A stretch of DNA of 64,000 nt from Bacteroidota bacterium. GTDB lineage: Bacteria > Bacteroidota > Bacteroidia > UBA8524. The stretch spans positions 1-64,000 of the forward strand of contig WGMZ01000026.1 in NCBI GenBank assembly GCA_016124735.1. The letters run 5' to 3'. The translations under genes were made by a program, and so were the position numbers. This document shows, in pieces, positions 1 to 64,000 of this stretch. A model generated the notes under the pieces. That model was not told the DNA's origin and did not search any database. It saw only the letters and a program-made list of their open reading frames with translations. The stretch's first letter is position 1, and each line of letters opens with the position of its first letter.

Positions 1-125
1 AACATCATACAACCAAACAAAAACCAGATATCCGATTCTTTGAATCATTCAATAAAAAAGTAGCCTGAAATTATGAATATCTCTCTCTAATATTAACTTA
101 GCTTTGCTATCCCAGTGGTTTAATA

Positions 126-314
126 TTGGGGAGTGTTACACAAATCGTCTTTACACAACTTGAAAACCTTAATGCTATGAACGATCTCCTAAAGATTATG
201 AAGTTGCAAAACGAATTAATCGAGAACACCAACAAGAAATTGAAAGATGAAATTTCAGAGTTTAAAGAGACTTTCGTTAAGTATCCGACTTCATTAGGTA
301 AAAAGAAAGAATAA
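126..314 (+). CDS. Small charged helical protein of unknown function (uncertain)
   Basis: This short reading frame would encode 62 residues from a TTG codon, or 45 residues from the ATG at 177. The second half is rich in Lys, Glu, Asn and Leu (for example NELIENTNKKLKDEI) and would form one amphipathic helix or coiled coil. Codon choice looks like genuine coding sequence. I do not recognise a family. An in-frame stop at 99-101 shows it is not simply the tail of a longer open frame here. It could be a real small protein or the decayed end of one. No ribosome-binding site or clear promoter is visible. Confidence 0.35.
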   Translation: MGSVTQIVFTQLENLNAMNDLLKIMKLQNELIENTNKKLKDEISEFKETFVKYPTSLGKKKE

Positions 315-470
315 TTTTTTCTCCCCTCTTTTGGTCGGGCTCCCCTGCCCTCCCTTTTAAAAAAAAGAAAACTGACATTACCTTACCCTGTTTTAAAGTG
401 GCTTTTCCCCCACTCCCTTCGGTCGGGAGGAACGCAACTTTAACCAAAGCAAAGTAACATAACACAGTAC
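300..470. other. Non-coding, strand-biased C-rich intergenic stretch
   Basis: Between the small frame ending at 314 and the TPR gene there is a pyrimidine-rich sequence with repeated C-runs (CTCCCCTC, CTCCCCTGCCCTCCC, CCCCCACTCCC). The minus strand therefore carries four or more closely spaced G-runs. Two copies of GGTCGGG occur, near 334 and 421. No convincing protein is encoded on either strand. It may be a dispersed intergenic repeat, but a single window cannot show that. Confidence 0.3.
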
Positions 471-506
471 ATTATATGTTATGCCTTGATTCAAAAAAAG
501 CAAGAA

Positions 507-526
507 ACAGCCGGTTTCCCGGCTGT
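507..526 (-). terminator. Intrinsic terminator of the TPR gene
   Basis: A perfect 8-bp stem (ACAGCCGG / CCGGCTGT) with a 4-nt loop lies directly after the stop codon of the minus-strand gene at 531-1043. On the minus strand it is followed, after a few bases, by a run of seven T. This fits a Rho-independent terminator. Confidence 0.75.
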
Positions 527-530
527 ATTC

Positions 531-1043
531 TTATTTCCAGATGTACAGCGACTGCTTATCTTGGTCCAGCTTTTTTTCCAGGCGCTCGATTTGTCCTTCA
601 AGAAAATCATAAGGCCATTTTTGATATGCCTTGGACAAAGCCAGTTTCAATTCGCTCATAGCCAAATCCAAACGATTCCGGATTTCCCAAATTGTTGCCT
701 GCCAGTAATGCAGCCTGGATTTTTGGATCCCACGCAATTGCCTGGCATTGCGTAAAAACAGTTCGGCCTCATCTGCTTCTTCCATGCAAAGCAGAAACTC
801 AATAAAATACTCATAGGTTTCTGCCCGGCGTGGATTGGCATTCAAAGCCCTTCGGAATTGCTGATCGGCTTTTTCAAAATCGCGCAATTCTTCATGATAC
901 AATCGGGCCAACAGACACAATGCGCCGGCATGACGCTTGTCCTGAATCAAGGTCAGATCAATGTTCCGAAAGACCTCTTCCAGGTCGTACGGATATTCTT
1001 CAACAGCACGTAAATAGTACTGTTCAGCAAGGCTTAAGCCCAT
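531..1043 (-). CDS. Tetratricopeptide-repeat (TPR) protein
   Basis: The 170-residue product is all helical and shows TPR-like spacing: an acidic leader (LAEQYYLRAVEEYPYDLEEV), then a helix pair around LCLLARLYHEELRDFEKADQ followed by FRRALNANPRRAETYEYF, and another pair around residues 110-150. TPR proteins act as protein-protein scaffolds. There is no signal peptide, so a cytoplasmic location is likely. The gene stands alone: a terminator follows it and the next gene upstream is divergent. The partner cannot be inferred. Start: the ATG at 1043, with the alternatives further in less likely because the first helix begins at once. Confidence 0.75.
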   Translation of the reverse strand: MGLSLAEQYYLRAVEEYPYDLEEVFRNIDLTLIQDKRHAGALCLLARLYHEELRDFEKADQQFRRALNANPRRAETYEYFIEFLLCMEEADEAELFLRNARQLRGIQKSRLHYWQATIWEIRNRLDLAMSELKLALSKAYQKWPYDFLEGQIERLEKKLDQDKQSLYIWK

Positions 1044-1522
1044 GACTTTAAAAATTAAAAAGGTTAAAATGATTGAATAAAACAGGTGCAGCTTCAGATA
1101 CTTTATCTGAATTTATTTGCGCCCCGCGGCGCCTCTGCGAGAATTATACGCCATCATATCTGTTTTCATTTTGATGCTGCGAATCTAGGAAAAATTTTCA
1201 ATGGACTCCAAATGACCGACTTACAGGTCGGTAGCCAAATTATCGTCCCAGCAAGCTCTTCTAACCTTTTCTCCGGCTTCTATACCGGTAAACTCCCCTG
1301 TTCCTTCGCTATTAAAGGCTGCCTGACTGCACAAAACCCAGGATAAAAGTACCGCAAACCCACTCCCATTCACGAAGCTTATACTAAATTGCCATGGCGA
1401 TAGAAAAGTCTCCCTGCTTCCGGAATAAATTCTGAGAAATACGAAGCCTTTTGCAGCAATCAAAACAGGAAAGCCATAGATTTGAATCTCACCATTCTGA
1501 ACTCGACAACAAGCCTGGCAAA
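1044..1522. other. Intergenic region upstream of the sulfur operon
   Basis: About 480 bases separate the divergent TPR gene and the SQR-like gene. Short frames exist on both strands (for example 1086-1346), but they have no recognisable motif and atypical composition, so I treat the region as non-coding. It holds a GC-rich hairpin (GCGCC / GGCGC, 1119-1132) and an inverted repeat at 1215-1232, listed separately. The promoter of the sulfur operon should lie in this stretch. I could not place it with confidence. Confidence 0.4.
1215..1232. promoter_or_regulatory. Inverted repeat, possible operator
   Basis: The sequence has perfect 6-bp arms ACCGAC and GTCGGT separated by 6 bases. A dyad of this size suits a dimeric regulator such as a TetR or ArsR protein. 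It lies about 290 bp upstream of the SQR-like start, which is far for a simple operator. No direct evidence links it to a regulator. Confidence 0.3.
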
Positions 1523-2758
1523 ATGAAAAAAATACTGATACTTGGAGCCGGTACCGGTGGTACCATGATGGCCAATCATCTGAAAAAAGCGCTGAATCCT
1601 AAGCAATGGGAAATAAGTATCGTCGACGAAAATCAAACCCATTATTACCAACCGGGCTACCTGTTTCTTCCTTTTGATATTTACCAGCCCGAAGACATCA
1701 TCAAGCCAATCAAAGAGTTTATTCCCGAAGGAGTAGACTTGCTGCACAGGAAAATCGACAAAATTGTTGCAGCTGAAAATTATGTACAGTTTAGCGATGG
1801 AGGTCGGATCGACTACGATATTCTGATCGTGGCAACAGGGGCTAAAATTGCCCCCGAAGAAGTGGAAGGCATGAAAGGTGCCGAATGGCGGAACAGCATT
1901 TTTGATTTCTATACCTTCGACGGTGCGCTGGCTTTGCGCGACAAATTGAAGGAATGGCGGGGAGGAAAATTATTGGTTCATATCACAGAAATGCCCATTA
2001 AATGTCCGGTGGCTCCGCTGGAGTTCGCTTTTCTTGCCGATTCATTTTTTAAACATAAAAAGATGCGCGCGCAGGTGGATATCACATTTGTAACACCCCT
2101 GAGTGGAGCTTTTACAAAACCCAAAGCAACCGAGGCTCTTGGCTATTTGTTGCAGGAAAAAAACATCCATATCGTGGAAGACTTTGCTATTGAGAAAGTC
2201 GACAATGAAAACAAAAAGATTATCGACTACGGCGACCGCGAAATCAGTTTCGATTTATTGGTAACCGTCCCAACAAATAAAGGCGATGAGCTCATTGCAC
2301 GTTCGGAAATGGGCGACGAGCTGAATTTTGTACCAACCAATAAAACCACCCTGCAATCCAATGCCTACAAGAATGTATTTGTTATTGGCGACGCCTCAAA
2401 CATAGCGGTATCCAAAGCGGGTTCCGTGGCGCATTTTGAAGCAGAGATTCTCACGGAGAATATTTTGCATTATATTCATGATGAACCACTTAAATCGGAA
2501 TTCGATGGCCACACAAACTGCTTTATCGAAACCGGTGATGGCAAGGCATTGCTCATTGATTTCAATTATACCCACGAGCCGGTAGAAGGCACATTTCCCT
2601 TTCCAGGTGTTGGCCCAATGCAACTGCTCAAAGAAAGCAGGATGAACCATTTTGGCAAACTGGCTTTTCGTTGGGTATACTGGAATATGCTCCTCCCCGG
2701 AAAACATATCCCTTTTGTGCCAACGGAAATGAACGAAGCAGGCAAACATTTCGATTAA
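1523..2758 (+). CDS. Sulfide:quinone oxidoreductase-like FAD flavoprotein
   Basis: Proteins of this family oxidise sulfide at the cytoplasmic membrane and pass electrons to quinone. The 411-residue product starts with a dinucleotide-binding fold (ILILGAGTGGTMMANHL, residues 4-20). It has an ATG motif (LIVATGAKI) and a second FAD-contact motif (VFVIGDASN). Two cysteines sit where SQRs keep their redox pair: C161 in MPIKCPVAPLEF and C333 in NCFIETGDGK. No transmembrane helix is present, as expected for a monotopic protein. The frame is open to a TTG at 1451, but the ATG at 1523 puts the Rossmann strand at the N-terminus and is preferred. It leads a tight operon with two sulfur-carrier genes, which supports sulfide rather than NADH as substrate. 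A related NDH-2-like activity cannot be excluded. Confidence 0.8.
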   Translation: MKKILILGAGTGGTMMANHLKKALNPKQWEISIVDENQTHYYQPGYLFLPFDIYQPEDIIKPIKEFIPEGVDLLHRKIDKIVAAENYVQFSDGGRIDYDILIVATGAKIAPEEVEGMKGAEWRNSIFDFYTFDGALALRDKLKEWRGGKLLVHITEMPIKCPVAPLEFAFLADSFFKHKKMRAQVDITFVTPLSGAFTKPKATEALGYLLQEKNIHIVEDFAIEKVDNENKKIIDYGDREISFDLLVTVPTNKGDELIARSEMGDELNFVPTNKTTLQSNAYKNVFVIGDASNIAVSKAGSVAHFEAEILTENILHYIHDEPLKSEFDGHTNCFIETGDGKALLIDFNYTHEPVEGTFPFPGVGPMQLLKESRMNHFGKLAFRWVYWNMLLPGKHIPFVPTEMNEAGKHFD

Positions 2759-2779
2759 TATTTATAAATAATTCAAACC

Positions 2780-3088
2780 ATGGAAAAAATGATTTCAGGC
2801 AAGCAGGTTTCAGTCAATGAAGAGGGGTTTTTAACTGATTTTTCTCAGTGGAATAAAGACATTGCCAACGAAATTGCTAAAGAGGAGAACATCCAGCTCA
2901 CGGAAAGACATTGGGAGGTCATTAACTATCTGCAGGAACAGCACAGAAAGGAAATCCCCATGAGCATTCGCAAAATCCGGAACAGCGGTGTTGTTGATAT
3001 CAAAGAGTTTTATCAGTTGTTCCCGCAAGGACCACTAAAAACCGCCTCAAAAATTGCAGGAATTCCCAAACCAGTGAGCTGTATTTAA
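2780..3088 (+). CDS. TusE/DsrC-family sulfur carrier protein
   Basis: The 102-residue product matches the DsrC/TusE/DsvC family, which carries persulfide sulfur on a flexible C-terminal arm. The family core HWEVINYLQEQH and the tail IAGIPKPVSCI are visible, with the sulfur-carrying cysteine as the penultimate residue (C101). The second cysteine of true DsrC, about ten residues earlier, is missing, so it is a single-cysteine TusE-like or DsrC-like form. It lies 21 bp after the SQR-like gene and 11 bp before a DsrE-family gene. No sulfite reductase dsrAB and no tusBCD are in the window. A role in accepting sulfur from SQR or a transferase is more likely here than tRNA thiolation, by inference from context. 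Confidence 0.85.
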   Translation: MEKMISGKQVSVNEEGFLTDFSQWNKDIANEIAKEENIQLTERHWEVINYLQEQHRKEIPMSIRKIRNSGVVDIKEFYQLFPQGPLKTASKIAGIPKPVSCI

Positions 3089-3099
3089 AATCAATCAGA

Positions 3100-3582
3100 A
3101 TGAAAGAAGAAAACGATGACATAAGAAAGATGCTGATCATACTTTCCAAGGCAACCCTGGAAAATGTATACGCAGCGTTTATTCTGGCAAATGGTGCCCG
3201 AATGGAAGGTATTGAAGCAGAATTGTTCTTTACCTTTTTTGGCCTGGAAGCCATCAATAAAAAGAAACTGGAACATCTGCATGTAGCCACTGTCGGAAAT
3301 CCGGCCATGCACATTCCTACCCTATTGGGCGGACTGCCTGGAATGGAATCCCTTGCCACATCGATGATGAAGAGAGAAATGGAAAAAATCGACATGCCAG
3401 AGGTGCACGAATTTCTCGATATTCTCTCGGCCTCCGGGGTTAAACTGTGGGGCTGCAAATTGGCCATGGAAATGTTCCACTTAAAAGAAGAAGACCTCTA
3501 CGACGATATTGACGGCGTATTGACCATTGGCGGTTTCTATAATCGTGGCAAAGGTCCCGGCGCACACATGCTGTTTGTTTGA
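3100..3582 (+). CDS. DsrE/DsrF-like (DsrE2-type) sulfurtransferase
   Basis: The 160-residue product resembles the DsrE2 group of the DsrE/F/H superfamily, which move sulfur as cysteine persulfide. It begins with the family's first strand and helix (KMLIILSKATLENVYAAF). A central 'FFTFFGLEAI' strand follows, and then the active-site region LWGCKLAMEMF with the candidate persulfide cysteine at C119. The variable middle part with glycine- and methionine-rich sequence (LLGGLPGMESLATSMM) is also typical of DsrE2. It is the last gene of the SQR-TusE-DsrE operon and probably hands sulfur to the carrier encoded just before it. Confidence 0.85.
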   Translation: MKEENDDIRKMLIILSKATLENVYAAFILANGARMEGIEAELFFTFFGLEAINKKKLEHLHVATVGNPAMHIPTLLGGLPGMESLATSMMKREMEKIDMPEVHEFLDILSASGVKLWGCKLAMEMFHLKEEDLYDDIDGVLTIGGFYNRGKGPGAHMLFV

Positions 3583-3842
3583 TGAACGAAGATTTTCAAA
3601 GGGATCTGCTTTCTTAGCGGGATTTAATTCCATTTGGCTATGTGCTGTGTTCTTTCGGATCTGGAGGAAGATTTCACTGTGTCTTATTTGGGGCTTCCCC
3701 CGCATCCAAAGCCTTGAATCCTTGTTTCCTCTTTGTTTTTGCGGGGTCGGGCTTTCCGCTATAGCTTTGCTGCCGCTTCAATCCCTAAGCCAATCCACCT
3801 GGCCTTGCTCCTGCACCCTCGATGGACAAACCGGCGCTTTGC

Positions 3843-5030
3843 TTAAAAACTCCATTTCAAACGGGTGAAAAGGAATTTGCCATAGCTTCCGTAAAGGGAA
3901 TGATCGGTTCCGAAGAAAAGTTGTCCGCCTGTAAGCCATGCAACATTATCGGAAAGCGAATAGGTAAAAAAGGGACCCAGGAAAAAGGATCCGTCGGAAG
4001 GATCCAGAATGCCGGAAAAATCGCCCTTAAGCAAGGGTGTAATCTGATACGCAACCTCCGCAAAAAGGGAATGGCGCGCTGGCGACAGGTTTTTGGCAGA
4101 AACCACTTGTCTGAAAAGCACATTCATCTGATTGCTGTCTGCATTGATGGACCCGGCGCTGTTGTACAAATAGGCAATATGCAGATATAAACTATTGGAA
4201 AAAGTATAATTCATTCCCGCCGAGGCAGAGAGTACGGTCTGCTGAATACGTAAATTTTTATGCGGAACAAAAGCAGTCACTTCGCCATTAAACCCTGCCG
4301 TCCTGATCACACCCGACCATCCGGCGCCCAGCACATAATCACCATTCATCCATCCGCCCAGCACCTGCAAGTCGTAACTGCCTTTGGCAAAACGGTATTT
4401 CCCGGCAATAATGGTGGAATCGCTGTTCTTCCCCAGCTTATATGCCACCTCGGCCACAGAAGTTCCTGTCGGGTAATATTGTAGACGCAGGGCATCGGCA
4501 CCGGGCTTCTCTTCGTAATCGAAATTGAAATACGAATAGGCATTAAAGATATCGTTGGGATTCCATACCAGGTTTTGTCCCCAGTTAATCCGCTGCCTGC
4601 CCGCACTCATCTCCCATTTTCCTTTTGTATAGGTCACAGAGGCCCGGTCGAAGGTGCTGTGCACCAGGTACGAGGGTCCGTCGGAAATGATTTTTTGGAG
4701 CTTAAAATAGCTGTTGGCGCTATTGAACAAACTCGGATTTTGGCGGATAAAGTCTACCGATTCTCCGTAATAGATCCGGTTGCGCATCCCAACATGCACC
4801 TTCCAGCGCTTGCCCGGATACCAGTGAAAATCCTCCCGGTTATGAATGAGGTTAATCAGAAACCAGTTATTATTCACAGAAGTGAACTGAATGCTTTGCA
4901 GGTCTTTGAGGTAACCCCCTATCTCCCATTTTTTAAGACTGTCGGAGGCAGAGGAAGGCGGCCCTCCGGCCCTCACCAGACCCGGAAGAAGAAATGCCGC
5001 GCAGGCGATAGGATAAATCACCCGCTTCAT
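3843..5030 (-). CDS. Outer-membrane beta-barrel protein of the ABC/LolA-like cassette
   Basis: The 395-residue product has an N-terminal signal peptide (MKRVIYPIACAAFLLPGLVRA) and then alternating amphipathic strands rich in Tyr, Trp and Gly, ending in the outer-membrane signature LKWSF with a terminal Phe. The motif GRQRINWGQNLVWNPNDIF resembles DUF1302-like or alginate-export-like barrels. It is the last gene of a minus-strand cassette and overlaps the ATPase gene by 4 nt, so it is probably translated with it. Context suggests it is the outer-membrane end of the transport route formed by the cassette. The substrate is unknown. Confidence 0.7.
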   Translation of the reverse strand: MKRVIYPIACAAFLLPGLVRAGGPPSSASDSLKKWEIGGYLKDLQSIQFTSVNNNWFLINLIHNREDFHWYPGKRWKVHVGMRNRIYYGESVDFIRQNPSLFNSANSYFKLQKIISDGPSYLVHSTFDRASVTYTKGKWEMSAGRQRINWGQNLVWNPNDIFNAYSYFNFDYEEKPGADALRLQYYPTGTSVAEVAYKLGKNSDSTIIAGKYRFAKGSYDLQVLGGWMNGDYVLGAGWSGVIRTAGFNGEVTAFVPHKNLRIQQTVLSASAGMNYTFSNSLYLHIAYLYNSAGSINADSNQMNVLFRQVVSAKNLSPARHSLFAEVAYQITPLLKGDFSGILDPSDGSFFLGPFFTYSLSDNVAWLTGGQLFFGTDHSLYGSYGKFLFTRLKWSF

Positions 5031-5731
5031 TCAACTTTTTCTTGCTTGCCGTCCCGAACTACTTTGCCGTCTTCCAGGGTAACAATTCGGTGGGCCTTAT
5101 CCATCACACGTTGGTCGTGGGTAGAGAAAAGAAAAGTGATATCTTCTGTTCGGTTCATGGTCTCCATAAGCTCCAGCAGGTTTTCCGTGGATTGAGAATC
5201 GAGGTTGGCCGTCGGTTCGTCGGCCAATACAAATTTAGGACTCGACGCCAGAGCCCGGGCTACGGCTACCCTCTGCTGCTGTCCTCCTGACAAATACCTG
5301 GGCCTGATATTCATCTTATCCTTCATGCCCAATACATCCAACAGGTAGGCCACGCGATCATTAATCTCTTTGTGGTTCCGGCCCTGAAGCTCCATGATAA
5401 AGGCGATGTTTTCCTTAACTGTCAGCACCGGAATGAGATTGTACGACTGGAATACAAAACCGATGTTCCATAAACGGAAATCGACCAACTCTGCGGGCGA
5501 TAAAGCAGAAATGTCCTGGTCTTCAATAAGTACCTGTCCCTCCGTGGGAGCATCAAGTCCACCAATCATGTTCAGCAAAGTGGTCTTACCACATCCCGAT
5601 GGACCGACGATGGCGGTAAATTCTCCTTTCCCGAACAGCAGATCAACTCCTTTGACTGCCTGCACCGGTACGATTCCTTCGTAGGTCTTGTGCAATTTTT
5701 TTAGTTCAATCACTTCCATGGTATTTCGCAT
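5027..5731 (-). CDS. LolD/MacB-type ABC transporter ATPase
   Basis: This 234-residue ATPase powers the two FtsX-type permeases encoded directly upstream. All motifs are intact: Walker A GPSGCGKTTL, Q-loop VFQSYNLIPVLTVKENI, signature LSGGQQQR, Walker B VLADEPTANLD, and the H-loop histidine in FSTHD. The pattern 'YNLIPVLTV' after the Q-loop is typical of the LolD/FtsE/MacB group, which extract lipoproteins or drive periplasmic machines rather than importing solutes. The gene sits between the permeases (24 bp away) and the barrel gene (4-nt overlap). Confidence 0.9.
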   Translation of the reverse strand: MRNTMEVIELKKLHKTYEGIVPVQAVKGVDLLFGKGEFTAIVGPSGCGKTTLLNMIGGLDAPTEGQVLIEDQDISALSPAELVDFRLWNIGFVFQSYNLIPVLTVKENIAFIMELQGRNHKEINDRVAYLLDVLGMKDKMNIRPRYLSGGQQQRVAVARALASSPKFVLADEPTANLDSQSTENLLELMETMNRTEDITFLFSTHDQRVMDKAHRIVTLEDGKVVRDGKQEKVE

Positions 5732-5754
5732 CGATATCCATATTAATTCATTAT

Positions 5755-6978
5755 TTATTCTCCTCTTACCGCTTCGGCCGGCTTCAGGTGTATGGCCCGC
5801 ATAGCCGGAAAAAGTGATGAAAGGAGCGCAATCATGATTACCATCACTGCAAACTGCGGCGCAAAGCCCGGGTCCAGTTGCGGGTAAACCCTTTCACTGT
5901 ACCCCAAGGCATTGATGCCTTCTGCAATAGCGGTAAGATTGACACCACTCGTTCCTAAATAATTTACCGTAGCAATGCTCATTAGCAATCCGGCAAGGGC
6001 ACCGGTAAGAGAAAGAAAGAGGGTTTCCAAAACGATCATGGTAAAGATCTTTTTCTGGTTCATGCCCACAGAAAGCAACATTCCAATCTCCCGCGTACGA
6101 TCCATCACAGCCATGAGCATGGTGTTGATGATGCCAAAAGCCAGGGCCAGCAGGATAATAAAGACGAAAATCAGCGACATCTGAGTCATGGTGCCCGACA
6201 TCATTCTCAGCATAGGAGAAAGTTCATCCCAACTTTGCACCTGAAGATTTGGGAACAGCTTTGCAATCTGTCCCTGAATCACTTTGGTCTGTTTGGTATC
6301 GTCGAGCAAAACGCTGACAGTCGACACATAGCCTTTGGGGAGTCGAAGTATCTTTTGCAGGTCCTGCTTCCGCACAAAGGCCATTTGTTCATTGAATTCG
6401 GTATTGTGCAGTCGGTAAATACCAACCAGCTTGAAGGAGGCATAACTAATCTCTCCCCGGTAATCCTGCAGGGTCACAACAAGTCGGGACGACAAATCAG
6501 TGTGCAGCTTTTCAGCCAGTGCCTGTCCGATTACAATGGGATTCACTCCCCCATTATCAACTTCGAAAAAGTTCCCTTCTGTGAGGTATTCATGCAGGTC
6601 GCTTACGCCATTGTATATTTGGGGATCGATTCCATTCAGCATGATTCCCCGTGAAGCATAGGCCGTAGAAGTCATGGCGGTAAGTTCGATCCGGTCGCAA
6701 ACGCCTTTTACACCGGGTAATTGGCGAATCTGTTCTTCTACCCGCTCACTCTGTTCTATGTGGCGCTGCAGGTCGTAGTTTTGAAGGAATTTCGGCTCAT
6801 TGAGCTGAATATGTCCTGTTTCCGTATGAATGCCCGAATACACCTGCTGTTCTCCCATTCCCTGCATAAAGGCATAAGAAAATATTCCTCCCCACAGGCC
6901 GAGAGCAATGGCCGAAATAACAACCAGACTTCTGAGCTTGTTGCGCCAAACGTTTCTCCATGCAATGTGTGCTATCAT
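5755..6978 (-). CDS. FtsX-type ABC transporter permease (second of two)
   Basis: The 407-residue protein has the MacB/LolE layout: one N-terminal membrane helix (WRNKLRSLVVISAIALGLWGGIF), a large periplasmic domain (about residues 45-265), then three C-terminal helices containing FtsX-type segments such as MGIINTMLMAVMDRTREIGM-like sequence. The phrase RTREIGMLLSVGM is the usual coupling region that touches the ATPase. It follows the paralogous permease gene with only 4 bp between them. The two probably form a heterodimer, as LolC and LolE do. Confidence 0.88.
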   Translation of the reverse strand: MIAHIAWRNVWRNKLRSLVVISAIALGLWGGIFSYAFMQGMGEQQVYSGIHTETGHIQLNEPKFLQNYDLQRHIEQSERVEEQIRQLPGVKGVCDRIELTAMTSTAYASRGIMLNGIDPQIYNGVSDLHEYLTEGNFFEVDNGGVNPIVIGQALAEKLHTDLSSRLVVTLQDYRGEISYASFKLVGIYRLHNTEFNEQMAFVRKQDLQKILRLPKGYVSTVSVLLDDTKQTKVIQGQIAKLFPNLQVQSWDELSPMLRMMSGTMTQMSLIFVFIILLALAFGIINTMLMAVMDRTREIGMLLSVGMNQKKIFTMIVLETLFLSLTGALAGLLMSIATVNYLGTSGVNLTAIAEGINALGYSERVYPQLDPGFAPQFAVMVIMIALLSSLFPAMRAIHLKPAEAVRGE

Positions 6979-6982
6979 AGCG

Positions 6983-8206
6983 CTATCGTTTTAAGGCGTT
7001 TAAAATATCAAAGCGTGCGACATAGATCAGTGGATACAGCGAGGCTACCAAAGAAATGATCAGCACGGTAATCCCCTGATGGACAAAAATTTCCGGATTG
7101 AGGGAGGCTGGCATGATGGGCTCGATACCGAACTGCTCGAACATTTGGGCCGCATCTCCGGTTATTCTGACCGGATTGAGCTTAAAATACACCAGAACAG
7201 GCATGGCCAAAATAATTCCGGTGCTAACCCCGAGGATTCCGATGAACAGAGTTTCCAAAGTCAAAAGGATAATGAGGCGCGTCCGTTTCAATCCGATTGC
7301 CACCATCACAGAAAATTCCTTCCTCCTTTCCATGGTCATCATCAGAATGGTACCAAAAACCCCGAAAGCAATCACCACATAGAGAATTCCCAGCATGATA
7401 ACCCCGCCGGCATTGTCTCCGGCTATCTCCTGGGTAAGGGTCTTATTCATGGCCTCCCAGGGCATGACTTCCCAGTTGTTCGTGTCCAGTTGGCTACTCA
7501 ATTCAGTAACTGTTCGCGATTGTCCCGTCGGATTTTTAAGCATCAGACTTAACGAAGTGTAGCGGTCGTAGGCAATAAACAGTTGCTGACAGGCAATTAA
7601 AGGTAGATACACCAGTGAACTGTTCATGCGTTTGTCCGGAAAATGAAAGATTCCTTTCACAGGGAACTTCCCGGCAGCGGTCATGCCCTGATAGCCCTGA
7701 CCAAGAAGAATCATGGTATCACCTACGCTGAGGTCGAGGTAGGACGATAATTCGTCGCCAACCAGAATGCCCGCGTCATCTGCAGAAAAATAGCTTCCCT
7801 GTTTCAGCTTGTCCGACAGTCCGTTGAGTGCATCTTCTTTCCGGGGATCGACACCAATAACCTGTACGCCTTTGGTATGATCACCTGAGGAAGCCAGTAC
7901 ATAAGATTCCATCCGGGGCACTGCCAGGGTAATATTTTTGTTGTTCCCGATCAGAGAATCAAGCAAGTCGTTGTTTTCAAAGGAATTATTTAAAGACGGC
8001 TCATCCCAGTAACCCTTTGCATGGATTTGAATGTATCCGGTCGAGAACCGGACTGCATTTTCAATCATATTGGCATAGGTGCCTTTTTGCATGGAACGCA
8101 TACAAACAGCCAGCAATACCGCAAGAATTACCGAAGTCAGAGTAATAATTGTCCTGCGTTTATTGCGCCAAAGGTTGCGCCAGGCCAGTTTGAGATACTG
8201 TTTCAT
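6983..8206 (-). CDS. FtsX-type ABC transporter permease (first of two)
   Basis: This paralogue has the same length (407 residues) and topology as its neighbour: an N-terminal helix after WRNLWRNKRRTIITL, a periplasmic MacB-like domain, and three C-terminal helices, with the coupling motif MERRKEFSVMVAIGLKR. Both copies begin with a WRN(L/V)WRNK motif, which points to an old duplication. It is separated by 1 bp from the LolA-like gene. The pair, the ATPase and a LolA-like periplasmic protein form a set analogous to LolCDE-LolA, but the true cargo is not known. Confidence 0.88.
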   Translation of the reverse strand: MKQYLKLAWRNLWRNKRRTIITLTSVILAVLLAVCMRSMQKGTYANMIENAVRFSTGYIQIHAKGYWDEPSLNNSFENNDLLDSLIGNNKNITLAVPRMESYVLASSGDHTKGVQVIGVDPRKEDALNGLSDKLKQGSYFSADDAGILVGDELSSYLDLSVGDTMILLGQGYQGMTAAGKFPVKGIFHFPDKRMNSSLVYLPLIACQQLFIAYDRYTSLSLMLKNPTGQSRTVTELSSQLDTNNWEVMPWEAMNKTLTQEIAGDNAGGVIMLGILYVVIAFGVFGTILMMTMERRKEFSVMVAIGLKRTRLIILLTLETLFIGILGVSTGIILAMPVLVYFKLNPVRITGDAAQMFEQFGIEPIMPASLNPEIFVHQGITVLIISLVASLYPLIYVARFDILNALKR

Positions 8207-8207
8207 G

Positions 8208-8972
8208 TCATCGCAGATTTTTCATGTTTTGCTGAGAAAAGAAACTCTCATCAAGCTTCACATTGAATGTGATCTTACTAAATTCCAGAACCGTCTTTTT
8301 TCCCTTTTCATTTACCGGAACAATGGTGAATTTGGAAGGCAGGTCGCGGTCGCCAAAGTGTTTGATATCCGTTTGAGTCTCCAGATTGATCAGTTTCCCT
8401 TTTTCATCGTAGTATTCGGCCTTTAACAGGAAATGTTCTTTTTTGGCAACCCAGAGGATTACCTTACCCCAAATCACCGCTGCCTTGGCTTTGGGGATAA
8501 GTTGGATTTTATAGGTGTCGTATGCGTCAATAAATTCACTACCTAGGATACTTTGGGTATAGTCGTCGACCAATGTGGTTCGTTTCACTACATCATTATT
8601 GGTAAAATCGGACCCCATCCAGCTTTGTCCCATCATGGACGGCGGAATCCGGACAATGCGGCTGATGGAGGGAATCCAGTTCCACATTTCCTTGCCTCGT
8701 TTCAGAAAAGATTGTCCCTTGTCCTGCGCCGGAGCCGTTATAAGAATCATGTTATAATCATTGCCCAGCGACCAGTTCTTCATGCTTATGGAACGTGTCC
8801 ATTTCGGCCTGGTGATTGTCATGGTGGCCTCACTTTCGCTGGATCTGCCGTTCATCAGGTCAATGGCCTGCTGAACCAATTCTTTCGGATCCTCTGCGGC
8901 GATATAAGAGGATATTATTGCCGACAGGCTGAGCAATACTGCAAGGAAAACCGATTGTTTTATGTGTTTCAT
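8208..8972 (-). CDS. LolA-like outer-membrane lipoprotein-sorting protein
   Basis: The product has a signal peptide (KHIKQSVFLAVLLSLSAIIS) and then the fold-typical sequence of the LolA-like family often annotated as outer-membrane lipoprotein-sorting protein. Family-typical elements include DLMNGRSSESEATMTITRP, the WNWIPSISRIVRIPPSMM segment and GSDFTNNDVVKR. Such proteins form a half-barrel with a greasy cavity that shuttles lipids or lipoproteins across the periplasm. The frame extends to an ATG at 8999, but the ATG at 8972 gives a cleaner signal peptide. It is the first structural gene after tetR and directly precedes the two permeases, which supports a shared transport route. Confidence 0.82.
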   Translation of the reverse strand: MKHIKQSVFLAVLLSLSAIISSYIAAEDPKELVQQAIDLMNGRSSESEATMTITRPKWTRSISMKNWSLGNDYNMILITAPAQDKGQSFLKRGKEMWNWIPSISRIVRIPPSMMGQSWMGSDFTNNDVVKRTTLVDDYTQSILGSEFIDAYDTYKIQLIPKAKAAVIWGKVILWVAKKEHFLLKAEYYDEKGKLINLETQTDIKHFGDRDLPSKFTIVPVNEKGKKTVLEFSKITFNVKLDESFFSQQNMKNLR

Positions 8973-9017
8973 CTTATAGTTCATTTTTTGGATGTGCATA
9001 TACCAGACTAATAAGCA

Positions 9018-9593
9018 TCATCCGAATTTTATTAAAATCATATCGATAACCTTGTCGACCGGATACACCTCCGGAGCTACCAGTATATCGAACAACATCC
9101 CATCCAATATGGCTCCCAATAGCATCGCTTCTCCAAAAGGATCGGAAGAATTCTTTTGTTGGAAATAGCCCATGAATACGCCCAGGTACTGCTCCATAAA
9201 AACCTGAAGATGTGCCTGCAATTTGTGGGCGATATTCTGTTGCAGAATCAGCATGCTAAACAATCTCCAGAAATCTTCTTCCTCGTGGTAAAGGCCCAGC
9301 AGTCCGCGCAATACCTTTTCAAAATCACCTTTTGTTTGAATCCCTTTTTCCGGAACAAAGTCCATAAACATCGTCATACGCTCCAAGCCGTACACGATTA
9401 ACTCGTCGAGCAAATTTTCCTTGTCTTTAAAATAGGTATAAAGCAGGCCTTTGGATATCCCGGCTTCTTCAGCAATCATACTAATGGTTGCGCCCTTAAA
9501 TCCATTGCTTGAAAAAACACGGAGAGAAGCCTCGAGTATTTGGGTCTTCTTCTCTTTTTTGAGCTGTTCTATTTGTTTGGGTGAACGTGGCAT
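9018..9593 (-). CDS. TetR/AcrR-family transcriptional regulator
   Basis: The N-terminal 50 residues form a TetR-type helix-turn-helix (ILEASLRVFSSNGFKGATIS, MIAEEAGISKGLLYTYFKDKENLL). The remaining helical part is the ligand-binding and dimer domain. The open frame continues to a TTG at 9620; the ATG at 9593 (MPRSPKQIEQL) gives the normal family length of 191 residues and is preferred. It lies 45 bp before the LolA-like gene and on the same strand, so it probably represses its own cassette. A 23-bp inverted repeat upstream (9767-9789) is a candidate operator. The inducer is unknown. Confidence 0.88.
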   Translation of the reverse strand: MPRSPKQIEQLKKEKKTQILEASLRVFSSNGFKGATISMIAEEAGISKGLLYTYFKDKENLLDELIVYGLERMTMFMDFVPEKGIQTKGDFEKVLRGLLGLYHEEEDFWRLFSMLILQQNIAHKLQAHLQVFMEQYLGVFMGYFQQKNSSDPFGEAMLLGAILDGMLFDILVAPEVYPVDKVIDMILIKFG

Positions 9594-9766
9594 TATTTTT
9601 TTGACCGAACTTTTATTCAAAATAAAAACATCCCTTCGAACATATCCAAAAAACCCACCGATTATTTTTAAACAAGTGCTTTTAGCCCCGATTTTTTGGT
9701 TCGTTTGGAAATTATACCGAGCAAGGTCGAAGGATCAAGGCAAAATGAACATAAATGAATCAAGGC

Positions 9767-9789
9767 TTGAACCGTCTCAACCGGTTCAA
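9767..9789. promoter_or_regulatory. Inverted repeat upstream of tetR, candidate operator
   Basis: Perfect 8-bp arms TTGAACCG and CGGTTCAA are separated by 7 bases. The site lies between the end of the LysR gene and the start of the tetR gene, about 175 bp upstream of the tetR ATG. No T-run follows on either strand, which argues against a terminator. Size and symmetry suit a TetR dimer. The distance to the gene is somewhat long unless the transcript has a long leader. Confidence 0.35.
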
Positions 9790-9878
9790 TCCGCTTGTGG
9801 AGGCTTCCAAAAATCAAATGCAGGAAATGCGGTCAAAGAATGACAATCGAAGTCATGATAATTTAGAATTGCGGGCAA

Positions 9879-10772
9879 TCAATAATTCTCCAGCCAGCCA
9901 AATTGATCGTGAAGAATGCGCGATTTGTGAAGTCTGAGGTATTCCAGATAGGCTTCACAAACCGGAGGTAGTTTTTTTCCTTTGAGCCAAATAAGTCGCC
10001 ATTTCGTAGTTATAGGCAAACCGGGCATAGTGTAAATAAACAGCTGTTTGCTGTCTATTTCATTGTGAATGCCTATCAAGGGGATGATGGAATTGCCCAG
10101 ACCAGCCATCACAGCCTGTTTTACCGCTTCATTAGAGGTGAGCTCCAACTTTCGTCGGGTGGCCTTCCCTGTTTTTTCGAGGTAGTCTTCCATGACTTTT
10201 CGGGTGGCGGAACCTTCTTCTCTGTATATCCAGGGTTGACTGTCTTTCAATTCCGGACTGTTTCCCACAAAAAACAGTTTGTTATCAATCAGTACTTCTT
10301 CTTCGACAGCCACCTTGTGGGGTAAAATGGAAACCAGAGCAAAATCAATCTCATTTTTCAAAAGACTTTCCATGACCCGGCTTTTGTTGGTTACGTCTAA
10401 AAGCAAATCAATTCCCGGATGCTGTCCCAAAAAATCGCCCAAAAAATAAGGGATGACATATTTCCCCGTGGAAGCTGAAGATATTTTAATGCGGCCACTC
10501 AGCAATCCTTTATAATCTCTTGTTTTGAATTTGATCTGCTCCAGTTCTTCGATGACGCGTTCGGCAACCCTACCGATTTCATAGCCAAAATCGGTAATCA
10601 TCAACTGCCGTCCCACCACTTCTGTCAGTGGAATACTGAATTGATCCTGAAATTTTTTTAGCTGAATAGACACGGCCGGTTGGGTCATGAAGAGTTCTTC
10701 AGCGGCCTTGGTAATGCTCTGTGTTTGCAGGACCTTCTGGAAGATTTGCAATTGATGAATCGTATAATCCAT
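9879..10772 (-). CDS. LysR-type regulator (CbbR/CysB-like) of the dab operon
   Basis: The 297-residue product has the LysR N-terminal helix-turn-helix (FQKVLQTQSITKAAEELFMT, QPAVSIQLKKF) and a periplasmic-binding-protein-like effector domain (GYVIPYF-like stretch at GKYVIPYFLGDFLGQHPGID, then EIDFALVSI). LysR regulators of CO2 fixation and inorganic-carbon uptake genes (CbbR, CcmR) have the same plan. It is transcribed divergently from the small-protein/dabB/dabA operon. A palindromic LysR-type site lies between them at 10778-10800, which fits autoregulation and activation of the operon. The effector cannot be read from the sequence. Confidence 0.88.
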   Translation of the reverse strand: MDYTIHQLQIFQKVLQTQSITKAAEELFMTQPAVSIQLKKFQDQFSIPLTEVVGRQLMITDFGYEIGRVAERVIEELEQIKFKTRDYKGLLSGRIKISSASTGKYVIPYFLGDFLGQHPGIDLLLDVTNKSRVMESLLKNEIDFALVSILPHKVAVEEEVLIDNKLFFVGNSPELKDSQPWIYREEGSATRKVMEDYLEKTGKATRRKLELTSNEAVKQAVMAGLGNSIIPLIGIHNEIDSKQLFIYTMPGLPITTKWRLIWLKGKKLPPVCEAYLEYLRLHKSRILHDQFGWLENY

Positions 10773-10777
10773 AAATA

Positions 10778-10800
10778 TTTATTATGAGTACAATAATAAA
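10778..10800. promoter_or_regulatory. LysR-type operator in the lysR-dab divergent promoter
   Basis: Perfect 8-bp arms TTTATTAT and ATAATAAA are separated by 7 bases. The inner part reads ATTAT-N7-ATAAT, which contains the T-N11-A pattern known for LysR-type regulators. It starts 6 bp upstream of the lysR ATG, so it probably overlaps that gene's promoter, and lies about 57 bp before the small gene that opens the dab operon. Confidence 0.6.
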
Positions 10801-10856
10801 TATAAATAAAAAATTATGAATGAGTCGGGAGACCTTTGTTCAAAAAACAATCCATC

Positions 10857-11171
10857 ATGACAAATACTACAAAAGCAAATCGCGCCTCAGAAAGACCGGA
10901 TGTTTTAGAACTCGATCTTATAAATGGTCAATACGACGCGGGAGACGGCTTTGAAATCGTTCACCAGCTTTTGCTTGAAAAAATCAATTTTCTTCAATTG
11001 AAAAACTTCAGTCTGGAAATTCGGTACGGGCAAAAAGATGAGCACACCAAGCTTCGTATCAAAGAATTGGAAGAAGCTGCACGTCAAACAATGGACTACT
11101 TTAAAAAATTTTCGGAAAAGGAGGATCGCTTCGATATAGAGGCCAAAATCATCATTTCTAAAAATTCGTGA
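10857..11171 (+). CDS. Small conserved-looking protein at the head of the dab operon
   Basis: The 104-residue product is cytoplasmic and has no membrane segment. Its centre (FEIVHQLLLEKINFLQLKNF followed by RYGQKDEHTKLRIKELEEA) reminds me of small Bacteroidota proteins that carry a 'KINFHxLKNFSxxxRFGxxD' motif, whose role I do not know. The frame is open to a TTG at 10836, but the ATG at 10857 is preferred. It lies 4 bp before dabB, so it is almost certainly co-transcribed with the bicarbonate transporter. A regulatory or assembly role for DabAB is inference. Confidence 0.7.
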   Translation: MTNTTKANRASERPDVLELDLINGQYDAGDGFEIVHQLLLEKINFLQLKNFSLEIRYGQKDEHTKLRIKELEEAARQTMDYFKKFSEKEDRFDIEAKIIISKNS

Positions 11172-11175
11172 GGGC

Positions 11176-12759
11176 ATGATAGCAGTTATCACACTACTTC
11201 CAGTCCTGGCATACCTGTCGGTCGCGCTTTTTTCCCGAATTCAGCCGGGAATGCGCCCCAAAGCACTACTTCTTAGTACCGCTTTTGCCTCATGGATTTC
11301 TCTGCTTGCTGCCCTCATTGCCTGTGTTTTTGTCAGCATGAAAGGCACCGTGAAAGCGGAAGTACTCCGTTTTCCACCCCTTTCTTTCAATCTCCGTCTG
11401 GATGCCATGAATGTGTTGTTGTTCATGATGGTATCCATCATCGGACTGGTTGTAATGAAATACAGTCGGAATTACATGGATGGAGATGCTCGGCAGGGTG
11501 CTTTCACCGGCAGAATGGCCACTACCCTCTCTTCTGCCTACCTGATCATTCTTTCCGGCAGTCTCACAGTACTTTTTATCTCCTGGGTATTGACAAGTAT
11601 CGGATTAAATCGCCTCTTGTTGTTCTATCCTCAGCGAATAGGTGCGGTGAATACTGCGAAGAAAAAATTCATCATGGCCCGCCTCAGTGATGCGTTCCTC
11701 CTGTTGGCCTCCATCGCCTTATTAAGGATGTTCGGAACCGATAATTTGGAGCGCATCTTTGTCCAGATAAACAGCATCGAACCGGGAAGCAATCTCCTGG
11801 CCTTAGCCACCTGGAGCTTGGTGCTGGCTGCATTATTCAAGTCGGCACAATTCCCGACTCATTCCTGGCTGGTGGAAGTAATGGAGACCCCTACTCCTGT
11901 TTCTGCACTGCTGCATGCAGGATTGTTGAATGCAGGGCCTTTTTTAATTATGCGAATGGCTTTCATTCTGGAAGCCAACCCGAAGATGCAGTCATTGCTG
12001 CTGATAGCCGGCGGTATTACCGCCCTCTTTGGCTCTCTGGTGTACACAACCCAAAGCTCCATTAAAACGGCGCTCAGCTATTCGAGTGCGGGACATATGG
12101 GATTCAGCTTGTTTATCTGCGGGTTGGGACTCTACCCCGCAGCCTTGGTGCACCTGATTGCCCATTCCTTCTATAAGGCCCATGCATTCCTAAGCTCCGG
12201 CAGTTTAATCGATCAATTGCGCATGCAGCAAACCACAAATACATTGAGAACAGGCAAATACCGGGTGATATTGGCAGCCACCTTGGTCAGTATCTTCATG
12301 TTCTATTGCCTGAGTCAATTATGGAGACCAGACATGCTCGAAGACAAAGGCATGATGATACTCAGTTCGATTATTGTGATGGGGGTAGCTTTCACACTTA
12401 TACAAGCCTGGGATTCCAATGGCGACCGCTCGTACAAGATCCGGGCATTTACCTATGCTTTGCTCGTGTTCTCGGCATTCATTATTTTGGAAAGCGGGAT
12501 GCATTTCCTTGTAGAGCAGCAAGTTCCTGCTTTGAGTCTTTCGGCCGAAGCTTTATGGATTGCAGGACTTTTTCTCATTGCCTTTTCAGGGATCATGCTC
12601 TTGCAAAGCTTGCCAGGTATTCAAAATACAAGGCTTTTTAAGAATAGTTTTGTCCATCTTAAGAACGGCCTGTACATCACAGTGCTACTGGACCGGATGC
12701 TTGGAACCTGGGCAAATAAAAACAGGACTAAATCTCCATTAACCGACCGAGAAAAATGA
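11176..12759 (+). CDS. dabB: DabB-like membrane subunit of the DAB inorganic-carbon transporter
   Basis: The 527-residue polytopic protein belongs to the proton-conducting NADH dehydrogenase/Mrp antiporter (PF00361) family. It resembles NuoL in the segment SAQFPTHSWLVEVMETPTPVSALLHAG, which carries the lysine- and histidine-rich proton path. The product is shorter than NuoL and lacks the long C-terminal lateral helix. It overlaps the dabA gene by 4 nt (ATGA) and no other complex I gene is near. In DAB systems (also called MpsAB), DabB couples the proton gradient to CO2 hydration by DabA, which traps bicarbonate in the cell. The partner gene makes the assignment firm. Confidence 0.9.
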   Translation: MIAVITLLPVLAYLSVALFSRIQPGMRPKALLLSTAFASWISLLAALIACVFVSMKGTVKAEVLRFPPLSFNLRLDAMNVLLFMMVSIIGLVVMKYSRNYMDGDARQGAFTGRMATTLSSAYLIILSGSLTVLFISWVLTSIGLNRLLLFYPQRIGAVNTAKKKFIMARLSDAFLLLASIALLRMFGTDNLERIFVQINSIEPGSNLLALATWSLVLAALFKSAQFPTHSWLVEVMETPTPVSALLHAGLLNAGPFLIMRMAFILEANPKMQSLLLIAGGITALFGSLVYTTQSSIKTALSYSSAGHMGFSLFICGLGLYPAALVHLIAHSFYKAHAFLSSGSLIDQLRMQQTTNTLRTGKYRVILAATLVSIFMFYCLSQLWRPDMLEDKGMMILSSIIVMGVAFTLIQAWDSNGDRSYKIRAFTYALLVFSAFIILESGMHFLVEQQVPALSLSAEALWIAGLFLIAFSGIMLLQSLPGIQNTRLFKNSFVHLKNGLYITVLLDRMLGTWANKNRTKSPLTDREK

Positions 12760-15218
12760 CATTGAGTAATTATCCTTCAACTACTGTCGATCAAATCATT
12801 CGCAAAGCTTGCGGGCAGATAGCGCCTTACTTTTCTCTGGAGAACTTTGTGGCCGTCAATCCTTATCAGTCATACGCAAGCAAAGATTTCAACCAAACCA
12901 GCCAGGAACTGGCAAAATATGCGGGCATGCAGAGTACTATGGATTCTGCATTCTATCTTCGGAAAATAGAACAGCAGGAAATAATTGCAGACGATTTGAT
13001 TCACGCACTTCAGGCAAAAAATATTTCTTTGTCTGTAGATGAATTCCTACACAAGACGCGCAGCGGAAAACAAGAGGCAAACTCACCCCGGATTTCGAGC
13101 TGGACACAATTTCTCTCAGAAAAATGCGGTGTGGACTACTGTAACCTGCTTCTGAAAAGCATCAGTCAATGGGCTGCCTCTTACTTCGACCGCAAACAGA
13201 GTGTCTGGAAAAACCCTTATCAGGATGAAGGCATCTACCGGGCTTGGAAAGCCGAATACGAGATTGATAGGTCCTTGGATCTTGCTGGCTTGAGTGGATT
13301 CAGGAAAGCAGTAGAGACACTACCATACCATCCGATGAATGCCATCAGGATTGGGCTCAAAATCCTGAAAATTCCCGAATCAGAGTTGATGCCTTATTGT
13401 ACACTGCTTCTCTATGAACTTGGAGGGTGGTCTGCATGGATTGCAGGCTTGGACTGGAACAATAAGCTGGAAGGAACAGAAGAAACGAGATTAAGCGAAT
13501 TCCTGGCCATTCTCATCAGCTGCGAGTCAATCTTATGTCAATTGCATTCTCATTCTGACTGGAAAGCATCCTGGGCAGCCGAAAGAATGCATATTTTGAA
13601 GCAACCCATTGATCAAAGCCTGGAATTCCGACTGATTCTGCACGATGCATACGAAAGGTCCTTCCGACGCAAACTCCGGAGACAATTCGAACCGAAGTCC
13701 GAACAGAATAATAAGAAAGCATCAGATAGAATCAGCGTGCAGGCGGTCTTTTGTATCGATGTGCGTTCTGAGCTTATACGCCGGAACCTGGAAAAGATGG
13801 ATCCGGGAATACAAACCATAGGATTTGCAGGGTTTTTTGGGATGCCGATTGGCTACAAACCTATTGGACAGGAAAACCCCATGAATCAATGTCCGGTATT
13901 GCTGCAACCAGCATATGAAATTACGGATTTACCGCGGCAGGACGATCAACCAGAAGCGAAAATGGTGGTGATGAAGAGACAATTTAAACAACTTCAGCAC
14001 CTCTTTAAATCGAGCGCCATCGCCTGTTTTGGCTTTGTTAGTCCACTCGGACTGAGCTTCCTCCCAAAACTTATCGGTCACAGCTTTGCTCGGACAAAAC
14101 CAGCTTCAAAGTCCTCCTCTACCGGAAATTCAGGAAATACAGACCGATCGTTTTCAGGTCCTGACACCAGCCAGATCCCATTGAATGAAAAAGTAGTCCT
14201 GGCTAAAAACGCCTTGATCGGAATGGGGATTGACAAGGAAATAGCACCGCTGGTTTTAATCGTTGGTCATGGTTCCAGCTCCATCAATAACCCGCATGCC
14301 AGTGGATTGGATTGCGGGGCATGTGGCGGACATTCCGGGGGCATCAATGCCCGGGTTGCCAGCGCAATTTTAAACACCAAAGAAGTCAGAAATGCCTTGT
14401 TACATGAAGGGATTTCCATTCCGGATGAGACCTTGTTTCTCGCTGCTCTTCACGATACCACCACCGACGAGGTGCAAATCCTGGAAAATCCGAAAATCTA
14501 TACAGGCAAGGCGAAAGAGTTGGAAGAACTCAAAACAAAACTTCGTCAAGCTTCTGAAATGAGCCGGAAAGAAAGAGCACGGCGCTTAAGCTTGCACTCC
14601 AATAAGGAGATCAATAAACAGATTCGGAAGCGCTCGAATGACTGGTCGGAGATTCGACCGGAATGGGGACTGGCAGGCTGCACGACCTTTGTGATTGCAG
14701 ACCGATCTAAAACAAAGCATCTGGATTTAGGAGGCAAAAGTTTTCTACACTCCTATTCCTGGAAGAAAGACCCAGATTATTCACTGCTTGAGCAGATCAT
14801 GACGGCCCCCATGGTGGTTACCAGCTGGATTAACCTGCAGTACTTTGCTTCCATGGTAGAACCTGACCGCTTCGGGGCTGGGAATAAGACACTGCATAAT
14901 GTTACTGCCGGAATCGGTGTTTTTGAAGGGCGGTCCGGCGACTTAAAAACCGGTCTCCCCTTTCAATCGGTACACGATGGAGAAGATTGGCAGCACGACC
15001 CCATCAAACTGCATGTGCTATTGGATGCTCCGGAAGAAGCCATTAACTCCGTCCTTGAAAAGCATCCAAACCTCAAAAATCTGGCAGACAACAAATGGAT
15101 TCATCTTCTGCATCTGGATAAAGAAGGAAAAACGGACCTATATTATTCTGGTAATTTAAACTGGAGTCCGCTCGCAGCAGGAGAAACAGTTGACATTTTA
15201 GAAGAAGTTGAACTTTAA
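12756..15218 (+). CDS. dabA: DabA-like (DUF2309) zinc subunit of the DAB inorganic-carbon transporter
   Basis: The 820-residue product is a DUF2309/UPF0753 protein. DabA is a distant beta-carbonic anhydrase that hydrates CO2 vectorially together with DabB. The zinc-site residues known from characterised DabA are all here: C333 and D335 in VFCIDVRSE, H505 in IVGHGSSS, and C520 in GLDCGACGG. The 15-residue spacing between the His and the last Cys equals that of the reference protein (H524, C539). The N-terminus (YFSLENFVAVNPYQSY) and C-terminus (GVFEGRSGDLKTGLPFQSVHDG) are typical. No membrane helix is present, so it is a peripheral cytoplasmic subunit. It is translationally coupled to dabB. 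Confidence 0.93.
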   Translation: MTLSNYPSTTVDQIIRKACGQIAPYFSLENFVAVNPYQSYASKDFNQTSQELAKYAGMQSTMDSAFYLRKIEQQEIIADDLIHALQAKNISLSVDEFLHKTRSGKQEANSPRISSWTQFLSEKCGVDYCNLLLKSISQWAASYFDRKQSVWKNPYQDEGIYRAWKAEYEIDRSLDLAGLSGFRKAVETLPYHPMNAIRIGLKILKIPESELMPYCTLLLYELGGWSAWIAGLDWNNKLEGTEETRLSEFLAILISCESILCQLHSHSDWKASWAAERMHILKQPIDQSLEFRLILHDAYERSFRRKLRRQFEPKSEQNNKKASDRISVQAVFCIDVRSELIRRNLEKMDPGIQTIGFAGFFGMPIGYKPIGQENPMNQCPVLLQPAYEITDLPRQDDQPEAKMVVMKRQFKQLQHLFKSSAIACFGFVSPLGLSFLPKLIGHSFARTKPASKSSSTGNSGNTDRSFSGPDTSQIPLNEKVVLAKNALIGMGIDKEIAPLVLIVGHGSSSINNPHASGLDCGACGGHSGGINARVASAILNTKEVRNALLHEGISIPDETLFLAALHDTTTDEVQILENPKIYTGKAKELEELKTKLRQASEMSRKERARRLSLHSNKEINKQIRKRSNDWSEIRPEWGLAGCTTFVIADRSKTKHLDLGGKSFLHSYSWKKDPDYSLLEQIMTAPMVVTSWINLQYFASMVEPDRFGAGNKTLHNVTAGIGVFEGRSGDLKTGLPFQSVHDGEDWQHDPIKLHVLLDAPEEAINSVLEKHPNLKNLADNKWIHLLHLDKEGKTDLYYSGNLNWSPLAAGETVDILEEVEL

Positions 15219-15375
15219 ATACTATTCGGAAATCCATCGAGAGTCCTTTAGTTTGGTCTGTACCGGATTGCAGGACTTTTTCTCTCAATGCGTTTTGTTT
15301 AACTATAAAATCATCCAACCAAAGGGTCCGCCTTCCATAACCAATGATCAGAAAAGTATTCTCTAATTTCGGTAC

Positions 15376-16497
15376 ATGATTTTTCGTTTGCTATTGGGTT
15401 CCATCTCCATCCATTTTTTATTAATAGTTGCGAGCTGCCAACCTTCGGGTAAAGCAGATGAAGCGATGCAAAGCCTGACAGATAGTCTGTATGCCGCGCA
15501 ACCAGCAATGCATGGACTTCTTCTATCCGTTTCCAATCATGACTCTACCCTTGTTTTTAATGCCGGCTGGGCCGATTCTACTGATTTGGTCCCGCTAGAG
15601 AAAAACACTCCGGTTCTGTTGGCCAGCATTACCAAAATGTATATGGCGGCGGCGACTTTAAGGCTTTGCGAAAAGTATCATCTACCGCTGGACACTTGCA
15701 TTGAATTCCTCCTGATGCCCGAAACGGATTCCCTGCTGAGAGCAGACGGATATGCGACCAATCGCATCACCTTAGGCCATTTGTTGAACAATACCAGCGG
15801 TATCTCAGATTATACGGAAACGAGAAAATACCAGGAAGTGACCCTCCAGCATCCCGAGCATATCTGGAGCAGGCGAGAGCAAGTTTATCTTGCCGTAAGC
15901 GAGTCGAAACCAATGGCTGATCCCGGCATCATGTTTCATTATTCAGACCTTAATTTTCTCCTTTTGGGCGAGTTGATGGAACATTTTACTCAAAAACCTT
16001 TTTACCAGTCCGTTCGCGAGCTATTGCAATTTGAAAACCATGGACTTCGACATACCTGGTGGAACGAGCTGGAAGAAGCCCCCGATGAGCTCCCCCCATT
16101 GGCAAAGCAATACGCCCGTTCTTTCGCTGTAGATTCCTGGAAATTGCATCCCAGCTTTGATCTTTTTGGTGGTGGAGGTATTGCCGCAACTGCCCGAGAC
16201 CTCGCTCGCTTTACTGAAATGCTATTTCAGGGAGCGTTTTTTTCTAAGCCCGAAACCTTGTCATTGTTGACAAAAATAGCTTCCCCTCTACCGGCGGGAT
16301 ATAAAGGGTACCGTTTGGGTGTAATGTCATGGGAAAAGAACGGAAAACAGGCCTTCGGACACGGAGGTTTTTGGGGAGCGATGGCAATATATTATCCTGA
16401 AAATAAGCAAGCTATATGCGTCATTCCCTTAGAAAGAGACTATTGGTCCTGGGCGCAGGATATTGCGTGGAAAATCCACGCCGAAGAAATTTATTAG
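15376..16497 (+). CDS. Serine beta-lactamase-like hydrolase lipoprotein
   Basis: The 373-residue protein belongs to the class C beta-lactamase/DD-peptidase-like family (PF00144). It has a lipobox ending in C21 (LLIVASC), so it is probably a membrane-anchored lipoprotein. Catalytic motifs are visible: S84-I-T-K87 (SxxK), Y189-S-D-L-N (YxN-like), and GHGGF in place of KTG near residue 335. Such proteins in Bacteroidota act on cell-wall peptides, esters or D-amino-acid peptides; the substrate cannot be predicted. It stands 157 bp after dabA on the same strand, and a link to carbon uptake is unlikely. Confidence 0.85.
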   Translation: MIFRLLLGSISIHFLLIVASCQPSGKADEAMQSLTDSLYAAQPAMHGLLLSVSNHDSTLVFNAGWADSTDLVPLEKNTPVLLASITKMYMAAATLRLCEKYHLPLDTCIEFLLMPETDSLLRADGYATNRITLGHLLNNTSGISDYTETRKYQEVTLQHPEHIWSRREQVYLAVSESKPMADPGIMFHYSDLNFLLLGELMEHFTQKPFYQSVRELLQFENHGLRHTWWNELEEAPDELPPLAKQYARSFAVDSWKLHPSFDLFGGGGIAATARDLARFTEMLFQGAFFSKPETLSLLTKIASPLPAGYKGYRLGVMSWEKNGKQAFGHGGFWGAMAIYYPENKQAICVIPLERDYWSWAQDIAWKIHAEEIY

Positions 16498-16557
16498 GAC
16501 CGGCCTTTCCCCTATTCTCCCATTCTCTCCGTACATTTGACCCTATTCATTTTCTGA

Positions 16558-17163
16558 TTGAACTGGGATCACCACTTTGATCGCATGGCAGAACAGGGTT
16601 TTGTTGCGATCGACTCCTTTTTACCTCCCGACCTCTATGCGCAAATGCATCAGCGTATAAAAGAACTATTACTTCACGACGAACTTGAACAGGCCGGTAT
16701 TGGCAGTCAGCAGGATTATATCATTCGGGAAGCCATTCGGGGAGATTCTATTTCCTGGCTAGATGAGAGTCACCCCTCAGAATCTCTTTATTTAGAAGAG
16801 ATGATGCAGATGATGGAGCGCCTGAACAGAGGCTTTATGCTAAGCCTCAGCGGCATGGAATTTCATTTTGCAGCATATCCCAAAGATTCGTATTACAAAA
16901 AACACCTGGATCAATTCAAGGAACGCAACAACCGACTCATCTCACTCATCGTTTATCTCAACGATAACTGGACCCCGGACGATGCCGGCGAATTGCGCAT
17001 CTATCTGAAAGATGGCGTCCAGGACATTGCTCCCATTGGGAATCGCGCGGTCCTTTTCCGTAGTGACACCCTCGAACATGAAGTGCTACCCACCAAACGC
17101 ATTCGTAAAAGTATCACCGGCTGGTTTCTGTACCGTCCGCCGGGTTTGGTGATTTTAGGCTAA
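16558..17163 (+). CDS. 2OG-Fe(II) oxygenase (SM-20/prolyl-4-hydroxylase-like)
   Basis: The 201-residue product has the 2-oxoglutarate/Fe(II) oxygenase facial triad: H116-x-D118 (YKKHLDQF) and H174 (LEHEVLP). R183-K-S185 is the probable 2-oxoglutarate anchor. The N-terminal part (MAEQGFVAIDSFLPPDLYAQ) is typical of the PF13640 group, whose members hydroxylate prolines or other protein side chains. The start is uncertain: a TTG at 16558 gives the usual N-terminal helix, while the first ATG is at 16585. It is followed by a convergent gene with about 20 bp between stops. Confidence 0.82.
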   Translation: MNWDHHFDRMAEQGFVAIDSFLPPDLYAQMHQRIKELLLHDELEQAGIGSQQDYIIREAIRGDSISWLDESHPSESLYLEEMMQMMERLNRGFMLSLSGMEFHFAAYPKDSYYKKHLDQFKERNNRLISLIVYLNDNWTPDDAGELRIYLKDGVQDIAPIGNRAVLFRSDTLEHEVLPTKRIRKSITGWFLYRPPGLVILG

Positions 17164-17185
17164 TCATCCACAAATACCCCGGTTA

Positions 17186-19075
17186 TCAGTGAGCTACCGC
17201 CAATTTCTTTACAACCCGTTGATCGTTTTCGATTATAATAATGGTGTATTGTCCGGCAGGGAACTGGCTTGCATCTATATCCAAATTGCCCTCAGTGAAA
17301 TAGGAAGCCACAGACTGTCCCATCATGTTGTAGACCTGAACTTGTCTTTGTGCCAAATGGTCAAAGCCAAGGTGAGTAATTCCGGTGCAGGGGTTGGGAT
17401 ATAGTTTTATTTGCTGGTCTTTTTTAACCCGCTTTACCCCAAGAGCTCTGTCAAATTTGAAATTATCGATATAGAGGCAACCTCCTTGATCCGATTTGAA
17501 TGAGAAACAAATAATTGCTGCTTTTTCATTTTTAAACGCATCTAAATTAATTGCCTCGGTTCTCCATTGGTTTGAATTCGGCATAAAGGTCGCCTGGCTT
17601 TGACTGAGTGGGTTAACCATAGCAGAATCAGCTGTCAAAAGTTCACGTCCCCCTTTTTTATACAATTCAGTAAAAGTCGAGCCGCAATCAGTTGAAATGT
17701 AAACTATGAGCGTATCTGCAAAAAGCAAATCCGGATCAAAATAGGGTTTCGTATAACGTATATAATTATACGCCATGTCAAAACTAATAGATGGAGCGTC
17801 GGATGACGATAGATCCAGTGTTGGGCTTACAACCCTTTCCTCATAGCCCATAGTATAAAAAATGAATAGGTTATTATAAGCAAAAATTGAAGCCTTACTG
17901 GCCCTTCCTACGGATGGATTTAAACTCCAGGTAAATGGATTACCCGTCTCAATAATATTCCAATCGTATGCATCCGATTCGAAATCTTCAATATATGGAG
18001 CCGTTTTCGGAGTTACGTCAACATAAATTTCATTGTTCACGCTATTATTCGTGAGATCCGCATCTCCTGTAATTTGATTCACATTCATCACAGTAACGAT
18101 GAGATTTTGAAGTCCGGAGTCAGATTGAACGAGTGGAAGCTGAATTCTTTCGTGTTCGAAAGTACTCAATGATCCATTCCAAGAATAAGTATGCCTGTTT
18201 CCATTGAATTGGTAGTCAATATCCATCTGAGTTACTACGTCAGTCCCCGTATTTCGGACATAAAAGGCGACACTTTGATTATTGCTGCAGGTGAAATCTT
18301 TCACATCCAACTTGTAAACATTCACGTCTGTTCCCGAAAGTGCCGGCTGATTGAAAAAATCTTTGGCCTTGTTCAAAATTGTGGAATTGGGTATGGAATG
18401 TCCTAAACCGGCGACTTCAGCGTAATACATTGGGGCTTCGTGTTCCGCCAGGGTATCAACCAATAACATATCAATGCCTTTGTATGCATAATCATTCGAG
18501 CCAAATGTCATAAAAATTGGAATTTGTGAAGCATTGGCATACTTAAAACCAAACTGGAGGTTTGTGTCGTTGTATACATCTGCAATACCTTGCGCTGCCG
18601 GTGTATTCAATAACAATCCTTTAAACTGGGTATTGTGTTCCAAACCATATTTCAAGGCACTTCGTCCTCCAAGAGAAAAGCCCTGTAGTACAATTCCATT
18701 TGGATCAATATTGTACTGGCTTTTTACAAAATTCATCGCTTCCTGGATGATGGCTTCATCCCCAGCAGGTGTATAAAAATCATGGCTTTGATCGCTTCCA
18801 CCGTCAGGAAACACAAATATTGTTTGAGGAAAAAGGTTTTGCCATGCCAAATTTTGAGTCAGAGCATTTCGGTAGTTCGGCCCTGTATCCCCGGCGCCGT
18901 GGAGTCCAATAATCAATTGATAGGTCTTAAGCGAGTCGTAACTATTCGGAACATAACAAGCCAGTGTTCTGTTCTCCGAATTGAAGGTGATGGTTTCATC
19001 AAAGCTTCCGGTTTTCTGCGCAGTAACCACCAGATTGAACCCGGATAATAAAAGGGAGAGTATAATTTTCTTCAT
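17186..19075 (-). CDS. T9SS-secreted esterase/hydrolase with type A sorting domain
   Basis: The 629-residue protein has a signal peptide (MKKIILSLLLSGFNLVVTA) and an alpha/beta-hydrolase domain (about residues 20-240) of the LpqC/feruloyl-esterase type. This holds the nucleophile motif GFSLGG and a candidate catalytic His in GLGHSIPN. A beta-rich region with a CARDB-like segment (SCNNQSVAFYVRNTGTDVV-like) and a MAM/LamG-like jelly roll follow. The last 75 residues form a type A T9SS sorting domain (LYPNPCTGITHLGF, VYNMMGQ, FPAGQYTIII). The product is exported and probably anchored at the cell surface. No T9SS machinery gene is in the window. Confidence 0.88.
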   Translation of the reverse strand: MKKIILSLLLSGFNLVVTAQKTGSFDETITFNSENRTLACYVPNSYDSLKTYQLIIGLHGAGDTGPNYRNALTQNLAWQNLFPQTIFVFPDGGSDQSHDFYTPAGDEAIIQEAMNFVKSQYNIDPNGIVLQGFSLGGRSALKYGLEHNTQFKGLLLNTPAAQGIADVYNDTNLQFGFKYANASQIPIFMTFGSNDYAYKGIDMLLVDTLAEHEAPMYYAEVAGLGHSIPNSTILNKAKDFFNQPALSGTDVNVYKLDVKDFTCSNNQSVAFYVRNTGTDVVTQMDIDYQFNGNRHTYSWNGSLSTFEHERIQLPLVQSDSGLQNLIVTVMNVNQITGDADLTNNSVNNEIYVDVTPKTAPYIEDFESDAYDWNIIETGNPFTWSLNPSVGRASKASIFAYNNLFIFYTMGYEERVVSPTLDLSSSDAPSISFDMAYNYIRYTKPYFDPDLLFADTLIVYISTDCGSTFTELYKKGGRELLTADSAMVNPLSQSQATFMPNSNQWRTEAINLDAFKNEKAAIICFSFKSDQGGCLYIDNFKFDRALGVKRVKKDQQIKLYPNPCTGITHLGFDHLAQRQVQVYNMMGQSVASYFTEGNLDIDASQFPAGQYTIIIIENDQRVVKKLAVAH

Positions 19076-19218
19076 AGCCTGAAATGATTGATTTGTAAAA
19101 TATTGTTATTCAAAACTACGAATTGCTACTTAATATTTGAGTTCCTTCTTTGGCTGTTAGATTAAAATGCCCTTAGATATTTACTGTTAAATCCTAAACT
19201 TGTAATTTCGAGCAGATT

Positions 19219-19821
19219 ATGCAGAGTATAGGGATTGTAGGTGTCGTTTTATGTGGAGGTGAAAGCCGTCGCATGGGAATTGATAAGGGCGATATCAACT
19301 ACCATGGAATGGCACAGCGGGAGTATGTATTAAATATGCTCCGGCCTCTGACCTCTTTAGCGGTCTATTCTTGCGGAAATCAAGCTGAGGATTTAGAAAT
19401 TGCTTTTCCGGATTTACCCGATTTGGCCGGACATGGTCCTTTATCCGGACTGCTTAGCGTTCATCGGGCATTTCCTGACAAAGACTTACTGCTCGTAGGT
19501 TGCGATTATCCGCTGCTGCAAGTTCATCATCTGGAAACGATTCTGAATCAGGAAACCGATAAGCAGGCCATTTGCTATCAAAGCGGCAGCCCGGCTCGTC
19601 CAGAACCACTGATTACCCTGTATCGTGTTCCCATTCTCAAACGCATCGACCAGCAGTTTAATGAGACCGGAGAGGATTCTCTTCGAAGGTACTTGAAGGA
19701 TGCTGATACTTTATACCTGGAGATGGATAATCCACTCTCTTTTATCAGCGCCGACCGCCCTGAAGATGTGAGTCGCGTACGCCAGCTTTTGCAAGAGGGT
19801 TTTGCTACCTTTGACGCATGA
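19219..19821 (+). CDS. mobA: Molybdenum cofactor guanylyltransferase MobA-like
   Basis: MobA adds GMP to molybdopterin to form the MGD cofactor needed by the oxidoreductase encoded 1.2 kb downstream. The 200-residue product shows the nucleotidyltransferase signature LCGGESRRMGIDKGDI (residues 11-26), then LAGHGPLSGLLS and VGCDYPLL, where the Asp binds the metal. It overlaps fdhD by 4 nt. The length matches MobA and is too short for a fusion with MobB. MocA-type CTP transfer is an alternative but less likely given the neighbours. Confidence 0.88.
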   Translation: MQSIGIVGVVLCGGESRRMGIDKGDINYHGMAQREYVLNMLRPLTSLAVYSCGNQAEDLEIAFPDLPDLAGHGPLSGLLSVHRAFPDKDLLLVGCDYPLLQVHHLETILNQETDKQAICYQSGSPARPEPLITLYRVPILKRIDQQFNETGEDSLRRYLKDADTLYLEMDNPLSFISADRPEDVSRVRQLLQEGFATFDA

Positions 19822-20663
19822 GCGACGCGCGCAAGCCCATTAAAATTCATCGCTGGAAAGACCAGAAGTTCCATGAAGTGGAAGATACGGTTTCGGTTGA
19901 AGAGCCACTTGAAATTCGCTTGGCATTTTACCAGAAAGAAAGCAAAGAACGGCACCAGATATCAGTGACCATGCGGACACCTGGCAACGATGAAGAGTTG
20001 GCATTGGGTTTTCTGTTCACTGAAAACCTGATTTCCGGGAAAGAAGCGATAGAATCTGTTCAGCGAATCGACTCGGGTTTTCGCAAATCACAACGCGACA
20101 ATATCATTCAGGTCAATTTGAACCCGGGCTTTGTTCCGGATATGGATCTGCTTTCGCGACATTTTTATACCACGAGCAGTTGTGGAGTATGCGGAAAGAC
20201 CAGCATCGAATTGGTGCAAAGTCTTGTTGAAACCAGAATTTCTCCTCCCAAGCTGTCGTTCCGGGCCAATCAAATCAGTCGCTTACCGGAACAACTCGAA
20301 ACGGCGCAAAAAGAATTTAATTCCACGGGAGCAATCCATGCAGCAAGTCTTTTTGATCAATACGGAGAATTATTGGCACTCCGTGAAGATGTAGGAAGGC
20401 ATAATGCACTGGATAAACTGATTGGCTGGGCTTTGCTAAACGGGATGCTTCCACTTGATCAACATGCATTGCTTCTTAGTGGGCGAGGTAGTTTTGAACT
20501 GCTTCAGAAAGCTTCAATGGCCGGCATACAGGTGGTGGCAGCTGTGGGCGCTCCATCTTCACTGGCCATACAATTGGCCGAAGATGCCGGTATCAGCCTG
20601 CTCGGATTTGTCAAAAAGGAACGTATGAACCTGTATACCCACCCTGAAAGAATCCAGGAATAA
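19818..20663 (+). CDS. fdhD: Formate dehydrogenase accessory sulfurtransferase FdhD
   Basis: FdhD passes sulfur from a cysteine desulfurase to the Mo-bis-MGD cofactor, which activates formate dehydrogenases and relatives. The 281-residue product has the family's TSSCGVCGK loop with C122 and C125 (sulfur-carrying pair), ALGFLFTENLI, the AIHAASLF stretch and REDVGRHNALDKLIG, all diagnostic. The last segment carries LLSGRGSFELLQKA, also typical. It overlaps mobA by 4 nt and lies 14 bp before the DUF7009 gene, so the cofactor-maturation genes and the target enzyme form one operon. Confidence 0.93.
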   Translation: MSDARKPIKIHRWKDQKFHEVEDTVSVEEPLEIRLAFYQKESKERHQISVTMRTPGNDEELALGFLFTENLISGKEAIESVQRIDSGFRKSQRDNIIQVNLNPGFVPDMDLLSRHFYTTSSCGVCGKTSIELVQSLVETRISPPKLSFRANQISRLPEQLETAQKEFNSTGAIHAASLFDQYGELLALREDVGRHNALDKLIGWALLNGMLPLDQHALLLSGRGSFELLQKASMAGIQVVAAVGAPSSLAIQLAEDAGISLLGFVKKERMNLYTHPERIQE

Positions 20664-20677
20664 TGTAAATTTGACTC

Positions 20678-21055
20678 ATGAAATTGCGTATCAAAGGGGA
20701 TTCTATTCGCATTCGTTTGAGTAAATCTGAAGTAGATCATTTCACCCAAAATGGAAAATACGAGGCGTATACCCATTTTCCGAATGGAAAATCCTTTGAA
20801 TATGGTCTGCAGGTTTCAAACAAATGTGATTCATTAACCGCAGAACTAACTGAAAAAGGTATGCTTCTATGTATGCCGCGAAATTGGGCAGATGAATGGC
20901 TGACTACCCAAAAGGTGGGATTTGAATCGCGAATTTCTCTTCCACAGGGAGGAGAACTTTATCTGCTCCTCGAAAAAGACTTTCAGTGCTTGGATGCCAA
21001 CACTGAAGACCAATCCGACATGTACCCAAACCCATTGGCAGAGAATTACAAATGA
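20678..21055 (+). CDS. DUF7009-like protein of the fdhD/YdeP operon
   Basis: The 125-residue product begins with KLRIKGDSIRIRLSKSEVD, which I recognise as the start of the DUF7009 family. The rest is a compact beta-rich protein without signal or membrane segment (YTHFPNGKSFEYGLQVSNK, then EWLTTQKVGFESRI). The cysteine near the C-terminus (LLEKDFQCLD) may be notable. It lies inside the mobA-fdhD-DUF7009-oxidoreductase operon and overlaps the oxidoreductase gene by 4 nt. This placement suggests a role in maturation or cofactor delivery. No function is known to me. Confidence 0.75.
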   Translation: MKLRIKGDSIRIRLSKSEVDHFTQNGKYEAYTHFPNGKSFEYGLQVSNKCDSLTAELTEKGMLLCMPRNWADEWLTTQKVGFESRISLPQGGELYLLLEKDFQCLDANTEDQSDMYPNPLAENYK

Positions 21056-23370
21056 GCAAACAGGAAATTATCCCCAACCCGGAAAACCCGGAAACATTTA
21101 CCGGAATCAAAGTACATAAACCCAAAACCATGGCGGCCGGAATGCCTGCCGTCTATTCGAGTATTCGTCATGTGTTCGGTGAAATGGGACTGGCACGTGG
21201 TCTCAATGCCCTGTTTCATGTCAATCAGATGAAAGGCTTCGACTGTCCGGGATGTGCCTGGCCAGACCCGGATGATGAGCGTTCCCGTATTGCTGAATAC
21301 TGTGAAAATGGTGCAAAAGCTCTTGCAGAAGAGGCAACCAGTAAAAGTCTGAAACCAGAATTTTTCGCCCGCTATTCCGTTCGCGAAATGGCAGAATGGA
21401 CCGATTACGAAATCGGCAAAAAAGGACGCATTGCACAACCGATGTATTTACCCAAAGGCGATACCCATTATCGCCCGATTAGCTGGGATACTGCTTTTGA
21501 AATCACGGCAAATCATCTCAATGCACTAGATAACCCAAACGAAGCCATATTCTATACCTCGGGAAGAACCAGCAACGAAGCGGCCTTTCTCTATCAGTTG
21601 TTTGTGAGGGAATTTGGTACCAACAACCTGCCCGACTGCTCCAATATGTGCCATGAATCCAGCGGAGTAGCCTTGAATGAATCGGTAGGAATTGGAAAGG
21701 GCTCTGTAAAGCTCGAGGATTTATACGAAGCCGAAGCGATAATCATTATCGGGCAAAATCCCGGAACCAATCATCCACGCATGCTCACCGCCCTGCAAAA
21801 GGCCAAGGAAAATGGCGCACAAATCATCTCCGTAAACCCATTACCCGAAACAGGACTTATCAGTTTCAGCAATCCGCAAACGGTAAAAGGCGCACTGGGA
21901 ATCAAAGCGCAGCTTACCGATTTGTTTCTGCAGGTAAAAATCAATGGCGACATGGCTTTATTCAAGGCACTGGAAAAGAAATTACTGGAATACGAAGCGG
22001 AGGCTCCAGGCACCGTATTGGACCAGGAATTTATTGCCCAGCATACCAATGGTTTCGAAGCCCTTACGTCCAATCTAGCGAACTATTCTTATGAGGAATT
22101 AGAGAGAATTTCGGGAATTGATACGCACCAATTAGAGGCATTTTCCCAATTGCTGAAGAATAAAAAGAAAATTATTGCGTGCTGGGCCATGGGATTGACA
22201 CAACACAAAAATGCCGTGGATACGATCAAAGAAGTGGTAAATGTACTTCTGATGAAAGGCAGTATCGGGAAACCGGGTGCGGGCACTTGTCCGGTTAGAG
22301 GACATTCTAACGTCCAGGGCGATCGCACCATGGGTATTTTCGAAAAACCAGGTGAAGCTCTTCTGAATAAACTCGACGAAGTGTTTGGCATACAATCGCC
22401 CAGAGAACACGGCTACGATGTTGTGGATTCAATTGTAGCGATGCACGAAGGCAAAGCAAAAGTCTTTTTTGCTATGGGTGGAAATTTCCTATCGGCAACT
22501 CCAGACACCAAATATACCGCTGAAGCACTAAGAAACTGTAAGTTAACAGTACATGTCAGCACCAAACTCAATCGTTCTCACCTCGTACATGGAGAAGAAG
22601 CGCTTATCCTTCCCTGTTTGGGCCGCTCGGATAAGGACTATTTAAATGGTGAATTGCAGTTTGTTTCCTGTGAAAACTCCATGGGTGTGATTCAGCAATC
22701 CAAAGGTTCATTAAAGCCAATTTCCGAACACCTGGTTTCAGAACCCATGATCGTTTGCATGTTGGCCATGGCTACCCTGGGAGATAAAAGCCGGATAAAC
22801 TGGATGAAGTACACCGAATCCTACGACCGGATTCGGGAAGACATTGAAAAGACCATTGCAGGTTTTGATAATTACAATGAAAGAGTGCGCCACAAAGGAG
22901 GATTCTACTTGCCTAATGGCGCTCGCGACGGACAGTTTCGAACCCTGAGTGGAAAAGCAGAATTCAGTGCCGGTATTTTAGAAGAATTCCCCATTAAGGA
23001 AGGAGAATACCGAATGATGACCGTCCGCTCACATGACCAGTTCAATACAACCATTTACGGTCTCGACGACCGATACAGAGGCATTCGGAATGAAAGACGT
23101 GTCATCTTTATGAATACCGAAGACATGAAGAAGGAAGGCTTGAAAAAGGGTGATGTGGTTGATTTACACAATAGCTTTGGTGGAATAAACCGGGTGGCCC
23201 ATCGCTTTATTGTTATTCCGTTCAGTATTCCTAAAGGTTGCACAGCCACCTATTTCCCCGAAACCAATGTATTGGTACCCATAGATTCTGTGGCAGAAAA
23301 GAGCAATACCCCAACTTCCAAAATGGTGGCCCTGCGTATTGAAAAAACAGGAGCATCTGTCGAAATATAG
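21052..23370 (+). CDS. FdhF/YdeP-type molybdopterin oxidoreductase
   Basis: The 772-residue product belongs to the YdeP branch of the DMSO-reductase family. Near the N-terminus (about residue 65) it has DCPGCAWPDPDDERSR followed by CENGAK, a three-cysteine cluster motif typical of YdeP rather than the four-cysteine motif of formate dehydrogenases. Mo-bis-MGD contact regions are visible: YTSGRTSNEAAFLYQL, NMCHESSGVALNES, IIIGQNPGTNHPRM and the C-terminal domain around MTVRSHDQFNTTIY. No twin-arginine signal is present, so it acts in the cytoplasm. The substrate is unknown; YdeP of E. coli is linked to acid resistance. The operon supplies its own MobA and FdhD. Confidence 0.9.
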   Translation: MSKQEIIPNPENPETFTGIKVHKPKTMAAGMPAVYSSIRHVFGEMGLARGLNALFHVNQMKGFDCPGCAWPDPDDERSRIAEYCENGAKALAEEATSKSLKPEFFARYSVREMAEWTDYEIGKKGRIAQPMYLPKGDTHYRPISWDTAFEITANHLNALDNPNEAIFYTSGRTSNEAAFLYQLFVREFGTNNLPDCSNMCHESSGVALNESVGIGKGSVKLEDLYEAEAIIIIGQNPGTNHPRMLTALQKAKENGAQIISVNPLPETGLISFSNPQTVKGALGIKAQLTDLFLQVKINGDMALFKALEKKLLEYEAEAPGTVLDQEFIAQHTNGFEALTSNLANYSYEELERISGIDTHQLEAFSQLLKNKKKIIACWAMGLTQHKNAVDTIKEVVNVLLMKGSIGKPGAGTCPVRGHSNVQGDRTMGIFEKPGEALLNKLDEVFGIQSPREHGYDVVDSIVAMHEGKAKVFFAMGGNFLSATPDTKYTAEALRNCKLTVHVSTKLNRSHLVHGEEALILPCLGRSDKDYLNGELQFVSCENSMGVIQQSKGSLKPISEHLVSEPMIVCMLAMATLGDKSRINWMKYTESYDRIREDIEKTIAGFDNYNERVRHKGGFYLPNGARDGQFRTLSGKAEFSAGILEEFPIKEGEYRMMTVRSHDQFNTTIYGLDDRYRGIRNERRVIFMNTEDMKKEGLKKGDVVDLHNSFGGINRVAHRFIVIPFSIPKGCTATYFPETNVLVPIDSVAEKSNTPTSKMVALRIEKTGASVEI

Positions 23371-23484
23371 GATTTGTGAAACCACATACCATTTGGAATA
23401 AGGCTAGATTTAATGATGCCGATACTCCTGAATAATTACGTAAAGGCAACATTTTATATAATTTAGGTATCTTTATGGAGAACC

Positions 23485-26400
23485 ATGCTCCCATTTCTTC
23501 CAAACCGACTCTTACTCAGCGCATTTTTTCTATGCCTTGGTTCTTTGTTCCTTCAGGGACAGCAGGCGGGTTTCTCCGTCGATGTGAGCGACGGGTGTGC
23601 ACCGCTCACTGTTCATTTTACCAATCAAAGTACGGGTAATAACCTGCAATACCTCTGGGATTTTGGAAATGGAAACACATCCAGCCAAAAAAACCCGGGA
23701 GCGATTTATTCCAATGATGGAAATTTTTCGGTCAAATTAAAAGTTTGGAATTCATCAGGTACTGATTCAACGACTTTGCAAGGTGGAATCCGGGTATATG
23801 CGCCGCCACAAGCTGATTTTTCATTAAAAACCCCACCGAGCGGGTGTGCCCCGGTGAATGTGACCTTTCAGGATAATTCTCAGTCTGGAACGAACTCCAT
23901 CGTTTCGTATCTCTATGATTTTGGCGACGGCCAGGTGTCGAGTCAGCAAAATCCATCGCATACTTATAACAGCACCGGAAAATACAATGTCTCATTGGAG
24001 GTTCAGGATAGTCGCGGTTGCAAAAGCGTAACTTCAAAAAGCAATTTTATTCAGGTAAACAGCGCATTTTCACTCGATTTTAAAGCCACGAATCCTTACT
24101 CCTGTTCCCCTCCTTTGACCACGGATTTCAAAGCGAATATATCAGGTGGAAGCCCCTCTTATTCCTATGATTGGGATTTTGGAGATGGACAAAGATCAAC
24201 ACAAAGCGACCCTACACATACCTACACAGGAACAGGAGCCTTCAACGTTACATTAAAGGTAACCGATGGTTCAGGATGCCTTGTGCAACTGTCGAAAAAT
24301 GCAGTAAACACAACAGTTCCAACCGCAGGCTTTAAAGCAGATATTACTTCATCCTGCTCCCCCCTGGTGATTCATCTTACGGATGCCTCCTTCGCTCCTG
24401 ATCCTAACAGCACGTTCCATTGGGAATTAGCAGGCATTCAATCTTCGAGTCGTGATACTATTATTACGATCACAAATCCAGGCGTCTATTATGCCACTTG
24501 GACTGTGAGCTCAACAGGTTGTTCGGATACATTGCATAGCACCATTCCCTTTACAGTACGCGCAAAACCTGAATTTGATTTTACCGCAAGTGACACACTC
24601 ATCTGTGAAAAAATAAAAGAAATAAGCTTTCGCTCCAATTTTCCCAATGCTTTGAGTTATAAATGGAATTTTGGAAACGGTTTAGCTTCAGGCAATGCTT
24701 TTCCGCTAACAACCTATTATGATTCCTTTAAAAAATACACAGTCTCTCTGGAGATTCAGGACAAAAACGGCTGCGTAGGAAAGAAAACAAAAGTTGCATA
24801 CATTTTTAAGCAAAGTACTTTTGTTGACATCTATCAGGACAAAATCACACATTGCATTCCTTTTACCGGAGAGTTTAAATCACAGGGTTATGCCATGACC
24901 CCAATTCTTCGCTACGAATGGTATGTAAAACAAGATAGTTTTCCAGGTAAGGTTCTAAACTATGCATTTAAAGATGAAGGCTTATTTAATGTCTGCGCCC
25001 GTGTTTACGACCAAATGGGCTGTTGGGCCGATAGCTGTTTTTTAATTGAAGCGGGTAAAAAACCAAGGGCTGCCTTCGAAATAGACACTAATGAAGGATG
25101 CAGCAGAGGCTTATTGGTTCATTTCATAAATCACTCGAAGGACTCATCGGTAAACAAACCAAATAAATTCAAGTGGGATTTTGGAGAAGGAAGATTGAAC
25201 CGATTCCCTAAAAATACTGAAGAAAATCCTTCCGTGTATTATCATGTTCCCCCCGGAAAGTACACAGTAAAATTGCGGGCAAGTCGATTCGCTTGCTCGG
25301 ATTCTCTCACCAAAGACTCGTTGATTATAGTCCACGGTCCATTTGCCCAGGTATATGAATTTTTTGATCCCTGCAACCCGGACACCCTTTGGGCATTTGA
25401 TTCAACCTTAGGAAAAAATAAATTCTGGTGGGACATCAACAATGGTCAGGAAATCATCCATGATTCAAGCAACATTGTAAAGCATTTCAACACGTTTCCA
25501 TGGATATTAAAGTATTACGCTACGGATACCGTAACAGGTTGTTGGGATTCAACCGACCTTTTGGGACCTGCCGTTCCATATTTCAACGCCTACCCGCACC
25601 ATTCTGATGCCAGATGTGCTCCGGCAACCATCCATTTTATCAGCTTTTTATATGGCTGTGATTCTGTAAAATACACCTTCTCTAACGGCTTTACTACTTC
25701 GGATAGTACCTTTGATATCACCTTCGATACAGCCGGGACCTATTGGAGACGACTGGTTATTTATAAAAATGGATGTTCAAAAACCCTTGTTGACTCTCAG
25801 GAAGTCATTTTAAGAAATCCGGTAGCACGAGGAAAAGTGACGCAGGATACTTTTTGTATACCGGAAGTGATTGGATTTATTGATCTATCTCCTGCTGCAC
25901 CCAATATCATTTCCAGAAAATGGGAGGTGAAAGACTTGAATTCTTTTTCAGCAAATAAAGACACAACCTACTTCCGTATTGATCAAGTTCCTTACGATCA
26001 GCGCTTTGGAACTTCTGTTACTCTTACCCTGGAAGATGATTTCGGTTGTAAATCGAATTATTCAACTACAATTTACCCTGCCAAACCAAACCCACAAGCT
26101 TCCATCACTCAAGAGATTAGCTGTGCGAATGTGAAAACCCGGCTCAGCATTAGCAATGTGGGGAAAGCTGGACTGGAACGTCTTCGTTACCAGTGGATCA
26201 CTCCGCTAGCTTCTTCTACAAACGATCAGTTCCTGGTGCAGCTTCCAAAACGACAAATGAGCACTATTTTACTAAAAAGCAGAGACGCATATGGTTGCGA
26301 AAGCATCGACAGCTTTAAGGTTTATACACCTGCCGGCAAACTGGATCCGGGTTTTAGCCGAACAGACTCATTAAGTTTTTGCCCTCCATTGCTTGTAAGT

Positions 26401-28746
26401 TTCAAAGATACCAGTCACTTCAGCGGTGAACCTATTGTTTCCTGGCATTGGGAATTTGGAGACAGCAGTGAATCCTTCATTCAAAATCCCAAAAAGAACT
26501 TCATAGCTCCCGGGTCATATACCGTAAAACTTACTATTAAAGACAGCCTGGGTTGCGAATCGAGTATAAGCCTACCCGATGCAGTTGTAATCGGGGGACC
26601 TCAGGGTTCTTTTCATTTCGACCCGCCGTATTTATGTGAAGAAGGAACCATATATTTTACAAGTAAAACAGATAGCCTCACAAAGATTGAATGGGATTTT
26701 GGAGATGGGCTGCTCGGCTTCGATTCCATTACAAGTCACCACTACAAAAAACCTGGCCGCTACATCCCTTCACTTATACTCCATCGAGATGGATGCCAAT
26801 ATTCTCTGCCTTCTCATGACACTTTAATTATTCATCCACGTCCGGTTGCTTTATTTTCGACCAATCGTGGATGTGCCGGCACAGTTGGAAACCTGAATTC
26901 GAAAAGTTTCTCCCAGGATGGTCCCGTAAAGCAATGGTATTGGTATGCGGATTCCCAGTTGATTGGAAATAAGGAGCAAATCCAGCTACGTTGGCCAAAA
27001 CCAGGGAATTGGGACATTACACTTTTTATTGCAGATACATTTGGTTGTTTATCCAATACCACCCAAACCGTACAAATATCAGGCATTGAGCTAATGGTCA
27101 ACAGTCCCGACACCACGGTTTGTCTCGGGGAATCTGTCCATTTTCAACTTCAAGCCACTTCCTATAACGATAGCCTGAAGAAAGTCTATTTTTCCATCGA
27201 TGACCAGTCATTCCAGGAGGGCAATTACCCGAATCAGTTCTTAGCTGCTCAAAAAAAAGGAGCGCACCATATTCGCTTCGTTACCGTAAGTAAATTACAA
27301 TGCTCCGACACGACTGAGTCGAGCGGCATGCTTTTCGGAGACACGATTCCTCCTTCTTCGCCCAGGGTAAACCGGGTGACCATAAGAAATGACATGGCTT
27401 TCATTGCTGAGTTCAATCCATCATCCAATAAAGATTTTTATCGTTATCAATTGGAATGGACAGACGATACGCTGATAGGGTATCAATCTGTTAATCTATT
27501 CGATACCTCGGTTTCATCCTGGGTAAGTACCGCTCTCGATGTAAGGCATCACCCCTATTATTTCCGATTAATTGAAGAAAATGCCTGCGGAAAGAAATCA
27601 GACAGCTCAAGAAGTATTGTTCATAAATCCATTGAATTAACAGCCATACCCGACACAAATCAGGTTAGGCTAAAATGGAATGCGTACGAAGGAGTTCCTG
27701 TTACGCAATACATGGTGGAAAGAGAGTTAAATCCCGATAGCGGGAAGTTTGAGGTTCTGGCTATTCTTAGCGGAGATCGACTTGAATACACCGACAGTGC
27801 AACACATTGCTACCAACCTGGCAACTACAGGGTTCGAGGAATTTCCGGCAAAACAACATTTTTTAGCCAAAGCGACACCGCCAAAGCTCAGCCAATCCAT
27901 GTTTCCGACCTGTCTCCTAAAAACTTAAACCGCATTAGCGTGGAAGATGATGCCATTATCCTCGCAGAATGGGATACACTCTCTACAAACCGCTACCCCA
28001 TCGATTCTTTCCTTCTTCAAATGAGTCCGAATGGAATTCAATACCAAAATACGGGCAGCTGGATTTCCGGACTCAATTGGAACAGTTTTCCTTTGCCTGT
28101 AGATTCACAATCCTATTATCTGCGCCTAATCATTCGCGATCAATGCGGTGATACCAGTAAACCAGGCAAAGAATCGCGTTCCATATTACTTAAAGTTCAT
28201 TTGGATTCCCTTGAGCAACCACTGTTGAACTGGTCATCTTATCTGGGCTGGAATACGCCGGTTGATCATTACATCATTGAGCGCTACGAAAATGGATATT
28301 ATCAATCCATAGCGGAGGTTCCGGTTACCGATACGGCTTTCACCGATAAAATTTCGCCCAAAACCGGTATTGCAAAATATTGCTACCGTGTCACTGCCTT
28401 GCAGCTTCCAGGAACCATCGATGTTCCGCGTCAGGTTTGGAGTCACTCAAATACCACGTGCGCACCGGTCGTTTCCTGGTTATTTGTCCCAAATGCCTTC
28501 ACGCCAAATAATGACCAATTGAACGAAGGATTCTGCCCTATGGGCAAATATGTTTATGCCTATCGGATGAGAATATTTTCACGCTGGGGAGAGGAATTGT
28601 TTACAACTGAAGAATTTTCGCATCCATGGGATGGAACTTACAAAGGTCAAACCTGCGAATCGGGAGTTTACATGTATTGGGTCGATGCCCTGGGTTCAGA
28701 CGGTAAAATTTATCATTTATCAGGTAACTTAACCCTCCTTCGTTAA
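23485..28746 (+). CDS. Giant PKD-repeat surface protein with T9SS type B sorting domain
   Basis: The 1753-residue protein has a signal peptide (LLLSAFFLCLGSLFLQG) and then a long array of PKD-like Ig domains. Canonical DFG(D/N)G motifs can be read in at least seven of them (LWDFGNG, LYDFGDG, DWDFGDG, KWNFGNG, KWDFGEG, HWEFGDS, EWDFGDG). Many repeats open with a Cys before the first strand (GCAPLTVHF, GCAPVNVTF, SCSPPLTTDF, FCPPLLVSF). Fibronectin-III-like modules follow in the last third. The C-terminus (VPNAFTPNNDQLNEGF, then WGEELF and GVYMYWV) is a type B, gliding-motility CHU_C-like sorting domain. It is likely a cell-surface or secreted adhesin. Confidence 0.88.
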   Translation: MLPFLPNRLLLSAFFLCLGSLFLQGQQAGFSVDVSDGCAPLTVHFTNQSTGNNLQYLWDFGNGNTSSQKNPGAIYSNDGNFSVKLKVWNSSGTDSTTLQGGIRVYAPPQADFSLKTPPSGCAPVNVTFQDNSQSGTNSIVSYLYDFGDGQVSSQQNPSHTYNSTGKYNVSLEVQDSRGCKSVTSKSNFIQVNSAFSLDFKATNPYSCSPPLTTDFKANISGGSPSYSYDWDFGDGQRSTQSDPTHTYTGTGAFNVTLKVTDGSGCLVQLSKNAVNTTVPTAGFKADITSSCSPLVIHLTDASFAPDPNSTFHWELAGIQSSSRDTIITITNPGVYYATWTVSSTGCSDTLHSTIPFTVRAKPEFDFTASDTLICEKIKEISFRSNFPNALSYKWNFGNGLASGNAFPLTTYYDSFKKYTVSLEIQDKNGCVGKKTKVAYIFKQSTFVDIYQDKITHCIPFTGEFKSQGYAMTPILRYEWYVKQDSFPGKVLNYAFKDEGLFNVCARVYDQMGCWADSCFLIEAGKKPRAAFEIDTNEGCSRGLLVHFINHSKDSSVNKPNKFKWDFGEGRLNRFPKNTEENPSVYYHVPPGKYTVKLRASRFACSDSLTKDSLIIVHGPFAQVYEFFDPCNPDTLWAFDSTLGKNKFWWDINNGQEIIHDSSNIVKHFNTFPWILKYYATDTVTGCWDSTDLLGPAVPYFNAYPHHSDARCAPATIHFISFLYGCDSVKYTFSNGFTTSDSTFDITFDTAGTYWRRLVIYKNGCSKTLVDSQEVILRNPVARGKVTQDTFCIPEVIGFIDLSPAAPNIISRKWEVKDLNSFSANKDTTYFRIDQVPYDQRFGTSVTLTLEDDFGCKSNYSTTIYPAKPNPQASITQEISCANVKTRLSISNVGKAGLERLRYQWITPLASSTNDQFLVQLPKRQMSTILLKSRDAYGCESIDSFKVYTPAGKLDPGFSRTDSLSFCPPLLVSFKDTSHFSGEPIVSWHWEFGDSSESFIQNPKKNFIAPGSYTVKLTIKDSLGCESSISLPDAVVIGGPQGSFHFDPPYLCEEGTIYFTSKTDSLTKIEWDFGDGLLGFDSITSHHYKKPGRYIPSLILHRDGCQYSLPSHDTLIIHPRPVALFSTNRGCAGTVGNLNSKSFSQDGPVKQWYWYADSQLIGNKEQIQLRWPKPGNWDITLFIADTFGCLSNTTQTVQISGIELMVNSPDTTVCLGESVHFQLQATSYNDSLKKVYFSIDDQSFQEGNYPNQFLAAQKKGAHHIRFVTVSKLQCSDTTESSGMLFGDTIPPSSPRVNRVTIRNDMAFIAEFNPSSNKDFYRYQLEWTDDTLIGYQSVNLFDTSVSSWVSTALDVRHHPYYFRLIEENACGKKSDSSRSIVHKSIELTAIPDTNQVRLKWNAYEGVPVTQYMVERELNPDSGKFEVLAILSGDRLEYTDSATHCYQPGNYRVRGISGKTTFFSQSDTAKAQPIHVSDLSPKNLNRISVEDDAIILAEWDTLSTNRYPIDSFLLQMSPNGIQYQNTGSWISGLNWNSFPLPVDSQSYYLRLIIRDQCGDTSKPGKESRSILLKVHLDSLEQPLLNWSSYLGWNTPVDHYIIERYENGYYQSIAEVPVTDTAFTDKISPKTGIAKYCYRVTALQLPGTIDVPRQVWSHSNTTCAPVVSWLFVPNAFTPNNDQLNEGFCPMGKYVYAYRMRIFSRWGEELFTTEEFSHPWDGTYKGQTCESGVYMYWVDALGSDGKIYHLSGNLTLLR

Positions 28747-28798
28747 TTGGGGAAAACTCGCCAATAAACAGCCGAATGCAATTTGTAATTTGCATGCG

Positions 28799-29845
28799 AT
28801 GTTAGACTTTTCGAATACCACTGTTAGGCTCCTGCTTGTGCATCGGGTGGGAAACAAATTTGAAAATCAAGGAGTAAGACTCTCAACAGATTTCACCGAT
28901 ACACAAAACGATGGACTTCAACAGGCATTGATCAAACTCTTTTTCAATCCATTTAAAAATCCTGAATACTTTCAATTTTCAGAAGATGCCGGTTTGGAAA
29001 ACCATCCCATGTATAAATACACCACCGATATTTTTGCTCGTCCTGGCCAAAACCTGATTAAAACCTCCGAGTTTATTGCAGGGTTACTGTACGATGTGTC
29101 CGATCACCCCAGCATAAAATCAGGCGATTTATGCATTGCCCTCTTCGGTCACGTGGGAAGCGACGGCCGGCATAGCGAAGCCCTTGGAATTTATAAGATT
29201 GAACATCTGGATGAATTCCTTCAATTTTCTCAAGAGCCCACACAATACGGCATTCAGGTGGTGGAGGGAATTGGCCTGGATAAAATAGATAAGGCTTGTT
29301 TAATCCTCAATCAGGATATGGATACGGGATACAAGATTTGCAGCTATGACCGGAGCGGGAAACTCAACGATGCGGCCTATTGGAAAGATGATTTTCTCGG
29401 ATTGTCTCCCAGAAAAGACGATTTCCACTTTACCCAACAGGCGGTGAATCTCACCCGCGACTTTGTAACCCAGCAACTCAATGAAGAGTACGATATTTCC
29501 AGAGCAGACCAGATAGCTTTATTGAATAAATCGGCAGAGTATTTTAAGTCGCAAGACCACTTCAATGAAGAAGAGTTTGCACAGAGTGTTTTTCAAGATC
29601 CTGGTGTGATTGATAGTTTTTCCCGGTACGTAGACCAAAACATAAAAGAGAACGACTTCAGCTTTAGTGAAGATTTTGATATTAACGAACGTGCCGTCAA
29701 GAAGAATTCTAAAGTATTCAAAAGTGTGTTGAAGCTGGATAAAAACTTCCATGTTTACATTCATGGAAACCGGCAAATGATAGAACGAGGCACGGATGCA
29801 GACGGCCGAAAATTCTACAAGCTGTATTACGATACAGAACAATAA
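28799..29845 (+). CDS. Nucleoid-associated protein (NdpA/YejK family)
   Basis: The product (348 residues from the ATG at 28799) fits the 37-kDa nucleoid-associated family PF04245 in the Bacteroidota form. It opens with FSNTTVRLLLVHRVGNKFE and has the family pattern of a basic-acidic two-domain protein with SEFIAGLLYDVSDHPSIKSGD. The C-terminal region contains FHVYIHGNRQMIERGTD. It is cytoplasmic and binds DNA in the characterised relatives. The frame is open 9 nt upstream to a TTG at 28790. It ends at a shared terminator with the convergent cold-shock gene. Confidence 0.8.
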   Translation: MLDFSNTTVRLLLVHRVGNKFENQGVRLSTDFTDTQNDGLQQALIKLFFNPFKNPEYFQFSEDAGLENHPMYKYTTDIFARPGQNLIKTSEFIAGLLYDVSDHPSIKSGDLCIALFGHVGSDGRHSEALGIYKIEHLDEFLQFSQEPTQYGIQVVEGIGLDKIDKACLILNQDMDTGYKICSYDRSGKLNDAAYWKDDFLGLSPRKDDFHFTQQAVNLTRDFVTQQLNEEYDISRADQIALLNKSAEYFKSQDHFNEEEFAQSVFQDPGVIDSFSRYVDQNIKENDFSFSEDFDINERAVKKNSKVFKSVLKLDKNFHVYIHGNRQMIERGTDADGRKFYKLYYDTEQ

Positions 29846-29851
29846 TAAAAA

Positions 29852-29872
29852 AAGCCGGCATCAAGCCGGCTT
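29852..29872. terminator. Bidirectional terminator between ndpA-like and csp genes
   Basis: Arms AAGCCGGC and GCCGGCTT enclose a 5-nt loop, with an A-run before and T-run after the stem. It can stop transcription from the plus-strand nucleoid-associated gene and from the minus-strand cold-shock gene. Confidence 0.85.
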
Positions 29873-29897
29873 TTAATAGGTTCAAGAAAATCAGTCA

Positions 29898-30098
29898 CTA
29901 TATAAGCCGAACATTTACGGCATTCATTCCTTTTTTTCCTTCCTGAAGATCAAACTCAACAGCGTCGTCTTGTTTAACCTTGTCAATAAGACCGGTTGCA
30001 TGAACAAATGTTTCTTTTCCGGTTTCATCATGACGAATGAAGCCATAACCTTTAGCTTCATTGTAGAACTTTACAGTTCCTGTTTCTTTTGTACTCAT
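29898..30098 (-). CDS. Cold-shock domain protein (CspA family)
   Basis: This 66-residue single-domain protein has both RNA-binding motifs of the cold-shock fold: RNP1 as KGYGFIRHD and RNP2 as TFVHATGL. It binds single-stranded nucleic acid and acts as an RNA chaperone. The start GTVKFYNEAKGYGFI is classic. Only about 60 bp separate it from the porin gene upstream on the same strand, so a long CspA-type thermosensor leader does not fit unless it extends into that gene. Confidence 0.95.
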   Translation of the reverse strand: MSTKETGTVKFYNEAKGYGFIRHDETGKETFVHATGLIDKVKQDDAVEFDLQEGKKGMNAVNVRLI

Positions 30099-30158
30099 GT
30101 AATTAAAAAAAATTGCTGAGTAAAGATAGTGATTCGAACAATAAACGCAAGATGATTT

Positions 30159-31331
30159 TTAAAACCAGAATCCCAAAGCAATAATCCCCTCTATCCTTTG
30201 ATGGTTGCTTCCCTTGCTACCTGTAAAAACAGCATCTTGTTTATTGGCGCTCAAAAAGCGTGATTCGGCTCGCAAATAAGAATTCACAATAGGCTTATAT
30301 TCAACTCCATAAGTGAGACCCCAAATATCCAATCCTACGAGTTTGTGATTGCCGTTCTCAATCGGTCCGGTCAATATTTCATTGCGATCATCGAAATACT
30401 CTCCTCTCCCATACACCGACCAAAACGTGTTAAGATGATATTTCAAAGCCAATAAGCTACTAAACATCATAGCCGATTTACTGGTATCCTGCAAATTGGT
30501 TTGCGTTTGCGAACCCACATTGCACTCAGCTCCCAATTCAAGCTTTTTTCCACGGTAAATCATGTACAGATTAGTGTAGCTTCTCATTTTTTTGCGAGGA
30601 GAATTGATGGGGCTGTCATCCAGGAAGATGGTATTTAATGTGATACTCAACTTATCGTTTGGCTCATAATAAGAGGAAACCCCAACTGCTTTGTTTTTAT
30701 TGTTTTCAACAAAGGTATTGAATGAGTTAAATGCATTTACCTGCAGGTACCACTTTGACGTAACATACCAGGTAAGCTTGGCACCACTCATAAAATACGG
30801 TTCGTAATACGTGGTGGTAGCAAGGCTCATCGCAATATTTTCCCTTGGCTGAATGGATTCAAGTCCGATATGAGTACGGAAGAAACCGGCATCAAACCAG
30901 AGGTTTTTCACAATCCGAAAACCCAGATTGGCTTCCTGAATATTATTGAAATGGGGCGACCAGGAACTTTGAGGAATATCCCCCGCCTGCAATGTCATAA
31001 TTCCACGCAGACGATCGCTATGGTAGCGTGCGGACAATTGTGCAATATTCAATCCAAACGCATTACCGCGAGGCGAAACGGTGGGAAAAGCATGGTAACC
31101 TCCTGCCCCGGCAGAATCTGTGTAAGAGGCATAGTACACCGAAACATAACCGCTGATAGTCAGTCTCCCGCTGGTGTCCACATCATCTATACTCGTTGCA
31201 ATCTTCGTTCCCTGGAACACCTGTATTTCTGGTGCTTTGGTGATTTTTTGCTTCAAAGAATCCAGATTTTGTGCCGACAAAAATCCACTTATCGACATAG
31301 CAAGGAGCAATCCAGCCTTTCTATTAATCAT
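30159..31331 (-). CDS. OmpL-like (porin-2 type) outer-membrane beta-barrel
   Basis: The product is a barrel of the putative porin-2 (PF07642) kind. It has a signal peptide (RKAGLLLAMSISGFLSA) and the family's first strands (LTISGYVSVYYASYTD, then PRGNAFGLNIAQLSA). The region WFDAGFFRTHIGLESIQPRENIAMS is also characteristic. The C-terminus ends in GFWF, with a terminal Phe for outer-membrane assembly. Transport specificity is unknown. The frame extends to a TTG at 31337, but the ATG at 31331 is better. It is divergent from the ClC channel gene. Confidence 0.82.
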   Translation of the reverse strand: MINRKAGLLLAMSISGFLSAQNLDSLKQKITKAPEIQVFQGTKIATSIDDVDTSGRLTISGYVSVYYASYTDSAGAGGYHAFPTVSPRGNAFGLNIAQLSARYHSDRLRGIMTLQAGDIPQSSWSPHFNNIQEANLGFRIVKNLWFDAGFFRTHIGLESIQPRENIAMSLATTTYYEPYFMSGAKLTWYVTSKWYLQVNAFNSFNTFVENNKNKAVGVSSYYEPNDKLSITLNTIFLDDSPINSPRKKMRSYTNLYMIYRGKKLELGAECNVGSQTQTNLQDTSKSAMMFSSLLALKYHLNTFWSVYGRGEYFDDRNEILTGPIENGNHKLVGLDIWGLTYGVEYKPIVNSYLRAESRFLSANKQDAVFTGSKGSNHQRIEGIIALGFWF

Positions 31332-31424
31332 ACGCAATTATAAAAGATTCTCTGTGCAGAGCTTTTTTCCCAGGCAAATATTTTATCGAACCACTTGGAA
31401 TCGCCATCTTTGCAGGCATCAAAA

Positions 31425-32807
31425 ATGCGCATCCCCTGGTCCAATATTCGATACTATGAAAAGCTCATTGCCTGGATCGGGCAAAAGTTATCGCGCAATC
31501 AATTCATTCTGTTAAGTGCCGTATTGGTCGGGCTTACTGCGGGTATCGCCGCCATCTTGCTTAAAACAGCTGTCCATTATGTGCGTCTTCTGATCCTTTT
31601 AATGTCGGAATACGATTGGCAAAATATGGCCTACCTTCTTGGTCCGTTGATCGGAATCACCTGTACGGTGGCATATGTAAAATATGGTCTTAAAGGCGAC
31701 AGTACCAAAGGTGTGGCTTCGGTCGAATATGCCATCAAAAAGAAATACAGCCTGGTTTCTCCTCATAAAATGTATTCGCAACTTATTGCCAGTTCATTGA
31801 CCGTAGGTTTGGGCGGATCTGCAGGATTGGAGTCGCCTATTGTGGTTACCGGCGCGGCCATTGGTTCCAATTATGGTCGGGTGTACCGGCTGATCCATAA
31901 AGAACGAACCCTCATGCTGGCTTGTGGCGCGGCAGCTGGAATTGCCGCAGTGTTTAACGCACCCATTGCGGGGGTCATATTTGCCCTTGAAGCCATCATG
32001 ACTGACGCCACTATTTCGGCGTTTATTCCTATTATCATTGCATCGGTTAGTGGTACGCTTATTTCCACCATCGTTTTGGATGCAGAGATTCTCCTCTCAT
32101 ACAAAGAAGCGCTGGTATTCGATTATCACAACGTTCCTATCTATATTCTGTTTTCTCTCTTTACCGGCGTCATGTCGGTCAACTATGGGCGCATGGCCTG
32201 GAAGCTGGAAGTTTGGAATCGAAAAACGGTGGATAAACCCTGGTGGAAGGCAATAAGAGGCGGACTGTTACTCGCCGTGCTCATCTTTGTTTTCCCTACA
32301 CTTTTTGGAGAGGGCTACGAAAGCATTAAAGAATTAATGAACGGCCGGGCGGAAAATGTTTACAATGAGAGTTTCTTTGCCAGATTCACCAGTGACGCCT
32401 GGGCGATCATGCTTTTTATTGGATTGACCGGTTTGGTAAAAGTAATAGCTACTACGGTAACCCTTTCGAGTGGAGGCAATGGAGGGAACTTTGCCCCATC
32501 CTTGTTCGTAGGAGCTTATGTAGGTTTCTTTTTTTCTCGTTTGGTCAATCTGATTGGTATTGCAGAGGTCAACGAGACCAATTTTGTTATTGTAGGCATG
32601 TCTGGAATGCTTTCCGGAATTCTATACGCTCCCCTTACAGGAATATTTCTAATTGCCGAGCTCACTGGTGGCTACGACTTAATGATACCCATCATGCTGG
32701 TTTCAGCTGTGAGCTATGCGTTTGCCAGAGGCTTTGAACGTTATCCTGTTGACAAGCGCGCTTTGATGGAACGACTTGCCAAAGAAGACGCAGAGGCAGA
32801 AGATTGA
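31425..32807 (+). CDS. ClC-family chloride channel/antiporter
   Basis: The 460-residue polytopic protein has the ClC selectivity motifs GLGGSAGLESPIVVTG (with the gating glutamate in the GLESP position) and GGNGGNFAPSLFVGAYVG. The retained glutamate suggests a proton-coupled exchanger. No cytoplasmic CBS domain follows the membrane part. A TTG at 31395 would add ten residues; the ATG at 31425 is preferred. The stop codon directly abuts that of the convergent peroxidase gene (32807/32808). Confidence 0.9.
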   Translation: MRIPWSNIRYYEKLIAWIGQKLSRNQFILLSAVLVGLTAGIAAILLKTAVHYVRLLILLMSEYDWQNMAYLLGPLIGITCTVAYVKYGLKGDSTKGVASVEYAIKKKYSLVSPHKMYSQLIASSLTVGLGGSAGLESPIVVTGAAIGSNYGRVYRLIHKERTLMLACGAAAGIAAVFNAPIAGVIFALEAIMTDATISAFIPIIIASVSGTLISTIVLDAEILLSYKEALVFDYHNVPIYILFSLFTGVMSVNYGRMAWKLEVWNRKTVDKPWWKAIRGGLLLAVLIFVFPTLFGEGYESIKELMNGRAENVYNESFFARFTSDAWAIMLFIGLTGLVKVIATTVTLSSGGNGGNFAPSLFVGAYVGFFFSRLVNLIGIAEVNETNFVIVGMSGMLSGILYAPLTGIFLIAELTGGYDLMIPIMLVSAVSYAFARGFERYPVDKRALMERLAKEDAEAED

Positions 32808-34061
32808 TTAAGGAACAGGAACAAATGGACTGCTCCATTTGGGGTCCCTAACCAATTGCTCATCTGACAAATACAATAAAAAGCTTTTTAAGTTCTTAAT
32901 GTCTTCCTCGCTTAAATTGAGTTTGCGGTGCTGCGGAAGCACATCAAATGAATTCGGATCAGTTCCGAAAACATGAATTCTTAAGCGTTCATCTAAAACA
33001 GAATTATCCTTTATTTCTCTATTATAGTGGTTCAACACCTCATCTAAGGTAGCAAATCGGCCGTCGTGCATATAAGGAGCAGTATAGGCCAGGTTTCGCA
33101 AAGAAGGAATCTTAAAGAATCCTTGGCCTGGATTTTTAGCGTTTAAAAAATGGAGTAAATCCATGCTCATTCCAGGATCGGAATAAGAATAATCCAAACC
33201 AATATTTGCAAAGTCCTGACCGAAGAAAATGGATGCTGCATTATTGGAAGAATCTTTTTCCTCTGAAGGAGTTTTCCGGTATGGGTCTTTATCTCTAAAA
33301 TTTGGTGGATGATTCACAAACACCACAGAGCTATTTTGCATGGCCTGGTTGTTAAAATTATCTTCACCATGGCAATTATTGCATTGTGCAGTTATAAAGA
33401 CTGATCTTCCGGCTTGTACTTCCAAAGGCAACTGAGATATATTTTGGGCTGCCCCGTCAAAGTGGCTGCGGTGCGATTGGATACTCAATACAAATTCTGC
33501 CAAACATTCCCGGATGCGGTCTTCGGTGATATCCTGATCTTTCTCCAACTCATAAACATGGTTGAATAAGTCTTGTATATACCCTATACCCCGAAATTTC
33601 TTCACAATCTCTTCGGGGCTTCCCATCCCCATTTCAGTCTTGTGTACCGCCGGGTCCAAAATCATATCCTTCAGATTCCGGGCCCGCATATCCCAAAAAT
33701 AAAATCCATCTTCCGGTAAGTTAAATAAAGGCATAGCATTGCGTGTACCAGGGGTTTGCATGAAACCCATACTTACCTGATTGCCATCACTAAAAGCGAA
33801 TGCCTGCACATGACAACTTGCACATGCTTTTGCATTGTTTACAGAAACACCTTTGTCATAGAACAACACGCGACCCAAAGACGCCTTCTTGTTATCTATA
33901 ATACGAGAATCAGTCAAACGGGTTGAGTTGTAATCATATGAGAACAAGTCCCTAGAAACAACCATACGAACTTGTTGAGGCTTTGCCATTTCTTTTTGGC
34001 AAGAGCTGTAAACCATAATGAACAGGACACCCGAAAAAATGGGGAGAATAAGTTTTTTCAT
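32808..34061 (-). CDS. Dihaem cytochrome c peroxidase-like lipoprotein
   Basis: This 417-residue protein is of the cytochrome c peroxidase/MauG family. It has a lipobox (VYSSC) at residue 21, so it is probably anchored in the envelope. Two c-type haem motifs are visible: C80-A-S-C83-H84 and C227-N-N-C230-H231, with a conserved MPLFNL segment between them. The C-terminal part contains LRNLAYTAPYMHDGRFATLDEVL, a signature of the family. It reduces hydrogen peroxide with electrons from cytochromes, or performs a related oxidation. The gene after it on the same strand encodes a small barrel, 2 bp upstream, which suggests an operon. Confidence 0.9.
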   Translation of the reverse strand: MKKLILPIFSGVLFIMVYSSCQKEMAKPQQVRMVVSRDLFSYDYNSTRLTDSRIIDNKKASLGRVLFYDKGVSVNNAKACASCHVQAFAFSDGNQVSMGFMQTPGTRNAMPLFNLPEDGFYFWDMRARNLKDMILDPAVHKTEMGMGSPEEIVKKFRGIGYIQDLFNHVYELEKDQDITEDRIRECLAEFVLSIQSHRSHFDGAAQNISQLPLEVQAGRSVFITAQCNNCHGEDNFNNQAMQNSSVVFVNHPPNFRDKDPYRKTPSEEKDSSNNAASIFFGQDFANIGLDYSYSDPGMSMDLLHFLNAKNPGQGFFKIPSLRNLAYTAPYMHDGRFATLDEVLNHYNREIKDNSVLDERLRIHVFGTDPNSFDVLPQHRKLNLSEEDIKNLKSFLLYLSDEQLVRDPKWSSPFVPVP

Positions 34062-34063
34062 AA

Positions 34064-34747
34064 CTAAATGCGGATGATGAAGTAAATGAATGATGGGACC
34101 GAAATGGAGCTATTCACTTGAGATTGTTTAAAAGACGAACCCGTATTTTCAATGCCATTTCGATATATTTTTCGATCTTGTTTAGTTGAAATCGAATAAA
34201 CAGTAAGTTCAGTGCCCAGTGCCAACCTTTTGCTGATATTAAATTGAATGCCCAGTACGGGACCTATACCAGCTGACTTACTAAAATTCTTTACTTCTGA
34301 TTTATTGGTTTGATTGTTAAAAAAAGATGCACTGCTACTTATTATATCATTCTTACCATAAACAAAATCCAAACCTGTGTACAAAGTCCATCTCGTCTTT
34401 AGCTTGTATTGGTATTCAAACCCAATTCGATAATTGTAGGATGTACTTCTTGTTTCTGTTACATTATTGGGTTGTTCCAACTTTGAATTATTCACCAGAT
34501 AGCCAAAACCCGTGCGGAGACCAAAAGCATATTTATTCATGGAATTCCATTCTAAAAACTTGTATTGAAAGTTGTAAGGAGTATTATTAAAAACAGATCC
34601 ATTAAAACTTATCAGAGTTTGAATAAAATTGGTCGCATTGATCGCCAACTGATGCTCCAATTTCTTATGCTTAGTGGTATCATCTTGAGCATAAGTCTGT
34701 CCAAACAATAAGAACAGGAAAACTAAAAGCAGGGATTTTTTCAACAT
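34064..34747 (-). CDS. Small outer-membrane beta-barrel protein
   Basis: The 227-residue product has a signal peptide (KKSLLLVFLFLLFGQTYA) and a string of short amphipathic strands rich in aromatic residues (YNYRIGFEYQYKLKTRW, TLYTGLDFVYGKND), ending in FIYFIIRI. It looks like an 8- to 10-stranded barrel of the porin-family/OmpA-like kind. It lies 2 bp before the dihaem peroxidase gene in the direction of transcription, so the two are co-transcribed. I cannot assign a function. Confidence 0.65.
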   Translation of the reverse strand: MLKKSLLLVFLFLLFGQTYAQDDTTKHKKLEHQLAINATNFIQTLISFNGSVFNNTPYNFQYKFLEWNSMNKYAFGLRTGFGYLVNNSKLEQPNNVTETRSTSYNYRIGFEYQYKLKTRWTLYTGLDFVYGKNDIISSSASFFNNQTNKSEVKNFSKSAGIGPVLGIQFNISKRLALGTELTVYSISTKQDRKIYRNGIENTGSSFKQSQVNSSISVPSFIYFIIRI

Positions 34748-34820
34748 AGAGGCTTACTTATTTTTAAAACTATGCAAAAACCCTTTATTTATTTTGATGC
34801 ATGAATTCTTTTCGACTAAT

Positions 34821-35888
34821 TCAAAATAACAGTATCTGCTGTTTATTCCTCCTCACGAATAAATCGAGATTGTAATTTGTACGAGATTGATTCTTAAAGT
34901 ACTTTTTGCGTACCAGGGCAAATTGATCCTGCATGGATTGAGCAAAAACTCCTTCTCCCCGCATACGCACACCTGTTCTTGAATCATTTAATTTTCCTCC
35001 ATGTAGTGCCCGTATTTGTCCCAGTACCTTTCCCGCCCTGTCGGGATAAGTTTGTTTTATCCAATCTTCAAACAAAGGACCTACCGCGCCGTTGAGGCGC
35101 ACAACAAGATGATTGATACTGCTGGCACCAGCTTCTGAAACAGCTTTTCCTAATTCAAATATTTCGTGACTATTGATGGATGGGATAACAGGTGCCATCA
35201 TAACTGTGACGGGGATTTTAGCGGCGCTAAGTGTTTCTATGGTCTTGAGTTTCGCCTTTACTGAGGAAGTTCGTGGCTCAAGTAAACGCCGGGTTTCTTC
35301 CCGCATGGAGGTAAAGCTTATCGCCACCTGCACCAAATTCATTGCCCCCAGCTCTTTTAACAAATCCAGGTCGCGAAGAATCAGCGCGTTTTTTGTGATG
35401 ACACCTACCGGATGCCTGTACTTCAAAAAGACTTGCAGAATTTGTCGGGTGATTTTAAACTTTCTTTCCGCTGGCTGATAACAGTCCGTATTTCCGGAAA
35501 GCATGACAGGTTCTACCTTCCAGTTCGGCTTCGCCAGTTCATTTTCGAGTAGTTCTACTGCATTTTTTTTGACCAAAATCTTTTGCTCAAATTCTGTCCC
35601 TGCGCTGTAACCCCAATAGTTATGAGTGTTTCGGGCATAACAATAAATACAGCCATGCTCGCAACCCTGGTATGGATTCATGCTCCAGCTGAGGCCGATA
35701 TCCGGACTTTCCACCCTGTTTAAGATTGATTTCGGATACACTTCCGTGTATTCTGTTGGGGTTTCCAGTCTATCGTCTTTTTCATCCAGACCTTCCGGAT
35801 GTTCATATACCAATTCGGTCCTGGAGTAGGGATTAACCGAATTCTTTTGGGCCCCTCTGCCTTTTATTCTTTCCTCCGAAGTTTTCAT
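34821..35888 (-). CDS. Radical SAM protein, PA0069/SplB-like family
   Basis: The 355-residue protein has the radical SAM cluster motif CEHGCIYCYAR (C-x3-C-x2-C) and the family pattern NPYQGC before it. The rest resembles the PA0069/Rv2578c group, distant relatives of spore photoproduct lyase. The conserved element MLSGNTDCYQPAE is seen after residue 130. It overlaps the DNA polymerase gene by 4 nt (35885-35888) and is the last gene of the mutagenesis cassette. DNA-lesion repair is a reasonable guess from context and similarity to SplB, but the reaction is not established. Confidence 0.82.
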   Translation of the reverse strand: MKTSEERIKGRGAQKNSVNPYSRTELVYEHPEGLDEKDDRLETPTEYTEVYPKSILNRVESPDIGLSWSMNPYQGCEHGCIYCYARNTHNYWGYSAGTEFEQKILVKKNAVELLENELAKPNWKVEPVMLSGNTDCYQPAERKFKITRQILQVFLKYRHPVGVITKNALILRDLDLLKELGAMNLVQVAISFTSMREETRRLLEPRTSSVKAKLKTIETLSAAKIPVTVMMAPVIPSINSHEIFELGKAVSEAGASSINHLVVRLNGAVGPLFEDWIKQTYPDRAGKVLGQIRALHGGKLNDSRTGVRMRGEGVFAQSMQDQFALVRKKYFKNQSRTNYNLDLFVRRNKQQILLF

Positions 35889-38872
35889 GCTACGTGACTA
35901 TTAAGTGAAACTCTTGGTTTATCGCTGTAACGCGGATCTTCTATGTTATTTATTTTACGGAGAGAACTAACCTCAATGCTGTAGAAGCCGAATTCCTCGG
36001 CAACCCTGCCTGTTACAGCATACACTCCCCGACCCCGAAAGGGAAAGCGGCGGGCAACATCTGGAAAATGGACGGAATCAAAAAAGTGACCTGACTTATC
36101 CAGAAAGGTCCCAAAATTCATCCGCTCACCTTTACCGGTTGAGGTATCTTTGGTAGTGACCAGGTAGCCATATACCGTGATTGTTTGGCCAAAATAATGC
36201 GGGAGATCCTCCGCAAGAATTTCATTTTCAGGCAATTCTACAATAAGATTGAAAGGAGAACACAAAGGAAATCCAAGAAGCTCTATCTGATCATAAGCGT
36301 CTTCCAGCTGATCACTCACCAAAGAGGGTAAGCGATACTGCTTGTAAGGTACACGAAACAACGAAGCGGTGCCGGGAAGCTTCTTCTCTCTTCCTACCCG
36401 GAAATGGGCATTCCAGAGCAATTCACGCTTGGGCTTCCCCGTAAAGCGAAAAGCATCAATACGCAGTAGAATGCCAAGCTGCTCAAGTCCCACTTCCGGA
36501 ACACGGTCAAGAAAATCATCCAGACTCTCAAAAACACCGTTGCTGTCGCGATCTTCCAGAATACGCATGGCCACATCTGTCTCGAGGCCAGTCAGGTGCA
36601 TAAAGCCCAGATAAATGTCTTTTCCCTGTATGATAGTAGGGTAATCACTGGTATTGATGCAAGGTGGATGAATGATAGCTCCGCCCATCCGCGCCTCATG
36701 CACATACAATTCCGTGCTGTAGAATCCCCCGAAGTTATTAATGACTCCCACCATGTATTCCAATGGATAATAGGCTTTCAGAAACAGACTTTGATAGCTT
36801 TCCACTGCATAAGAGGCCGAGTGTCCCTTAGCAAAAGCATAGCCCGCGAAACTGGATATTTGCCGCCACACTTCTTCGGTCATGGCTTGTGAATAGCCTT
36901 TTTTATTGCAATTCAGAAAGAATTTCTCCTCGACTTTGGCAAACTCCTCCCGCGAGCGGTACTTCCCACTCATTCCTCGCCGGAGCACATCTGCTTCTGC
37001 TAAACTAAGACCGGCAAAATAATGAGCCACCTTGATCACATCTTCCTGATAGACCATCACACCGTATGTGTCGGGCATAATATCGCGCATCACCTGATGA
37101 GCCCTCAGACGTTTTTCCGGGTAACGGTGGCGGAGAATATACTCTTTCATCATCCCCGACTTACTGACACCTGGACGAATGATAGAACTGGCCGCCACGA
37201 GTCCGAGATAATCATCTACCCGAAGCTTTTTGAGCAACATTCGCATGGCAGGAGACTCCACATAGAAACAGCCCATGGCCTTTCCTTCCCGAAGCAATTC
37301 TTTTATCTTATCATCGCTTTTAAAGCGCTGAATATCATGAATATCTATAGGTTTCGATTCCGGATGGTTTTGCCTGACAATCTCTACTGTATCCTTTATT
37401 TTCCCTAATCCGCGCTGACTCAGAATATCAAACTTAAACAGCCCGGCATCTTCAGCCACCACCATATCGAATTGGGTTGTAGGGTATCCTTTGGGTGGTA
37501 AAAAAGTAGCACAGTAATGATGAATAGGCTGCTCGCTAATCAGAATACCACTGGAATGGATGCTGAGATGACTGGGCAGATCCTGTATCCATTTTCCATA
37601 GCGGAGCACTAAACCGGTCATTTGATCCACCTTCCGGTTTTCCAGTCTGCCCCGGGAAAGGAGATCAATCTCATGCTTTGGAAGACCAAATACTTTGCCC
37701 AATTCGCGGATAACAGCCCGGTATTGAAAGGTATTATAAGCTCCCAATAAGCTGACATGCGGGAAGCGTTCGAAGATATAGCGGGTCATGTCTTCCCGGT
37801 CGGTCCAGGAAAAGTCAATGTCAAAATCAGGAGGGTTTTGGCGGTACAGATTGATGAAGCGCTCAAAATAGAGATCCAGTTCAATGGGATCGACATCGGT
37901 AATCCGCAGCAGATAGGCAATGATGCTATTGGCCCCGCTCCCTCTTCCCACGTAGAAATAGCCCTTGCTTCGGGCATAGCTCACAATGTCCCAGTTAATC
38001 AGAAAATACGACAGAAAGCCTTTTTGCCCGATAATTTCCAGTTCTTTCTGAATACGACTTTGAATCCTCTCATCTGGCCGGGGATAGCGGTAATGCAGGT
38101 TTTCCAAACAGATTTTCCGGATTAAGTCACGGTCTTCCGCTACAGACCCGGTATAGCTCTTTTGATTCCGGTTCTCCTCACCTTCTTTGAAAACCAAATC
38201 CACGGCACAACATTCCAACAAAGCCTCTGTGTTTCGGATTATTTCAGGATACTCCCGGAAAGAGGCATATAAAACCTCTTTTTTCAGGAAGACATCTTCC
38301 TCCTTTCCTTCTTCGGTTTTGGGTAGTTTGCTGAGTAAGGTATTATTATCGATGGCTCTCAAAAGCCTGTGCATATTGAAATCACGGCGATTTCGAAAAC
38401 TCATGCTATGCAAGATGACCAGCTTGTGTTTGGCCTGCATCCAGGGAGAAAATCGCAAACGGTTCAGGTCGCTGATTCGCACTCCGATGTATTCATTCTC
38501 TTCCAGGTTTTCCCTTTCCTGAAAAAGAGAAAAGGGATAGATAATGGCTGTCCCGCTCATGAGCACAGCTCTGCGGGGAATTGCCAGGTTCTGATGCAGA
38601 TGAAAGGCCAGGTAATCGTTCAGGTTTTTAAACCCCTCGTTGTTCGCAGCCAGTCCCACGAAACACGGAGTCGCGCTGTTTCTGAAATCAATACCCAGCG
38701 TTGGCCGGATTCCATAGCGCGGAGCCATGCGAAGAAAATCGAGGCAGGAAGAGGTGTTATTGATGTCGGTAAAGGCGGCTGCCGAATAGCCATACTCCTG
38801 CAATACACGCAAAACCTCCTCCGGCTTTACCGCTCCATATTTTAGGCTGTATGTGCTGTGTACGTTTAGCAT
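35885..38872 (-). CDS. DnaE-type DNA polymerase III alpha, error-prone (DnaE2/ImuC-like)
   Basis: The 995-residue protein is shorter than replicative DnaE (about 1150 residues). It has an N-terminal PHP domain (LNVHSTYSLKYGAVKPEEVL), then the palm with GRGSGANS near residue 310 and the catalytic PPDFDIDF at about 347-354. The middle holds the 'GVMVYQEDV' fingers region, and a C-terminal OB-fold lies near residues 890-970. It sits between dinB and a radical SAM gene and downstream of an S24 repressor, matching translesion 'mutasome' cassettes. The replicative alpha subunit should be elsewhere on the chromosome. Confidence 0.88.
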   Translation of the reverse strand: MLNVHSTYSLKYGAVKPEEVLRVLQEYGYSAAAFTDINNTSSCLDFLRMAPRYGIRPTLGIDFRNSATPCFVGLAANNEGFKNLNDYLAFHLHQNLAIPRRAVLMSGTAIIYPFSLFQERENLEENEYIGVRISDLNRLRFSPWMQAKHKLVILHSMSFRNRRDFNMHRLLRAIDNNTLLSKLPKTEEGKEEDVFLKKEVLYASFREYPEIIRNTEALLECCAVDLVFKEGEENRNQKSYTGSVAEDRDLIRKICLENLHYRYPRPDERIQSRIQKELEIIGQKGFLSYFLINWDIVSYARSKGYFYVGRGSGANSIIAYLLRITDVDPIELDLYFERFINLYRQNPPDFDIDFSWTDREDMTRYIFERFPHVSLLGAYNTFQYRAVIRELGKVFGLPKHEIDLLSRGRLENRKVDQMTGLVLRYGKWIQDLPSHLSIHSSGILISEQPIHHYCATFLPPKGYPTTQFDMVVAEDAGLFKFDILSQRGLGKIKDTVEIVRQNHPESKPIDIHDIQRFKSDDKIKELLREGKAMGCFYVESPAMRMLLKKLRVDDYLGLVAASSIIRPGVSKSGMMKEYILRHRYPEKRLRAHQVMRDIMPDTYGVMVYQEDVIKVAHYFAGLSLAEADVLRRGMSGKYRSREEFAKVEEKFFLNCNKKGYSQAMTEEVWRQISSFAGYAFAKGHSASYAVESYQSLFLKAYYPLEYMVGVINNFGGFYSTELYVHEARMGGAIIHPPCINTSDYPTIIQGKDIYLGFMHLTGLETDVAMRILEDRDSNGVFESLDDFLDRVPEVGLEQLGILLRIDAFRFTGKPKRELLWNAHFRVGREKKLPGTASLFRVPYKQYRLPSLVSDQLEDAYDQIELLGFPLCSPFNLIVELPENEILAEDLPHYFGQTITVYGYLVTTKDTSTGKGERMNFGTFLDKSGHFFDSVHFPDVARRFPFRGRGVYAVTGRVAEEFGFYSIEVSSLRKINNIEDPRYSDKPRVSLNSHVA

Positions 38873-38890
38873 TTTTTTTAACCATGGTCC

Positions 38891-39106
38891 CGCCGCGATA
38901 AATCGCGACGCTACCTCAAATTATCTCCGTCACATCGTCTCAATCTCTCACCTCTCAACGTCTCAACGTCTTCCTACTCTTGTACTCTGTACTCTATGTC
39001 TTTCGCCGCGATAAATCGCGACGCTACCTCAAATTATCTCCGTCACGTCGTCTCAATCTCTCACCTCTCAACGTCTCAAAGTCTTCCTACTCTTGTACTC
39101 TGTACT
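38891..39106. repeat. 113-bp tandem repeat (two copies) with a palindrome
   Basis: Two direct copies start at 38891 and 39004, a period of 113 bp. The second copy is 103 bp long and differs from the first at only two bases. Each copy begins with the perfect palindrome CGCGAT-AA-ATCGCG (38894-38907 and 39007-39020), followed by a pyrimidine-rich part with repeated CTCAACGT words. It lies between dinB and the polymerase gene, both on the minus strand. Palindrome plus low-complexity tail resembles dispersed REP-like elements, but it also lies in the position of a leader or operator for the polymerase gene. Confidence 0.85.
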
Positions 39107-39118
39107 TAAGTACTCCTA

Positions 39119-40333
39119 TCACTCTCTCCTGTTCGCTAACAAAATCGGCGCGTCTCCATTAAAAGGATTGCTTCTTCCAATGCTTCGGACTTCCACCCCC
39201 GAAGCCCGCATCACCGAACGATCGCCAAAGCGCAGACGTATCTTGTCCATGGCCTGGTAAAGCTTTATCTGCTCTTCGCTGTCTTCAAACATGTTCATCT
39301 GGTAAGAGCCACTAACCAAATGACTGTAACGCACGCCAATCAAGCGAACCAGAAGACGACGCTTGTACAATCGTTCAAAAAGTTCCATTACCTTGGGAAT
39401 CAGAACATGATCGGCCGAGGTATAGGGTATTTGTGCCTGCATGGTGTAAGTATTGAAGTCGGAATAGCGCAACTTGACCGTTACCGTAGCGCATACCTTG
39501 TTTCCTCTCCGTAACTGAAAAGCCAGGTTCTCTGCCATGGCGGTCAGAATTCCTTTTAGCTTAACTACATCAATCGTGTCCCGGTCAAAGGTGCGTTCGG
39601 TGGAGATGGATTTTCGTTCATGGAAAGGCAGCACAGGTGTATGGTCTATCCCATTGGCCTTTTTCCAGATGGCCAGTCCGTTCTTGCCCAATACCTTTTC
39701 CATCATGTCCGGAGGCATCTGTTGAAGCGTCCGGATATGCTTGACGCCCAAATTTCGCAAGAGCTGATAGGTCTTATCGCCCACCATGGGAATCTTTTTG
39801 ATGGATAAGGGAGCCAGAAAAGCCTTCTCCATCCCCATATCCACTTTGATTTGATTATTGGGCTTGGCTTCACCGGTGGCCACCTTTGAAACGGTTTTAT
39901 TCTCGGAAAGTCCAAAGGATATTGGAAGTCCTGTTTCGCGGATGATCCGCTTTCTCGATTCGGAAGCCATTTTCAGACAACCAAAAAAACGATCCATCCC
40001 GGTCATGTCCACATAAAACTCGTCGATGGAGCTCTTTTCATACAGGGGAAAAGTCTCTTTAATGATTTCCGTGACCATGTCGGAGTACTTCATGTAGTTG
40101 GAGGAATTTCCCCGAATGACCAGGCCCTCCGGACAAAGTTGCCGGGCCATTTTCATACTCATGCCTGAGTTCACCCCAAAGGCGCGCGCCTCATAACTGC
40201 ACGAGGCAACCACCCCACGATCGCTTACGCCTCCCAACAGAATGGGCTTCCCCTCCAGGCGGCTGTCGAGCAGGCGCTCTACGGATACAAAAAACGTATC
40301 CAAATCCATATGCATGATTGAGCGGTTTGCCAC
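39119..40333 (-). CDS. dinB: DinB-type Y-family DNA polymerase (Pol IV)
   Basis: The 404-residue protein carries the Y-family signatures: HMDLDTFFVSVE (catalytic Asp of the palm) near residue 10, YSDMVTEII and SSIDEFYVDMT (catalytic DE). Little-finger region elements follow in residues 240-360. These polymerases bypass DNA lesions with low fidelity. The active site is complete, so it is a working polymerase rather than an ImuB-type scaffold. The start is GTG at 40333, giving an N-terminus (ANRSIMHMDLD) typical of the family; an ATG at 40315 is possible. The upstream S24 repressor gene and downstream DnaE suggest damage-inducible expression. Confidence 0.9.
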   Translation of the reverse strand: MANRSIMHMDLDTFFVSVERLLDSRLEGKPILLGGVSDRGVVASCSYEARAFGVNSGMSMKMARQLCPEGLVIRGNSSNYMKYSDMVTEIIKETFPLYEKSSIDEFYVDMTGMDRFFGCLKMASESRKRIIRETGLPISFGLSENKTVSKVATGEAKPNNQIKVDMGMEKAFLAPLSIKKIPMVGDKTYQLLRNLGVKHIRTLQQMPPDMMEKVLGKNGLAIWKKANGIDHTPVLPFHERKSISTERTFDRDTIDVVKLKGILTAMAENLAFQLRRGNKVCATVTVKLRYSDFNTYTMQAQIPYTSADHVLIPKVMELFERLYKRRLLVRLIGVRYSHLVSGSYQMNMFEDSEEQIKLYQAMDKIRLRFGDRSVMRASGVEVRSIGRSNPFNGDAPILLANRRE

Positions 40334-40434
40334 TGTTTAGTTTTAAGTGTTCAGTTTTAAGTAGACATCAGACTCCAGAAAAACACAAAAGCCTGTCCTG
40401 AGTCTCATTCTCCCATTCTTCCATTCTCTTCTAC
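40334..40434. other. Low-complexity gap between dinB and the S24 regulator
   Basis: This 101-bp gap holds two copies of AGTTTTAAGT (40339-40348 and 40353-40362) and a CATTCTCCCATTCTTCCATT pyrimidine string at 40406-40425. A similar string (TATTCTCCCATTCTC) occurs at 16513-16527, so these may be fragments of dispersed intergenic sequence. Part of the tail (CAGTACTTCTGTACT) is an inverted repeat that runs into the end of the S24 gene. The dinB promoter may lie here. Confidence 0.35.
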
Positions 40435-41232
40435 TCAGTACTTCTGTACTCTTTCCTTCACCTCCTTCACCTCTTTTTCCAGGCGAATCAGGGCATTCAT
40501 GATTTGACTGGCCGCCAAAGGCTCGCCGCCGGATTCAGGCAATTGAAGACTGATATAACCAATGGCTTTCCATACTTCTGCAATCATCTCGGAACCAATG
40601 GAATAGGGTTTATATTCCGGATTATCGGATTTTAAAATCAGCTGCTCTTCGTGCAGTCGGTTCAATACCCGTTTGTAGACGATTCCCTCGTCCTGCGTAA
40701 TCAGTATATAGCAACGATCGTCTTTAATCTGGTTCCAGTCCTGCACATATTCGGAAATGATATACGAGCCCGAAGGAATCGGATTCATGCTGTCGCCTTT
40801 AATTTGAAACAAACGGTAGGAGCGCTCCTTGCCCAATTCCTGAAGCGGCAAACTGAAAGAAGGGAGACTTTCAATGTAGTCGACGTCGCTGAAACCGTCT
40901 AAATATCCTGCAGCAGCCTTGACCGGAACCACTACAATCTTTTCCTTCTCTTCCGCATCTACCGCAACCGACAATACACGCAAACTCTTCCCGCTTTTGT
41001 CCGGCCGCACCCGTTGTTTGTCGCGCGAAAAATCCAGATGAAGGAGATCATCCAGACTGCAGGAAAAATGTCCCGCAACCATCTGCAATACGGCCAATCT
41101 GGGTTCTGCCCTGCCTTCCTCATAAGAGGCCAAAGCCGCCCGGTTGATGCCCAGCTTTCCTGCCAACTCCCCTTGCGTATACCCTCTCTCTTTTCTTAAG
41201 TACTTGATATTCTGAGCTAAAGAATGACTCAT
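40435..41232 (-). CDS. LexA/CI-like repressor with S24 autocleavage domain
   Basis: The 265-residue protein joins an XRE helix-turn-helix (residues 5-60, LAGKLGINRAALASYEEGRA) to a LexA/UmuD-like S24 domain. Catalytic Ser148 lies in KGDSMNP and Lys187 in GIVYKRVL. A108-G109 in VKAAAGYLDG is a plausible self-cleavage site. A short coiled coil ends the protein (LEKEVKEVKERVQKY). The fold is that of phage CI and of damage-response repressors. It heads a cassette with dinB and a DnaE polymerase, so it very likely represses them until DNA damage triggers cleavage. A symmetrical site upstream (41269-41283) may be its operator. Confidence 0.88.
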   Translation of the reverse strand: MSHSLAQNIKYLRKERGYTQGELAGKLGINRAALASYEEGRAEPRLAVLQMVAGHFSCSLDDLLHLDFSRDKQRVRPDKSGKSLRVLSVAVDAEEKEKIVVVPVKAAAGYLDGFSDVDYIESLPSFSLPLQELGKERSYRLFQIKGDSMNPIPSGSYIISEYVQDWNQIKDDRCYILITQDEGIVYKRVLNRLHEEQLILKSDNPEYKPYSIGSEMIAEVWKAIGYISLQLPESGGEPLAASQIMNALIRLEKEVKEVKERVQKY

Positions 41233-41268
41233 TTCTTTCTTTTTTATTTCTGCTAATATAAATAGAAT

Positions 41269-41283
41269 ACTAATAAAATTAGT
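41269..41283. promoter_or_regulatory. Palindrome upstream of the S24 repressor gene
   Basis: ACTAAT-AAA-ATTAGT is a perfect dyad (6-bp arms, 3-bp centre) 37-51 bp upstream of the S24 repressor start, in an AT-rich stretch that probably contains the promoter. It fits autoregulation by an XRE-type dimer. I found no second copy upstream of dinB or the polymerase gene. Confidence 0.5.
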
Positions 41284-41313
41284 AACTATAAAATAAAAAA
41301 ATTGAGATTGAGA

Positions 41314-41634
41314 TTAAGATTGAGGAGTGCTGTGTTTTTTACTCCAGCTATACGAGAGAATAGCCGGGAAAATCAATCCGAGCCCTATTGTTCCAAACAG
41401 AAGAATCGCATCCCAGAAAGGAGGAAGCAAAAAACACAGAAGAAGACTAAAAAGCGAGCTACTGAGCAAAAGCGATCCCGACAAGCGATGGGTGCGCTTC
41501 CAAATCGCTTCGTCTTTGAGGGTCCAGGGCAAGTCCTCATTCCACAGAAAGTAAAAAAGCAAAGGCAGGAACAACGGAAACCAAATAAACAGCTCCCTGA
41601 TTGGATCTAAACGTACGACACCTCCCCTTGCCAT
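41314..41634 (-). CDS. SdpI-like membrane protein
   Basis: The 106-residue product has three membrane segments, at about residues 12-30, 52-72 and 76-96. Between the first two lies WTLKDEAIWKRTHRLSG, which resembles the conserved loop of SdpI/YhfL immunity-type proteins ('W...H..SG'). In Bacillus, SdpI protects against the SdpC toxin; in other bacteria the role is unclear. An open frame on the opposite strand (41302-41610) is extremely Lys/Arg-rich and reads as its shadow. Confidence 0.6.
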   Translation of the reverse strand: MARGGVVRLDPIRELFIWFPLFLPLLFYFLWNEDLPWTLKDEAIWKRTHRLSGSLLLSSSLFSLLLCFLLPPFWDAILLFGTIGLGLIFPAILSYSWSKKHSTPQS

Positions 41635-41694
41635 GGGAAACGAAAATAAACCTATACGCCTTATTCACAAGGCTTTTTGAGATATTTTAAAACT

Positions 41695-42459
41695 TCAGAC
41701 CTCTACCTGTAAACCGTCGTAGGAAAAGAACATTCCTTCTGGTAAAAGCTCCTCTGTCTCGGCGTGTTTTCCCATCTGATGGCTCATATGGATGAAATAG
41801 GTTTGCTCAGCACCCAGCTCCCTTCCCAATGCAATAGCCTCATCGAGTGAAAAATGTGAGATATGCTCAGATCGACGCAGCGCATTCAAAACAAGCACCT
41901 TGCTTCCCTTAATCTTCTCTTTTTCACTTTCCGGAATCCGGTTCGCATCCGTGATATAGGTAAAATCCCCAACGCGAAATCCCAATACCGGCATCTTGTA
42001 GTGAAATACCTCCACGGGTTTAACCCGCACGTCGCGGATTTCAAAATCCTTCCCAACCTGGATATCATGCACTACCAACTCAGGCACTCCAGGATATTTG
42101 ATTTCCTCAAAAGCATAATAGAATTCGCGTTTTAAGGCCTGCAGCGTAGCCTGATTGCAATAAATATCAATGGGCTTTTTCTGGATGAAATTAAAAGCCC
42201 GGATATCATCCATGCCTGCTATATGATCCTTGTGGCTATGAGTAAATACCAGTGCATCCAGATGACGAATACCGCTTCTCAGCATCTGCTGTCGGAAATC
42301 CGGCCCCGAATCAATGACAATATTCACTTCTCCTTCCTGAATAAGCACAGAACTACGCAAGCGCTTGTCTCTGGAATCGTTCGATTGACATACTTCACAC
42401 TGACAGGCTATGACGGGAACGCCTTGAGAAGTGCCCGTTCCTAAGAAAGTAACTTTCAA
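41695..42459 (-). CDS. MBL-fold metallohydrolase (PhnP/cyclic phosphodiesterase-like)
   Basis: The 254-residue protein has the metallo-beta-lactamase motif THSHKDHIAGMDD (HxHxDH) and starts MKVTFLGTGTSQGVPVIACQCEVC, as in PhnP and RNase Z-like hydrolases. The early Cys pair in CQCEVC may bind an extra structural zinc, as in PhnP. A later conserved His (YFIHMSHQMG) completes the metal site. It probably hydrolyses a phosphodiester such as a cyclic phosphate. It is followed on the minus strand by the SdpI-like gene and preceded by tRNA-Cys. Confidence 0.88.
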   Translation of the reverse strand: MKVTFLGTGTSQGVPVIACQCEVCQSNDSRDKRLRSSVLIQEGEVNIVIDSGPDFRQQMLRSGIRHLDALVFTHSHKDHIAGMDDIRAFNFIQKKPIDIYCNQATLQALKREFYYAFEEIKYPGVPELVVHDIQVGKDFEIRDVRVKPVEVFHYKMPVLGFRVGDFTYITDANRIPESEKEKIKGSKVLVLNALRRSEHISHFSLDEAIALGRELGAEQTYFIHMSHQMGKHAETEELLPEGMFFSYDGLQVEV

Positions 42460-42490
42460 TGTGCTTCAGTTTTGGGGCGAAGAAAAAGAA

Positions 42491-42564
42491 TGGAGGTCGG
42501 AACCGGATTCGAACCGGTGTAAAGGGTTTTGCAGACCCGTGCCTAGCCACTCGGCCATCCGACC
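42491..42564 (-). tRNA. tRNA-Cys (GCA anticodon), CCA encoded
   Basis: On the minus strand the sequence folds as a tRNA: the acceptor stem GGTCGGA pairs with TCCGACC. The D arm, an anticodon loop with GCA (in CTGCAAA), and a T arm GGTTCGAATCC follow. Discriminator T and an encoded CCA end finish the gene. Length is 74 nt including CCA. Confidence 0.95.
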
Positions 42565-42677
42565 TTTGAGGGATGCAAAAGTATCAGAAATATCCATATC
42601 CTGCAACCTGCCTTCAATTATTTTTATTTTCCTTCTTAAGAGGCTTTTCAGGGTATTTCGCGTAAAATTGTATAGTT

Positions 42678-43151
42678 ATGACAGCATTGATTATTGGAGA
42701 TCACGCTCCTGATTTCTCCCTTTATGATACCGACAAGACTGAACGCTCACTGAGCGATTTTCGTGGACAGAACGTGGTGGTTCTCTTTTTTCCTCTGGCT
42801 TTTACAAGTACTTGTACAGCGGAACTGTGTGGAGTCAGAGATGACATTGCCTTTTACCAAAACCTCAATGTTCCGGTTCTGGCTATTTCTGTTGACACTG
42901 TTTTTTCTCTTGCCCGGTTCAAGGAAGACCAGAATTTGAACATGATTCTGCTGTCTGACTTCAATCAGGAAACCTGCAAGGCCTATGGAAGTATGTACGA
43001 AACATTTATTTTAGGCATGACCGGAGTAGCGAAACGGTCTGCATTCGTGATTGACAAGAATGGTGTTGTGCGCTACGCTGAAGTATTAGAAAACGCCGGA
43101 GAAATACCAAATTTGGATGCAGTGAAACAAACGCTCAATCAGTTGGCATGA
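42678..43151 (+). CDS. AhpE/Bcp-type peroxiredoxin
   Basis: The 157-residue protein has the peroxiredoxin start GDHAPDFSLYDTDK and the active-site segment FPLAFTSTCTAELCGVRD. The first Cys of STCTAELC is the peroxidatic cysteine, with a second close by. It reduces hydroperoxides. The pattern 'FTSTCTAELC' is typical of the AhpE/Bcp branch. It overlaps the NfeD-like gene by 4 nt and so belongs to one operon with the NfeD-FloA pair. Confidence 0.88.
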   Translation: MTALIIGDHAPDFSLYDTDKTERSLSDFRGQNVVVLFFPLAFTSTCTAELCGVRDDIAFYQNLNVPVLAISVDTVFSLARFKEDQNLNMILLSDFNQETCKAYGSMYETFILGMTGVAKRSAFVIDKNGVVRYAEVLENAGEIPNLDAVKQTLNQLA

Positions 43152-43615
43152 GCTTAAGCGTGCTTATTTTAGTTTCCCTCATGGGTATCGTATTGATACT
43201 CCTGGACTTGTTTTTCATTCCAGGTGGAGTGGTTGCTTTTATAGGCCTGGCACTGGTGGTTTTTGCAGATTATCAGGCTTTTGAAGAACATGGAAATTCA
43301 ATGGGTTGGATATTCACCATTGCTTCAGGCATTCTGTCTGTCCTTCTTCTTGCTCAGTTTTTCCGGGCTTCTTTTTGGAACCGATTTGGTCCAAAAGAAG
43401 AAATCAGCGGGAAAGTGAATACCGAAGATATAGAAAGTGTTCATATTGGCGACCGAGGATTAACTATCGGAGCTATCCGTCCCTCAGGCAGTGTTCGTTT
43501 TGGCGATTTCATTGTTGAAGCCCATGCAAAACATGCCGTTATTGCGGCACATACGGAGGTAGAAATTGTTTCTATCGACGACAATAAAATCATCATTAAA
43601 CCTATTGAATCTTAA
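43148..43615 (+). CDS. NfeD-like membrane protein
   Basis: The 155-residue protein has two or three N-terminal membrane segments (about residues 4-68) and a C-terminal OB-fold domain of NfeD type (GLTIGAIRPSGSVRFGDFIVEA). This is the short form without the ClpP-like protease domain. NfeD proteins partner with flotillins and help organise membrane microdomains. It lies 3 bp before the flotillin-like gene, as in other genomes. Confidence 0.9.
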   Translation: MSLSVLILVSLMGIVLILLDLFFIPGGVVAFIGLALVVFADYQAFEEHGNSMGWIFTIASGILSVLLLAQFFRASFWNRFGPKEEISGKVNTEDIESVHIGDRGLTIGAIRPSGSVRFGDFIVEAHAKHAVIAAHTEVEIVSIDDNKIIIKPIES

Positions 43616-43618
43616 TTT

Positions 43619-44596
43619 ATGAACAGTATTGCACTTGTAGTTATTCTGGTTGGTGCCATTATCTTTTTGTTCACCTTCCTATACTTTGTCCCATTGGGAC
43701 TTTGGTTCTCGGCCCAGTTATCGCGTGTGCGCATCAACTTACTCCAGTTGGTATTCATGCGCTTTCGAAAGGTCCCGCCTCAGGTCATTGTCAAAGCAAT
43801 GATCAATTCAACCAAGGCAGGGTTGCGATTAACCCGTGATGAGTTAGAAGCGCATTACCTCGCCGGTGGAAATGTAATCAATGTTGTAAATGCATTAATC
43901 TCGGCCGACAAAGCCAATATCCCTCTGGATTTCAAATCTGCTACAGCCATCGACCTGGCTGGCCGCGATGTGTTCCAAGCGGTGCAGATGAGTGTAAACC
44001 CAAAAGTAATTGATACCCCTCCTGTTACTGCGGTGGCGAAGGATGGAATCCAACTCATTGCGAAGGCAAGAGTAACCGTACGCGCCAATATCAAGCGTTT
44101 GGTGGGTGGCGCCGGTGAAGAAACAATCCTCGCTCGGGTGGGCGAAGGGGTCGTTTCCTCTATTGGTTCGGCCGAATCTCATAAAACGGTATTGGAAAAT
44201 CCTGACTCAATTTCCAAAACAGTTCTTGCCAAAGGACTGGACTCGGGAACAGCTTTTGAAATTCTTTCAATCGATATTGCCGACGTGGATATAGGCAAGA
44301 ACATTGGCGCGGTATTGCAAACGGATCAGGCCATGGCCGATAAAAATATTGCTCAGGCAAAAGCAGAAGAGCGCCGGGCTATGGCAGTCGCTTTGGAGCA
44401 GGAAATGGTCGCCAAGGCACAAGAGGCCCGGGCCAAAGTAATTGAAGCCGAAGCAGAGATCCCGATGGCCATTGCAGAGGCATTCCGCTCAGGAAACCTC
44501 GGCGTCATGGATTATTACAAACTCAGAAATATTCAGGCAGATACGGATATGCGCGACAGCATTTCCAAACCGCCAAAAGACAGCGGAAAGAAATAA
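43619..44596 (+). CDS. floA: Flotillin-like protein FloA
   Basis: The 325-residue protein has the FloA/YqfA plan: an N-terminal membrane hairpin ([27 protein letters not shown]), an SPFH-like domain ([21 protein letters not shown], then [13 protein letters not shown]), and a long Ala/Glu-rich coiled coil ([19 protein letters not shown]). A short hydrophilic tail finishes the protein. FloA forms membrane microdomains and scaffolds oligomeric complexes. Preceded by nfeD, and followed by a strong terminator. Confidence 0.95.
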
Positions 44597-44600
44597 AAAA

Positions 44601-44629
44601 AGGCCGGTAAATTACCGGCCTTTTTTTTT
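44601..44629. terminator. Bidirectional terminator between floA and msrA
   Basis: A stem of ten base pairs (AGGCCGGTAA / TTACCGGCCT) has a very tight centre; the effective loop is AAATT. It is flanked by A- and T-runs. It separates the convergent floA and msrA operons and includes the end of the msrA frame. Confidence 0.85.
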
Positions 44630-45305
44630 ATTTGACTCCTGGCTTCAGCTTATCTCCAAAAATTTTTTTCATCTTTTCCACCTTTGGTTTGATGACCATT
44701 TGGCAATATGGCTGTTGCCCATTGTTAGTGTAATATTCCTGATGGTAGTCCTCTGCCGGGTAAAAAGCTTCCAGCGGACTAATTTCCGTTACAACGGGAG
44801 ACGGAAATGCCGATTCCTCGTTTAATTTCTTTTTGTAGTACTCTGCTCTTTCTTTTTGATAGGTATTGTGATAAAAAATCACAGATCGGTATTGCGTTCC
44901 AACATCCGCTCCCTGACGATTCAGGGTGGTTGGATCATGGGTTTGCCAAAATACTTCGAGCAATTCATCATAACTGATAACTGCCGGCTTGTAGATGATT
45001 TGTACCACCTCTGCATGTCCCGTTAATCCACTGCAAACTTCCCGGTAGGTTGGATTCGCAATCTTCCCTCCGGAATAACCGGATTGAACAGATTCCACCC
45101 CTTTTAAATCCTGAAAGACAGCTTCCACACACCAGAAGCATCCGGCACCAAAGGTGGCGGTATCTACTTCATTGCTATCTTTAATTTCCTTCATATTGCC
45201 TTCCGATTGAAAATCTATTTTATTGGTCTGTTTTGTCGGATTCCCTTGGCATGCTAAGAGAAAGCCAAGGCTCATCATCCCCGTCGTGAATATGCTCATT
45301 TTCAT
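44628..45305 (-). CDS. msrA: Peptide methionine (S)-S-oxide reductase MsrA, lipoprotein form
   Basis: MsrA reduces oxidised methionine in proteins. The 225-residue product has a lipobox (GFLLAC, Cys19) after a short signal, so it acts in the envelope. The catalytic region GAGCFWCVEAVF lies near residue 55, and the family elements GHAEVVQIIYKP and YRSVIFYHN follow. The gene starts inside the upstream polytopic-membrane-protein gene: the two share 86 nt in different frames. The lipoprotein signal lies in that overlap, which supports the long start. Its position at the end of an exporter operon suggests repair of exported or envelope proteins. Confidence 0.93.
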   Translation of the reverse strand: MKMSIFTTGMMSLGFLLACQGNPTKQTNKIDFQSEGNMKEIKDSNEVDTATFGAGCFWCVEAVFQDLKGVESVQSGYSGGKIANPTYREVCSGLTGHAEVVQIIYKPAVISYDELLEVFWQTHDPTTLNRQGADVGTQYRSVIFYHNTYQKERAEYYKKKLNEESAFPSPVVTEISPLEAFYPAEDYHQEYYTNNGQQPYCQMVIKPKVEKMKKIFGDKLKPGVK

Positions 45306-46686
45306 TTTTCTTTAGTCTGTAATTCTCTAATTGCAAAAACAGCCAAAGGAACGCCATCAAAGGAATCAACCATATTACCCGCGCCTCATACCGATCCAAC
45401 GGGTTGGAAAAAACTCCACAAATGGCTGCATTGCACACGATAAATAAGAACAATGCAAATCCCAATCTGTTTTGATCATCTAGACGGGCTAAAGCAGGTT
45501 TCCTGACAAAAAAAGCGAACATAATTACAAACAGACCAGCAATCACAGCAATCATTTGCCGGATGCTGGCTCCATGAAAATAGAGGTCCTGTGTATATTG
45601 TTTCGATGATTTGTAACGCGCTAAATCCAGGGGCCAGGCCTCTTTCAGCACTTCATAGGGGGCACTTCCCTCCTTCTGAGAACTGATCATCCCCACTCCA
45701 AAATTAATACTTTGCTGCCAGGTGCTGCCCCACGCATATCCCAGCCACTTCCTGAATACAGCTCTATCCTTCCACCATCCGGAGGCCATCGCTTTGAGCT
45801 CTTCATTTCTTTGTTTCCAGCAAAATCCCCAGCCTCCCACGGCATTGCAGGAAGAATCAATCAATATATCTGAATTCCAAAGAATATCATTGCCCGACAT
45901 CTCAGCCAACCTGGATCGTTCCGTACACAGAAACAATGGTGCGTTTCCTTCTCCGCAATGGCGCTCCAACCAAGGAACCAAAACGCCGGCCGTTTGCAAA
46001 CTCGCGGTGAGAAAAACCCGGGAAGAATCCGAATAATAGAAACGTCCGCTCAGCCGGTAATTATTCAATGGCAGTGTAAAAACCGACAAGAGAACACCCA
46101 AGATCAATGAATTCCAGCTCCACTTATTCCGTTTGTCTGACTGAAACATAAATGCAATTGCCACAGCGAACAATCCGAGGAGCAGATGTGTAGTATGGGT
46201 AGCTGTAATCAATGCAAATACAATCCAAAATACCAGACGATGAAGTCCCAACTTGGCCTTTGGCTTGAACAAAGTCCACGCTATCAGGAACAACAAAGGC
46301 GTAAGCAGATCGGGCATAATTTGATTGACAAGAAAGGGTAAACCGCTTGTTCCTGCTAAAAGAAGAGCAATCAAAGCACTGGTTCCCGGAATGAACTTTC
46401 CTTTAAATCCCCGATGAACAAAGATGTACATAACGTACAATACCAGGAGCGATTGAAACAATGGAATGGCGTATACACTCGAAAAATTCGCTATCCGGCT
46501 CACTAATTCGGAATACATCACCGGACGGTCAATTGGGATTTGATGTTGACGAAAAGCGATCAGGTAGGTTCCACTGTCAGAATAAAGAAATGGGAAACGG
46601 TAAATCCACATCGGCCAACAAAGAATTGGCAACACCAGCACATTGGAAATCAAGTCAATAATTATTTCCTTTCGCCTCGTGTTCAT
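45220..46686 (-). CDS. Polytopic membrane protein, GT-C-like
   Basis: The 488-residue protein has about ten membrane helices, with one large extracytoplasmic part around residues 215-370. The first outer loop contains FLYSDSGTYLIAF, whose acidic residue is placed as in GT-C glycosyltransferases. Beyond this I do not recognise a family. The gene overlaps the TolC gene by 4 nt and the msrA gene by 86 nt, so it belongs to the exporter operon. A role in modifying the exported substrate or the cell surface is inference. The hydrophilic tail beyond the last helix falls in the overlap with msrA. Confidence 0.6.
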   Translation of the reverse strand: MNTRRKEIIIDLISNVLVLPILCWPMWIYRFPFLYSDSGTYLIAFRQHQIPIDRPVMYSELVSRIANFSSVYAIPLFQSLLVLYVMYIFVHRGFKGKFIPGTSALIALLLAGTSGLPFLVNQIMPDLLTPLLFLIAWTLFKPKAKLGLHRLVFWIVFALITATHTTHLLLGLFAVAIAFMFQSDKRNKWSWNSLILGVLLSVFTLPLNNYRLSGRFYYSDSSRVFLTASLQTAGVLVPWLERHCGEGNAPLFLCTERSRLAEMSGNDILWNSDILIDSSCNAVGGWGFCWKQRNEELKAMASGWWKDRAVFRKWLGYAWGSTWQQSINFGVGMISSQKEGSAPYEVLKEAWPLDLARYKSSKQYTQDLYFHGASIRQMIAVIAGLFVIMFAFFVRKPALARLDDQNRLGFALFLFIVCNAAICGVFSNPLDRYEARVIWLIPLMAFLWLFLQLENYRLKKNENEHIHDGDDEPWLSLSMPRESDKTDQ

Positions 46687-48089
46687 TCCAGAATAAGTTT
46701 TTCTAAAAGGTCACCTCGGGTATGAAACAAACGAATTAAAGCCATTCGCCATTTGATCTCCAGACTCACGCGTTTTGCCTGCGATTGAAAGCACATGTTT
46801 TCTCGCTGATTCAGTAAGAAAACAGAGCTTTCCCCACTCCGAAAACGAATAATTTCTGCATCCAATAATTTCTGATAACTGGATTGGATACCTTCCTGAA
46901 TGCGCGCATTTTCCAGCCCTAACACATATTCCTGAAAGTTGGCATTGATCTTTTGGGCAATTTGTCTTTGTTTATCTGCAATTTCCCAATTCACCTCTTG
47001 TTGTTTTAATCGGGTATATTGTACAGCCGCTCTTTCCTGCCGCATAAATATTGGAAAAGAAATTCCGATGCCTGCTTTGTAATAGTCTGTGCCAATGGTC
47101 TGCAATGCCTGAAAGTCCTGAGAGGCATCATACAACAAGTTGTATTTAAATTCCGCTTTAGGTAGCAGCTGGTTTTGCCTGAATCGAAGTTCTTTACTCA
47201 GAATCTCCGTTTGATTATAAAATTGCATGAGCAATGGATTTTCGGCCATCCAGTCTGAATTTACCGCCGCAGAATCCACCAAATTGGTAATTTCCTCGAG
47301 CTGATCCAATAAGGGGGGAACTCCTTGGCCCTGTTCCAGCAAATGTTTCCAATACTCCTGCCAGATAAAAGTAAGCAGGTGTTGGGTGTGTTTTCTGTAA
47401 TTCAGCAAGGCGTCATTAGTAGCCAATAGACGACTTTGCCATTGCATATGAGACTCCACTGTATCGATGAGTGGTCGGTCGCCCAGCATGGCAGCTGACC
47501 TGGTCGTTTGAAATTGTTCCTCGCTTATCTGACTTGCGTTTCGATTGATAATCCAAATATTGTATGTTTCCACCCATGTCCAGTAGGCTTCCATACCTTC
47601 GTGGAGCAAGTCGTTCAATTCCGTTTTTTGTTCATAGGGAGCTGTTTTTTGAAGGATGAAGGCTTTGTTTCTTTCAAATCGCATTTTGCTTTGCCAAAGT
47701 CCGTTGCCCAAAGGAACTTTCAAACCACCCGCATATAGCCCATTCATCGGAACGGAATTTTCCGGATTCATGTACTGACCTGAATTATGATCAAAGCGAC
47801 TGTATATTTCAATTCCATATAGCGTTGGAATACTCAGTCCGCCTCCAAGTAAATTCCAATAATTCTTTCCGTCAAAAGTTTTTCGGTCGTAATTTAAATT
47901 AAAACCCGGTTCTGTCAGCCCTTTGGCTTTCAACCAGCTGGCTTGCGCAAATGCCGGTCGCAGGGAAGCCTGAAAAGCTCGCGGATGGTATTCTACCAAT
48001 TGTTTGGCAAACGTCTTCGGTTGGAGAATGGTCTCCGCAGCAGTATATGTAAAGGACAAAAATCCACTTAATACCCAGGCCAATTTCAT
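46683..48089 (-). CDS. TolC-family outer-membrane efflux protein
   Basis: The 468-residue product is of the TolC/outer-membrane-factor family. It has an N-terminal signal (MKLAWVLSGFLSFTYTAAE) and long helical hairpins (NQTEILSKELRFRQNQLLPKAEFKYNLLYD-like second repeat, around residues 290-320). The C-terminal repeat includes QRENMCFQSQAKRVSLEIKW. It would form the outer duct of a tripartite exporter. It overlaps the HlyD gene by 4 nt and the membrane-protein gene by 4 nt. No individual feature suggests loss of function. Confidence 0.85.
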   Translation of the reverse strand: MKLAWVLSGFLSFTYTAAETILQPKTFAKQLVEYHPRAFQASLRPAFAQASWLKAKGLTEPGFNLNYDRKTFDGKNYWNLLGGGLSIPTLYGIEIYSRFDHNSGQYMNPENSVPMNGLYAGGLKVPLGNGLWQSKMRFERNKAFILQKTAPYEQKTELNDLLHEGMEAYWTWVETYNIWIINRNASQISEEQFQTTRSAAMLGDRPLIDTVESHMQWQSRLLATNDALLNYRKHTQHLLTFIWQEYWKHLLEQGQGVPPLLDQLEEITNLVDSAAVNSDWMAENPLLMQFYNQTEILSKELRFRQNQLLPKAEFKYNLLYDASQDFQALQTIGTDYYKAGIGISFPIFMRQERAAVQYTRLKQQEVNWEIADKQRQIAQKINANFQEYVLGLENARIQEGIQSSYQKLLDAEIIRFRSGESSVFLLNQRENMCFQSQAKRVSLEIKWRMALIRLFHTRGDLLEKLILE

Positions 48090-49438
48090 TTTATATTTCC
48101 TTTTTCTGAATCCTCTATTCGATAAAATTCGGGCGGGAACCCGTTCAGTCTGCGCCAGAGTTCATACCACACGGGCACATCTTTCAATAATGCATATCCT
48201 TTGGCTCCGCCTCCAATTGCCAGCAATTCGGGCCATTTTTCTGTATTTTCAGATGGAGAAACTAAAATGCGGTAGCGTCCATTTGGACTGATATTATTGT
48301 CAATCACTTTTACTGTTCCTCCAAATGTCCCGAAAGATGTCCCTGGCCAGCCACTGAATACAACCGAAGGCCAACCATCAAATTGAATTCGAACAGAACG
48401 TCCGATTTCGAACAAGGGTAAATCAACGGCTTGAATATAAAAGGCGACAGCCATATCATGCACTTCAGGAGTTATACTTGCCAATGCCTCCCCGGCTTTA
48501 ACGTTTTCACCAAGTCCTGCCCGATGAATCCTCACAATTTGTCCATCTTGTGGGGCAAGAATAAAGTAGTTTCCAGCCCGGATTACATAGTTAGAATAGG
48601 CATTATTGAGTTTGGATAGTTCCTCATTTACTTTGGATAAGTCGGATACTGCGGTTTGTATTTCCGACTGTATCTTAAAGATTTTTTCCAGGTACTCCGC
48701 CTCTATTGTATTCAGTTCTACTTCAGAAATAAGAAATTCATTTTGAGAAATAGCAAAATCATTTTCGGCCTTATTGAGTTTGGCCATGGCGCTTTGCATT
48801 TTATTCTGGCGCGATTCTAATTCAGTTTTAGAAATAAGGTTCTGTTTGTATAATTCCCCACCCCTTTCGTATTGTGCTTTGAAGTTGGAATAATCCGTGC
48901 GCGCTGCCTCAATCGCCGCACTGTCTGTACTTAATTTGTAGTGAATTTGCTCTATTTTTCTGCGGGTTTGCTGCGTTTTCAACTTCAGGTTCTGACGCAG
49001 CGCAGCTATCTGGCGTTCCAGCGCATCAATTTTATTCTGGTAAGCCTTGGTTGAATTGTGTTTGGCTTGCAATTGTTCTTCTGTACGTTCCAGTAGAAAT
49101 GGATCCCAGTACTGATCTTTAATTTCCGAAATCCGCGCAATAGTATCCCCTTTTTGAACAAGCATTCCTTCCCTTACATACCAGTGATCTATTTTTCCTT
49201 CTATCACCGACTGAATTTCCTGAGGACGTGTTTCAGGTTCAAGCGTAGTCAGATTCCCCTGCATAAATACATTCTGTGTCCAGGGCATAAATAACAGAAC
49301 AATACCCAGCCCCAAAAAGAAAAATAATACTCGACTGAAACGGCGTATTGTTCCGAGTCGCATGACTTTGTTTCGAGATAAATCCGAACCCGGAACGAAA
49401 TAGTCGTTATTTAGCTTTTGAGATGACAGATTAAGCAC
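48086..49438 (-). CDS. HlyD-family membrane-fusion (adaptor) protein
   Basis: The 450-residue protein has one membrane helix near residues 35-55 (RVLFFFLGLGIVLLFMPW), a lipoyl-like half (SVIEGKIDHWYVREGMLVQKGDTIARI), and a long alpha-helical hairpin between about residues 120 and 290. The second lipoyl half is FILAPQDGQIVRIHRAGLGENVKAGEAL, and a beta-barrel domain follows. It links an inner-membrane exporter to TolC. Start is GTG at 49438, overlapping the end of the ABC-like gene by 8 nt. The intact adaptor argues that the operon is in use. Confidence 0.9.
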   Translation of the reverse strand: MLNLSSQKLNNDYFVPGSDLSRNKVMRLGTIRRFSRVLFFFLGLGIVLLFMPWTQNVFMQGNLTTLEPETRPQEIQSVIEGKIDHWYVREGMLVQKGDTIARISEIKDQYWDPFLLERTEEQLQAKHNSTKAYQNKIDALERQIAALRQNLKLKTQQTRRKIEQIHYKLSTDSAAIEAARTDYSNFKAQYERGGELYKQNLISKTELESRQNKMQSAMAKLNKAENDFAISQNEFLISEVELNTIEAEYLEKIFKIQSEIQTAVSDLSKVNEELSKLNNAYSNYVIRAGNYFILAPQDGQIVRIHRAGLGENVKAGEALASITPEVHDMAVAFYIQAVDLPLFEIGRSVRIQFDGWPSVVFSGWPGTSFGTFGGTVKVIDNNISPNGRYRILVSPSENTEKWPELLAIGGGAKGYALLKDVPVWYELWRRLNGFPPEFYRIEDSEKGNIK

Positions 49439-51107
49439 TCTGTCCTCCTTTCTCTTGAATTAATGAGGCCAAAGGAGTGCGTTCTCCCTTAAAATGATCA
49501 GGGATGTTTTCACTGATTACCCAAAAATATTTGCCAGTAACTTCAAACAAAGCATTTAAATCAGTTTTGGATAACAGTGCGTTGGGCCAAAGGTTCAAAT
49601 CAATTAATACGACCTCAGCTTCACTCATGCAGGTGCGAAGAATCCCAAGCTGCCAAAGAATGGTCGTGTCATTGAAAATCCATAATGGCTCAATGGTTTC
49701 CCGAAAAGTCAGGCCAAAATCATTTAATCGCGCCGATAAGCCAATGATATCTGCAATTTTCATGGCCTTCCTTAGCGCTTCCGGCTCACCTTCAATTCCT
49801 AAATAGCTGCTAATCGACTCATTCATGACAACCTTTGCTGGCTCAATCACCATAAATTTCTGCCGCCATATTGAGAGATTCCATTCACTCAACGCCAAAC
49901 CATCAGCGCGCACCGTACCCTCCGCGGGATCAATATGACCACCCAGTAATTTCTTGAAGGCAAGAATTTGAAGCGCACTGCCTCCAAGCCATAAATGGTT
50001 CACCTTAAGCGAAAAGCTGCCATTAGGAACTATAAAATTTCTTCCCATTTTAAAACAAAGCCCCTGAAAGGCCAATTCTTCTATGGGTTCAGAACGCGTA
50101 TACCCCTTTGGTAAGTCTATCGTGAGTTCAGGGATTTTTGCCACTTTTTCAACTGCTGTCAATACATCATATATACCTTCCATACTCAGAAGCAATTTTT
50201 CAACAGATCCCATGATTAAGATGATTACAATCTCTGCCGCAATAAACTGTCCCAGGTTAATTTGTCCCGACAACACCAGATTTGCGCCAATGATTAACAA
50301 AATACTGATGATCAATGTTTTGAAAAATATTAAAACCTGGTATTGTGTACGAAGTACTCTAAAATGTTTTTTACGTGCATGCAGGTAGGCGCTTAAAAAG
50401 TCATCTACCTGTTTTAATCCTTTTTGGAATGGTTGTGCTGCCTTGTACCAGAAATGCTCCAACCCGAGCCGTTGCAAGTGAAATGCAATCCGGTATTTCT
50501 CCTCCGATTCTATCATACTGGAACTCAATCCTCTCGGACCGGAAAAACGAAAAAACAAAAAGAGAATAATAAAAATCAGCAAAGAAAAGAAGCCGAAAAA
50601 TGGATGATAAAATGAGATCAGAATTAATCCAAATACCATTTGAAGAATGGCGGCCGATAAATCCATCAATAATTTGGGAACCTGCTTTTGAATAGTCAGC
50701 GTGTCAAAGAAACGGTTAGCCAGCTCCTGATACAGATATTTTCCTGTAAGATTAAGTTTTAATAGCGGTAAGCGGAAGGCATACTCAAAACTGGATCGGA
50801 GAAAAATCTTCTGTTGAAGAACTTCTACAATACTCAGCTGAATTAATTGCATTACACCGACAAAGAAAGTTCCCGTTATTACCAGGGCAATCAAAAGAAC
50901 CAATGATGTCGAGAAGTAAGCCCCCATCAAATAAGTGATAATTGCCTGAACGCCCAATGGAAGTGTCAGACTTATAATTCCACTGATAATAGCATACATA
51001 TAAAGAAGCCAAATGTCTTTGTAATCTTCCCGGAGGACTGCAAACATTTTTCTGGAACTACTAACTATAAGATTTTTAGATGAATTCGGCTTCGAAGGTT
51101 CTTTCAT
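49431..51107 (-). CDS. ABC-exporter-like protein with a degenerate ATPase domain
   Basis: The 558-residue protein has a six-helix ABC exporter domain (about residues 20-310) and a C-terminal domain that aligns in length and order with an ATPase. Its motifs are gone. Walker A is LGGSALQIL (near 374-382), with no GK(S/T). The Q-loop position reads MVIEPAK. The LSGGQ region has become WIFNDTTILWQLG. Walker B (VVLIDLNLW) keeps Asp but lacks the catalytic Glu. The H-loop reads WVISENI. The frame is intact and the hydrophobic core pattern is kept, so it is a pseudo-ATPase rather than a broken gene. It heads the HlyD-TolC operon. The start is the ATG at 51107; the frame extends to a TTG at 51128. 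Confidence 0.85.
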   Translation of the reverse strand: MKEPSKPNSSKNLIVSSSRKMFAVLREDYKDIWLLYMYAIISGIISLTLPLGVQAIITYLMGAYFSTSLVLLIALVITGTFFVGVMQLIQLSIVEVLQQKIFLRSSFEYAFRLPLLKLNLTGKYLYQELANRFFDTLTIQKQVPKLLMDLSAAILQMVFGLILISFYHPFFGFFSLLIFIILFLFFRFSGPRGLSSSMIESEEKYRIAFHLQRLGLEHFWYKAAQPFQKGLKQVDDFLSAYLHARKKHFRVLRTQYQVLIFFKTLIISILLIIGANLVLSGQINLGQFIAAEIVIILIMGSVEKLLLSMEGIYDVLTAVEKVAKIPELTIDLPKGYTRSEPIEELAFQGLCFKMGRNFIVPNGSFSLKVNHLWLGGSALQILAFKKLLGGHIDPAEGTVRADGLALSEWNLSIWRQKFMVIEPAKVVMNESISSYLGIEGEPEALRKAMKIADIIGLSARLNDFGLTFRETIEPLWIFNDTTILWQLGILRTCMSEAEVVLIDLNLWPNALLSKTDLNALFEVTGKYFWVISENIPDHFKGERTPLASLIQEKGGQSA

Positions 51108-51232
51108 AGGTTCAAAATCAACACGCAAAACACAAAACCAAGACCAAAATTGTCTGATAAACCGAGAATCCTGGTAATTTTATCGATGCATTCGAAAATA
51201 CATCGTTTTTAATTCTTCTATATATTGCAAGC

Positions 51233-51901
51233 ATGGATTTAGGCCCAATACTGATTTTTATTCCAATCGCATTTTCCACCTTGTTCCCTGTAGTAAACCC
51301 AATTGGGACCGGAATTTTATTTTTGAACCTAACCACCGAAGCATCCAGTCCACTAAGAAGACAAATAGCAAGGAAAATTGCTGCCAATTCGCTGGTGGTC
51401 ATGCTTTTTGTCCTGATGATAGGACTTTATGTACTCGAGCTATTCGGTTTGAGTATCCCGGTTGTTCAGTTATGCGGCGGCTTAATCCTATTTTTTATGG
51501 GGTGGCAGTCACTTCACTCCAGCGATGGGACGAACGACGCAAGCAAGAAAGACTATGTGAGGGAAGATGTAAAATCGGTTTACGAAAACCAGGCCTTTTA
51601 CCCCTTCACTTTTCCTTTAACAATAGGCCCCGGGACCATTGCTGCGGGACTCACACTCAGCGCAGAAGCATCAAAAACAGCCGGAATTATTAAATGGGAG
51701 AATTATTTAGGGATAACCATTGCTATGCTGCTGGTAGCCATTGTCATTTACATCTCCTACGGCTACTCCGATTTAATAGTTCATCGTTTGTCACCTAGTT
51801 TGCGGAAAGTAATCATGCGTTTGCTGAACTTTATTCTTCTATGTATTGGTGGACAAATCACTGTCAATGGAATACATGCGATTATTCAGTCATTTCAGTA
51901 A
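51233..51901 (+). CDS. MarC-family integral membrane protein
   Basis: The 222-residue protein fits the MarC/UPF0056 family of six-helix inner-membrane proteins. It starts IPIAFSTLFPVVNPIGTGILFL, the family's hallmark, and a second repeat contains FPLTIGPGTIAAGLTL. Relatives were once linked to antibiotic resistance, but the transport role is not settled. The 3' end overlaps the convergent MazG-like gene by 20 nt. The TTG/ATG-rich upstream region between it and the ABC-like gene (about 125 bp) holds both divergent promoters. Confidence 0.88.
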   Translation: MDLGPILIFIPIAFSTLFPVVNPIGTGILFLNLTTEASSPLRRQIARKIAANSLVVMLFVLMIGLYVLELFGLSIPVVQLCGGLILFFMGWQSLHSSDGTNDASKKDYVREDVKSVYENQAFYPFTFPLTIGPGTIAAGLTLSAEASKTAGIIKWENYLGITIAMLLVAIVIYISYGYSDLIVHRLSPSLRKVIMRLLNFILLCIGGQITVNGIHAIIQSFQ

Positions 51902-52379
51902 GAAAGACCTGTAAAACACCTTTTAAGTCAGCTGGAGAGTATGCAACAGACTTCAAGGTCTTTTCATCTGCCTTCCTGTAAACTAGGTATTTACCGTCTA
52001 TTTCCTTGAAATAAGCCGACTGCCCCATATTTTCAAAATGTTCCACTGTTTTTAGAGCCTCCTCATGCGAATCACAAGCCTTACTCATATTCGAACGCTG
52101 AACTTCGTTAAATAACGCTTCAAAAGCATGCTGTAAGCCAAATTCGAGCACTGCGCCGCTTAGAACATATTGAAGGTCGCATAAGGCATCTGCAATGGCT
52201 ACCAGGTCATTTTCCGCAATGGCTTCTTTTAATTCATTTAATTCCTCCTGAAGAAGCTCTACGCGCAAGTCGCAGCGCTTTCCTGAAGGTATTTGGGGCT
52301 GATCCAGGATTGGATGGCCGAATGTGGAATGGAATTCACCAACCATTTTCAGGCTGTTTGGCATGTTGATTTCTTTCAT
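51882..52379 (-). CDS. MazG-like nucleoside triphosphate pyrophosphohydrolase
   Basis: The 165-residue product belongs to the all-alpha NTP pyrophosphohydrolase (MazG/PRA-PH/dUTPase) superfamily. The metal-binding pattern is EEL..LKEAI followed by DALCDLQYVLSG (E-x2-E and D-x3-D type), near residues 45-75. Such enzymes hydrolyse (d)NTPs, cleaning the pool or limiting phage growth. A C-terminal extension (KEIDGKYLVYRKADEKTLKS) is also found in phage-type members. It overlaps the XRE gene by 4 nt, so the pair is one operon under the triple operator upstream. Confidence 0.85.
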   Translation of the reverse strand: MKEINMPNSLKMVGEFHSTFGHPILDQPQIPSGKRCDLRVELLQEELNELKEAIAENDLVAIADALCDLQYVLSGAVLEFGLQHAFEALFNEVQRSNMSKACDSHEEALKTVEHFENMGQSAYFKEIDGKYLVYRKADEKTLKSVAYSPADLKGVLQVFLTEMTE

Positions 52380-52708
52380 ATCTTTCGTTTTTCACGCATT
52401 TCAAGCTCTAATTCGCGGAGCTCAAGTTGTATTTCCTTTAATTTTTGTTCGGTTTTATGGAGAAACAACTCCAATTCTTGTGAATTATTAGATCGTTTGA
52501 GCCTTTCTCCCTGACCATTTAATAGCCATTCCGGCGCTATTTCTGGAAATTTGATAAGAAGTTTTTGGATGAGATCTATACCAGGCTTATTCCTGCCACT
52601 GCTAATATGACTAAGCTGTGCCTGAGATACATCCAGGGTATTTGCCAATTCACTTTTACTCAATCCGGAGGCATCCATCACAAGCTTAACTCTCTCTCCA
52701 ATACTCAT
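52376..52708 (-). CDS. XRE-family regulator with C-terminal coiled coil
   Basis: The 110-residue protein has an XRE helix-turn-helix (ELANTLDVSQAQLSHISSGR, residues 20-39), a family-typical segment after it (FPEIAPEWLLNGQGER), and a long charged coiled coil (LKEIQLELRELELEMREKR) at the C-terminus. The segment WLLNGQG is common in Bacteroidota XRE proteins. Three near-identical dyads lie directly upstream, so it probably represses its own operon with the MazG-like gene. Confidence 0.88.
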   Translation of the reverse strand: MSIGERVKLVMDASGLSKSELANTLDVSQAQLSHISSGRNKPGIDLIQKLLIKFPEIAPEWLLNGQGERLKRSNNSQELELFLHKTEQKLKEIQLELRELELEMREKRKI

Positions 52709-52765
52709 ATTACAAGTGTAAAGTTGTTTTACAATTGTAAAGAGAGTTCACTTTACGTTTGTAAA
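52709..52765. promoter_or_regulatory. Triple operator upstream of the XRE/MazG operon
   Basis: Three related palindromes of the form TTTAC-N4-GTAAA lie in 57 bp. Site 1 (52709-52722) is an imperfect copy, with TTACAAGTGTAA as its dyad. Site 2 (52728-52741) is the perfect TTTACAATTGTAAA. Site 3 (52752-52765) is TTTACGTTTGTAAA. Centres are 19 and 24 bp apart. The first site touches the XRE start codon. The spacing of about two helical turns is compatible with cooperative binding of XRE dimers on one face of the DNA. Confidence 0.8.
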
Positions 52766-53112
52766 ATACTTGCTCACATTCTGTGCATTAATGTTCTGAT
52801 AATACTTAAACAAGTAAATAAATAAAAAATCATATCTATTTGATTTACTAAACTTTAAATAAATATATTCCACTTGTATCACTACGGATATTCGAAGCAA
52901 AATCAGAGTAAGACATCACTGAACTATTGTAATTTATCGGAGAAAAATCATGGGCCGAATGTAAAATGAAAGGCCACTTTCCTTCCCTTTTTCCTCTTCT
53001 TAAAGGAGAATTCACAAATAAGAATCCTGAATACAACGCGCAGAATGAAATATACCTTCCATTTTTTTTTCTTGATGGATTAGGTAATTTCGGCAACCGT
53101 TAAGGATTTGGT
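52766..53112. other. AT-rich intergenic region between divergent operons
   Basis: This 347-bp stretch holds the promoter side of the XRE/MazG operon and, at its right end, the region upstream of the PIG-L gene. It is strongly AT-rich near 52800-52870. The open frame on the minus strand (52848-53096) gives a low-complexity product with no motif and is judged spurious. I see no RNA gene or repeat here. Confidence 0.4.
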
Positions 53113-55590
53113 ATGAGAAAAATAAACTTGATTGCTGCGTTATTGCTTGGATTCGTGGGATTTTCACACGGACAGGAACAATGGAATGCTGCAAGGATTC
53201 AACATGAAATAAATAAACTTCCGGTAAAGGGCACAGTGCTTTATATCGCAGCACACCCGGACGACGAAAACACCCGCCTGATCACATGGCTTGCGAACGA
53301 GAAAAAATTCAGAACCGCCTATCTTTCTCTAACCCGAGGAGATGGCGGACAAAATCTTATAGGCAATGAATTGGGAGTTAAACTGGGGATTATACGTACC
53401 CATGAACTAATGGCCGCCCGGCGTCTGGATGGAGGCGAACAGTTCTTTACCCGGGCTTTTGATTTTGGTTACAGCAAATCGCCGGAAGAAACCTTTACCA
53501 AATGGAACAAAGATTCCATCCTTTCAGATATGGTTTTTGTTATTCGGAAAATTCAACCGGATGTCATTATTACCCGCTTCCCTACCGGCGGCTACCCCAC
53601 ACATGGCCACCATACGGCTTCTGCAATACTTGCTTCAGAAGCATTTGAAGCAGCAGCCGACCCTCAGCGATTTCCAGAGCAGTTTAGCTACGGAGTCAAG
53701 CCCTGGAAAGTGAAGGCGCTATTTTGGAACGCTTCTACCTGGTGGAACAAAAATCTACCCGAGATTGCCGCACAAAATGATAGTTTCTTCTCCGTGGATG
53801 TAGGAGGATTTAACCCTTTACTCGGGGCTTCTTACACAGAAATTGCGGGACGCAGCAGAAGTATGCACAAAAGCCAGGGCTTTGGTTCGGCACAAACTGC
53901 CGGACAAGAATGGGAATATTTAAAATTAATCCAATCACACACAGAACTGAATCAGAAATATCCGTTCGCTTTTATTTCAGAAACTATCGAAAAAGAAGGA
54001 TTCAAAAATCTATTTAATAAAATATCATACACAACTGATAATAATCATTTTAACGAGTACATGACAAATATTGTCAATATGTATAAATGGTTTGATTCGA
54101 ATGATTCTACCCCACTATTACAACACCGTAAAGAACAGATAAAGGAAATTGTCCGACAAAGTCTTGGTTTGAAAATGGAGTTAAATGCTGAGCTTTTAAA
54201 ATATGGACAAGGTTCTACCCTCCCTGTTGAATTTTCGATTTTAACACGTTTAGGCGAAGGAGTAAAACTTCAATCAATAGTACCAGAGGAAGGTGTACAG
54301 TCTGTAGATGATTTAGCTAATAAACCAATCTCCACGGAAACGGGTATTTCAATCAAGCTTCCATTCAAAATTACATTGTCCGATGAATTCTATACCGAAC
54401 TCCCCTGGTTAAGCAATGGACTTTCCGGAAGTATGTTTGCCAATTCATGGAGGGACGGTGGAATATATCCTGGAATTGACAGAAGTGTTAGAATTGATGT
54501 GGCCGTAATCGTAAATGAAACAGTATTTCACTATTCGGTTCCGCTCGCTTTTAAGTCCATCGATCCTGTAAAAGGCGAAAGAAATTTCCCTGTAATAATT
54601 CAACCAAGATTGGAAGCAAAACTGGAAAGCGACAACCTTTTGTTCATTAATAAGCAGGAAGAGCAGCTTTCTCTATCTATTATTTCTCATGCTCCTTATA
54701 AGGGGAGAGTTTATACCCATTTCAGCGGGCATTTCTCTTCCAGCAAAGGGCCACGTGGAGGATTTGACTTTCAATCAGACACGAGTTACCAATTGAACTT
54801 GTCCGTTTCATTGCTTACGCCCAATGGTCAGGGAATAATGGAATTTAGAGCAGAAGGGACAGAGCTTAGAAAAGTGAACATTATAGAATACGACCATATT
54901 GGAATTATTCAACATTGCGAAGTTCCCAAACTCAACCTAAATGCGCTTGAGATAAAATCCAGCACAAGAAAAATTGCCTACTTACAGGGCGCTGGCGATG
55001 ATGTAGCGGATTATTTGCGGATTACAGGCTTTGACGTGACAGATATTCGTCAGGATGATTTAATTCCGGAAGTTCTTTCCAAATACAATGTAATCATTTT
55101 AGGAATTCGTGCCTACAACACGCTTAACATTACAGATGAGCAACAAAAGAACCTAATGGATTATGCGCAAAACGGAGGACATGTGATTGTTCAGTACCTC
55201 ACTACCCGTGGTTTAAAACGAAAAAACTTCGGACCTTATCCTTTGGAAATCACCCACGACCGCGTTACACAGGAAGACGCAGCCATGAATTTCATTTCCG
55301 ACTCAGAACCGCTTTTAATTGGGCCGAACAAAATAACGGAGACCGATTTCTCCAATTGGGTGCAGGAAAGAGGATTGTATTTTGCCGGTTCCTGGGACGA
55401 ACATTACCGGCCTGTATTTCGCTGTCACGACACGGGTGAGCCGGACCTGGAAGGAGCTTTACTTGTGGCTGATTACGGAAAGGGAAGTTTTATCTATACG
55501 GGCATTTCATTTTTCAGACAGCTGCCTGCAGGAGTTCCCGGAGCCTACCGACTACTCGGTAATTTAATTGAATACCAAAATCCCGGGTAA
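53113..55590 (+). CDS. Secreted PIG-L/LmbE-family deacetylase with GATase-like C-terminus
   Basis: The 825-residue protein has a signal peptide (RKINLIAALLLGFVGFSHG) and an N-terminal PIG-L deacetylase domain with the zinc motif AAHPDDEN (residues 46-53) and the later HGHHTAS. Family members remove N-acetyl groups from GlcNAc-type sugars. A long beta-rich middle section follows. The last 230 residues resemble a class I glutamine-amidotransferase-like or ThuA-like fold (VIILGIRAYNT, GGHVIVQYL, YGKGSFIYTG). The same large architecture is common in Bacteroidota next to SSS symporters. It is followed by a 31-residue membrane peptide and the symporter. Confidence 0.85.
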   Translation: MRKINLIAALLLGFVGFSHGQEQWNAARIQHEINKLPVKGTVLYIAAHPDDENTRLITWLANEKKFRTAYLSLTRGDGGQNLIGNELGVKLGIIRTHELMAARRLDGGEQFFTRAFDFGYSKSPEETFTKWNKDSILSDMVFVIRKIQPDVIITRFPTGGYPTHGHHTASAILASEAFEAAADPQRFPEQFSYGVKPWKVKALFWNASTWWNKNLPEIAAQNDSFFSVDVGGFNPLLGASYTEIAGRSRSMHKSQGFGSAQTAGQEWEYLKLIQSHTELNQKYPFAFISETIEKEGFKNLFNKISYTTDNNHFNEYMTNIVNMYKWFDSNDSTPLLQHRKEQIKEIVRQSLGLKMELNAELLKYGQGSTLPVEFSILTRLGEGVKLQSIVPEEGVQSVDDLANKPISTETGISIKLPFKITLSDEFYTELPWLSNGLSGSMFANSWRDGGIYPGIDRSVRIDVAVIVNETVFHYSVPLAFKSIDPVKGERNFPVIIQPRLEAKLESDNLLFINKQEEQLSLSIISHAPYKGRVYTHFSGHFSSSKGPRGGFDFQSDTSYQLNLSVSLLTPNGQGIMEFRAEGTELRKVNIIEYDHIGIIQHCEVPKLNLNALEIKSSTRKIAYLQGAGDDVADYLRITGFDVTDIRQDDLIPEVLSKYNVIILGIRAYNTLNITDEQQKNLMDYAQNGGHVIVQYLTTRGLKRKNFGPYPLEITHDRVTQEDAAMNFISDSEPLLIGPNKITETDFSNWVQERGLYFAGSWDEHYRPVFRCHDTGEPDLEGALLVADYGKGSFIYTGISFFRQLPAGVPGAYRLLGNLIEYQNPG

Positions 55591-55591
55591 G

Positions 55592-55687
55592 ATGAAGAGT
55601 AATACGAAGTGGGCCCGTTGGTACATTTTTGTTTTGAGCATGCTGCTGCTGGAAATTATTTTCGGGATTTGGTGGACATATCATTGA
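55592..55687 (+). CDS. 31-residue single-span membrane protein before the SSS symporter
   Basis: This ATG-initiated frame codes for 31 residues: a short basic N-terminus (MKSNTKWARW) and one membrane helix (YIFVLSMLLLEIIFGIWWTY). It starts 1 bp after the PIG-L stop codon and ends 1 bp before the symporter ATG, in a gap that would be oddly long if non-coding. The positive N-terminus predicts N-in orientation. Small membrane proteins in this place could be accessory subunits of the symporter. Function is unproven. Confidence 0.65.
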   Translation: MKSNTKWARWYIFVLSMLLLEIIFGIWWTYH

Positions 55688-55688
55688 G

Positions 55689-57371
55689 ATGGCAGGACTT
55701 GATTGGATTGTACTTCTTTTGACACTCGGCTTTATTGTCAGTTTTGGCATATATCGATCGCGTGGAAGCCGCACTCTCAACTCGTTTCTTAAGGGAGGAA
55801 ATACTGACAACTGGATGACAGTTGGACTCTCTGTCATGGCAACTCAAGCCAGTGCCATTACTTTTCTGTCCGCCACAGGCCAGGGCTACGAATCAGGACT
55901 TGGATTTGCTCAATTCTATTTCGGAATGCCATTGGCTATTGTGCTTATCTGTGCAGTATTTATTCCTATTTACTATAAACTCAATGTTTTTACCGCATAC
56001 GAATACCTGGAAAGCAGGTTCGACTTAAAAACCCGGCTATTCACTGCATTTCTGTTCCTTGTATCGAGAGCTTTTGCTGCCGGGATAACCATTTTCGCGC
56101 CGGCTATCGTGTTAAGCACACTGTTCGAATGGCCGCTGTACCTCACCAATATTGCCATCGGACTTTTGGTGATTCTGTATACCGTTAGCGGAGGCAGCAA
56201 GGCTGTGATCGTTACACAGCGACAACAGATGATGGTGATATTTTTTGGAATGTTCCTGGCATTTTACCTGATCATCGATTCCTTTCCAGAGGAGGTTGGA
56301 ATTAATGAAGCAATCAGATTGGCGCGACTTGGGGATAAATTAAATATCGTTAATACTGAATTCAACCTGAACGAACGTTATACCTTATGGTCGGGATTAT
56401 TGGGTGGCTTCTTCCTGTTCTTAAGTTACTTTGGCACCGATCAGTCGCAGGTACAACGCTATATTACAGCAAGTAACACAGACCAAAGCAGGATTGGATT
56501 GCTTTTTAATGCACTGTTCAAAGTTCCGATGCAGGTATTTATTTTGCTATGTGGGGTCATGCTTTTTGCCTTTTTCCAGTTTGAAAAGGTTCCGGCATAC
56601 TTCAATGCCCAACAATACGAAAGAGCCTTACAAAGCAACAAAGGAGATTCATTAAATTTATTAGCCTCTGAACTGGAATCTTTGGACACCCGAAAAGCAA
56701 GCCTTGCCCTTTCAGCTGCCAAAGGAAACAACACCCGGGAATACCAGTTGATTTTGAATTCCAGAAATCAGAAACAGGTGGAATTGAGATCCCTGATGTC
56801 GCGAGCCCTGCCTGAAGAAAGTATCAAGGATACCGATTATGTCTTTCTTTACTATGTACTTCATTATTTCCCGCCCGGGGTGGTAGGCCTTCTTCTCGCT
56901 GTGATTCTCAGCGCTGCCATGTCTTCCACTTCAGGTGAGCTCAATGCACTCGCTTCTACAGCAATGGTCGACTTTTACAGAAGATTGAACTACAAAAAAG
57001 ACTTGAGTCCAAAGCAAGAAGTGCGTGCTTCCAGGCTTTGGACTTTGTTCTGGGGACTTCTCGCCATTGTATTTGCATTATCGGCTAACCTGTTTGAAAA
57101 CCTGATCCAGTTAGTCAATATTATCGGATCGCTGTTTTACGGAACCATTTTAGGGATTTTCGTTTGCGGCTTTTTCATTCGAAGAATTCATGCGAAGCAT
57201 GTCTTGCAATCTGCCATTCTTGCCGAAGCAGGTGTTATTATCGCTCATACCTTCACCGATTTAAGTTTCCTTTGGCTCAATCCAATCGGTTGTTTACTTG
57301 TCGTATTTATCGCTTTGTTTTTCAGCTACTTATACAAATATGATTCGCCTGTAAAATCGAAAATATCATAA
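55689..57371 (+). CDS. Sodium:solute symporter (SSS family)
   Basis: The 560-residue protein has about 13 membrane helices and SSS-family features: RGSRTLNSFLKGGNTDNWMTVGLSV-like first loop, SQASAITFLS-like segment (here TQASAITFLSATGQGYE), and SGGSKAVIVTQRQQMMVIF. The stretch GTDQSQVQRYITA is a hallmark of SSS members. An insert in the middle (about residues 315-375) is polar and helical. It imports a solute with Na+. Neighbouring PIG-L deacetylase suggests an amino sugar or sialic-acid-like substrate, by inference. Confidence 0.9.
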   Translation: MAGLDWIVLLLTLGFIVSFGIYRSRGSRTLNSFLKGGNTDNWMTVGLSVMATQASAITFLSATGQGYESGLGFAQFYFGMPLAIVLICAVFIPIYYKLNVFTAYEYLESRFDLKTRLFTAFLFLVSRAFAAGITIFAPAIVLSTLFEWPLYLTNIAIGLLVILYTVSGGSKAVIVTQRQQMMVIFFGMFLAFYLIIDSFPEEVGINEAIRLARLGDKLNIVNTEFNLNERYTLWSGLLGGFFLFLSYFGTDQSQVQRYITASNTDQSRIGLLFNALFKVPMQVFILLCGVMLFAFFQFEKVPAYFNAQQYERALQSNKGDSLNLLASELESLDTRKASLALSAAKGNNTREYQLILNSRNQKQVELRSLMSRALPEESIKDTDYVFLYYVLHYFPPGVVGLLLAVILSAAMSSTSGELNALASTAMVDFYRRLNYKKDLSPKQEVRASRLWTLFWGLLAIVFALSANLFENLIQLVNIIGSLFYGTILGIFVCGFFIRRIHAKHVLQSAILAEAGVIIAHTFTDLSFLWLNPIGCLLVVFIALFFSYLYKYDSPVKSKIS

Positions 57372-57411
57372 ATCAAGACTTCCTTTAATTTTGCAAACCA
57401 ATAATTATACT

Positions 57412-58143
57412 ATGCTTGAAACATTTGCCACCAGCGCTGCATGGATCTCTTTACTCACATTAACACTTATGGAAATTATTCTGGGAATTGATAATGTTAT
57501 ATTTATCTCCATTGTAGCTGGCAAACTTCCAGAGAAAGAACAAAAAAGGGCCCGAGGAATCGGATTGTTTCTAGCTTTATTCATCCGCATAGTGCTTTTG
57601 ATGGCTATCAGCTGGATCATTGGCCTGACGAGTCCTGTTTTTACGGTCTTTCAAAATGAAATTTCCTGGAGAGATCTCATCCTTATAGCCGGAGGTTTGT
57701 TTTTAATTGGAAAAAGTACGCTCGAAATTCACCAGCGTATTGAATACGGTGAAGAAGCTCCCGAAGGAATGAATCAAAAAAGAAATTCTTTTTCCAAGGT
57801 AGTAATACAAATCATGTTGCTGGATGTGGTTTTCTCTTTTGATTCCATCATTACCGCCGTGGGTCTTGCCGACCATATCAGCATCATGATCCTTGCAGTG
57901 ATTATCTCCATGGGCATCATGTTTCTTTTTGCCTCTCCTGTCAGTCGGTTTATCCATCAAAATCCTACCATGAAGATGTTGGCACTCTCCTTTTTAATAA
58001 TGATTGGAATGACATTAATCGTAGAAGCTTTGGAATATGAGGTCCCCAAAGGTTACGTTTACTTTGCCATGGCTTTTTCTCTCCTGGTTGAGAGTCTGAA
58101 TATTCGGCTCAGAAAAAAAGACAGCAAGCGCGAACAGGCATAA
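57412..58143 (+). CDS. TerC-family integral membrane protein
   Basis: The 243-residue protein has seven membrane segments with TerC hallmarks: LMEIILGIDNVIFISI (metal-binding Asp in the membrane) and VVFSFDSIITAVGLADH. Relatives export manganese or are linked to tellurite resistance. The frame opens at a TTG (57391), but the ATG at 57412 gives a better N-terminus. It is followed directly by a strong terminator. Confidence 0.9.
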   Translation: MLETFATSAAWISLLTLTLMEIILGIDNVIFISIVAGKLPEKEQKRARGIGLFLALFIRIVLLMAISWIIGLTSPVFTVFQNEISWRDLILIAGGLFLIGKSTLEIHQRIEYGEEAPEGMNQKRNSFSKVVIQIMLLDVVFSFDSIITAVGLADHISIMILAVIISMGIMFLFASPVSRFIHQNPTMKMLALSFLIMIGMTLIVEALEYEVPKGYVYFAMAFSLLVESLNIRLRKKDSKREQA

Positions 58144-58144
58144 A

Positions 58145-58174
58145 AAAATCCGCCATGGAGTACCGGCGGATTTT
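58145..58174. terminator. Bidirectional terminator between terC and DUF2911 genes
   Basis: Stem arms AAAATCCGCC and GGCGGATTTT with a 10-nt loop. The A-run before and T-run after serve both convergent genes. Confidence 0.85.
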
Positions 58175-58195
58175 CAACTATTTTAAACTGCTGAA

Positions 58196-59026
58196 TTATT
58201 TCCAGTCGTTAAGTGCTTTCTCTACCTGCGATTTCCAAAAGAATCCATCTACATTCTTCATTCCCAGTTCATGTGCACGCTTGGCAGAATTTAGAGCGCC
58301 TTTTTTATCATTCAATTTGTACTGAATCTGCGCTTTAATCCAAATAACAAACCAACTATCCGGATTTATTTTATCTGCTTGAGTAATATAATCCAGCGCA
58401 ACATGCATATCTCCATCATGGTCCAGTAGGTATCTTGCCCCATTGGCATAATTTCTCCAGCTTCCTTTGATGGCATCATCAATATTCTTCATGGCCATCG
58501 CATCGGTTGCTACGGTAAAAGGAATAGAAATGCGGGTTGTTGCCCATTCCATCACGATGTTTCCACCATTCTCATCAAAATCAGCAATTTGAAAATTCAG
58601 GCGTTCTCTTTCTTGGCAGGTAGCCGCCTTCACTTGTATGCGAAGGGCATCTTCTTCCTGTTTGTAACTTGAAGTACCACTTTGATTGTAATTTTTATTC
58701 AGGATAAAGGTCCATTCATTTTCACCAGGAATGGTAAATATGGAATAGGTTCCTGCCGGAACTTCATTTCCAGCCAATTGAATTGGAGTAGAGAAGGAAA
58801 TTTTGGTACAACCGTTGGCACCAGTTCTCCACAGTTCATTGTAAGGAAGCAATTCTCCAAAAATTTTACGCCCTTTTACACCAGGTGCACTGTATTCGAT
58901 TTTAATTTCCGTTAATCCGACTACTTGCGAAACTGAAGCAGCAGGACTCGGTTGTGGCAAATCGAGCTGTGCATGTGCGGCTGATGCGCCGACTACTGCA
59001 CTAAAAAGTAAAATGAGTTTTTTCAT
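58196..59026 (-). CDS. DUF2911-family exported protein with TPR-like C-terminus
   Basis: The 276-residue product has a signal peptide (MKKLILLFSAVVGASAAHAQ) and a DUF2911 domain (residues 20-170) with its usual motif ASVSQVVGLTEIKIEYSAPGVKGRKIFGEL-like opening and ELWRTGANGCTKI. The C-terminal 90 residues carry a TPR-like pattern (ALDYITQADKINPDSWFV, KKGALNSAKRAHELG). DUF2911 proteins are common in Bacteroidota and of unknown role. It shares the terminator with terC. Confidence 0.85.
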   Translation of the reverse strand: MKKLILLFSAVVGASAAHAQLDLPQPSPAASVSQVVGLTEIKIEYSAPGVKGRKIFGELLPYNELWRTGANGCTKISFSTPIQLAGNEVPAGTYSIFTIPGENEWTFILNKNYNQSGTSSYKQEEDALRIQVKAATCQERERLNFQIADFDENGGNIVMEWATTRISIPFTVATDAMAMKNIDDAIKGSWRNYANGARYLLDHDGDMHVALDYITQADKINPDSWFVIWIKAQIQYKLNDKKGALNSAKRAHELGMKNVDGFFWKSQVEKALNDWK

Positions 59027-59087
59027 TGTATTTACACTAAATGAGCTGCAAGATTGAAAATCTTTTTCAGACCTTCAAATGCTTTTA

Positions 59088-59558
59088 TCAGAAAAGCAGC
59101 AGGATTATTTTCCAAAGGAGCCACAAGGCATAAACTAATTTAATCATTACTCCACTCAGGAATCCAAGAAACGCATACGTGGCGGGCCTTATCGCATCAG
59201 AGGCAGATTTCCCTGAACTCATCTCTCCCAACCATGCGCCGACAAACGGACCGAAAATAACACCGGGAATTCCTAAAAATAAGCCAGCCACCACGCCCAA
59301 ATTCGCGCCGACCACTGCCTTTCGGCTTCCTTTACCCAATTTCACCAAGTAACCAGGTAATAGATAATCTGTCAGTGTTATCACCACCATCAGAGCGGTG
59401 CAGTACCATAAAAAATCAGAACCTGGGTTTACTCCACCTAATGAACAGACCTGGATGCCTGCCCAGGCCAGCAAAGGTCCGGGCAATGCCGGTAGAAAAC
59501 TACCGATAATACCCGCCAATAATAAAAGGATTCCCAATGTCAGAAGAATCCATTCCAT
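59088..59558 (-). CDS. DUF456-family membrane protein
   Basis: The 156-residue protein has four to five membrane segments with the DUF456 pattern: LLAGIIGSFLPALPGPLLAWAG, then GAWLGEMSSGKSASDAIRPA and GVFIGPVFG-like element (here PGVIFGPFVGAWLGE). Function unknown. It lies 3 bp after the four-helix membrane protein gene on the same strand, so the two are an operon. Confidence 0.85.
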   Translation of the reverse strand: MEWILLTLGILLLLAGIIGSFLPALPGPLLAWAGIQVCSLGGVNPGSDFLWYCTALMVVITLTDYLLPGYLVKLGKGSRKAVVGANLGVVAGLFLGIPGVIFGPFVGAWLGEMSSGKSASDAIRPATYAFLGFLSGVMIKLVYALWLLWKIILLLF

Positions 59559-59561
59559 GGT

Positions 59562-60002
59562 TTACAACCAACCAGCGTTCACAAAACGAAATGGCCAGGG
59601 AATGGCCGCCAGAATAACCAGCAGGCTGATGCTGAAAAAAATGATCCGGCTTTTAAAAGCAGCGTCATCAGTAGCTGCTTTTTTCGCTCTGGCATTTCCA
59701 ATAGTTGCCAATACTACTGCAATTAGCATCATTGAAGGATGCTCAATAATATAAAAGCGTGCCGTTGCATTTCCCATACCTTCAGCCTGAAAAAGGGAGA
59801 ACCAGGGAGATTGAAACACTACGGCAAGCCCAAGTAGAAATTGCACATGAATTGAAGCAACCGCCAAGGTTCCACTGCTCTTTTTAGAAGTAAAGCTCGC
59901 TCCTGACTTGCGTGCTTGTACAGCCTGAACAATCGAATAAATTAATGTAATAAGAACTACCCAACGAAGTCCTGAATGCGCGTGAAGAATGCCGTTATAC
60001 AT
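59562..60002 (-). CDS. Four-helix membrane protein, cytochrome-b-like
   Basis: The 146-residue protein has four membrane helices. Conserved histidines in HAHSGLRW (helix 1 start) and IEHPSMM (before helix 3) give a pattern often annotated 'cytochrome B' in Bacteroidota. The His pair could bind haem. I cannot confirm this from sequence alone. Co-transcribed with the DUF456 gene. Confidence 0.65.
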   Translation of the reverse strand: MYNGILHAHSGLRWVVLITLIYSIVQAVQARKSGASFTSKKSSGTLAVASIHVQFLLGLAVVFQSPWFSLFQAEGMGNATARFYIIEHPSMMLIAVVLATIGNARAKKAATDDAAFKSRIIFFSISLLVILAAIPWPFRFVNAGWL

Positions 60003-60054
60003 ATTCCTTTATTTGCCCCAAATATACATATTGCAGGCAAGGGAACATGTTTAA

Positions 60055-60348
60055 TTAATGACTTTGGATGATTTGTTCTATCTGATTCTTGGGCATTACA
60101 CCGGATTGTCTCCATACCTGCGCTCCCTCTTTGAAGAGAATCATAGTTGGAACTCCCTGAATTTGATATGCTCCAGCTAATTCAGGATTCCTGTCTACAT
60201 CAATCTTAACGATTTTGACTTCTTCGCCCATACTCTCCTTCACTTCATGAAGAATTGGACCCAACACTTTGCAGGGACCGCACCATTCTGCGGAAAAATC
60301 AACCAAAACCTTTGGATGAGATTTAATTATGTCTTTGAAATTTGCCAT
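60055..60348 (-). CDS. Thioredoxin
   Basis: The 97-residue protein has the classic active site AEWCGPCKVLGPIL with both cysteines and the cis-proline loop IQGVPTMILF. There is no signal peptide, so it is cytoplasmic. It is a little shorter than E. coli TrxA (109) but complete. A general protein disulfide reductase; its partner reductase is not in the window. Confidence 0.93.
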   Translation of the reverse strand: MANFKDIIKSHPKVLVDFSAEWCGPCKVLGPILHEVKESMGEEVKIVKIDVDRNPELAGAYQIQGVPTMILFKEGAQVWRQSGVMPKNQIEQIIQSH

Positions 60349-60378
60349 GCCTGAAAGACATCAATTTCAATACCCTGA

Positions 60379-60861
60379 CTAAATTGCTGCCAACGAGGCC
60401 CGCGGTCTGTCAAAAAGACTTTCCAGGCATTCTTTCCTGTATTGAAAAATTCCTTCAATCTGCCGTTTTATCCATAACCGGTGCATCAACTCACCAATAA
60501 TTCCGAAAGGCAAGCTATAAGTTAATATATCTTCCATCCTGATTCCACCTTCAACTTCTCTAAACCGATGTTCATGATGCCATAAACGATAAGGTCCCTG
60601 CCGCTGTTCATCAATAAAAAATTCTTTATCCTTCACCACAGTTATTTCGGTCAGCCATTGCAAGGAAATACCCCATACAGGTTTGATTTTGTAGCGGATC
60701 ATTTGTCCGGGATATGCGGTATCCCCTGTTTTGAATTCGATTTGAAAATCAAGGTATTGAGGAGTTATCTCCGCTAAATTATCAGGAGAAGAAAAGAATT
60801 CCCAAGCCTCATCTAACGAAATTGCCAAAAACTGTGAGGTATTTAAATGATGGATAGCCAT
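60379..60861 (-). CDS. SRPBCC-family (START-like) ligand-binding protein
   Basis: The 160-residue product matches SRPBCC proteins: SLDEAWEFFSSPDNLAEITPQYLDF in the first helices, IRYKIKPVWGISLQWLTEI, and GPYRLWHHEHRF. The fold encloses a hydrophobic pocket for lipids or polyketides. Bacteroidota relatives are sometimes annotated as cell-division inhibitors, without good evidence. It lies 30 bp upstream of trx on the same strand. Confidence 0.82.
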   Translation of the reverse strand: MAIHHLNTSQFLAISLDEAWEFFSSPDNLAEITPQYLDFQIEFKTGDTAYPGQMIRYKIKPVWGISLQWLTEITVVKDKEFFIDEQRQGPYRLWHHEHRFREVEGGIRMEDILTYSLPFGIIGELMHRLWIKRQIEGIFQYRKECLESLFDRPRASLAAI

Positions 60862-60953
60862 ATTGCGATTGACAAATCAATCTTGAAAAGGTTCATTGTC
60901 TGCTTGGCGTAATTATTGATTATTGCACTGCATTAACCCAAATCTATAACCGT

Positions 60954-62429
60954 ATGATAAGGAATTTACTAGCTGTAACTCTATTAATTTCAAGTGTTTT
61001 TCTCTCGGCCCAGACGAAAACAGGCTATGAGATCCGGGTCAAGCTAAATGGCTATGACAGCAACAAGTTGTTTCTGGGTAATTACTTTGGCGACAAAGAA
61101 TACCTCAAGGATTCAACTACGGATGTCAAAAAAGGCTGGTTTGTCTTCAAGGGCGATGAAGCCTTGCCCTGCGGTATTTACAGCATAATCAATGCTGAAA
61201 GAGATACCCGTATTCTGGAATTTGTGGTCAGTTCTGACGACGAACATTTTAGTCTGGAAACTGACTTGAAAGATCCGGTAGGCAAAATGAAAGTAAGCGG
61301 ATCCATTAACAACACGCTATTTTCCGGATACCAGCAGTATATGATTACCAATGGTAAACGAAGACAAGAAATTGGAATGCTTTACCGCGGGGTAATGGGA
61401 AGAAATGCCGACAGTGCCCAGTTGTTAAAAGATGAGATCACAAAAATGGATGATGATTACGAAGCGTATCGGTCCAAACTCATCTCAGAAAACAGCAATA
61501 CCCTCACTGCACGAATCCTGAAATCCCTGATTGATATTGAAGTGCCTGATGCTCCAATGAACCCTGACGGAACCAAAGACAGCCTCTTTCAGTACCGCTA
61601 TTACAAAGAGCACTACTGGGACAATATTGATTTTACAGAAGACTGCATCGTACGCACCCCCTTCTTCCATAAAAAACTGGAAACCTATTTCACCAAATTG
61701 GTTTTACAATACCCGGATTCTATTAATAAGGAAGCAGATATGTTGGCTGCCAAATGTACTGGTACCGCGAAAAAAGAATTGTTTCATTATATCGTTTGGT
61801 GGGTTACCATGAATTACGAAAGAAGTCAGTATATGTGTATGGATGCAGTGCCCGTTCATATGTGGGAGAAATTCTACCATTGGCCGGAAGCCTGGTGGGT
61901 CGACACCACTACGATGACGCGTATTCGCGAGAGAGAAAAAGTGATGTCTCCGTTGTGCTGCAATAAAATAGCGCCTAACCTTATTATGAAGGATACCTCC
62001 CATAAATATATTTCCATGCATGCAGTACAGGCGAAATACACGGTATTGCTATTCTGGGATCCGGATTGCAGCCATTGCAAGAAAGAGGTGCCTATTATAA
62101 AGAAGATGTACGATTCCCTTCACCAATACGGCGTGGAAGTTTATGCTGTGGGCGTGGAACAGGAATACAACAAGTGGAAGCAGTTTATTATTGACCAGGA
62201 TCTGAACTGGATCAATGTGATTGATATTTATAACGAAACCAATTTCCGCACGATATACGACATCAACAGCACCCCGATCATCTATTTGCTGGACAAAGAC
62301 AAGCGTATCCTGGCAAAGAAAATGGGAGCTGAACAGTTGCAAGACATTCTTTTAAGAGAGTTGGGAATGAAAGATAAAAATGCCCCCCCAATTCAGATCA
62401 AGGAAAATAAGGACGATCATCACCCTTAA
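60954..62429 (+). CDS. TlpA-like thiol-disulfide reductase with DUF4369/DUF5106-type N-terminus
   Basis: The 491-residue exported protein has a signal peptide (IRNLLAVTLLISSVFLSA), a beta-rich N-terminal domain (residues 20-120), and a helical middle with many aromatic residues. The C-terminal thioredoxin-like domain holds the redox motif DPDCSHCKKEVP near residue 370 and the cis-proline loop YDINSTPIIYLL. Such Bacteroidota proteins work in periplasmic disulfide reduction. A further CC pair (MSPLCCNK) lies upstream of the redox domain. It has its own terminator. Confidence 0.88.
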   Translation: MIRNLLAVTLLISSVFLSAQTKTGYEIRVKLNGYDSNKLFLGNYFGDKEYLKDSTTDVKKGWFVFKGDEALPCGIYSIINAERDTRILEFVVSSDDEHFSLETDLKDPVGKMKVSGSINNTLFSGYQQYMITNGKRRQEIGMLYRGVMGRNADSAQLLKDEITKMDDDYEAYRSKLISENSNTLTARILKSLIDIEVPDAPMNPDGTKDSLFQYRYYKEHYWDNIDFTEDCIVRTPFFHKKLETYFTKLVLQYPDSINKEADMLAAKCTGTAKKELFHYIVWWVTMNYERSQYMCMDAVPVHMWEKFYHWPEAWWVDTTTMTRIREREKVMSPLCCNKIAPNLIMKDTSHKYISMHAVQAKYTVLLFWDPDCSHCKKEVPIIKKMYDSLHQYGVEVYAVGVEQEYNKWKQFIIDQDLNWINVIDIYNETNFRTIYDINSTPIIYLLDKDKRILAKKMGAEQLQDILLRELGMKDKNAPPIQIKENKDDHHP

Positions 62430-62451
62430 TTGAAAATTATTTCATGTTAAG

Positions 62452-62475
62452 AACCTCCTTCGGGAGGTTTTTTTG
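62452..62475 (+). terminator. Intrinsic terminator of the TlpA-like gene
   Basis: A stem AACCTCC / GGAGGTT with a TTCG tetraloop is followed by a T-run. It lies about 20 bp after the stop codon of the TlpA-like gene. Confidence 0.9.
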
Positions 62476-62926
62476 TGGATATCCTTTTGATGCCCGAAAT
62501 ACCGTGAAAATGTCGTAAATTATGACTGCTAAGTCGGGGCTGAAAATCCTGATTTTATTGGAATTTTATGGAAATCGTTTGCTCCAGAGTACGTTTTCGG
62601 TGTATCGAAAACGGCACGGTCATTGAACCTACTAAAACACCTGTAAAAACAAGGGGTGTAGCATATTTAAATTCAACGCAAGTCGGTTAAGAAATTATTA
62701 CCTCACAGGGGTTGTTGGTAATTTCCCCTTAACAATCACAAGCCTTTAATAATGCTGATGATGTCCTGTTGAAAAAATCGATTCAGGCGACCAAATTCAC
62801 AGATGTGAACAACTACCAATTGAACGGGAAAAGAATAAAAAGAAAATTTGAAGAACGCTATCCAACCTGGTAGCTGCTTTTAAGCTTATCGCTTTAAAGC
62901 ATTCATAATTTAACGATTAAGAGGAT
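62476..62926. other. 450-bp leader region upstream of nrdB
   Basis: No complete gene is visible in this stretch. It holds a perfect hairpin (CGTTTTCG / CGAAAACG, 62592-62613) and a further pair ACACC / GGTGT (62637-62659). The last part, about 62770-62871, is open in one frame and reads KKSIQATKFTDVNNYQLNGK (TTG start) to a stop at 62869-62871. This could be a small peptide or a decayed gene end. I found no clear NrdR box. The stretch probably contains the nrdBA promoter and a long leader. Confidence 0.45.
62592..62613. promoter_or_regulatory. Perfect inverted repeat in the nrdB leader
   Basis: Arms CGTTTTCG and CGAAAACG (8 bp) enclose GTGTAT. There is no T-run after it on either strand, so a terminator is unlikely. 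It may be an operator or an RNA element. It lies about 310 bp upstream of nrdB. Confidence 0.4.
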
Positions 62927-63940
62927 ATGAACACAACGATGGAGAACAGTCGGACCGTAGCTATTACGCAATCAGAACCTATTCTGAAAGAAAACAAAGA
63001 TCGCTTTGTCATCTTCCCTATCCAACACTCGGATATTTGGGAATATTATAAAAAGGCACAAGCAAGTTTTTGGACGGCGGAAGAACTGGATCTTCATACG
63101 GACATTGAACATTGGAATCAAAAACTCAATGACGATGAAAAGCATTTTATAAAGCAAGTCCTCGCCTTTTTCGCGGCAAGTGATGGAATTGTGAATGAAA
63201 ACCTGGCAGAGAATTTTGTAGCGGAAGTGCAATATCCGGAAGCCAAGTTTTTCTACGGGTTCCAAATTGCGATGGAGAACATCCATAGCGAGACCTATTC
63301 TTTGCTGATAGACACTTATATTAAAGATCCTACCGAGAAAGACAAACTCTTTCATGCCATCGATACCCTCGATTGTGTTAGAAAGAAAGCAGAATGGGCA
63401 TTGCGTTGGATTGAAAACGCTTCTTTCGCTGAACGTCTGGTTGCTTTCGCGGCTGTGGAAGGTATCTTCTTCTCAGGAAGCTTTTGTTCCATATTCTGGT
63501 TGAAAAACCGTGGATTGATGCCGGGACTCAGCTTTTCCAACGAACTTATTTCCCGCGACGAAGGTCTGCATTGCGACTTCGCCTGCCACTTATATACCAA
63601 ACACCTGGTAAACCAATTGCCCAAAGAAAGAGTAACGCAAATCATTACCGATGCTGTAATCATCGAAAAAGAATTCGTTACGGATGCACTTCCTGTTCGC
63701 CTCATTGGTATGAACGCTGAATTAATGACGCAATACATTGAGTTCGTTGCCGACCGCCTGTTATTAGAATTGGGCTGCGACAAAGTCTATGGAAGCAGCA
63801 ATCCATTCTCCTTCATGGAGATGATTTCACTTCAGGGCAAGACTAATTTCTTTGAGAAACGCGTTGGTGAATACCAAAAGGCAGGCGTTATGAGCAGCGA
63901 CAAAGAGTCAAACAAATTCAGCCTCGACGCTGATTTCTAG
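62927..63940 (+). CDS. nrdB: Class I ribonucleotide reductase, beta (radical) subunit
   Basis: NrdB supplies the radical that starts reduction of ribonucleotides by NrdA. The 337-residue product has the iron ligands and radical tyrosine in class Ia spacing: an Asp in [11 protein letters not shown]117 and H120 with Y124 in [10 protein letters not shown], then an Glu in AVEGIFFSG and E/H in RDEGLHCDF. The C-terminal tail (NKFSLDADF) is the docking peptide for NrdA. Presence of Tyr suggests a normal di-iron tyrosyl enzyme rather than a Mn/Fe class Ic type. nrdA follows 40 bp later. Confidence 0.95.
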
Positions 63941-63980
63941 AACCTATTATCAGAACCTAAAACATTTTCAGAAAACCGCT

Positions 63981-64000
63981 ATGTACGTATTTAAAAGAGA
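63981..64000 (+). CDS. nrdA: Ribonucleotide reductase alpha subunit, 5' end only
   Basis: The window stops 20 bases into a gene that starts MYVFKR, which fits the start of Bacteroidota NrdA (M-[YF]-V-x-KRDG). Position right after nrdB supports it. The rest lies outside the window. Confidence 0.7.

Follow-up and report, generated by a model that had tools for sequence, protein, structure and literature searches.

The window, a 64,000-nucleotide stretch of DNA from a Bacteroidota genome, carries an operon that in our reading (probability about 0.78) encodes a DAB/DAC-type CO2-hydrating pump, controlled by a LysR-type regulator through a conserved operator and feeding heterotrophic carboxylations. 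In this pump, an acid required in the proton path would have been relocated from DabA to DabB, and the small protein encoded in front of it would be a member of the regulon.

The locus consists of a LysR gene that diverges from an operon of three genes, a small ORF, dabB, and dabA. The regulator is NdhR/CmpR-like and has 297 aa (positions 9879–10772, reverse strand; PF00126 and PF03466). On the forward strand, the ORF list places an uncharacterised 104-aa protein at 10857–11171 (ATG at 10857), and these coordinates bear out the original prediction that it opens the operon and ends 4 bp before dabB. The dabB gene (11176–12759, forward strand) encodes a NuoL-like, presumptive proton-conducting subunit of 527 aa with matches to PF00361 (154.4 bits), PF00662, and the solved DabB2 chain (9rd0_B, E = 3e-62), and its structural model contains 15 transmembrane helices. 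It overlaps dabA by the sequence ATGA. The dabA gene (12756–15218, forward strand) encodes an 820-aa zinc subunit resembling beta-carbonic anhydrase, which matches PF10070 at 814.3 bits (E = 1.5e-244; curated cut-off, 25) and 9rd0_A at E = 4e-166. Taken together, the family matches, reading frames, and coordinates give good support to the earlier identification of a DAB-type pump with a NuoL-type partner in a LysR-regulated operon. The same order, with LysR divergent from small ORF, dabB, and dabA, is kept in two further genomes (G004 and G275), in Fulvivirga kasyanovii, and in several Algoriphagus.

Comparison with DabA2–DabB2 (DAB2) of Halothiobacillus neapolitanus (PDB 9rd0) reveals that the catalytic site is fully conserved. 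Cys333, Asp335, His505, and Cys520 of DabA align with Cys351, Asp353, His524, and Cys539 of DabA2, as had been predicted, and Arg337 aligns with Arg355, so that the Asp–Arg dyad is intact alongside the Cys-His-Cys zinc site. The codons of Cys333, Asp335, and Arg337 fall within a CIDVR stretch at 13752–13766, and those of the zinc ligands His505 and Cys520 lie at 14268–14270 and 14313–14315, all on the forward strand. Likewise, Ser256, His260, Lys310, Ser316, His339, His343, Lys347, Lys235, Asp185, and Arg182 of DabB are all identical to the residues of DAB2. The expectation that the pump should be active had been drawn from the four DabA residues; these are indeed kept, but the basis was incomplete, as the essential proton-path Glu444 of DAB2 is absent from DabA and apparently compensated in DabB.

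In the alignment, the finger-tip Glu444 is replaced by Ser429 (codon 14040–14042, forward strand), a substitution that the original prediction had missed. Because of Ser429, the window pump was not assigned to the proteobacterial DAB2 subtype. Both E444A and E444Q abolish DAB2 activity (PMC13144422), which could mean that a pump with serine at this position is uncoupled or inactive. We consider this highly improbable: throughout the Bacteroidota clade, Ser429 goes with an intact operon and full conservation of the catalytic and channel residues, which would be unexpected for a decaying gene. Instead, a reciprocal pattern is found in the partner subunit. Paired loci whose DabA lacks Glu444 have a glutamate in helix 14 of DabB in 33 of 33 cases (Glu439 in the window; codon 12490–12492, forward strand), whereas in pumps that retain Glu444 this position is Gln or His in 29 of 31 and Asp in the other 2. 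This covariation suggests that the half-channel acid moved from DabA to DabB, where Glu439 may contact the finger. Glu439 apparently plays the compensating role, as judged from covariation with two apparent residue-swap changes in the DabA tree, of which the strong branches force one and which are too few to give a sign test power; many further DabB positions also separate the two groups. The DAB2 proton-path model thereby becomes directly testable, since two lineages lack a residue shown to be essential in DAB2 and each has a reciprocal acid in the partner subunit. The model would predict that a double residue swap interconverts the two pump types.

A different coupling ion could also go along with loss of the finger Glu444. 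For the homologous pair MpsAB, which comes from a heterotroph, co-transport of Na+ with bicarbonate has been proposed (PMC6689103), and the window complex might similarly be a Na+/HCO3- symporter rather than a proton-driven, CO2-hydrating enzyme. We regard this as unlikely: none of the zinc, Asp, and Arg residues for CO2 hydration has been lost, DabB contains a replacement acid, and DAB2 showed no Na+ dependence (PMC13144422). In the mechanism that we favor, vectorial CO2 hydration, DabB would let protons, or perhaps Na+, pass down their gradient across the membrane, and this ion flow would drive one-way hydration of CO2 at the buried zinc site of DabA, leading to accumulation of bicarbonate. 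In the Bacteroidota/Chloroflexota type of pump, the periplasmic half-channel acid would be provided by TM14 of DabB (Glu439) and not by the DabA finger that supplies Glu444 in DAB2.

The region between the divergent genes contains an inverted repeat at 10776–10802, with two perfectly matching 10-bp arms separated by 7 nt, which confirms the dyad described in the original prediction. The dyad sits within an operator of about 40 bp that is conserved across the module loci. A LysR-anchored operator/promoter block (10773–10838, forward strand) occupies a fixed position in 56 of the 62 homologous loci and ends in TTTG (10835–10838), presumably a counterpart of the Bacteroidota -7 element, which it resembles. 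That the conserved operator extends past the dyad to about 10838 had escaped notice. The perfect dyad is not supported as the whole operator, as relatives hold the longer position-locked block, mostly without a perfect dyad. The operator core (10782–10819, forward strand) scores 35.2 bits against a matrix built without the window sequence. The 31-bp operator pattern occurs once in the window genome at ≤3 mismatches, and no further regulon sites were found elsewhere in that genome at this threshold. Scans for sigma-70-type promoters and terminators, which are ill-suited to Bacteroidota, gave results near chance level.

In the LysR tree, the window regulator groups with 60 further module regulators from Bacteroidota in a single clade, and both this clade and its Dab-linked subclade are starred. 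The closest solved protein is 5y2v (E = 1.5e-47), titled Rubisco operon transcriptional regulator, which we take to be NdhR/CcmR; CmpR (5z49) is also among the closest solved relatives, with an E value (1.6e-23) similar to that of 8sbf. The regulator was also tried as a CbbR (NCBIfam NF045990) and rejected, with 163.7 bits against a curated cut-off of 450. The local LysR would be expected to bind the conserved operator between the divergent genes and control the pump. CcmR and CmpR control inorganic-carbon uptake in cyanobacteria, and the co-repressors of CcmR are alpha-ketoglutarate and NADP+ (PMC3401165). Because of the homology to NdhR and CmpR, a carbon-status metabolite such as 2-oxoglutarate or NADP(H) appears at least as likely a signal as the CO2 or redox state originally proposed, and the signal is probably a metabolite of this kind.

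The 104-aa protein had no match in Pfam, NCBIfam, or PDB sequences, and its relatives gave only scattered chance Pfam matches in single members. Its AF2 model (pLDDT 86) is a strand-helix-helix-strand domain, and the predicted fold had no match in the PDB (E ≤ 0.001) or BFVD. A survey of 295 genomes from the class found the gene in 51. It belongs to a wider Bacteroidota module of LysR, NADP-isocitrate dehydrogenase (IDH), small protein(s), DUF6671, and SbtA, in which DabBA occupies the slot usually held by SbtA. A literature search found no paper on DUF6671. The anticipated co-occurrence with dabBA was found in G004, Fulvivirga, and Algoriphagus, but the small gene tracks the LysR/IDH/SbtA module and dabBA only sometimes: among the 34 genomes that hold it together with SbtA, the two stand no more than 5 kb apart in 22, and for DabA the figure is 6 of 19.

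Its place at the head of the operon, kept in Fulvivirga and Algoriphagus, would suit a third pump subunit such as the small protein found in DAB1, a system of three genes. However, the model of the 104-aa protein shows a small strand-helix-helix-strand domain, whereas the DAB1 protein is described as transmembrane (PMC13144422); relatives stand beside SbtA or IDH, and the gene is absent from some LysR-dabBA loci. Because nine genomes carry it with neither SbtA nor DAB, it is more than just a subunit of the pump, and we consider a third-subunit role quite improbable. More probably, the protein is an accessory or regulatory member of the regulon, common to several bicarbonate-related operons. 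IDH is its commonest metabolic neighbor (34 of 51), which, with the CcmR co-repressors, raises the question of whether the signal read by the LysR module is carbon/nitrogen or TCA status (2-oxoglutarate, citrate, or NADPH) rather than CO2, with inorganic-carbon uptake as one output of several. This is a serious possibility at somewhat under even odds, although the operator in the window genome precedes the dab operon only; it differs from our preferred explanation on the signal alone and is compatible with it. A bolder and rather doubtful extension makes the 104-aa family a new bicarbonate-status effector of Bacteroidota that, with the LysR, couples IDH, SbtA, and a DAB pump using the relocated Glu439; the two proteins would then play the part in heterotrophs that SbtB/PII and CcmR have in cyanobacteria. 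The module gives an uncharacterised family a testable context.

A search of the window genome for a RuBisCO large subunit gave no hit, and RuBisCO-based autotrophy was rejected on that ground; for the same reason, the bicarbonate product would go to heterotrophic carboxylations, and the regulated supply of bicarbonate to these reactions is the most likely function of the locus. The genome also encodes SbtA, SulP, two beta-carbonic anhydrases, and a second DAB that the original prediction had overlooked. Given the beta-carbonic anhydrases, SbtA, and second DAB, the window pump may be redundant. Bacteroidota is a mostly heterotrophic phylum. The locus suggests that its heterotrophic members regulate their supply of bicarbonate, with one LysR clade and one conserved operator preceding SbtA, DAB, or IDH in dozens of genomes.

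Comparing the window pump with DAB2, both share the PF00361 and PF10070 pair, the zinc ligands, the Asp–Arg dyad, the tunnel residues (all but one of those tested), and the cytoplasmic half-channel residues of DabB. They differ in the Glu444 to Ser429 and DabB His450 to Glu439 replacements, in the Bacteroidota-specific LysR, operator, and small ORF in front of the window pump, and in the lack of a detected RuBisCO in its genome. The Bacteroidota type II DAB, found in the same genome (C1:46567) and at loci L029 and L037–L043, also has both families and a conserved zinc site. However, its dabA precedes dabB, its DabB is about 625 aa in those aligned, its finger lacks an acid, and a GED motif is present in the NuoL-like stretch of DabB; it often occurs with SulP and in some cases with a carbonic anhydrase, and no linked LysR of the window kind was seen in the loci read. 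MpsAB of Staphylococcus (PMC6689103, PMC8552792) is likewise a PF00361/PF10070 pair that serves a heterotroph by supplying bicarbonate without RuBisCO, but it belongs to another phylum, and the comparison covers family membership; MpsAB and carbonic anhydrase rarely co-occur in Firmicutes, whereas the window pump coexists with carbonic anhydrase and SbtA. DAB homologs in Bacteroidetes were already reported by the MpsAB survey (PMC6689103), and our literature search found no paper on DUF2309 with Bacteroidetes. SbtB, the PII-like partner of SbtA, resembles the 104-aa protein in being small and encoded beside a bicarbonate transporter, but we rejected a PII/SbtB identity, as the 104-aa protein has no PII Pfam match, a predicted strand-helix-helix-strand topology without a PDB fold match at E ≤ 0.001, and relatives that occur without any such transporter. 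Finally, cyanobacterial NdhR/CcmR and CmpR, which are among the solved proteins closest to the window LysR, control inorganic-carbon uptake genes, including sbtA; the similarity is modest (166 bits), and the Bacteroidota regulator differs in standing before dabBA, SbtA, or IDH.

The DAB inorganic-carbon pump locus with a LysR regulator and an additional small gene, as originally predicted, was confirmed by ORF coordinates and Pfam assignments. The LysR gene (9879-10772, minus strand; HTH_1 and LysR_substrate) is separated by an 84-bp divergent region from a 104-residue ORF without a Pfam family (10857-11171), followed by dabB (11176-12759; Proton_antipo_M/N) and dabA (12756-15218; DabA, 814 bits), which overlap at ATGA. 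A beta-lactamase-fold gene (15376-16497) and a 2OG-Fe oxygenase-like gene (16558-17163) come after dabA. By sequence resemblance, a relative (G004) has LysR, small gene, dabB, and dabA in the same order, and the beta-lactamase-like and 2OG-Fe oxygenase-like genes further down from dabA also keep theirs, with other genes intervening. The original interpretation identified the right kind of system but did not go far enough: both the small gene and the LysR form part of a wider Bacteroidota module, and in this pump, a variant, the half-channel acid appears to have changed place.

When 295 genomes from the class were searched with a nine-member profile, 51 proved to carry the small gene. Neighbour maps placed a same-clade LysR nearby in 44 of these 51, NADP-isocitrate dehydrogenase (IDH) in 34, SbtA in 22, and DabA/DabB in six; closeness to SbtA or DabA far exceeds random placement, and nine of these genomes lack both SbtA and a DAB transporter. 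Therefore, the small gene is part of a LysR-governed, bicarbonate-related module rather than of the pump alone. DUF6671 (PF20376; L044:11563-12402, L051:7528-8379, L064:6353-7189), for which a literature search found no paper, also recurs near it, as does the threonylcarbamoyl-AMP synthase Sua5 (L064:5375-6346, L046:10134-11096, L060:7017-7976), a bicarbonate-using enzyme. In the DabA scan, the small gene stood directly before dabB in nine of 24 named Bacteroidota loci, a divergent relative lay downstream of dabA in five, and all 56 loci belonging to other phyla lacked it. The expected co-occurrence with dabBA held among relatives, but the small gene follows the LysR/IDH/SbtA module, and dabBA in some cases only. 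AlphaFold2 gave the small protein a confident strand-helix-helix-strand model (pLDDT 86), with no match in PDB or BFVD at E<=0.001. Six loci (L051, L053, L057, L061, L063, and L035) have two small-protein copies in a block beside IDH, one copy being more divergent.

The 61 Bacteroidota module LysRs form one clade in the LysR tree, within which 19 Dab-linked members, including that of the window, form one starred subclade. The nearest solved structure is 5y2v, titled Rubisco operon transcriptional regulator, which we take to be NdhR/CcmR; CmpR is also close, and the protein scores under the CbbR cut-off. Its own genome encodes no other LysR of the same type; the next-best match is 24% identical. 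We aligned 62 homologous loci on the LysR start codon, six of which were set aside after inspection; the remaining 56 carry AAATATT.TTTATG.TTT.CATTA.AAATATAAATAAAAATTTATGAAT, then TTTG about 15 bases later, whichever gene stands downstream. With a weight matrix from which the window had been left out, its site scored 35.2 bits, and no further site reached 8 bits in the 64 kb or the own-genome loci read. At up to three mismatches, the pattern occurs once in the own genome and the reversed-pattern control not at all.

Aligned with DAB2, the Halothiobacillus neapolitanus pump (PDB 9rd0), window DabA residues C333, D335, R337, H505, and C520 correspond to C351, D353, R355, H524, and C539, verifying the predicted retention of C333, D335, H505, and C520. 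The remaining active-site and tunnel residues tested are identical except for one conservative change, Val696 to Leu. Likewise, all 10 proton-route and ion-pair residues tested in DabB are identical, whereas the Ile151 site is Val. The essential finger-tip residue Glu444 of DabA2, however, is Ser429 in an ungapped alignment (FVSPLGLS versus FVESAGLS); its replacement by Ala or Gln abolishes DAB2 activity (PMC13144422). Of 96 DabA sequences, 47 have Glu at this position, 30 have Ser, nine have Gly, and the others have Gln, Asn, or Pro, while the zinc ligands, Asp, and Arg are invariant.

Among 64 paired loci, Glu occupies DabB window position 439 in every case where DabA has Ser (27 loci) or Gly (6 loci); wherever DabA has Glu, the DabB residue is instead Gln (17 loci), His (12 loci), or Asp (2 loci). 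In the predicted DabB model (pLDDT 82, pTM 0.84), residue 439 lies beyond the midpoint of helix 14 (418-446), on the periplasmic side by NuoL topology. The DAB2 finger packs against DabB TM11-14 (PMC13144422). On the DabA tree, Glu444 loss needs two changes, in Bacteroidota and Chloroflexota, of which strongly supported branches force only one. The half-channel acid thus appears to have moved from the DabA finger to DabB position 439, a good hypothesis rather than proof because many further positions differ between the groups. Chloroflexota loci L112, L125, L126, L143, L156, and L157 combine Gly in DabA with Glu in DabB; three of them (L125, L126, and L143) also have SbtA-like genes downstream.

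A second inorganic-carbon cluster of the own genome (contig C1, about 44000-55000; L027, L089) comprises a SulP transporter, a beta-CA, type II dabA-dabB, a phosphoglycerate-mutase-like gene, a second beta-CA on the opposite strand, and, further on, SbtA. No acid was found in the finger of Bacteroidota type II pumps, this one included; the five aligned type II DabB proteins carry a GED motif (GID in one) within a NuoL-like stretch, which would fit one acid always being supplied somewhere in the half-channel.

SbtA is reportedly biased to rhodopsin-bearing Flavobacteriia (PMC5932025). In one genome (G052), a bacteriorhodopsin-like gene (L072:8744-9487; PF01036, 148 bits) adjoins a LysR-Band7-small-DUF6671-SbtA block, which suggests that light-driven gradients may be linked to bicarbonate import in that genome. 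The own genome, which is 98.6% complete, yielded no RuBisCO large subunit. Most simply, the window pump would provide carboxylases with bicarbonate, a role that has been argued for MpsAB in heterotrophs (PMC6689103, PMC8552792).

Follow-up and report, generated by a model that had tools for sequence, protein, structure and literature searches.

The window, by which we mean the whole stretch of 64,000 nucleotides analysed here, carries an ABC-exporter-like gene in a run with an HlyD-family and a TolC-family gene and with a fourth gene, for a probable membrane protein (Table 1). The exporter frame opens with ATG; the HlyD gene overlaps it by 8 bases and the TolC gene overlaps the HlyD gene by 4 bases. 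The earlier note on this DNA, which gave no strand, described the frame as intact, and the frame is indeed intact, on the minus strand. It also described the adaptor and the outer duct as retained, which agrees with the Pfam matches of both genes in the window. The fourth protein has a counterpart at the same position beside the closest homologue found (G004). FloA-like genes adjoin the operon in the window (by eye) and at two loci of relatives, L182 and L065 (by pattern), which is judged to be coincidental.

Table 1. Features of the exporter gene and its operon in the window
Feature	Position	Strand	Basis
ABC-exporter-like protein with degenerate ATPase domain (P0001), 558 aa	49431..51107	-	frame, motif alignment, AlphaFold, fold search
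Six-helix transmembrane domain (TMD) and elbow helix, residues 17-327; the family's conserved part	50127..51059	-	AlphaFold helices, TMD identity, invariant residues
Degenerate nucleotide-binding domain (NBD), residues 340-558, stop included	49431..50090	-	motif alignment, AlphaFold, fold search
Lost Walker A, residues 375-382, GGSALQIL	49962..49985	-	motif mapping by alignment
Lost LSGGQ signature, residues 479-483, NDTTI	49659..49673	-	motif mapping by alignment
Walker B: Asp503 retained, catalytic Glu replaced by Leu504	49596..49601	-	motif mapping by alignment
Glu95 codon, TM2; 191/191 class-type relatives, Asp or Glu in 13/13 outside class	50823..50825	-	alignment
Lys141 codon, TM3; 191/191 class-type relatives, 13/13 outside class	50685..50687	-	alignment
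Glu292 codon, TM6; 191/191 class-type relatives, 13/13 outside class	50232..50234	-	alignment
HlyD-family periplasmic adaptor, 450 aa, GTG start as listed	48086..49438	-	PF13437 E 6e-11; TIGR01843 E 2e-26, below its cut-off
TolC-family outer-membrane channel, 468 aa	46683..48089	-	PF02321 E 3e-19
Hydrophobic, probably multi-helix membrane protein, 488 aa, next in gene run	45220..46686	-	no Pfam match; hydrophobicity judged by eye

The motif columns were set with canonical controls, for which four of the nine loci tried met both motif patterns and L172 to L175 and L178 were dropped. In these columns all five ATPase elements named in the earlier note are lost, with Asp503 of Walker B remaining. 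The Walker A loop retains its first Gly alone and has Ile381 in place of the Lys, the Q-loop Gln is replaced by Pro423, and no H-loop His is present in the alignment. In a composite ABC site one subunit must contribute Walker A, Glu and His, and its partner LSGGQ. With Lys, LSGGQ, Glu, Gln and His absent, the known mechanism of ATP hydrolysis is closed to a homodimer of the protein, just as had been claimed; judged from its motifs, the protein lacks what is required for ATP hydrolysis of the inner-membrane component in type 1 secretion. The closest homologue found, with 51% identity, has lost the same five elements, and this speaks against a sequencing error.

In the Pfam search the protein has neither a PF00005 (ABC_tran) nor an SbmA/BacA family match at E<=1, and its ABC_membrane match is weak (E 0.0035, below cut-off). 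The full-length NCBIfam matches are far below cut-off as well, the best being NF045998 with 65 bits, where the cut-off is 500. The ATPase domain is thus unrecognisable by the PF00005 profile, and is recognised through its relatives and the AlphaFold model. That model (mean pLDDT 84.9, pTM 0.79) has the six-helix membrane domain and the C-terminal NBD of the ABC fold that belong to a type IV ABC exporter, and may have been steered by the alignment of relatives it used, many of them with a better-kept NBD. The fold search matches it over its full length to TmrAB (6rai_B, Z 27.1, 534 aligned, 3.1 A), HlyB (8dck_A, Z 26.5, 529 aligned, 3.0 A) and PCAT1 (7t54_A, Z 25.8, 536 aligned, 3.6 A), and it also matches BmrCD (Z 26.6). 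No SbmA entry stands among the fold matches listed, which speaks neither for nor against a likeness to SbmA. Structure prediction agrees with the ATPase-like character that had been assigned to the C-terminal domain.

We then consider the family to which the protein belongs. A contig profile search with the single window sequence finds no relative, and the same search with an alignment (A1) gives at least 572 matches; the analysis went on with the 80 best of these. After removal of identical sequences 177 matches were reduced to 167; the fragments L226, L243, L245 and L246 were dropped, L242, cut at one end, was kept, and L165, which runs into a contig end, was not counted as NBD-less and was excluded from the final tree. 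On the whole, 196 of the 395 class genomes searched, about half, carry the family at E<=1e-20, and a general physiological role is therefore likely. A literature search, made without most subscription journals and all preprints, gave no title or abstract start describing this family or a TMD-HlyD fusion.

Among the 160 distinct relatives that bear an NBD, none has all five elements together, so the motif loss is common to the homologues, and the earlier note was too narrow: by the sequences compared, the ATPase has eroded throughout a family that spans the class, and not in the window protein alone. SGG is kept in only one of the 160, the catalytic Glu in 21 (DE in 5) and the His at the canonical H-loop column in 3, while the Q-loop Gln stands at its canonical column in 7 and within one column in 36. 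Walker A is the best preserved element, with GK[ST] in 128 and an aligned Lys in 147, the latter being a generous count which includes Lys in otherwise broken loops (L039, L047 and L060, for example); six of the 13 relatives without this Lys have Arg instead. By the tree, the Lys changed about 11 times within the class, of which 6 or 7 changes are forced by starred branches. Outside the class we find 13 relatives, located on one side of one branch (SH-aLRT 100), which have Walker A in 13, DE in 11 and the His in 10; the P-loop of L259 is intact, the three outside-class relatives examined for PF00005 all match it, with E-values of at most 2e-25, and one (L250) is adjoined by HlyD and TolC in Pfam. 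Two further relatives, L003 and L005, score PF00005 at E 5e-19 and 4e-18.

At the other end of the series, the whole NBD is absent in two clades, one of 9 bare permeases (support 100) and one of 10 permease-HlyD fusions (support 99). In the fusions HlyD_3 is above cut-off in all nine tested, the tenth being assigned by sequence pattern, and HlyD and TolC adjoin all three bare permeases read over 8.5 kb (Pfam). Since these results come from quick maximum-likelihood trees with long branches that meet, both the change counts and the two NBD-less clades should be read as estimates. A TetR-type gene of the family's kind adjoins five of the six NBD-less loci read (by eye); this regulator is present in genomes G001 and G003, and G000, G002 and G004 give no match to it at E<=0.001. 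Long members carry an N-terminal extension, three pieces of which have no significant Pfam match; that it has a C39-like fold is a guess. Taken together, the members form an export-pump family common in Bacteroidota in which the ATPase is worn away stepwise and in some relatives is missing altogether.

The erosion is confined to one half of the protein. Mean identity in the family is 0.53 for the TMD and 0.32 for the NBD, the TMD being higher in 98.6% of 12720 pairs, whereas 30 intact exporters of one kind have 0.54 and 0.71 respectively, with the TMD higher in 0.9% of 435 pairs. The usual constraint on the two domains is reversed in the degenerate family. Over 52 loci the identities are 0.598 for the TMD, 0.525 for HlyD, 0.379 for TolC and 0.372 for the NBD. 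For the NBD dN/dS is 0.016-0.43 in 7 of 10 relative pairs and for the TMD 0.012-0.025 in 4 of 11, the remaining pairs giving no value. Selection on the window gene itself is not measurable because synonymous sites are saturated against the only near relative, G004 (pS 0.84/0.79; pN 0.239 for the TMD and 0.549 for the NBD).

The window NBD is only 25% identical to that of its nearest relative, as a decaying pseudogene might be. Yet the gene has an open frame of 558 codons that overlaps the HlyD gene, its TMD is 68% identical to that of G004 with gene order conserved, and all nine residues found to be invariant in the family (below) are retained, which leaves decay hardly credible and agrees with the earlier note. 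That note had held that homologues with intact motifs, together with relaxed selection on this gene, would make it a pseudogene; near-intact homologues do exist, only outside the class as far as they were read, while constraint is relaxed in the NBD only. From the erosion across the family, the conservation of the TMD and the retention of HlyD and TolC, we conclude that the gene is not a pseudogene and that the working unit is probably TMD, HlyD and TolC without ATP hydrolysis of its own. We consider it rather probable, the two statements being taken jointly, that the window protein forms the inner-membrane component of an exporter made up of three parts (ABC-type membrane domain, HlyD and TolC) with an abandoned ATPase, and that what is left of the NBD persists as a structural vestige on which purifying selection is weaker but still real. 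That the system transports at all would follow from its HlyD and TolC partners. Because the ATPase is eroded while the membrane part is almost unchanged, the pump probably draws its energy from a source other than ATP hydrolysed by itself.

An ATPase supplied in trans, by another ABC exporter or an orphan NBD acting as heterodimer partner or on the coupling helices, might provide the missing energy. The ICL1 coupling-helix motif (PELxNRFF-like) is kept in most members; the bare permeases keep this helix, which SbmA has lost, and this could mean that they bind an NBD in trans. Candidates are at hand too, with four ordinary exporters and other NBDs in genome G000 and an intact ordinary exporter directly upstream at L046 and G052, both of family f3. 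However, even if the partner were intact, the shared site would be without LSGGQ on one side and without Glu, His and Lys on the other, and the fusion clade has lost the coupling-helix residues. Nor do the neighbourhoods point to a partner: the TolC-type cluster is present in 62 of 62 loci and the HlyD cluster in 57, while a second ABC protein recurs at most twice among the six commonest positions per cluster in these loci, and no P-loop-pattern frame except the HlyD-type adaptor (L057) lies beside the three bare permeases in the 8.5 kb read. At E<=1e-60, 59 of 60 genomes contain exporters of the G000:C34 kind, whether or not they have the degenerate family, which indicates no special link, orthologues not being separated in this count. 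A partner in trans is thus quite unlikely, and the suggestion that the protein is half of a heterodimer is weakened, as the family mostly lacks both sets of site residues, no ABC neighbour recurs and the two NBD-less clades keep HlyD and TolC where examined. Still less probable is an unconventional or residual use of nucleotide, in which ATP bound by the Walker A-bearing relatives would serve as a switch. By the GK[ST] count, most members may depend on binding ATP without hydrolysing it, and the NBD is under purifying selection in the pairs measured; but the window protein has lost even the Walker A Lys together with catalytic Glu, signature, Gln and His, and elsewhere the Lys changed repeatedly and the NBD disappeared twice.

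Nine residues are invariant in all 191 class-type relatives, including all 19 without NBD, namely E95, K141, Y167, S201, K204, G274, F288, E292 and K321. Glu292 sits in a hydrophobic stretch of TM6. Glu292, Lys141, Ser201, Lys204 and Lys321 are also present in the 13 relatives outside the class, most of which look ATPase-competent; these residues therefore did not originate as substitutes for ATP, and by this distribution Glu292 predates the ATPase loss. The shared polar residues would also suit a reading in which the TMD serves in the inner membrane as a platform or passive gate on which HlyD and TolC assemble, without alternating access, the substrate entering from the periplasm or by diffusion. 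The ten TMD-HlyD fusions favour it, as does HlyD being nearly as conserved as the TMD, but an anchor would hardly need nine invariants, five of them charged, spread from TM2 to TM6, and we regard such a platform as unlikely, though less so than a partner in trans.

The sequences themselves trace how the ATPase was given up. The outside-class relatives have a nearly complete ATPase in a similar gene set. Within the class group most members have lost the signature, the catalytic Glu and the His switch but retain Walker A, and later Walker A was lost many times, the window protein being one case. In two clades the entire ATPase domain is absent, and in one of these the membrane domain is fused straight to HlyD. 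The membrane domain and its polar residues were retained. The membrane dimer may still change conformation and hand substrate to HlyD-TolC without ATP hydrolysis, most likely driven by the proton gradient via the conserved acidic residues, as in SbmA. Among the options raised in the earlier note, proton drive would on this analogy be the favoured energy source. We accordingly offer only tentatively, as possible rather than probable, the full picture of an HlyD-TolC exporter whose ABC-derived membrane domain works as a proton-driven secondary pump, with relatives ranging from a near-intact ATPase to its loss and adaptor fusion.

ABC exporters are defined by ATP hydrolysis, and this family shows its stepwise loss among living relatives, with the membrane domain almost frozen and HlyD and TolC in place. 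It offers a natural experiment for asking which share of ABC transport depends on ATP. It also calls for caution: a profile match to ABC ATPases, which most of the relatives tested have, does not guarantee that a Bacteroidota gene encodes an active one.

Compared with the known systems, the window protein has the same end-to-end fold (8dck, Z 26.5) and the same three-gene plan as HlyB-HlyD-TolC type 1 secretion (TIGR03375, TIGR01846, TIGR01843), and the four relatives compared with NCBIfam match TIGR03375 (type I secretion permease/ATPase) best, far below cut-off. It differs in having no working ATPase motifs, which are complete in none of the 160 relatives, and no recurrent cargo gene beside the operon in 62 loci; the cargo may lie elsewhere. 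Degenerate ABC sites with Glu-to-Asp and a lost His are well known and resemble the degenerate family, and the fold is alike in exporters such as TAP, TM287/288, TmrAB and BmrCD (Z 27.1 for TmrAB and 26.6 for BmrCD). According to a review, degenerate-site ABC exporters (ABCC1, ABCC7 and others) keep one working site (PMC7756269). The window protein, in contrast, has lost every element, and no second subunit is encoded nearby. With EmrAB-TolC the system shares an HlyD-type adaptor and TolC, the window HlyD giving a match below cut-off (E 4e-15) to the EmrA model TIGR00998 in a comparison of the adaptor alone. The non-ATP inner-membrane pump of EmrAB-TolC is an MFS protein, whereas the inner component here is an ABC-type membrane domain by fold. 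SbmA/BacA, which is characterised by a glutamate ladder and proton coupling, is an importer and works without HlyD or TolC. SbmA is an ABC-exporter membrane domain without ATPase, with conserved acidic residues and descended from full ABC transporters, and SbmA/BacA (SLiPT) has lost the coupling helices, ICL1 included (PMC13316013). The likeness lies in the ABC-exporter membrane domain and its conserved acids, E95 and E292 being invariant in the degenerate family, with acids there also in ATPase-competent-looking relatives. Unlike SbmA/BacA, to which it has no Pfam match, the window protein keeps a degenerate NBD (19 relatives have none), and its family mostly keeps ICL1 and preserves intermediate stages of ATPase loss; it may thus be a parallel to SbmA in an export setting.

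We find by alignment that the exporter-like protein has lost all five catalytic elements of its ATPase domain (NBD), as the earlier note had claimed: the Walker A Lys is replaced by Ile381, the Q-loop Gln by Pro423, the LSGGQ signature by NDTTI and the catalytic Glu by Leu504, with the Walker B Asp503 retained, and the H-loop His is absent. HlyD and TolC are encoded alongside, again as it reported, and the genes form one overlapping run. A profile check of PF00005 type recovers no ATPase domain in the protein by Pfam at E ≤ 1, but the fold match is positive. With the window protein and 57 relatives from named records as input, AlphaFold gives a model (pLDDT 84.9, pTM 0.79) that matches ABC exporters over the full length (TmrAB Z 27.1, HlyB Z 26.5, PCAT1 Z 25.8). 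Since the match runs end to end, the C-terminal domain is, by its predicted fold, an ABC ATPase. A gene similar to the flotillin-like one of the window also adjoins the operon in G004, the genome of the closest relative (locus L182), and at locus L065. The 488-aa hydrophobic protein has a counterpart at the equivalent place in G004, and could be connected to the substrate.

Genes of the exporter run in the window and the adjoining gene
Feature	Position	Strand	Remark
exporter-like protein, 558 aa	49431-51107	-	first gene of overlapping run
HlyD	48086-49438	-	second in overlapping run
TolC	46683-48089	-	third in overlapping run
hydrophobic protein, 488 aa	45220-46686	-	fourth in run; overlaps TolC by 4 bases; no Pfam match
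MsrA	44628-45305		last in overlapping run
flotillin-like gene, FloA/YqfA-type	43619-44596	+	by eye; adjoins MsrA, far end of run

Our analysis shows that the ATPase erosion is a property of a family rather than of a single gene. A search with the window protein hits 196 of 395 genomes of the class Bacteroidia at E ≤ 1e-20, nearly always once each, and 85 of 149 near genomes at E ≤ 0.001; the second count includes weak matches to ordinary exporters. Among named loci the best 80 of at least 572 matches were kept, and the 77 used in the motif table comprise 43 Flavobacteriales, 12 Cytophagales, 11 Saprospirales, 4 Chitinophagales and 7 other or unplaced. A profile of the membrane domain (TMD) sets complete members (at least 313 bits at first, at least 226 including those found later) apart from the remaining ABC exporters of the set (at most 27 bits). 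The motif tally covers 167 distinct proteins, 160 of them with the NBD region. Among these 160, the Walker A Lys is found in 147 (GK[ST] in 128), the Walker B Asp in 30, the H-loop His in three and the SGG of the signature in one; the catalytic position holds Glu in 21 and Asp in 107, with a complete DE in 5, and the Q-loop Gln stands at the canonical column in 7, or in 36 when one column to either side is allowed. None has all five elements, and seven proteins, including the window protein and its closest relative in G004 (51%), have none. On quick TMD trees we count about 11 changes of the Walker A Lys, of which well supported branches require at least 6 or 7. The family gene is present twice in one genome (G018:C11 and G018:C3; L028, L031). 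Members of 720-760 aa (L018, L025, L028 and others) are longer at the N-terminus by about 150 aa; the extra stretch has no significant Pfam match and may be a degenerate C39-like domain.

That the motif loss is common to homologues stands within the class, but relatives from other classes of the phylum largely keep the motifs. The phylum search matches 39 of 148 genomes, 15 of them outside the class; all 15 were read, and two proteins are of the class type and 13 distinct from it. A branch with SH-aLRT 100 sets these 13 apart from the rest; they have Walker A in all, DE in 11 and the His in 10, with signatures such as LSTGQ, LSTGE and LPGGL; the Q-loop Gln is absent at the canonical column in every one, L250 having it one residue off. 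PF00005 is detected at E 2e-25 or better in the three tested. HlyD and TolC follow downstream in L250 by Pfam, and most of these loci show frames resembling them by eye. Because such relatives mostly keep the ATPase motifs together with HlyD and TolC, the ancestor was, judged from the sequences, most likely a tripartite exporter of the ordinary ATP-driven kind whose signature had already weakened, and the ATPase would then have been lost stepwise as the TMD residues were retained. In two of the 13, L256 and L257, neither the catalytic Glu (DS instead) nor the His remains, so the ATPase decayed outside the class too.

On the whole, the family conserves its TMD more than its NBD (pairwise identity 0.53 versus 0.32; TMD higher in 98.6% of 12720 pairs). 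An ordinary exporter shows the opposite (0.54 versus 0.71; TMD higher in 0.9% of 435 pairs), taking as orthologues the 30 best matches of a same-genome exporter, all with intact motifs. The 13 outside-class proteins are intermediate (0.49 versus 0.41; 78% of 78 pairs), and the window protein and G004 are at the extreme end (0.68 versus 0.25). HlyD is conserved nearly as the TMD is (0.525 versus 0.598, 52 loci). By NG86, dN/dS of the TMD is 0.012-0.025 in the 4 of 11 pairs giving a value, and that of the NBD, present in 10 pairs, is 0.016-0.43 in seven, being 1.3 to 7.5 times the TMD value in the four pairs with both; L169/L170, a pair without any of the five elements, gives 0.135 for the NBD. 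With values in this range and above those of the TMD, the NBD is relaxed but not neutral in these pairs. The purifying selection for which the earlier note suggested a test is thereby seen in the relatives measured, the comparison on the window gene itself being saturated.

Some relatives have no NBD at all; such forms occur in 19 or more of the 196 class genomes, with unfetched frames judged by length alone. Nine bare permeases (334-361 aa) stop where the NBD would start; at L057, L166 and L167, which were read over 8.5 kb, HlyD and TolC lie downstream. Ten others have the TMD fused to HlyD (HlyD_3 above cut-off in 9/9 tested; L241 assigned by pattern), and in all three loci read a TolC-like gene lies downstream, identified by Pfam at L058 and by eye at L059 and L065. 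Each form makes one clade (support 100 and 99 respectively), to which a long-branch doubt applies. Very probably, then, the working unit is the TMD with HlyD and TolC, which would operate without ATP hydrolysis of its own. The ICL1 coupling helix is retained in bare permeases, the strongest argument for an ATPase serving the TMD in trans, an explanation we regard as quite improbable; in the fusion clade its E128 and R132 drift and nine invariant residues stay. These nine (E95, K141, Y167, S201, K204, G274, F288, E292 and K321) are identical in 191/191 proteins, NBD present or not, and Glu292 lies within the hydrophobic part of TM6. For the energy source we tentatively prefer proton coupling, by analogy with SbmA, whose ABC-type membrane domain is proton-driven via conserved glutamates according to PMC13316013. 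That the TMD is a passive gate or a platform for the adaptor seems unlikely. Glu292, Lys141, Ser201, Lys204, Lys321 and an acid at 95 speak against a simple form of proton coupling: all 13 outside-class relatives already have them, so these residues were not gained as a replacement for ATP.

Directly upstream on the same strand, 41 of 62 loci have a gene belonging to one sequence cluster, whose members are TetR-family in 3/3 tested (TetR_N above cut-off), which hints at small-molecule efflux more than a dedicated cargo. At many loci (L126, L125, L153, L166, L167 and others) a regulator of TetR type, its N-terminus conserved (NPESSDLGKRI-like), is upstream or divergent; no copy of this type is detectable in the window genome or G004. 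At L046:71-1924 and G052:C23:12376-14154, in two family f3 genomes, the gene directly upstream of the family member on the same strand encodes an ordinary ABC exporter that is intact.

No description of the window family was found in the literature searched, mostly without subscription journals and without preprints. The window system fits the same frame as type 1 secretion and tripartite pumps, whereas as an ATP-driven ABC exporter its protein fails on every catalytic feature tested. Known degenerate-site exporters keep one working site, as described in PMC7756269, and the window family is unlike them; the likeness to SbmA is one of principle, not of family.
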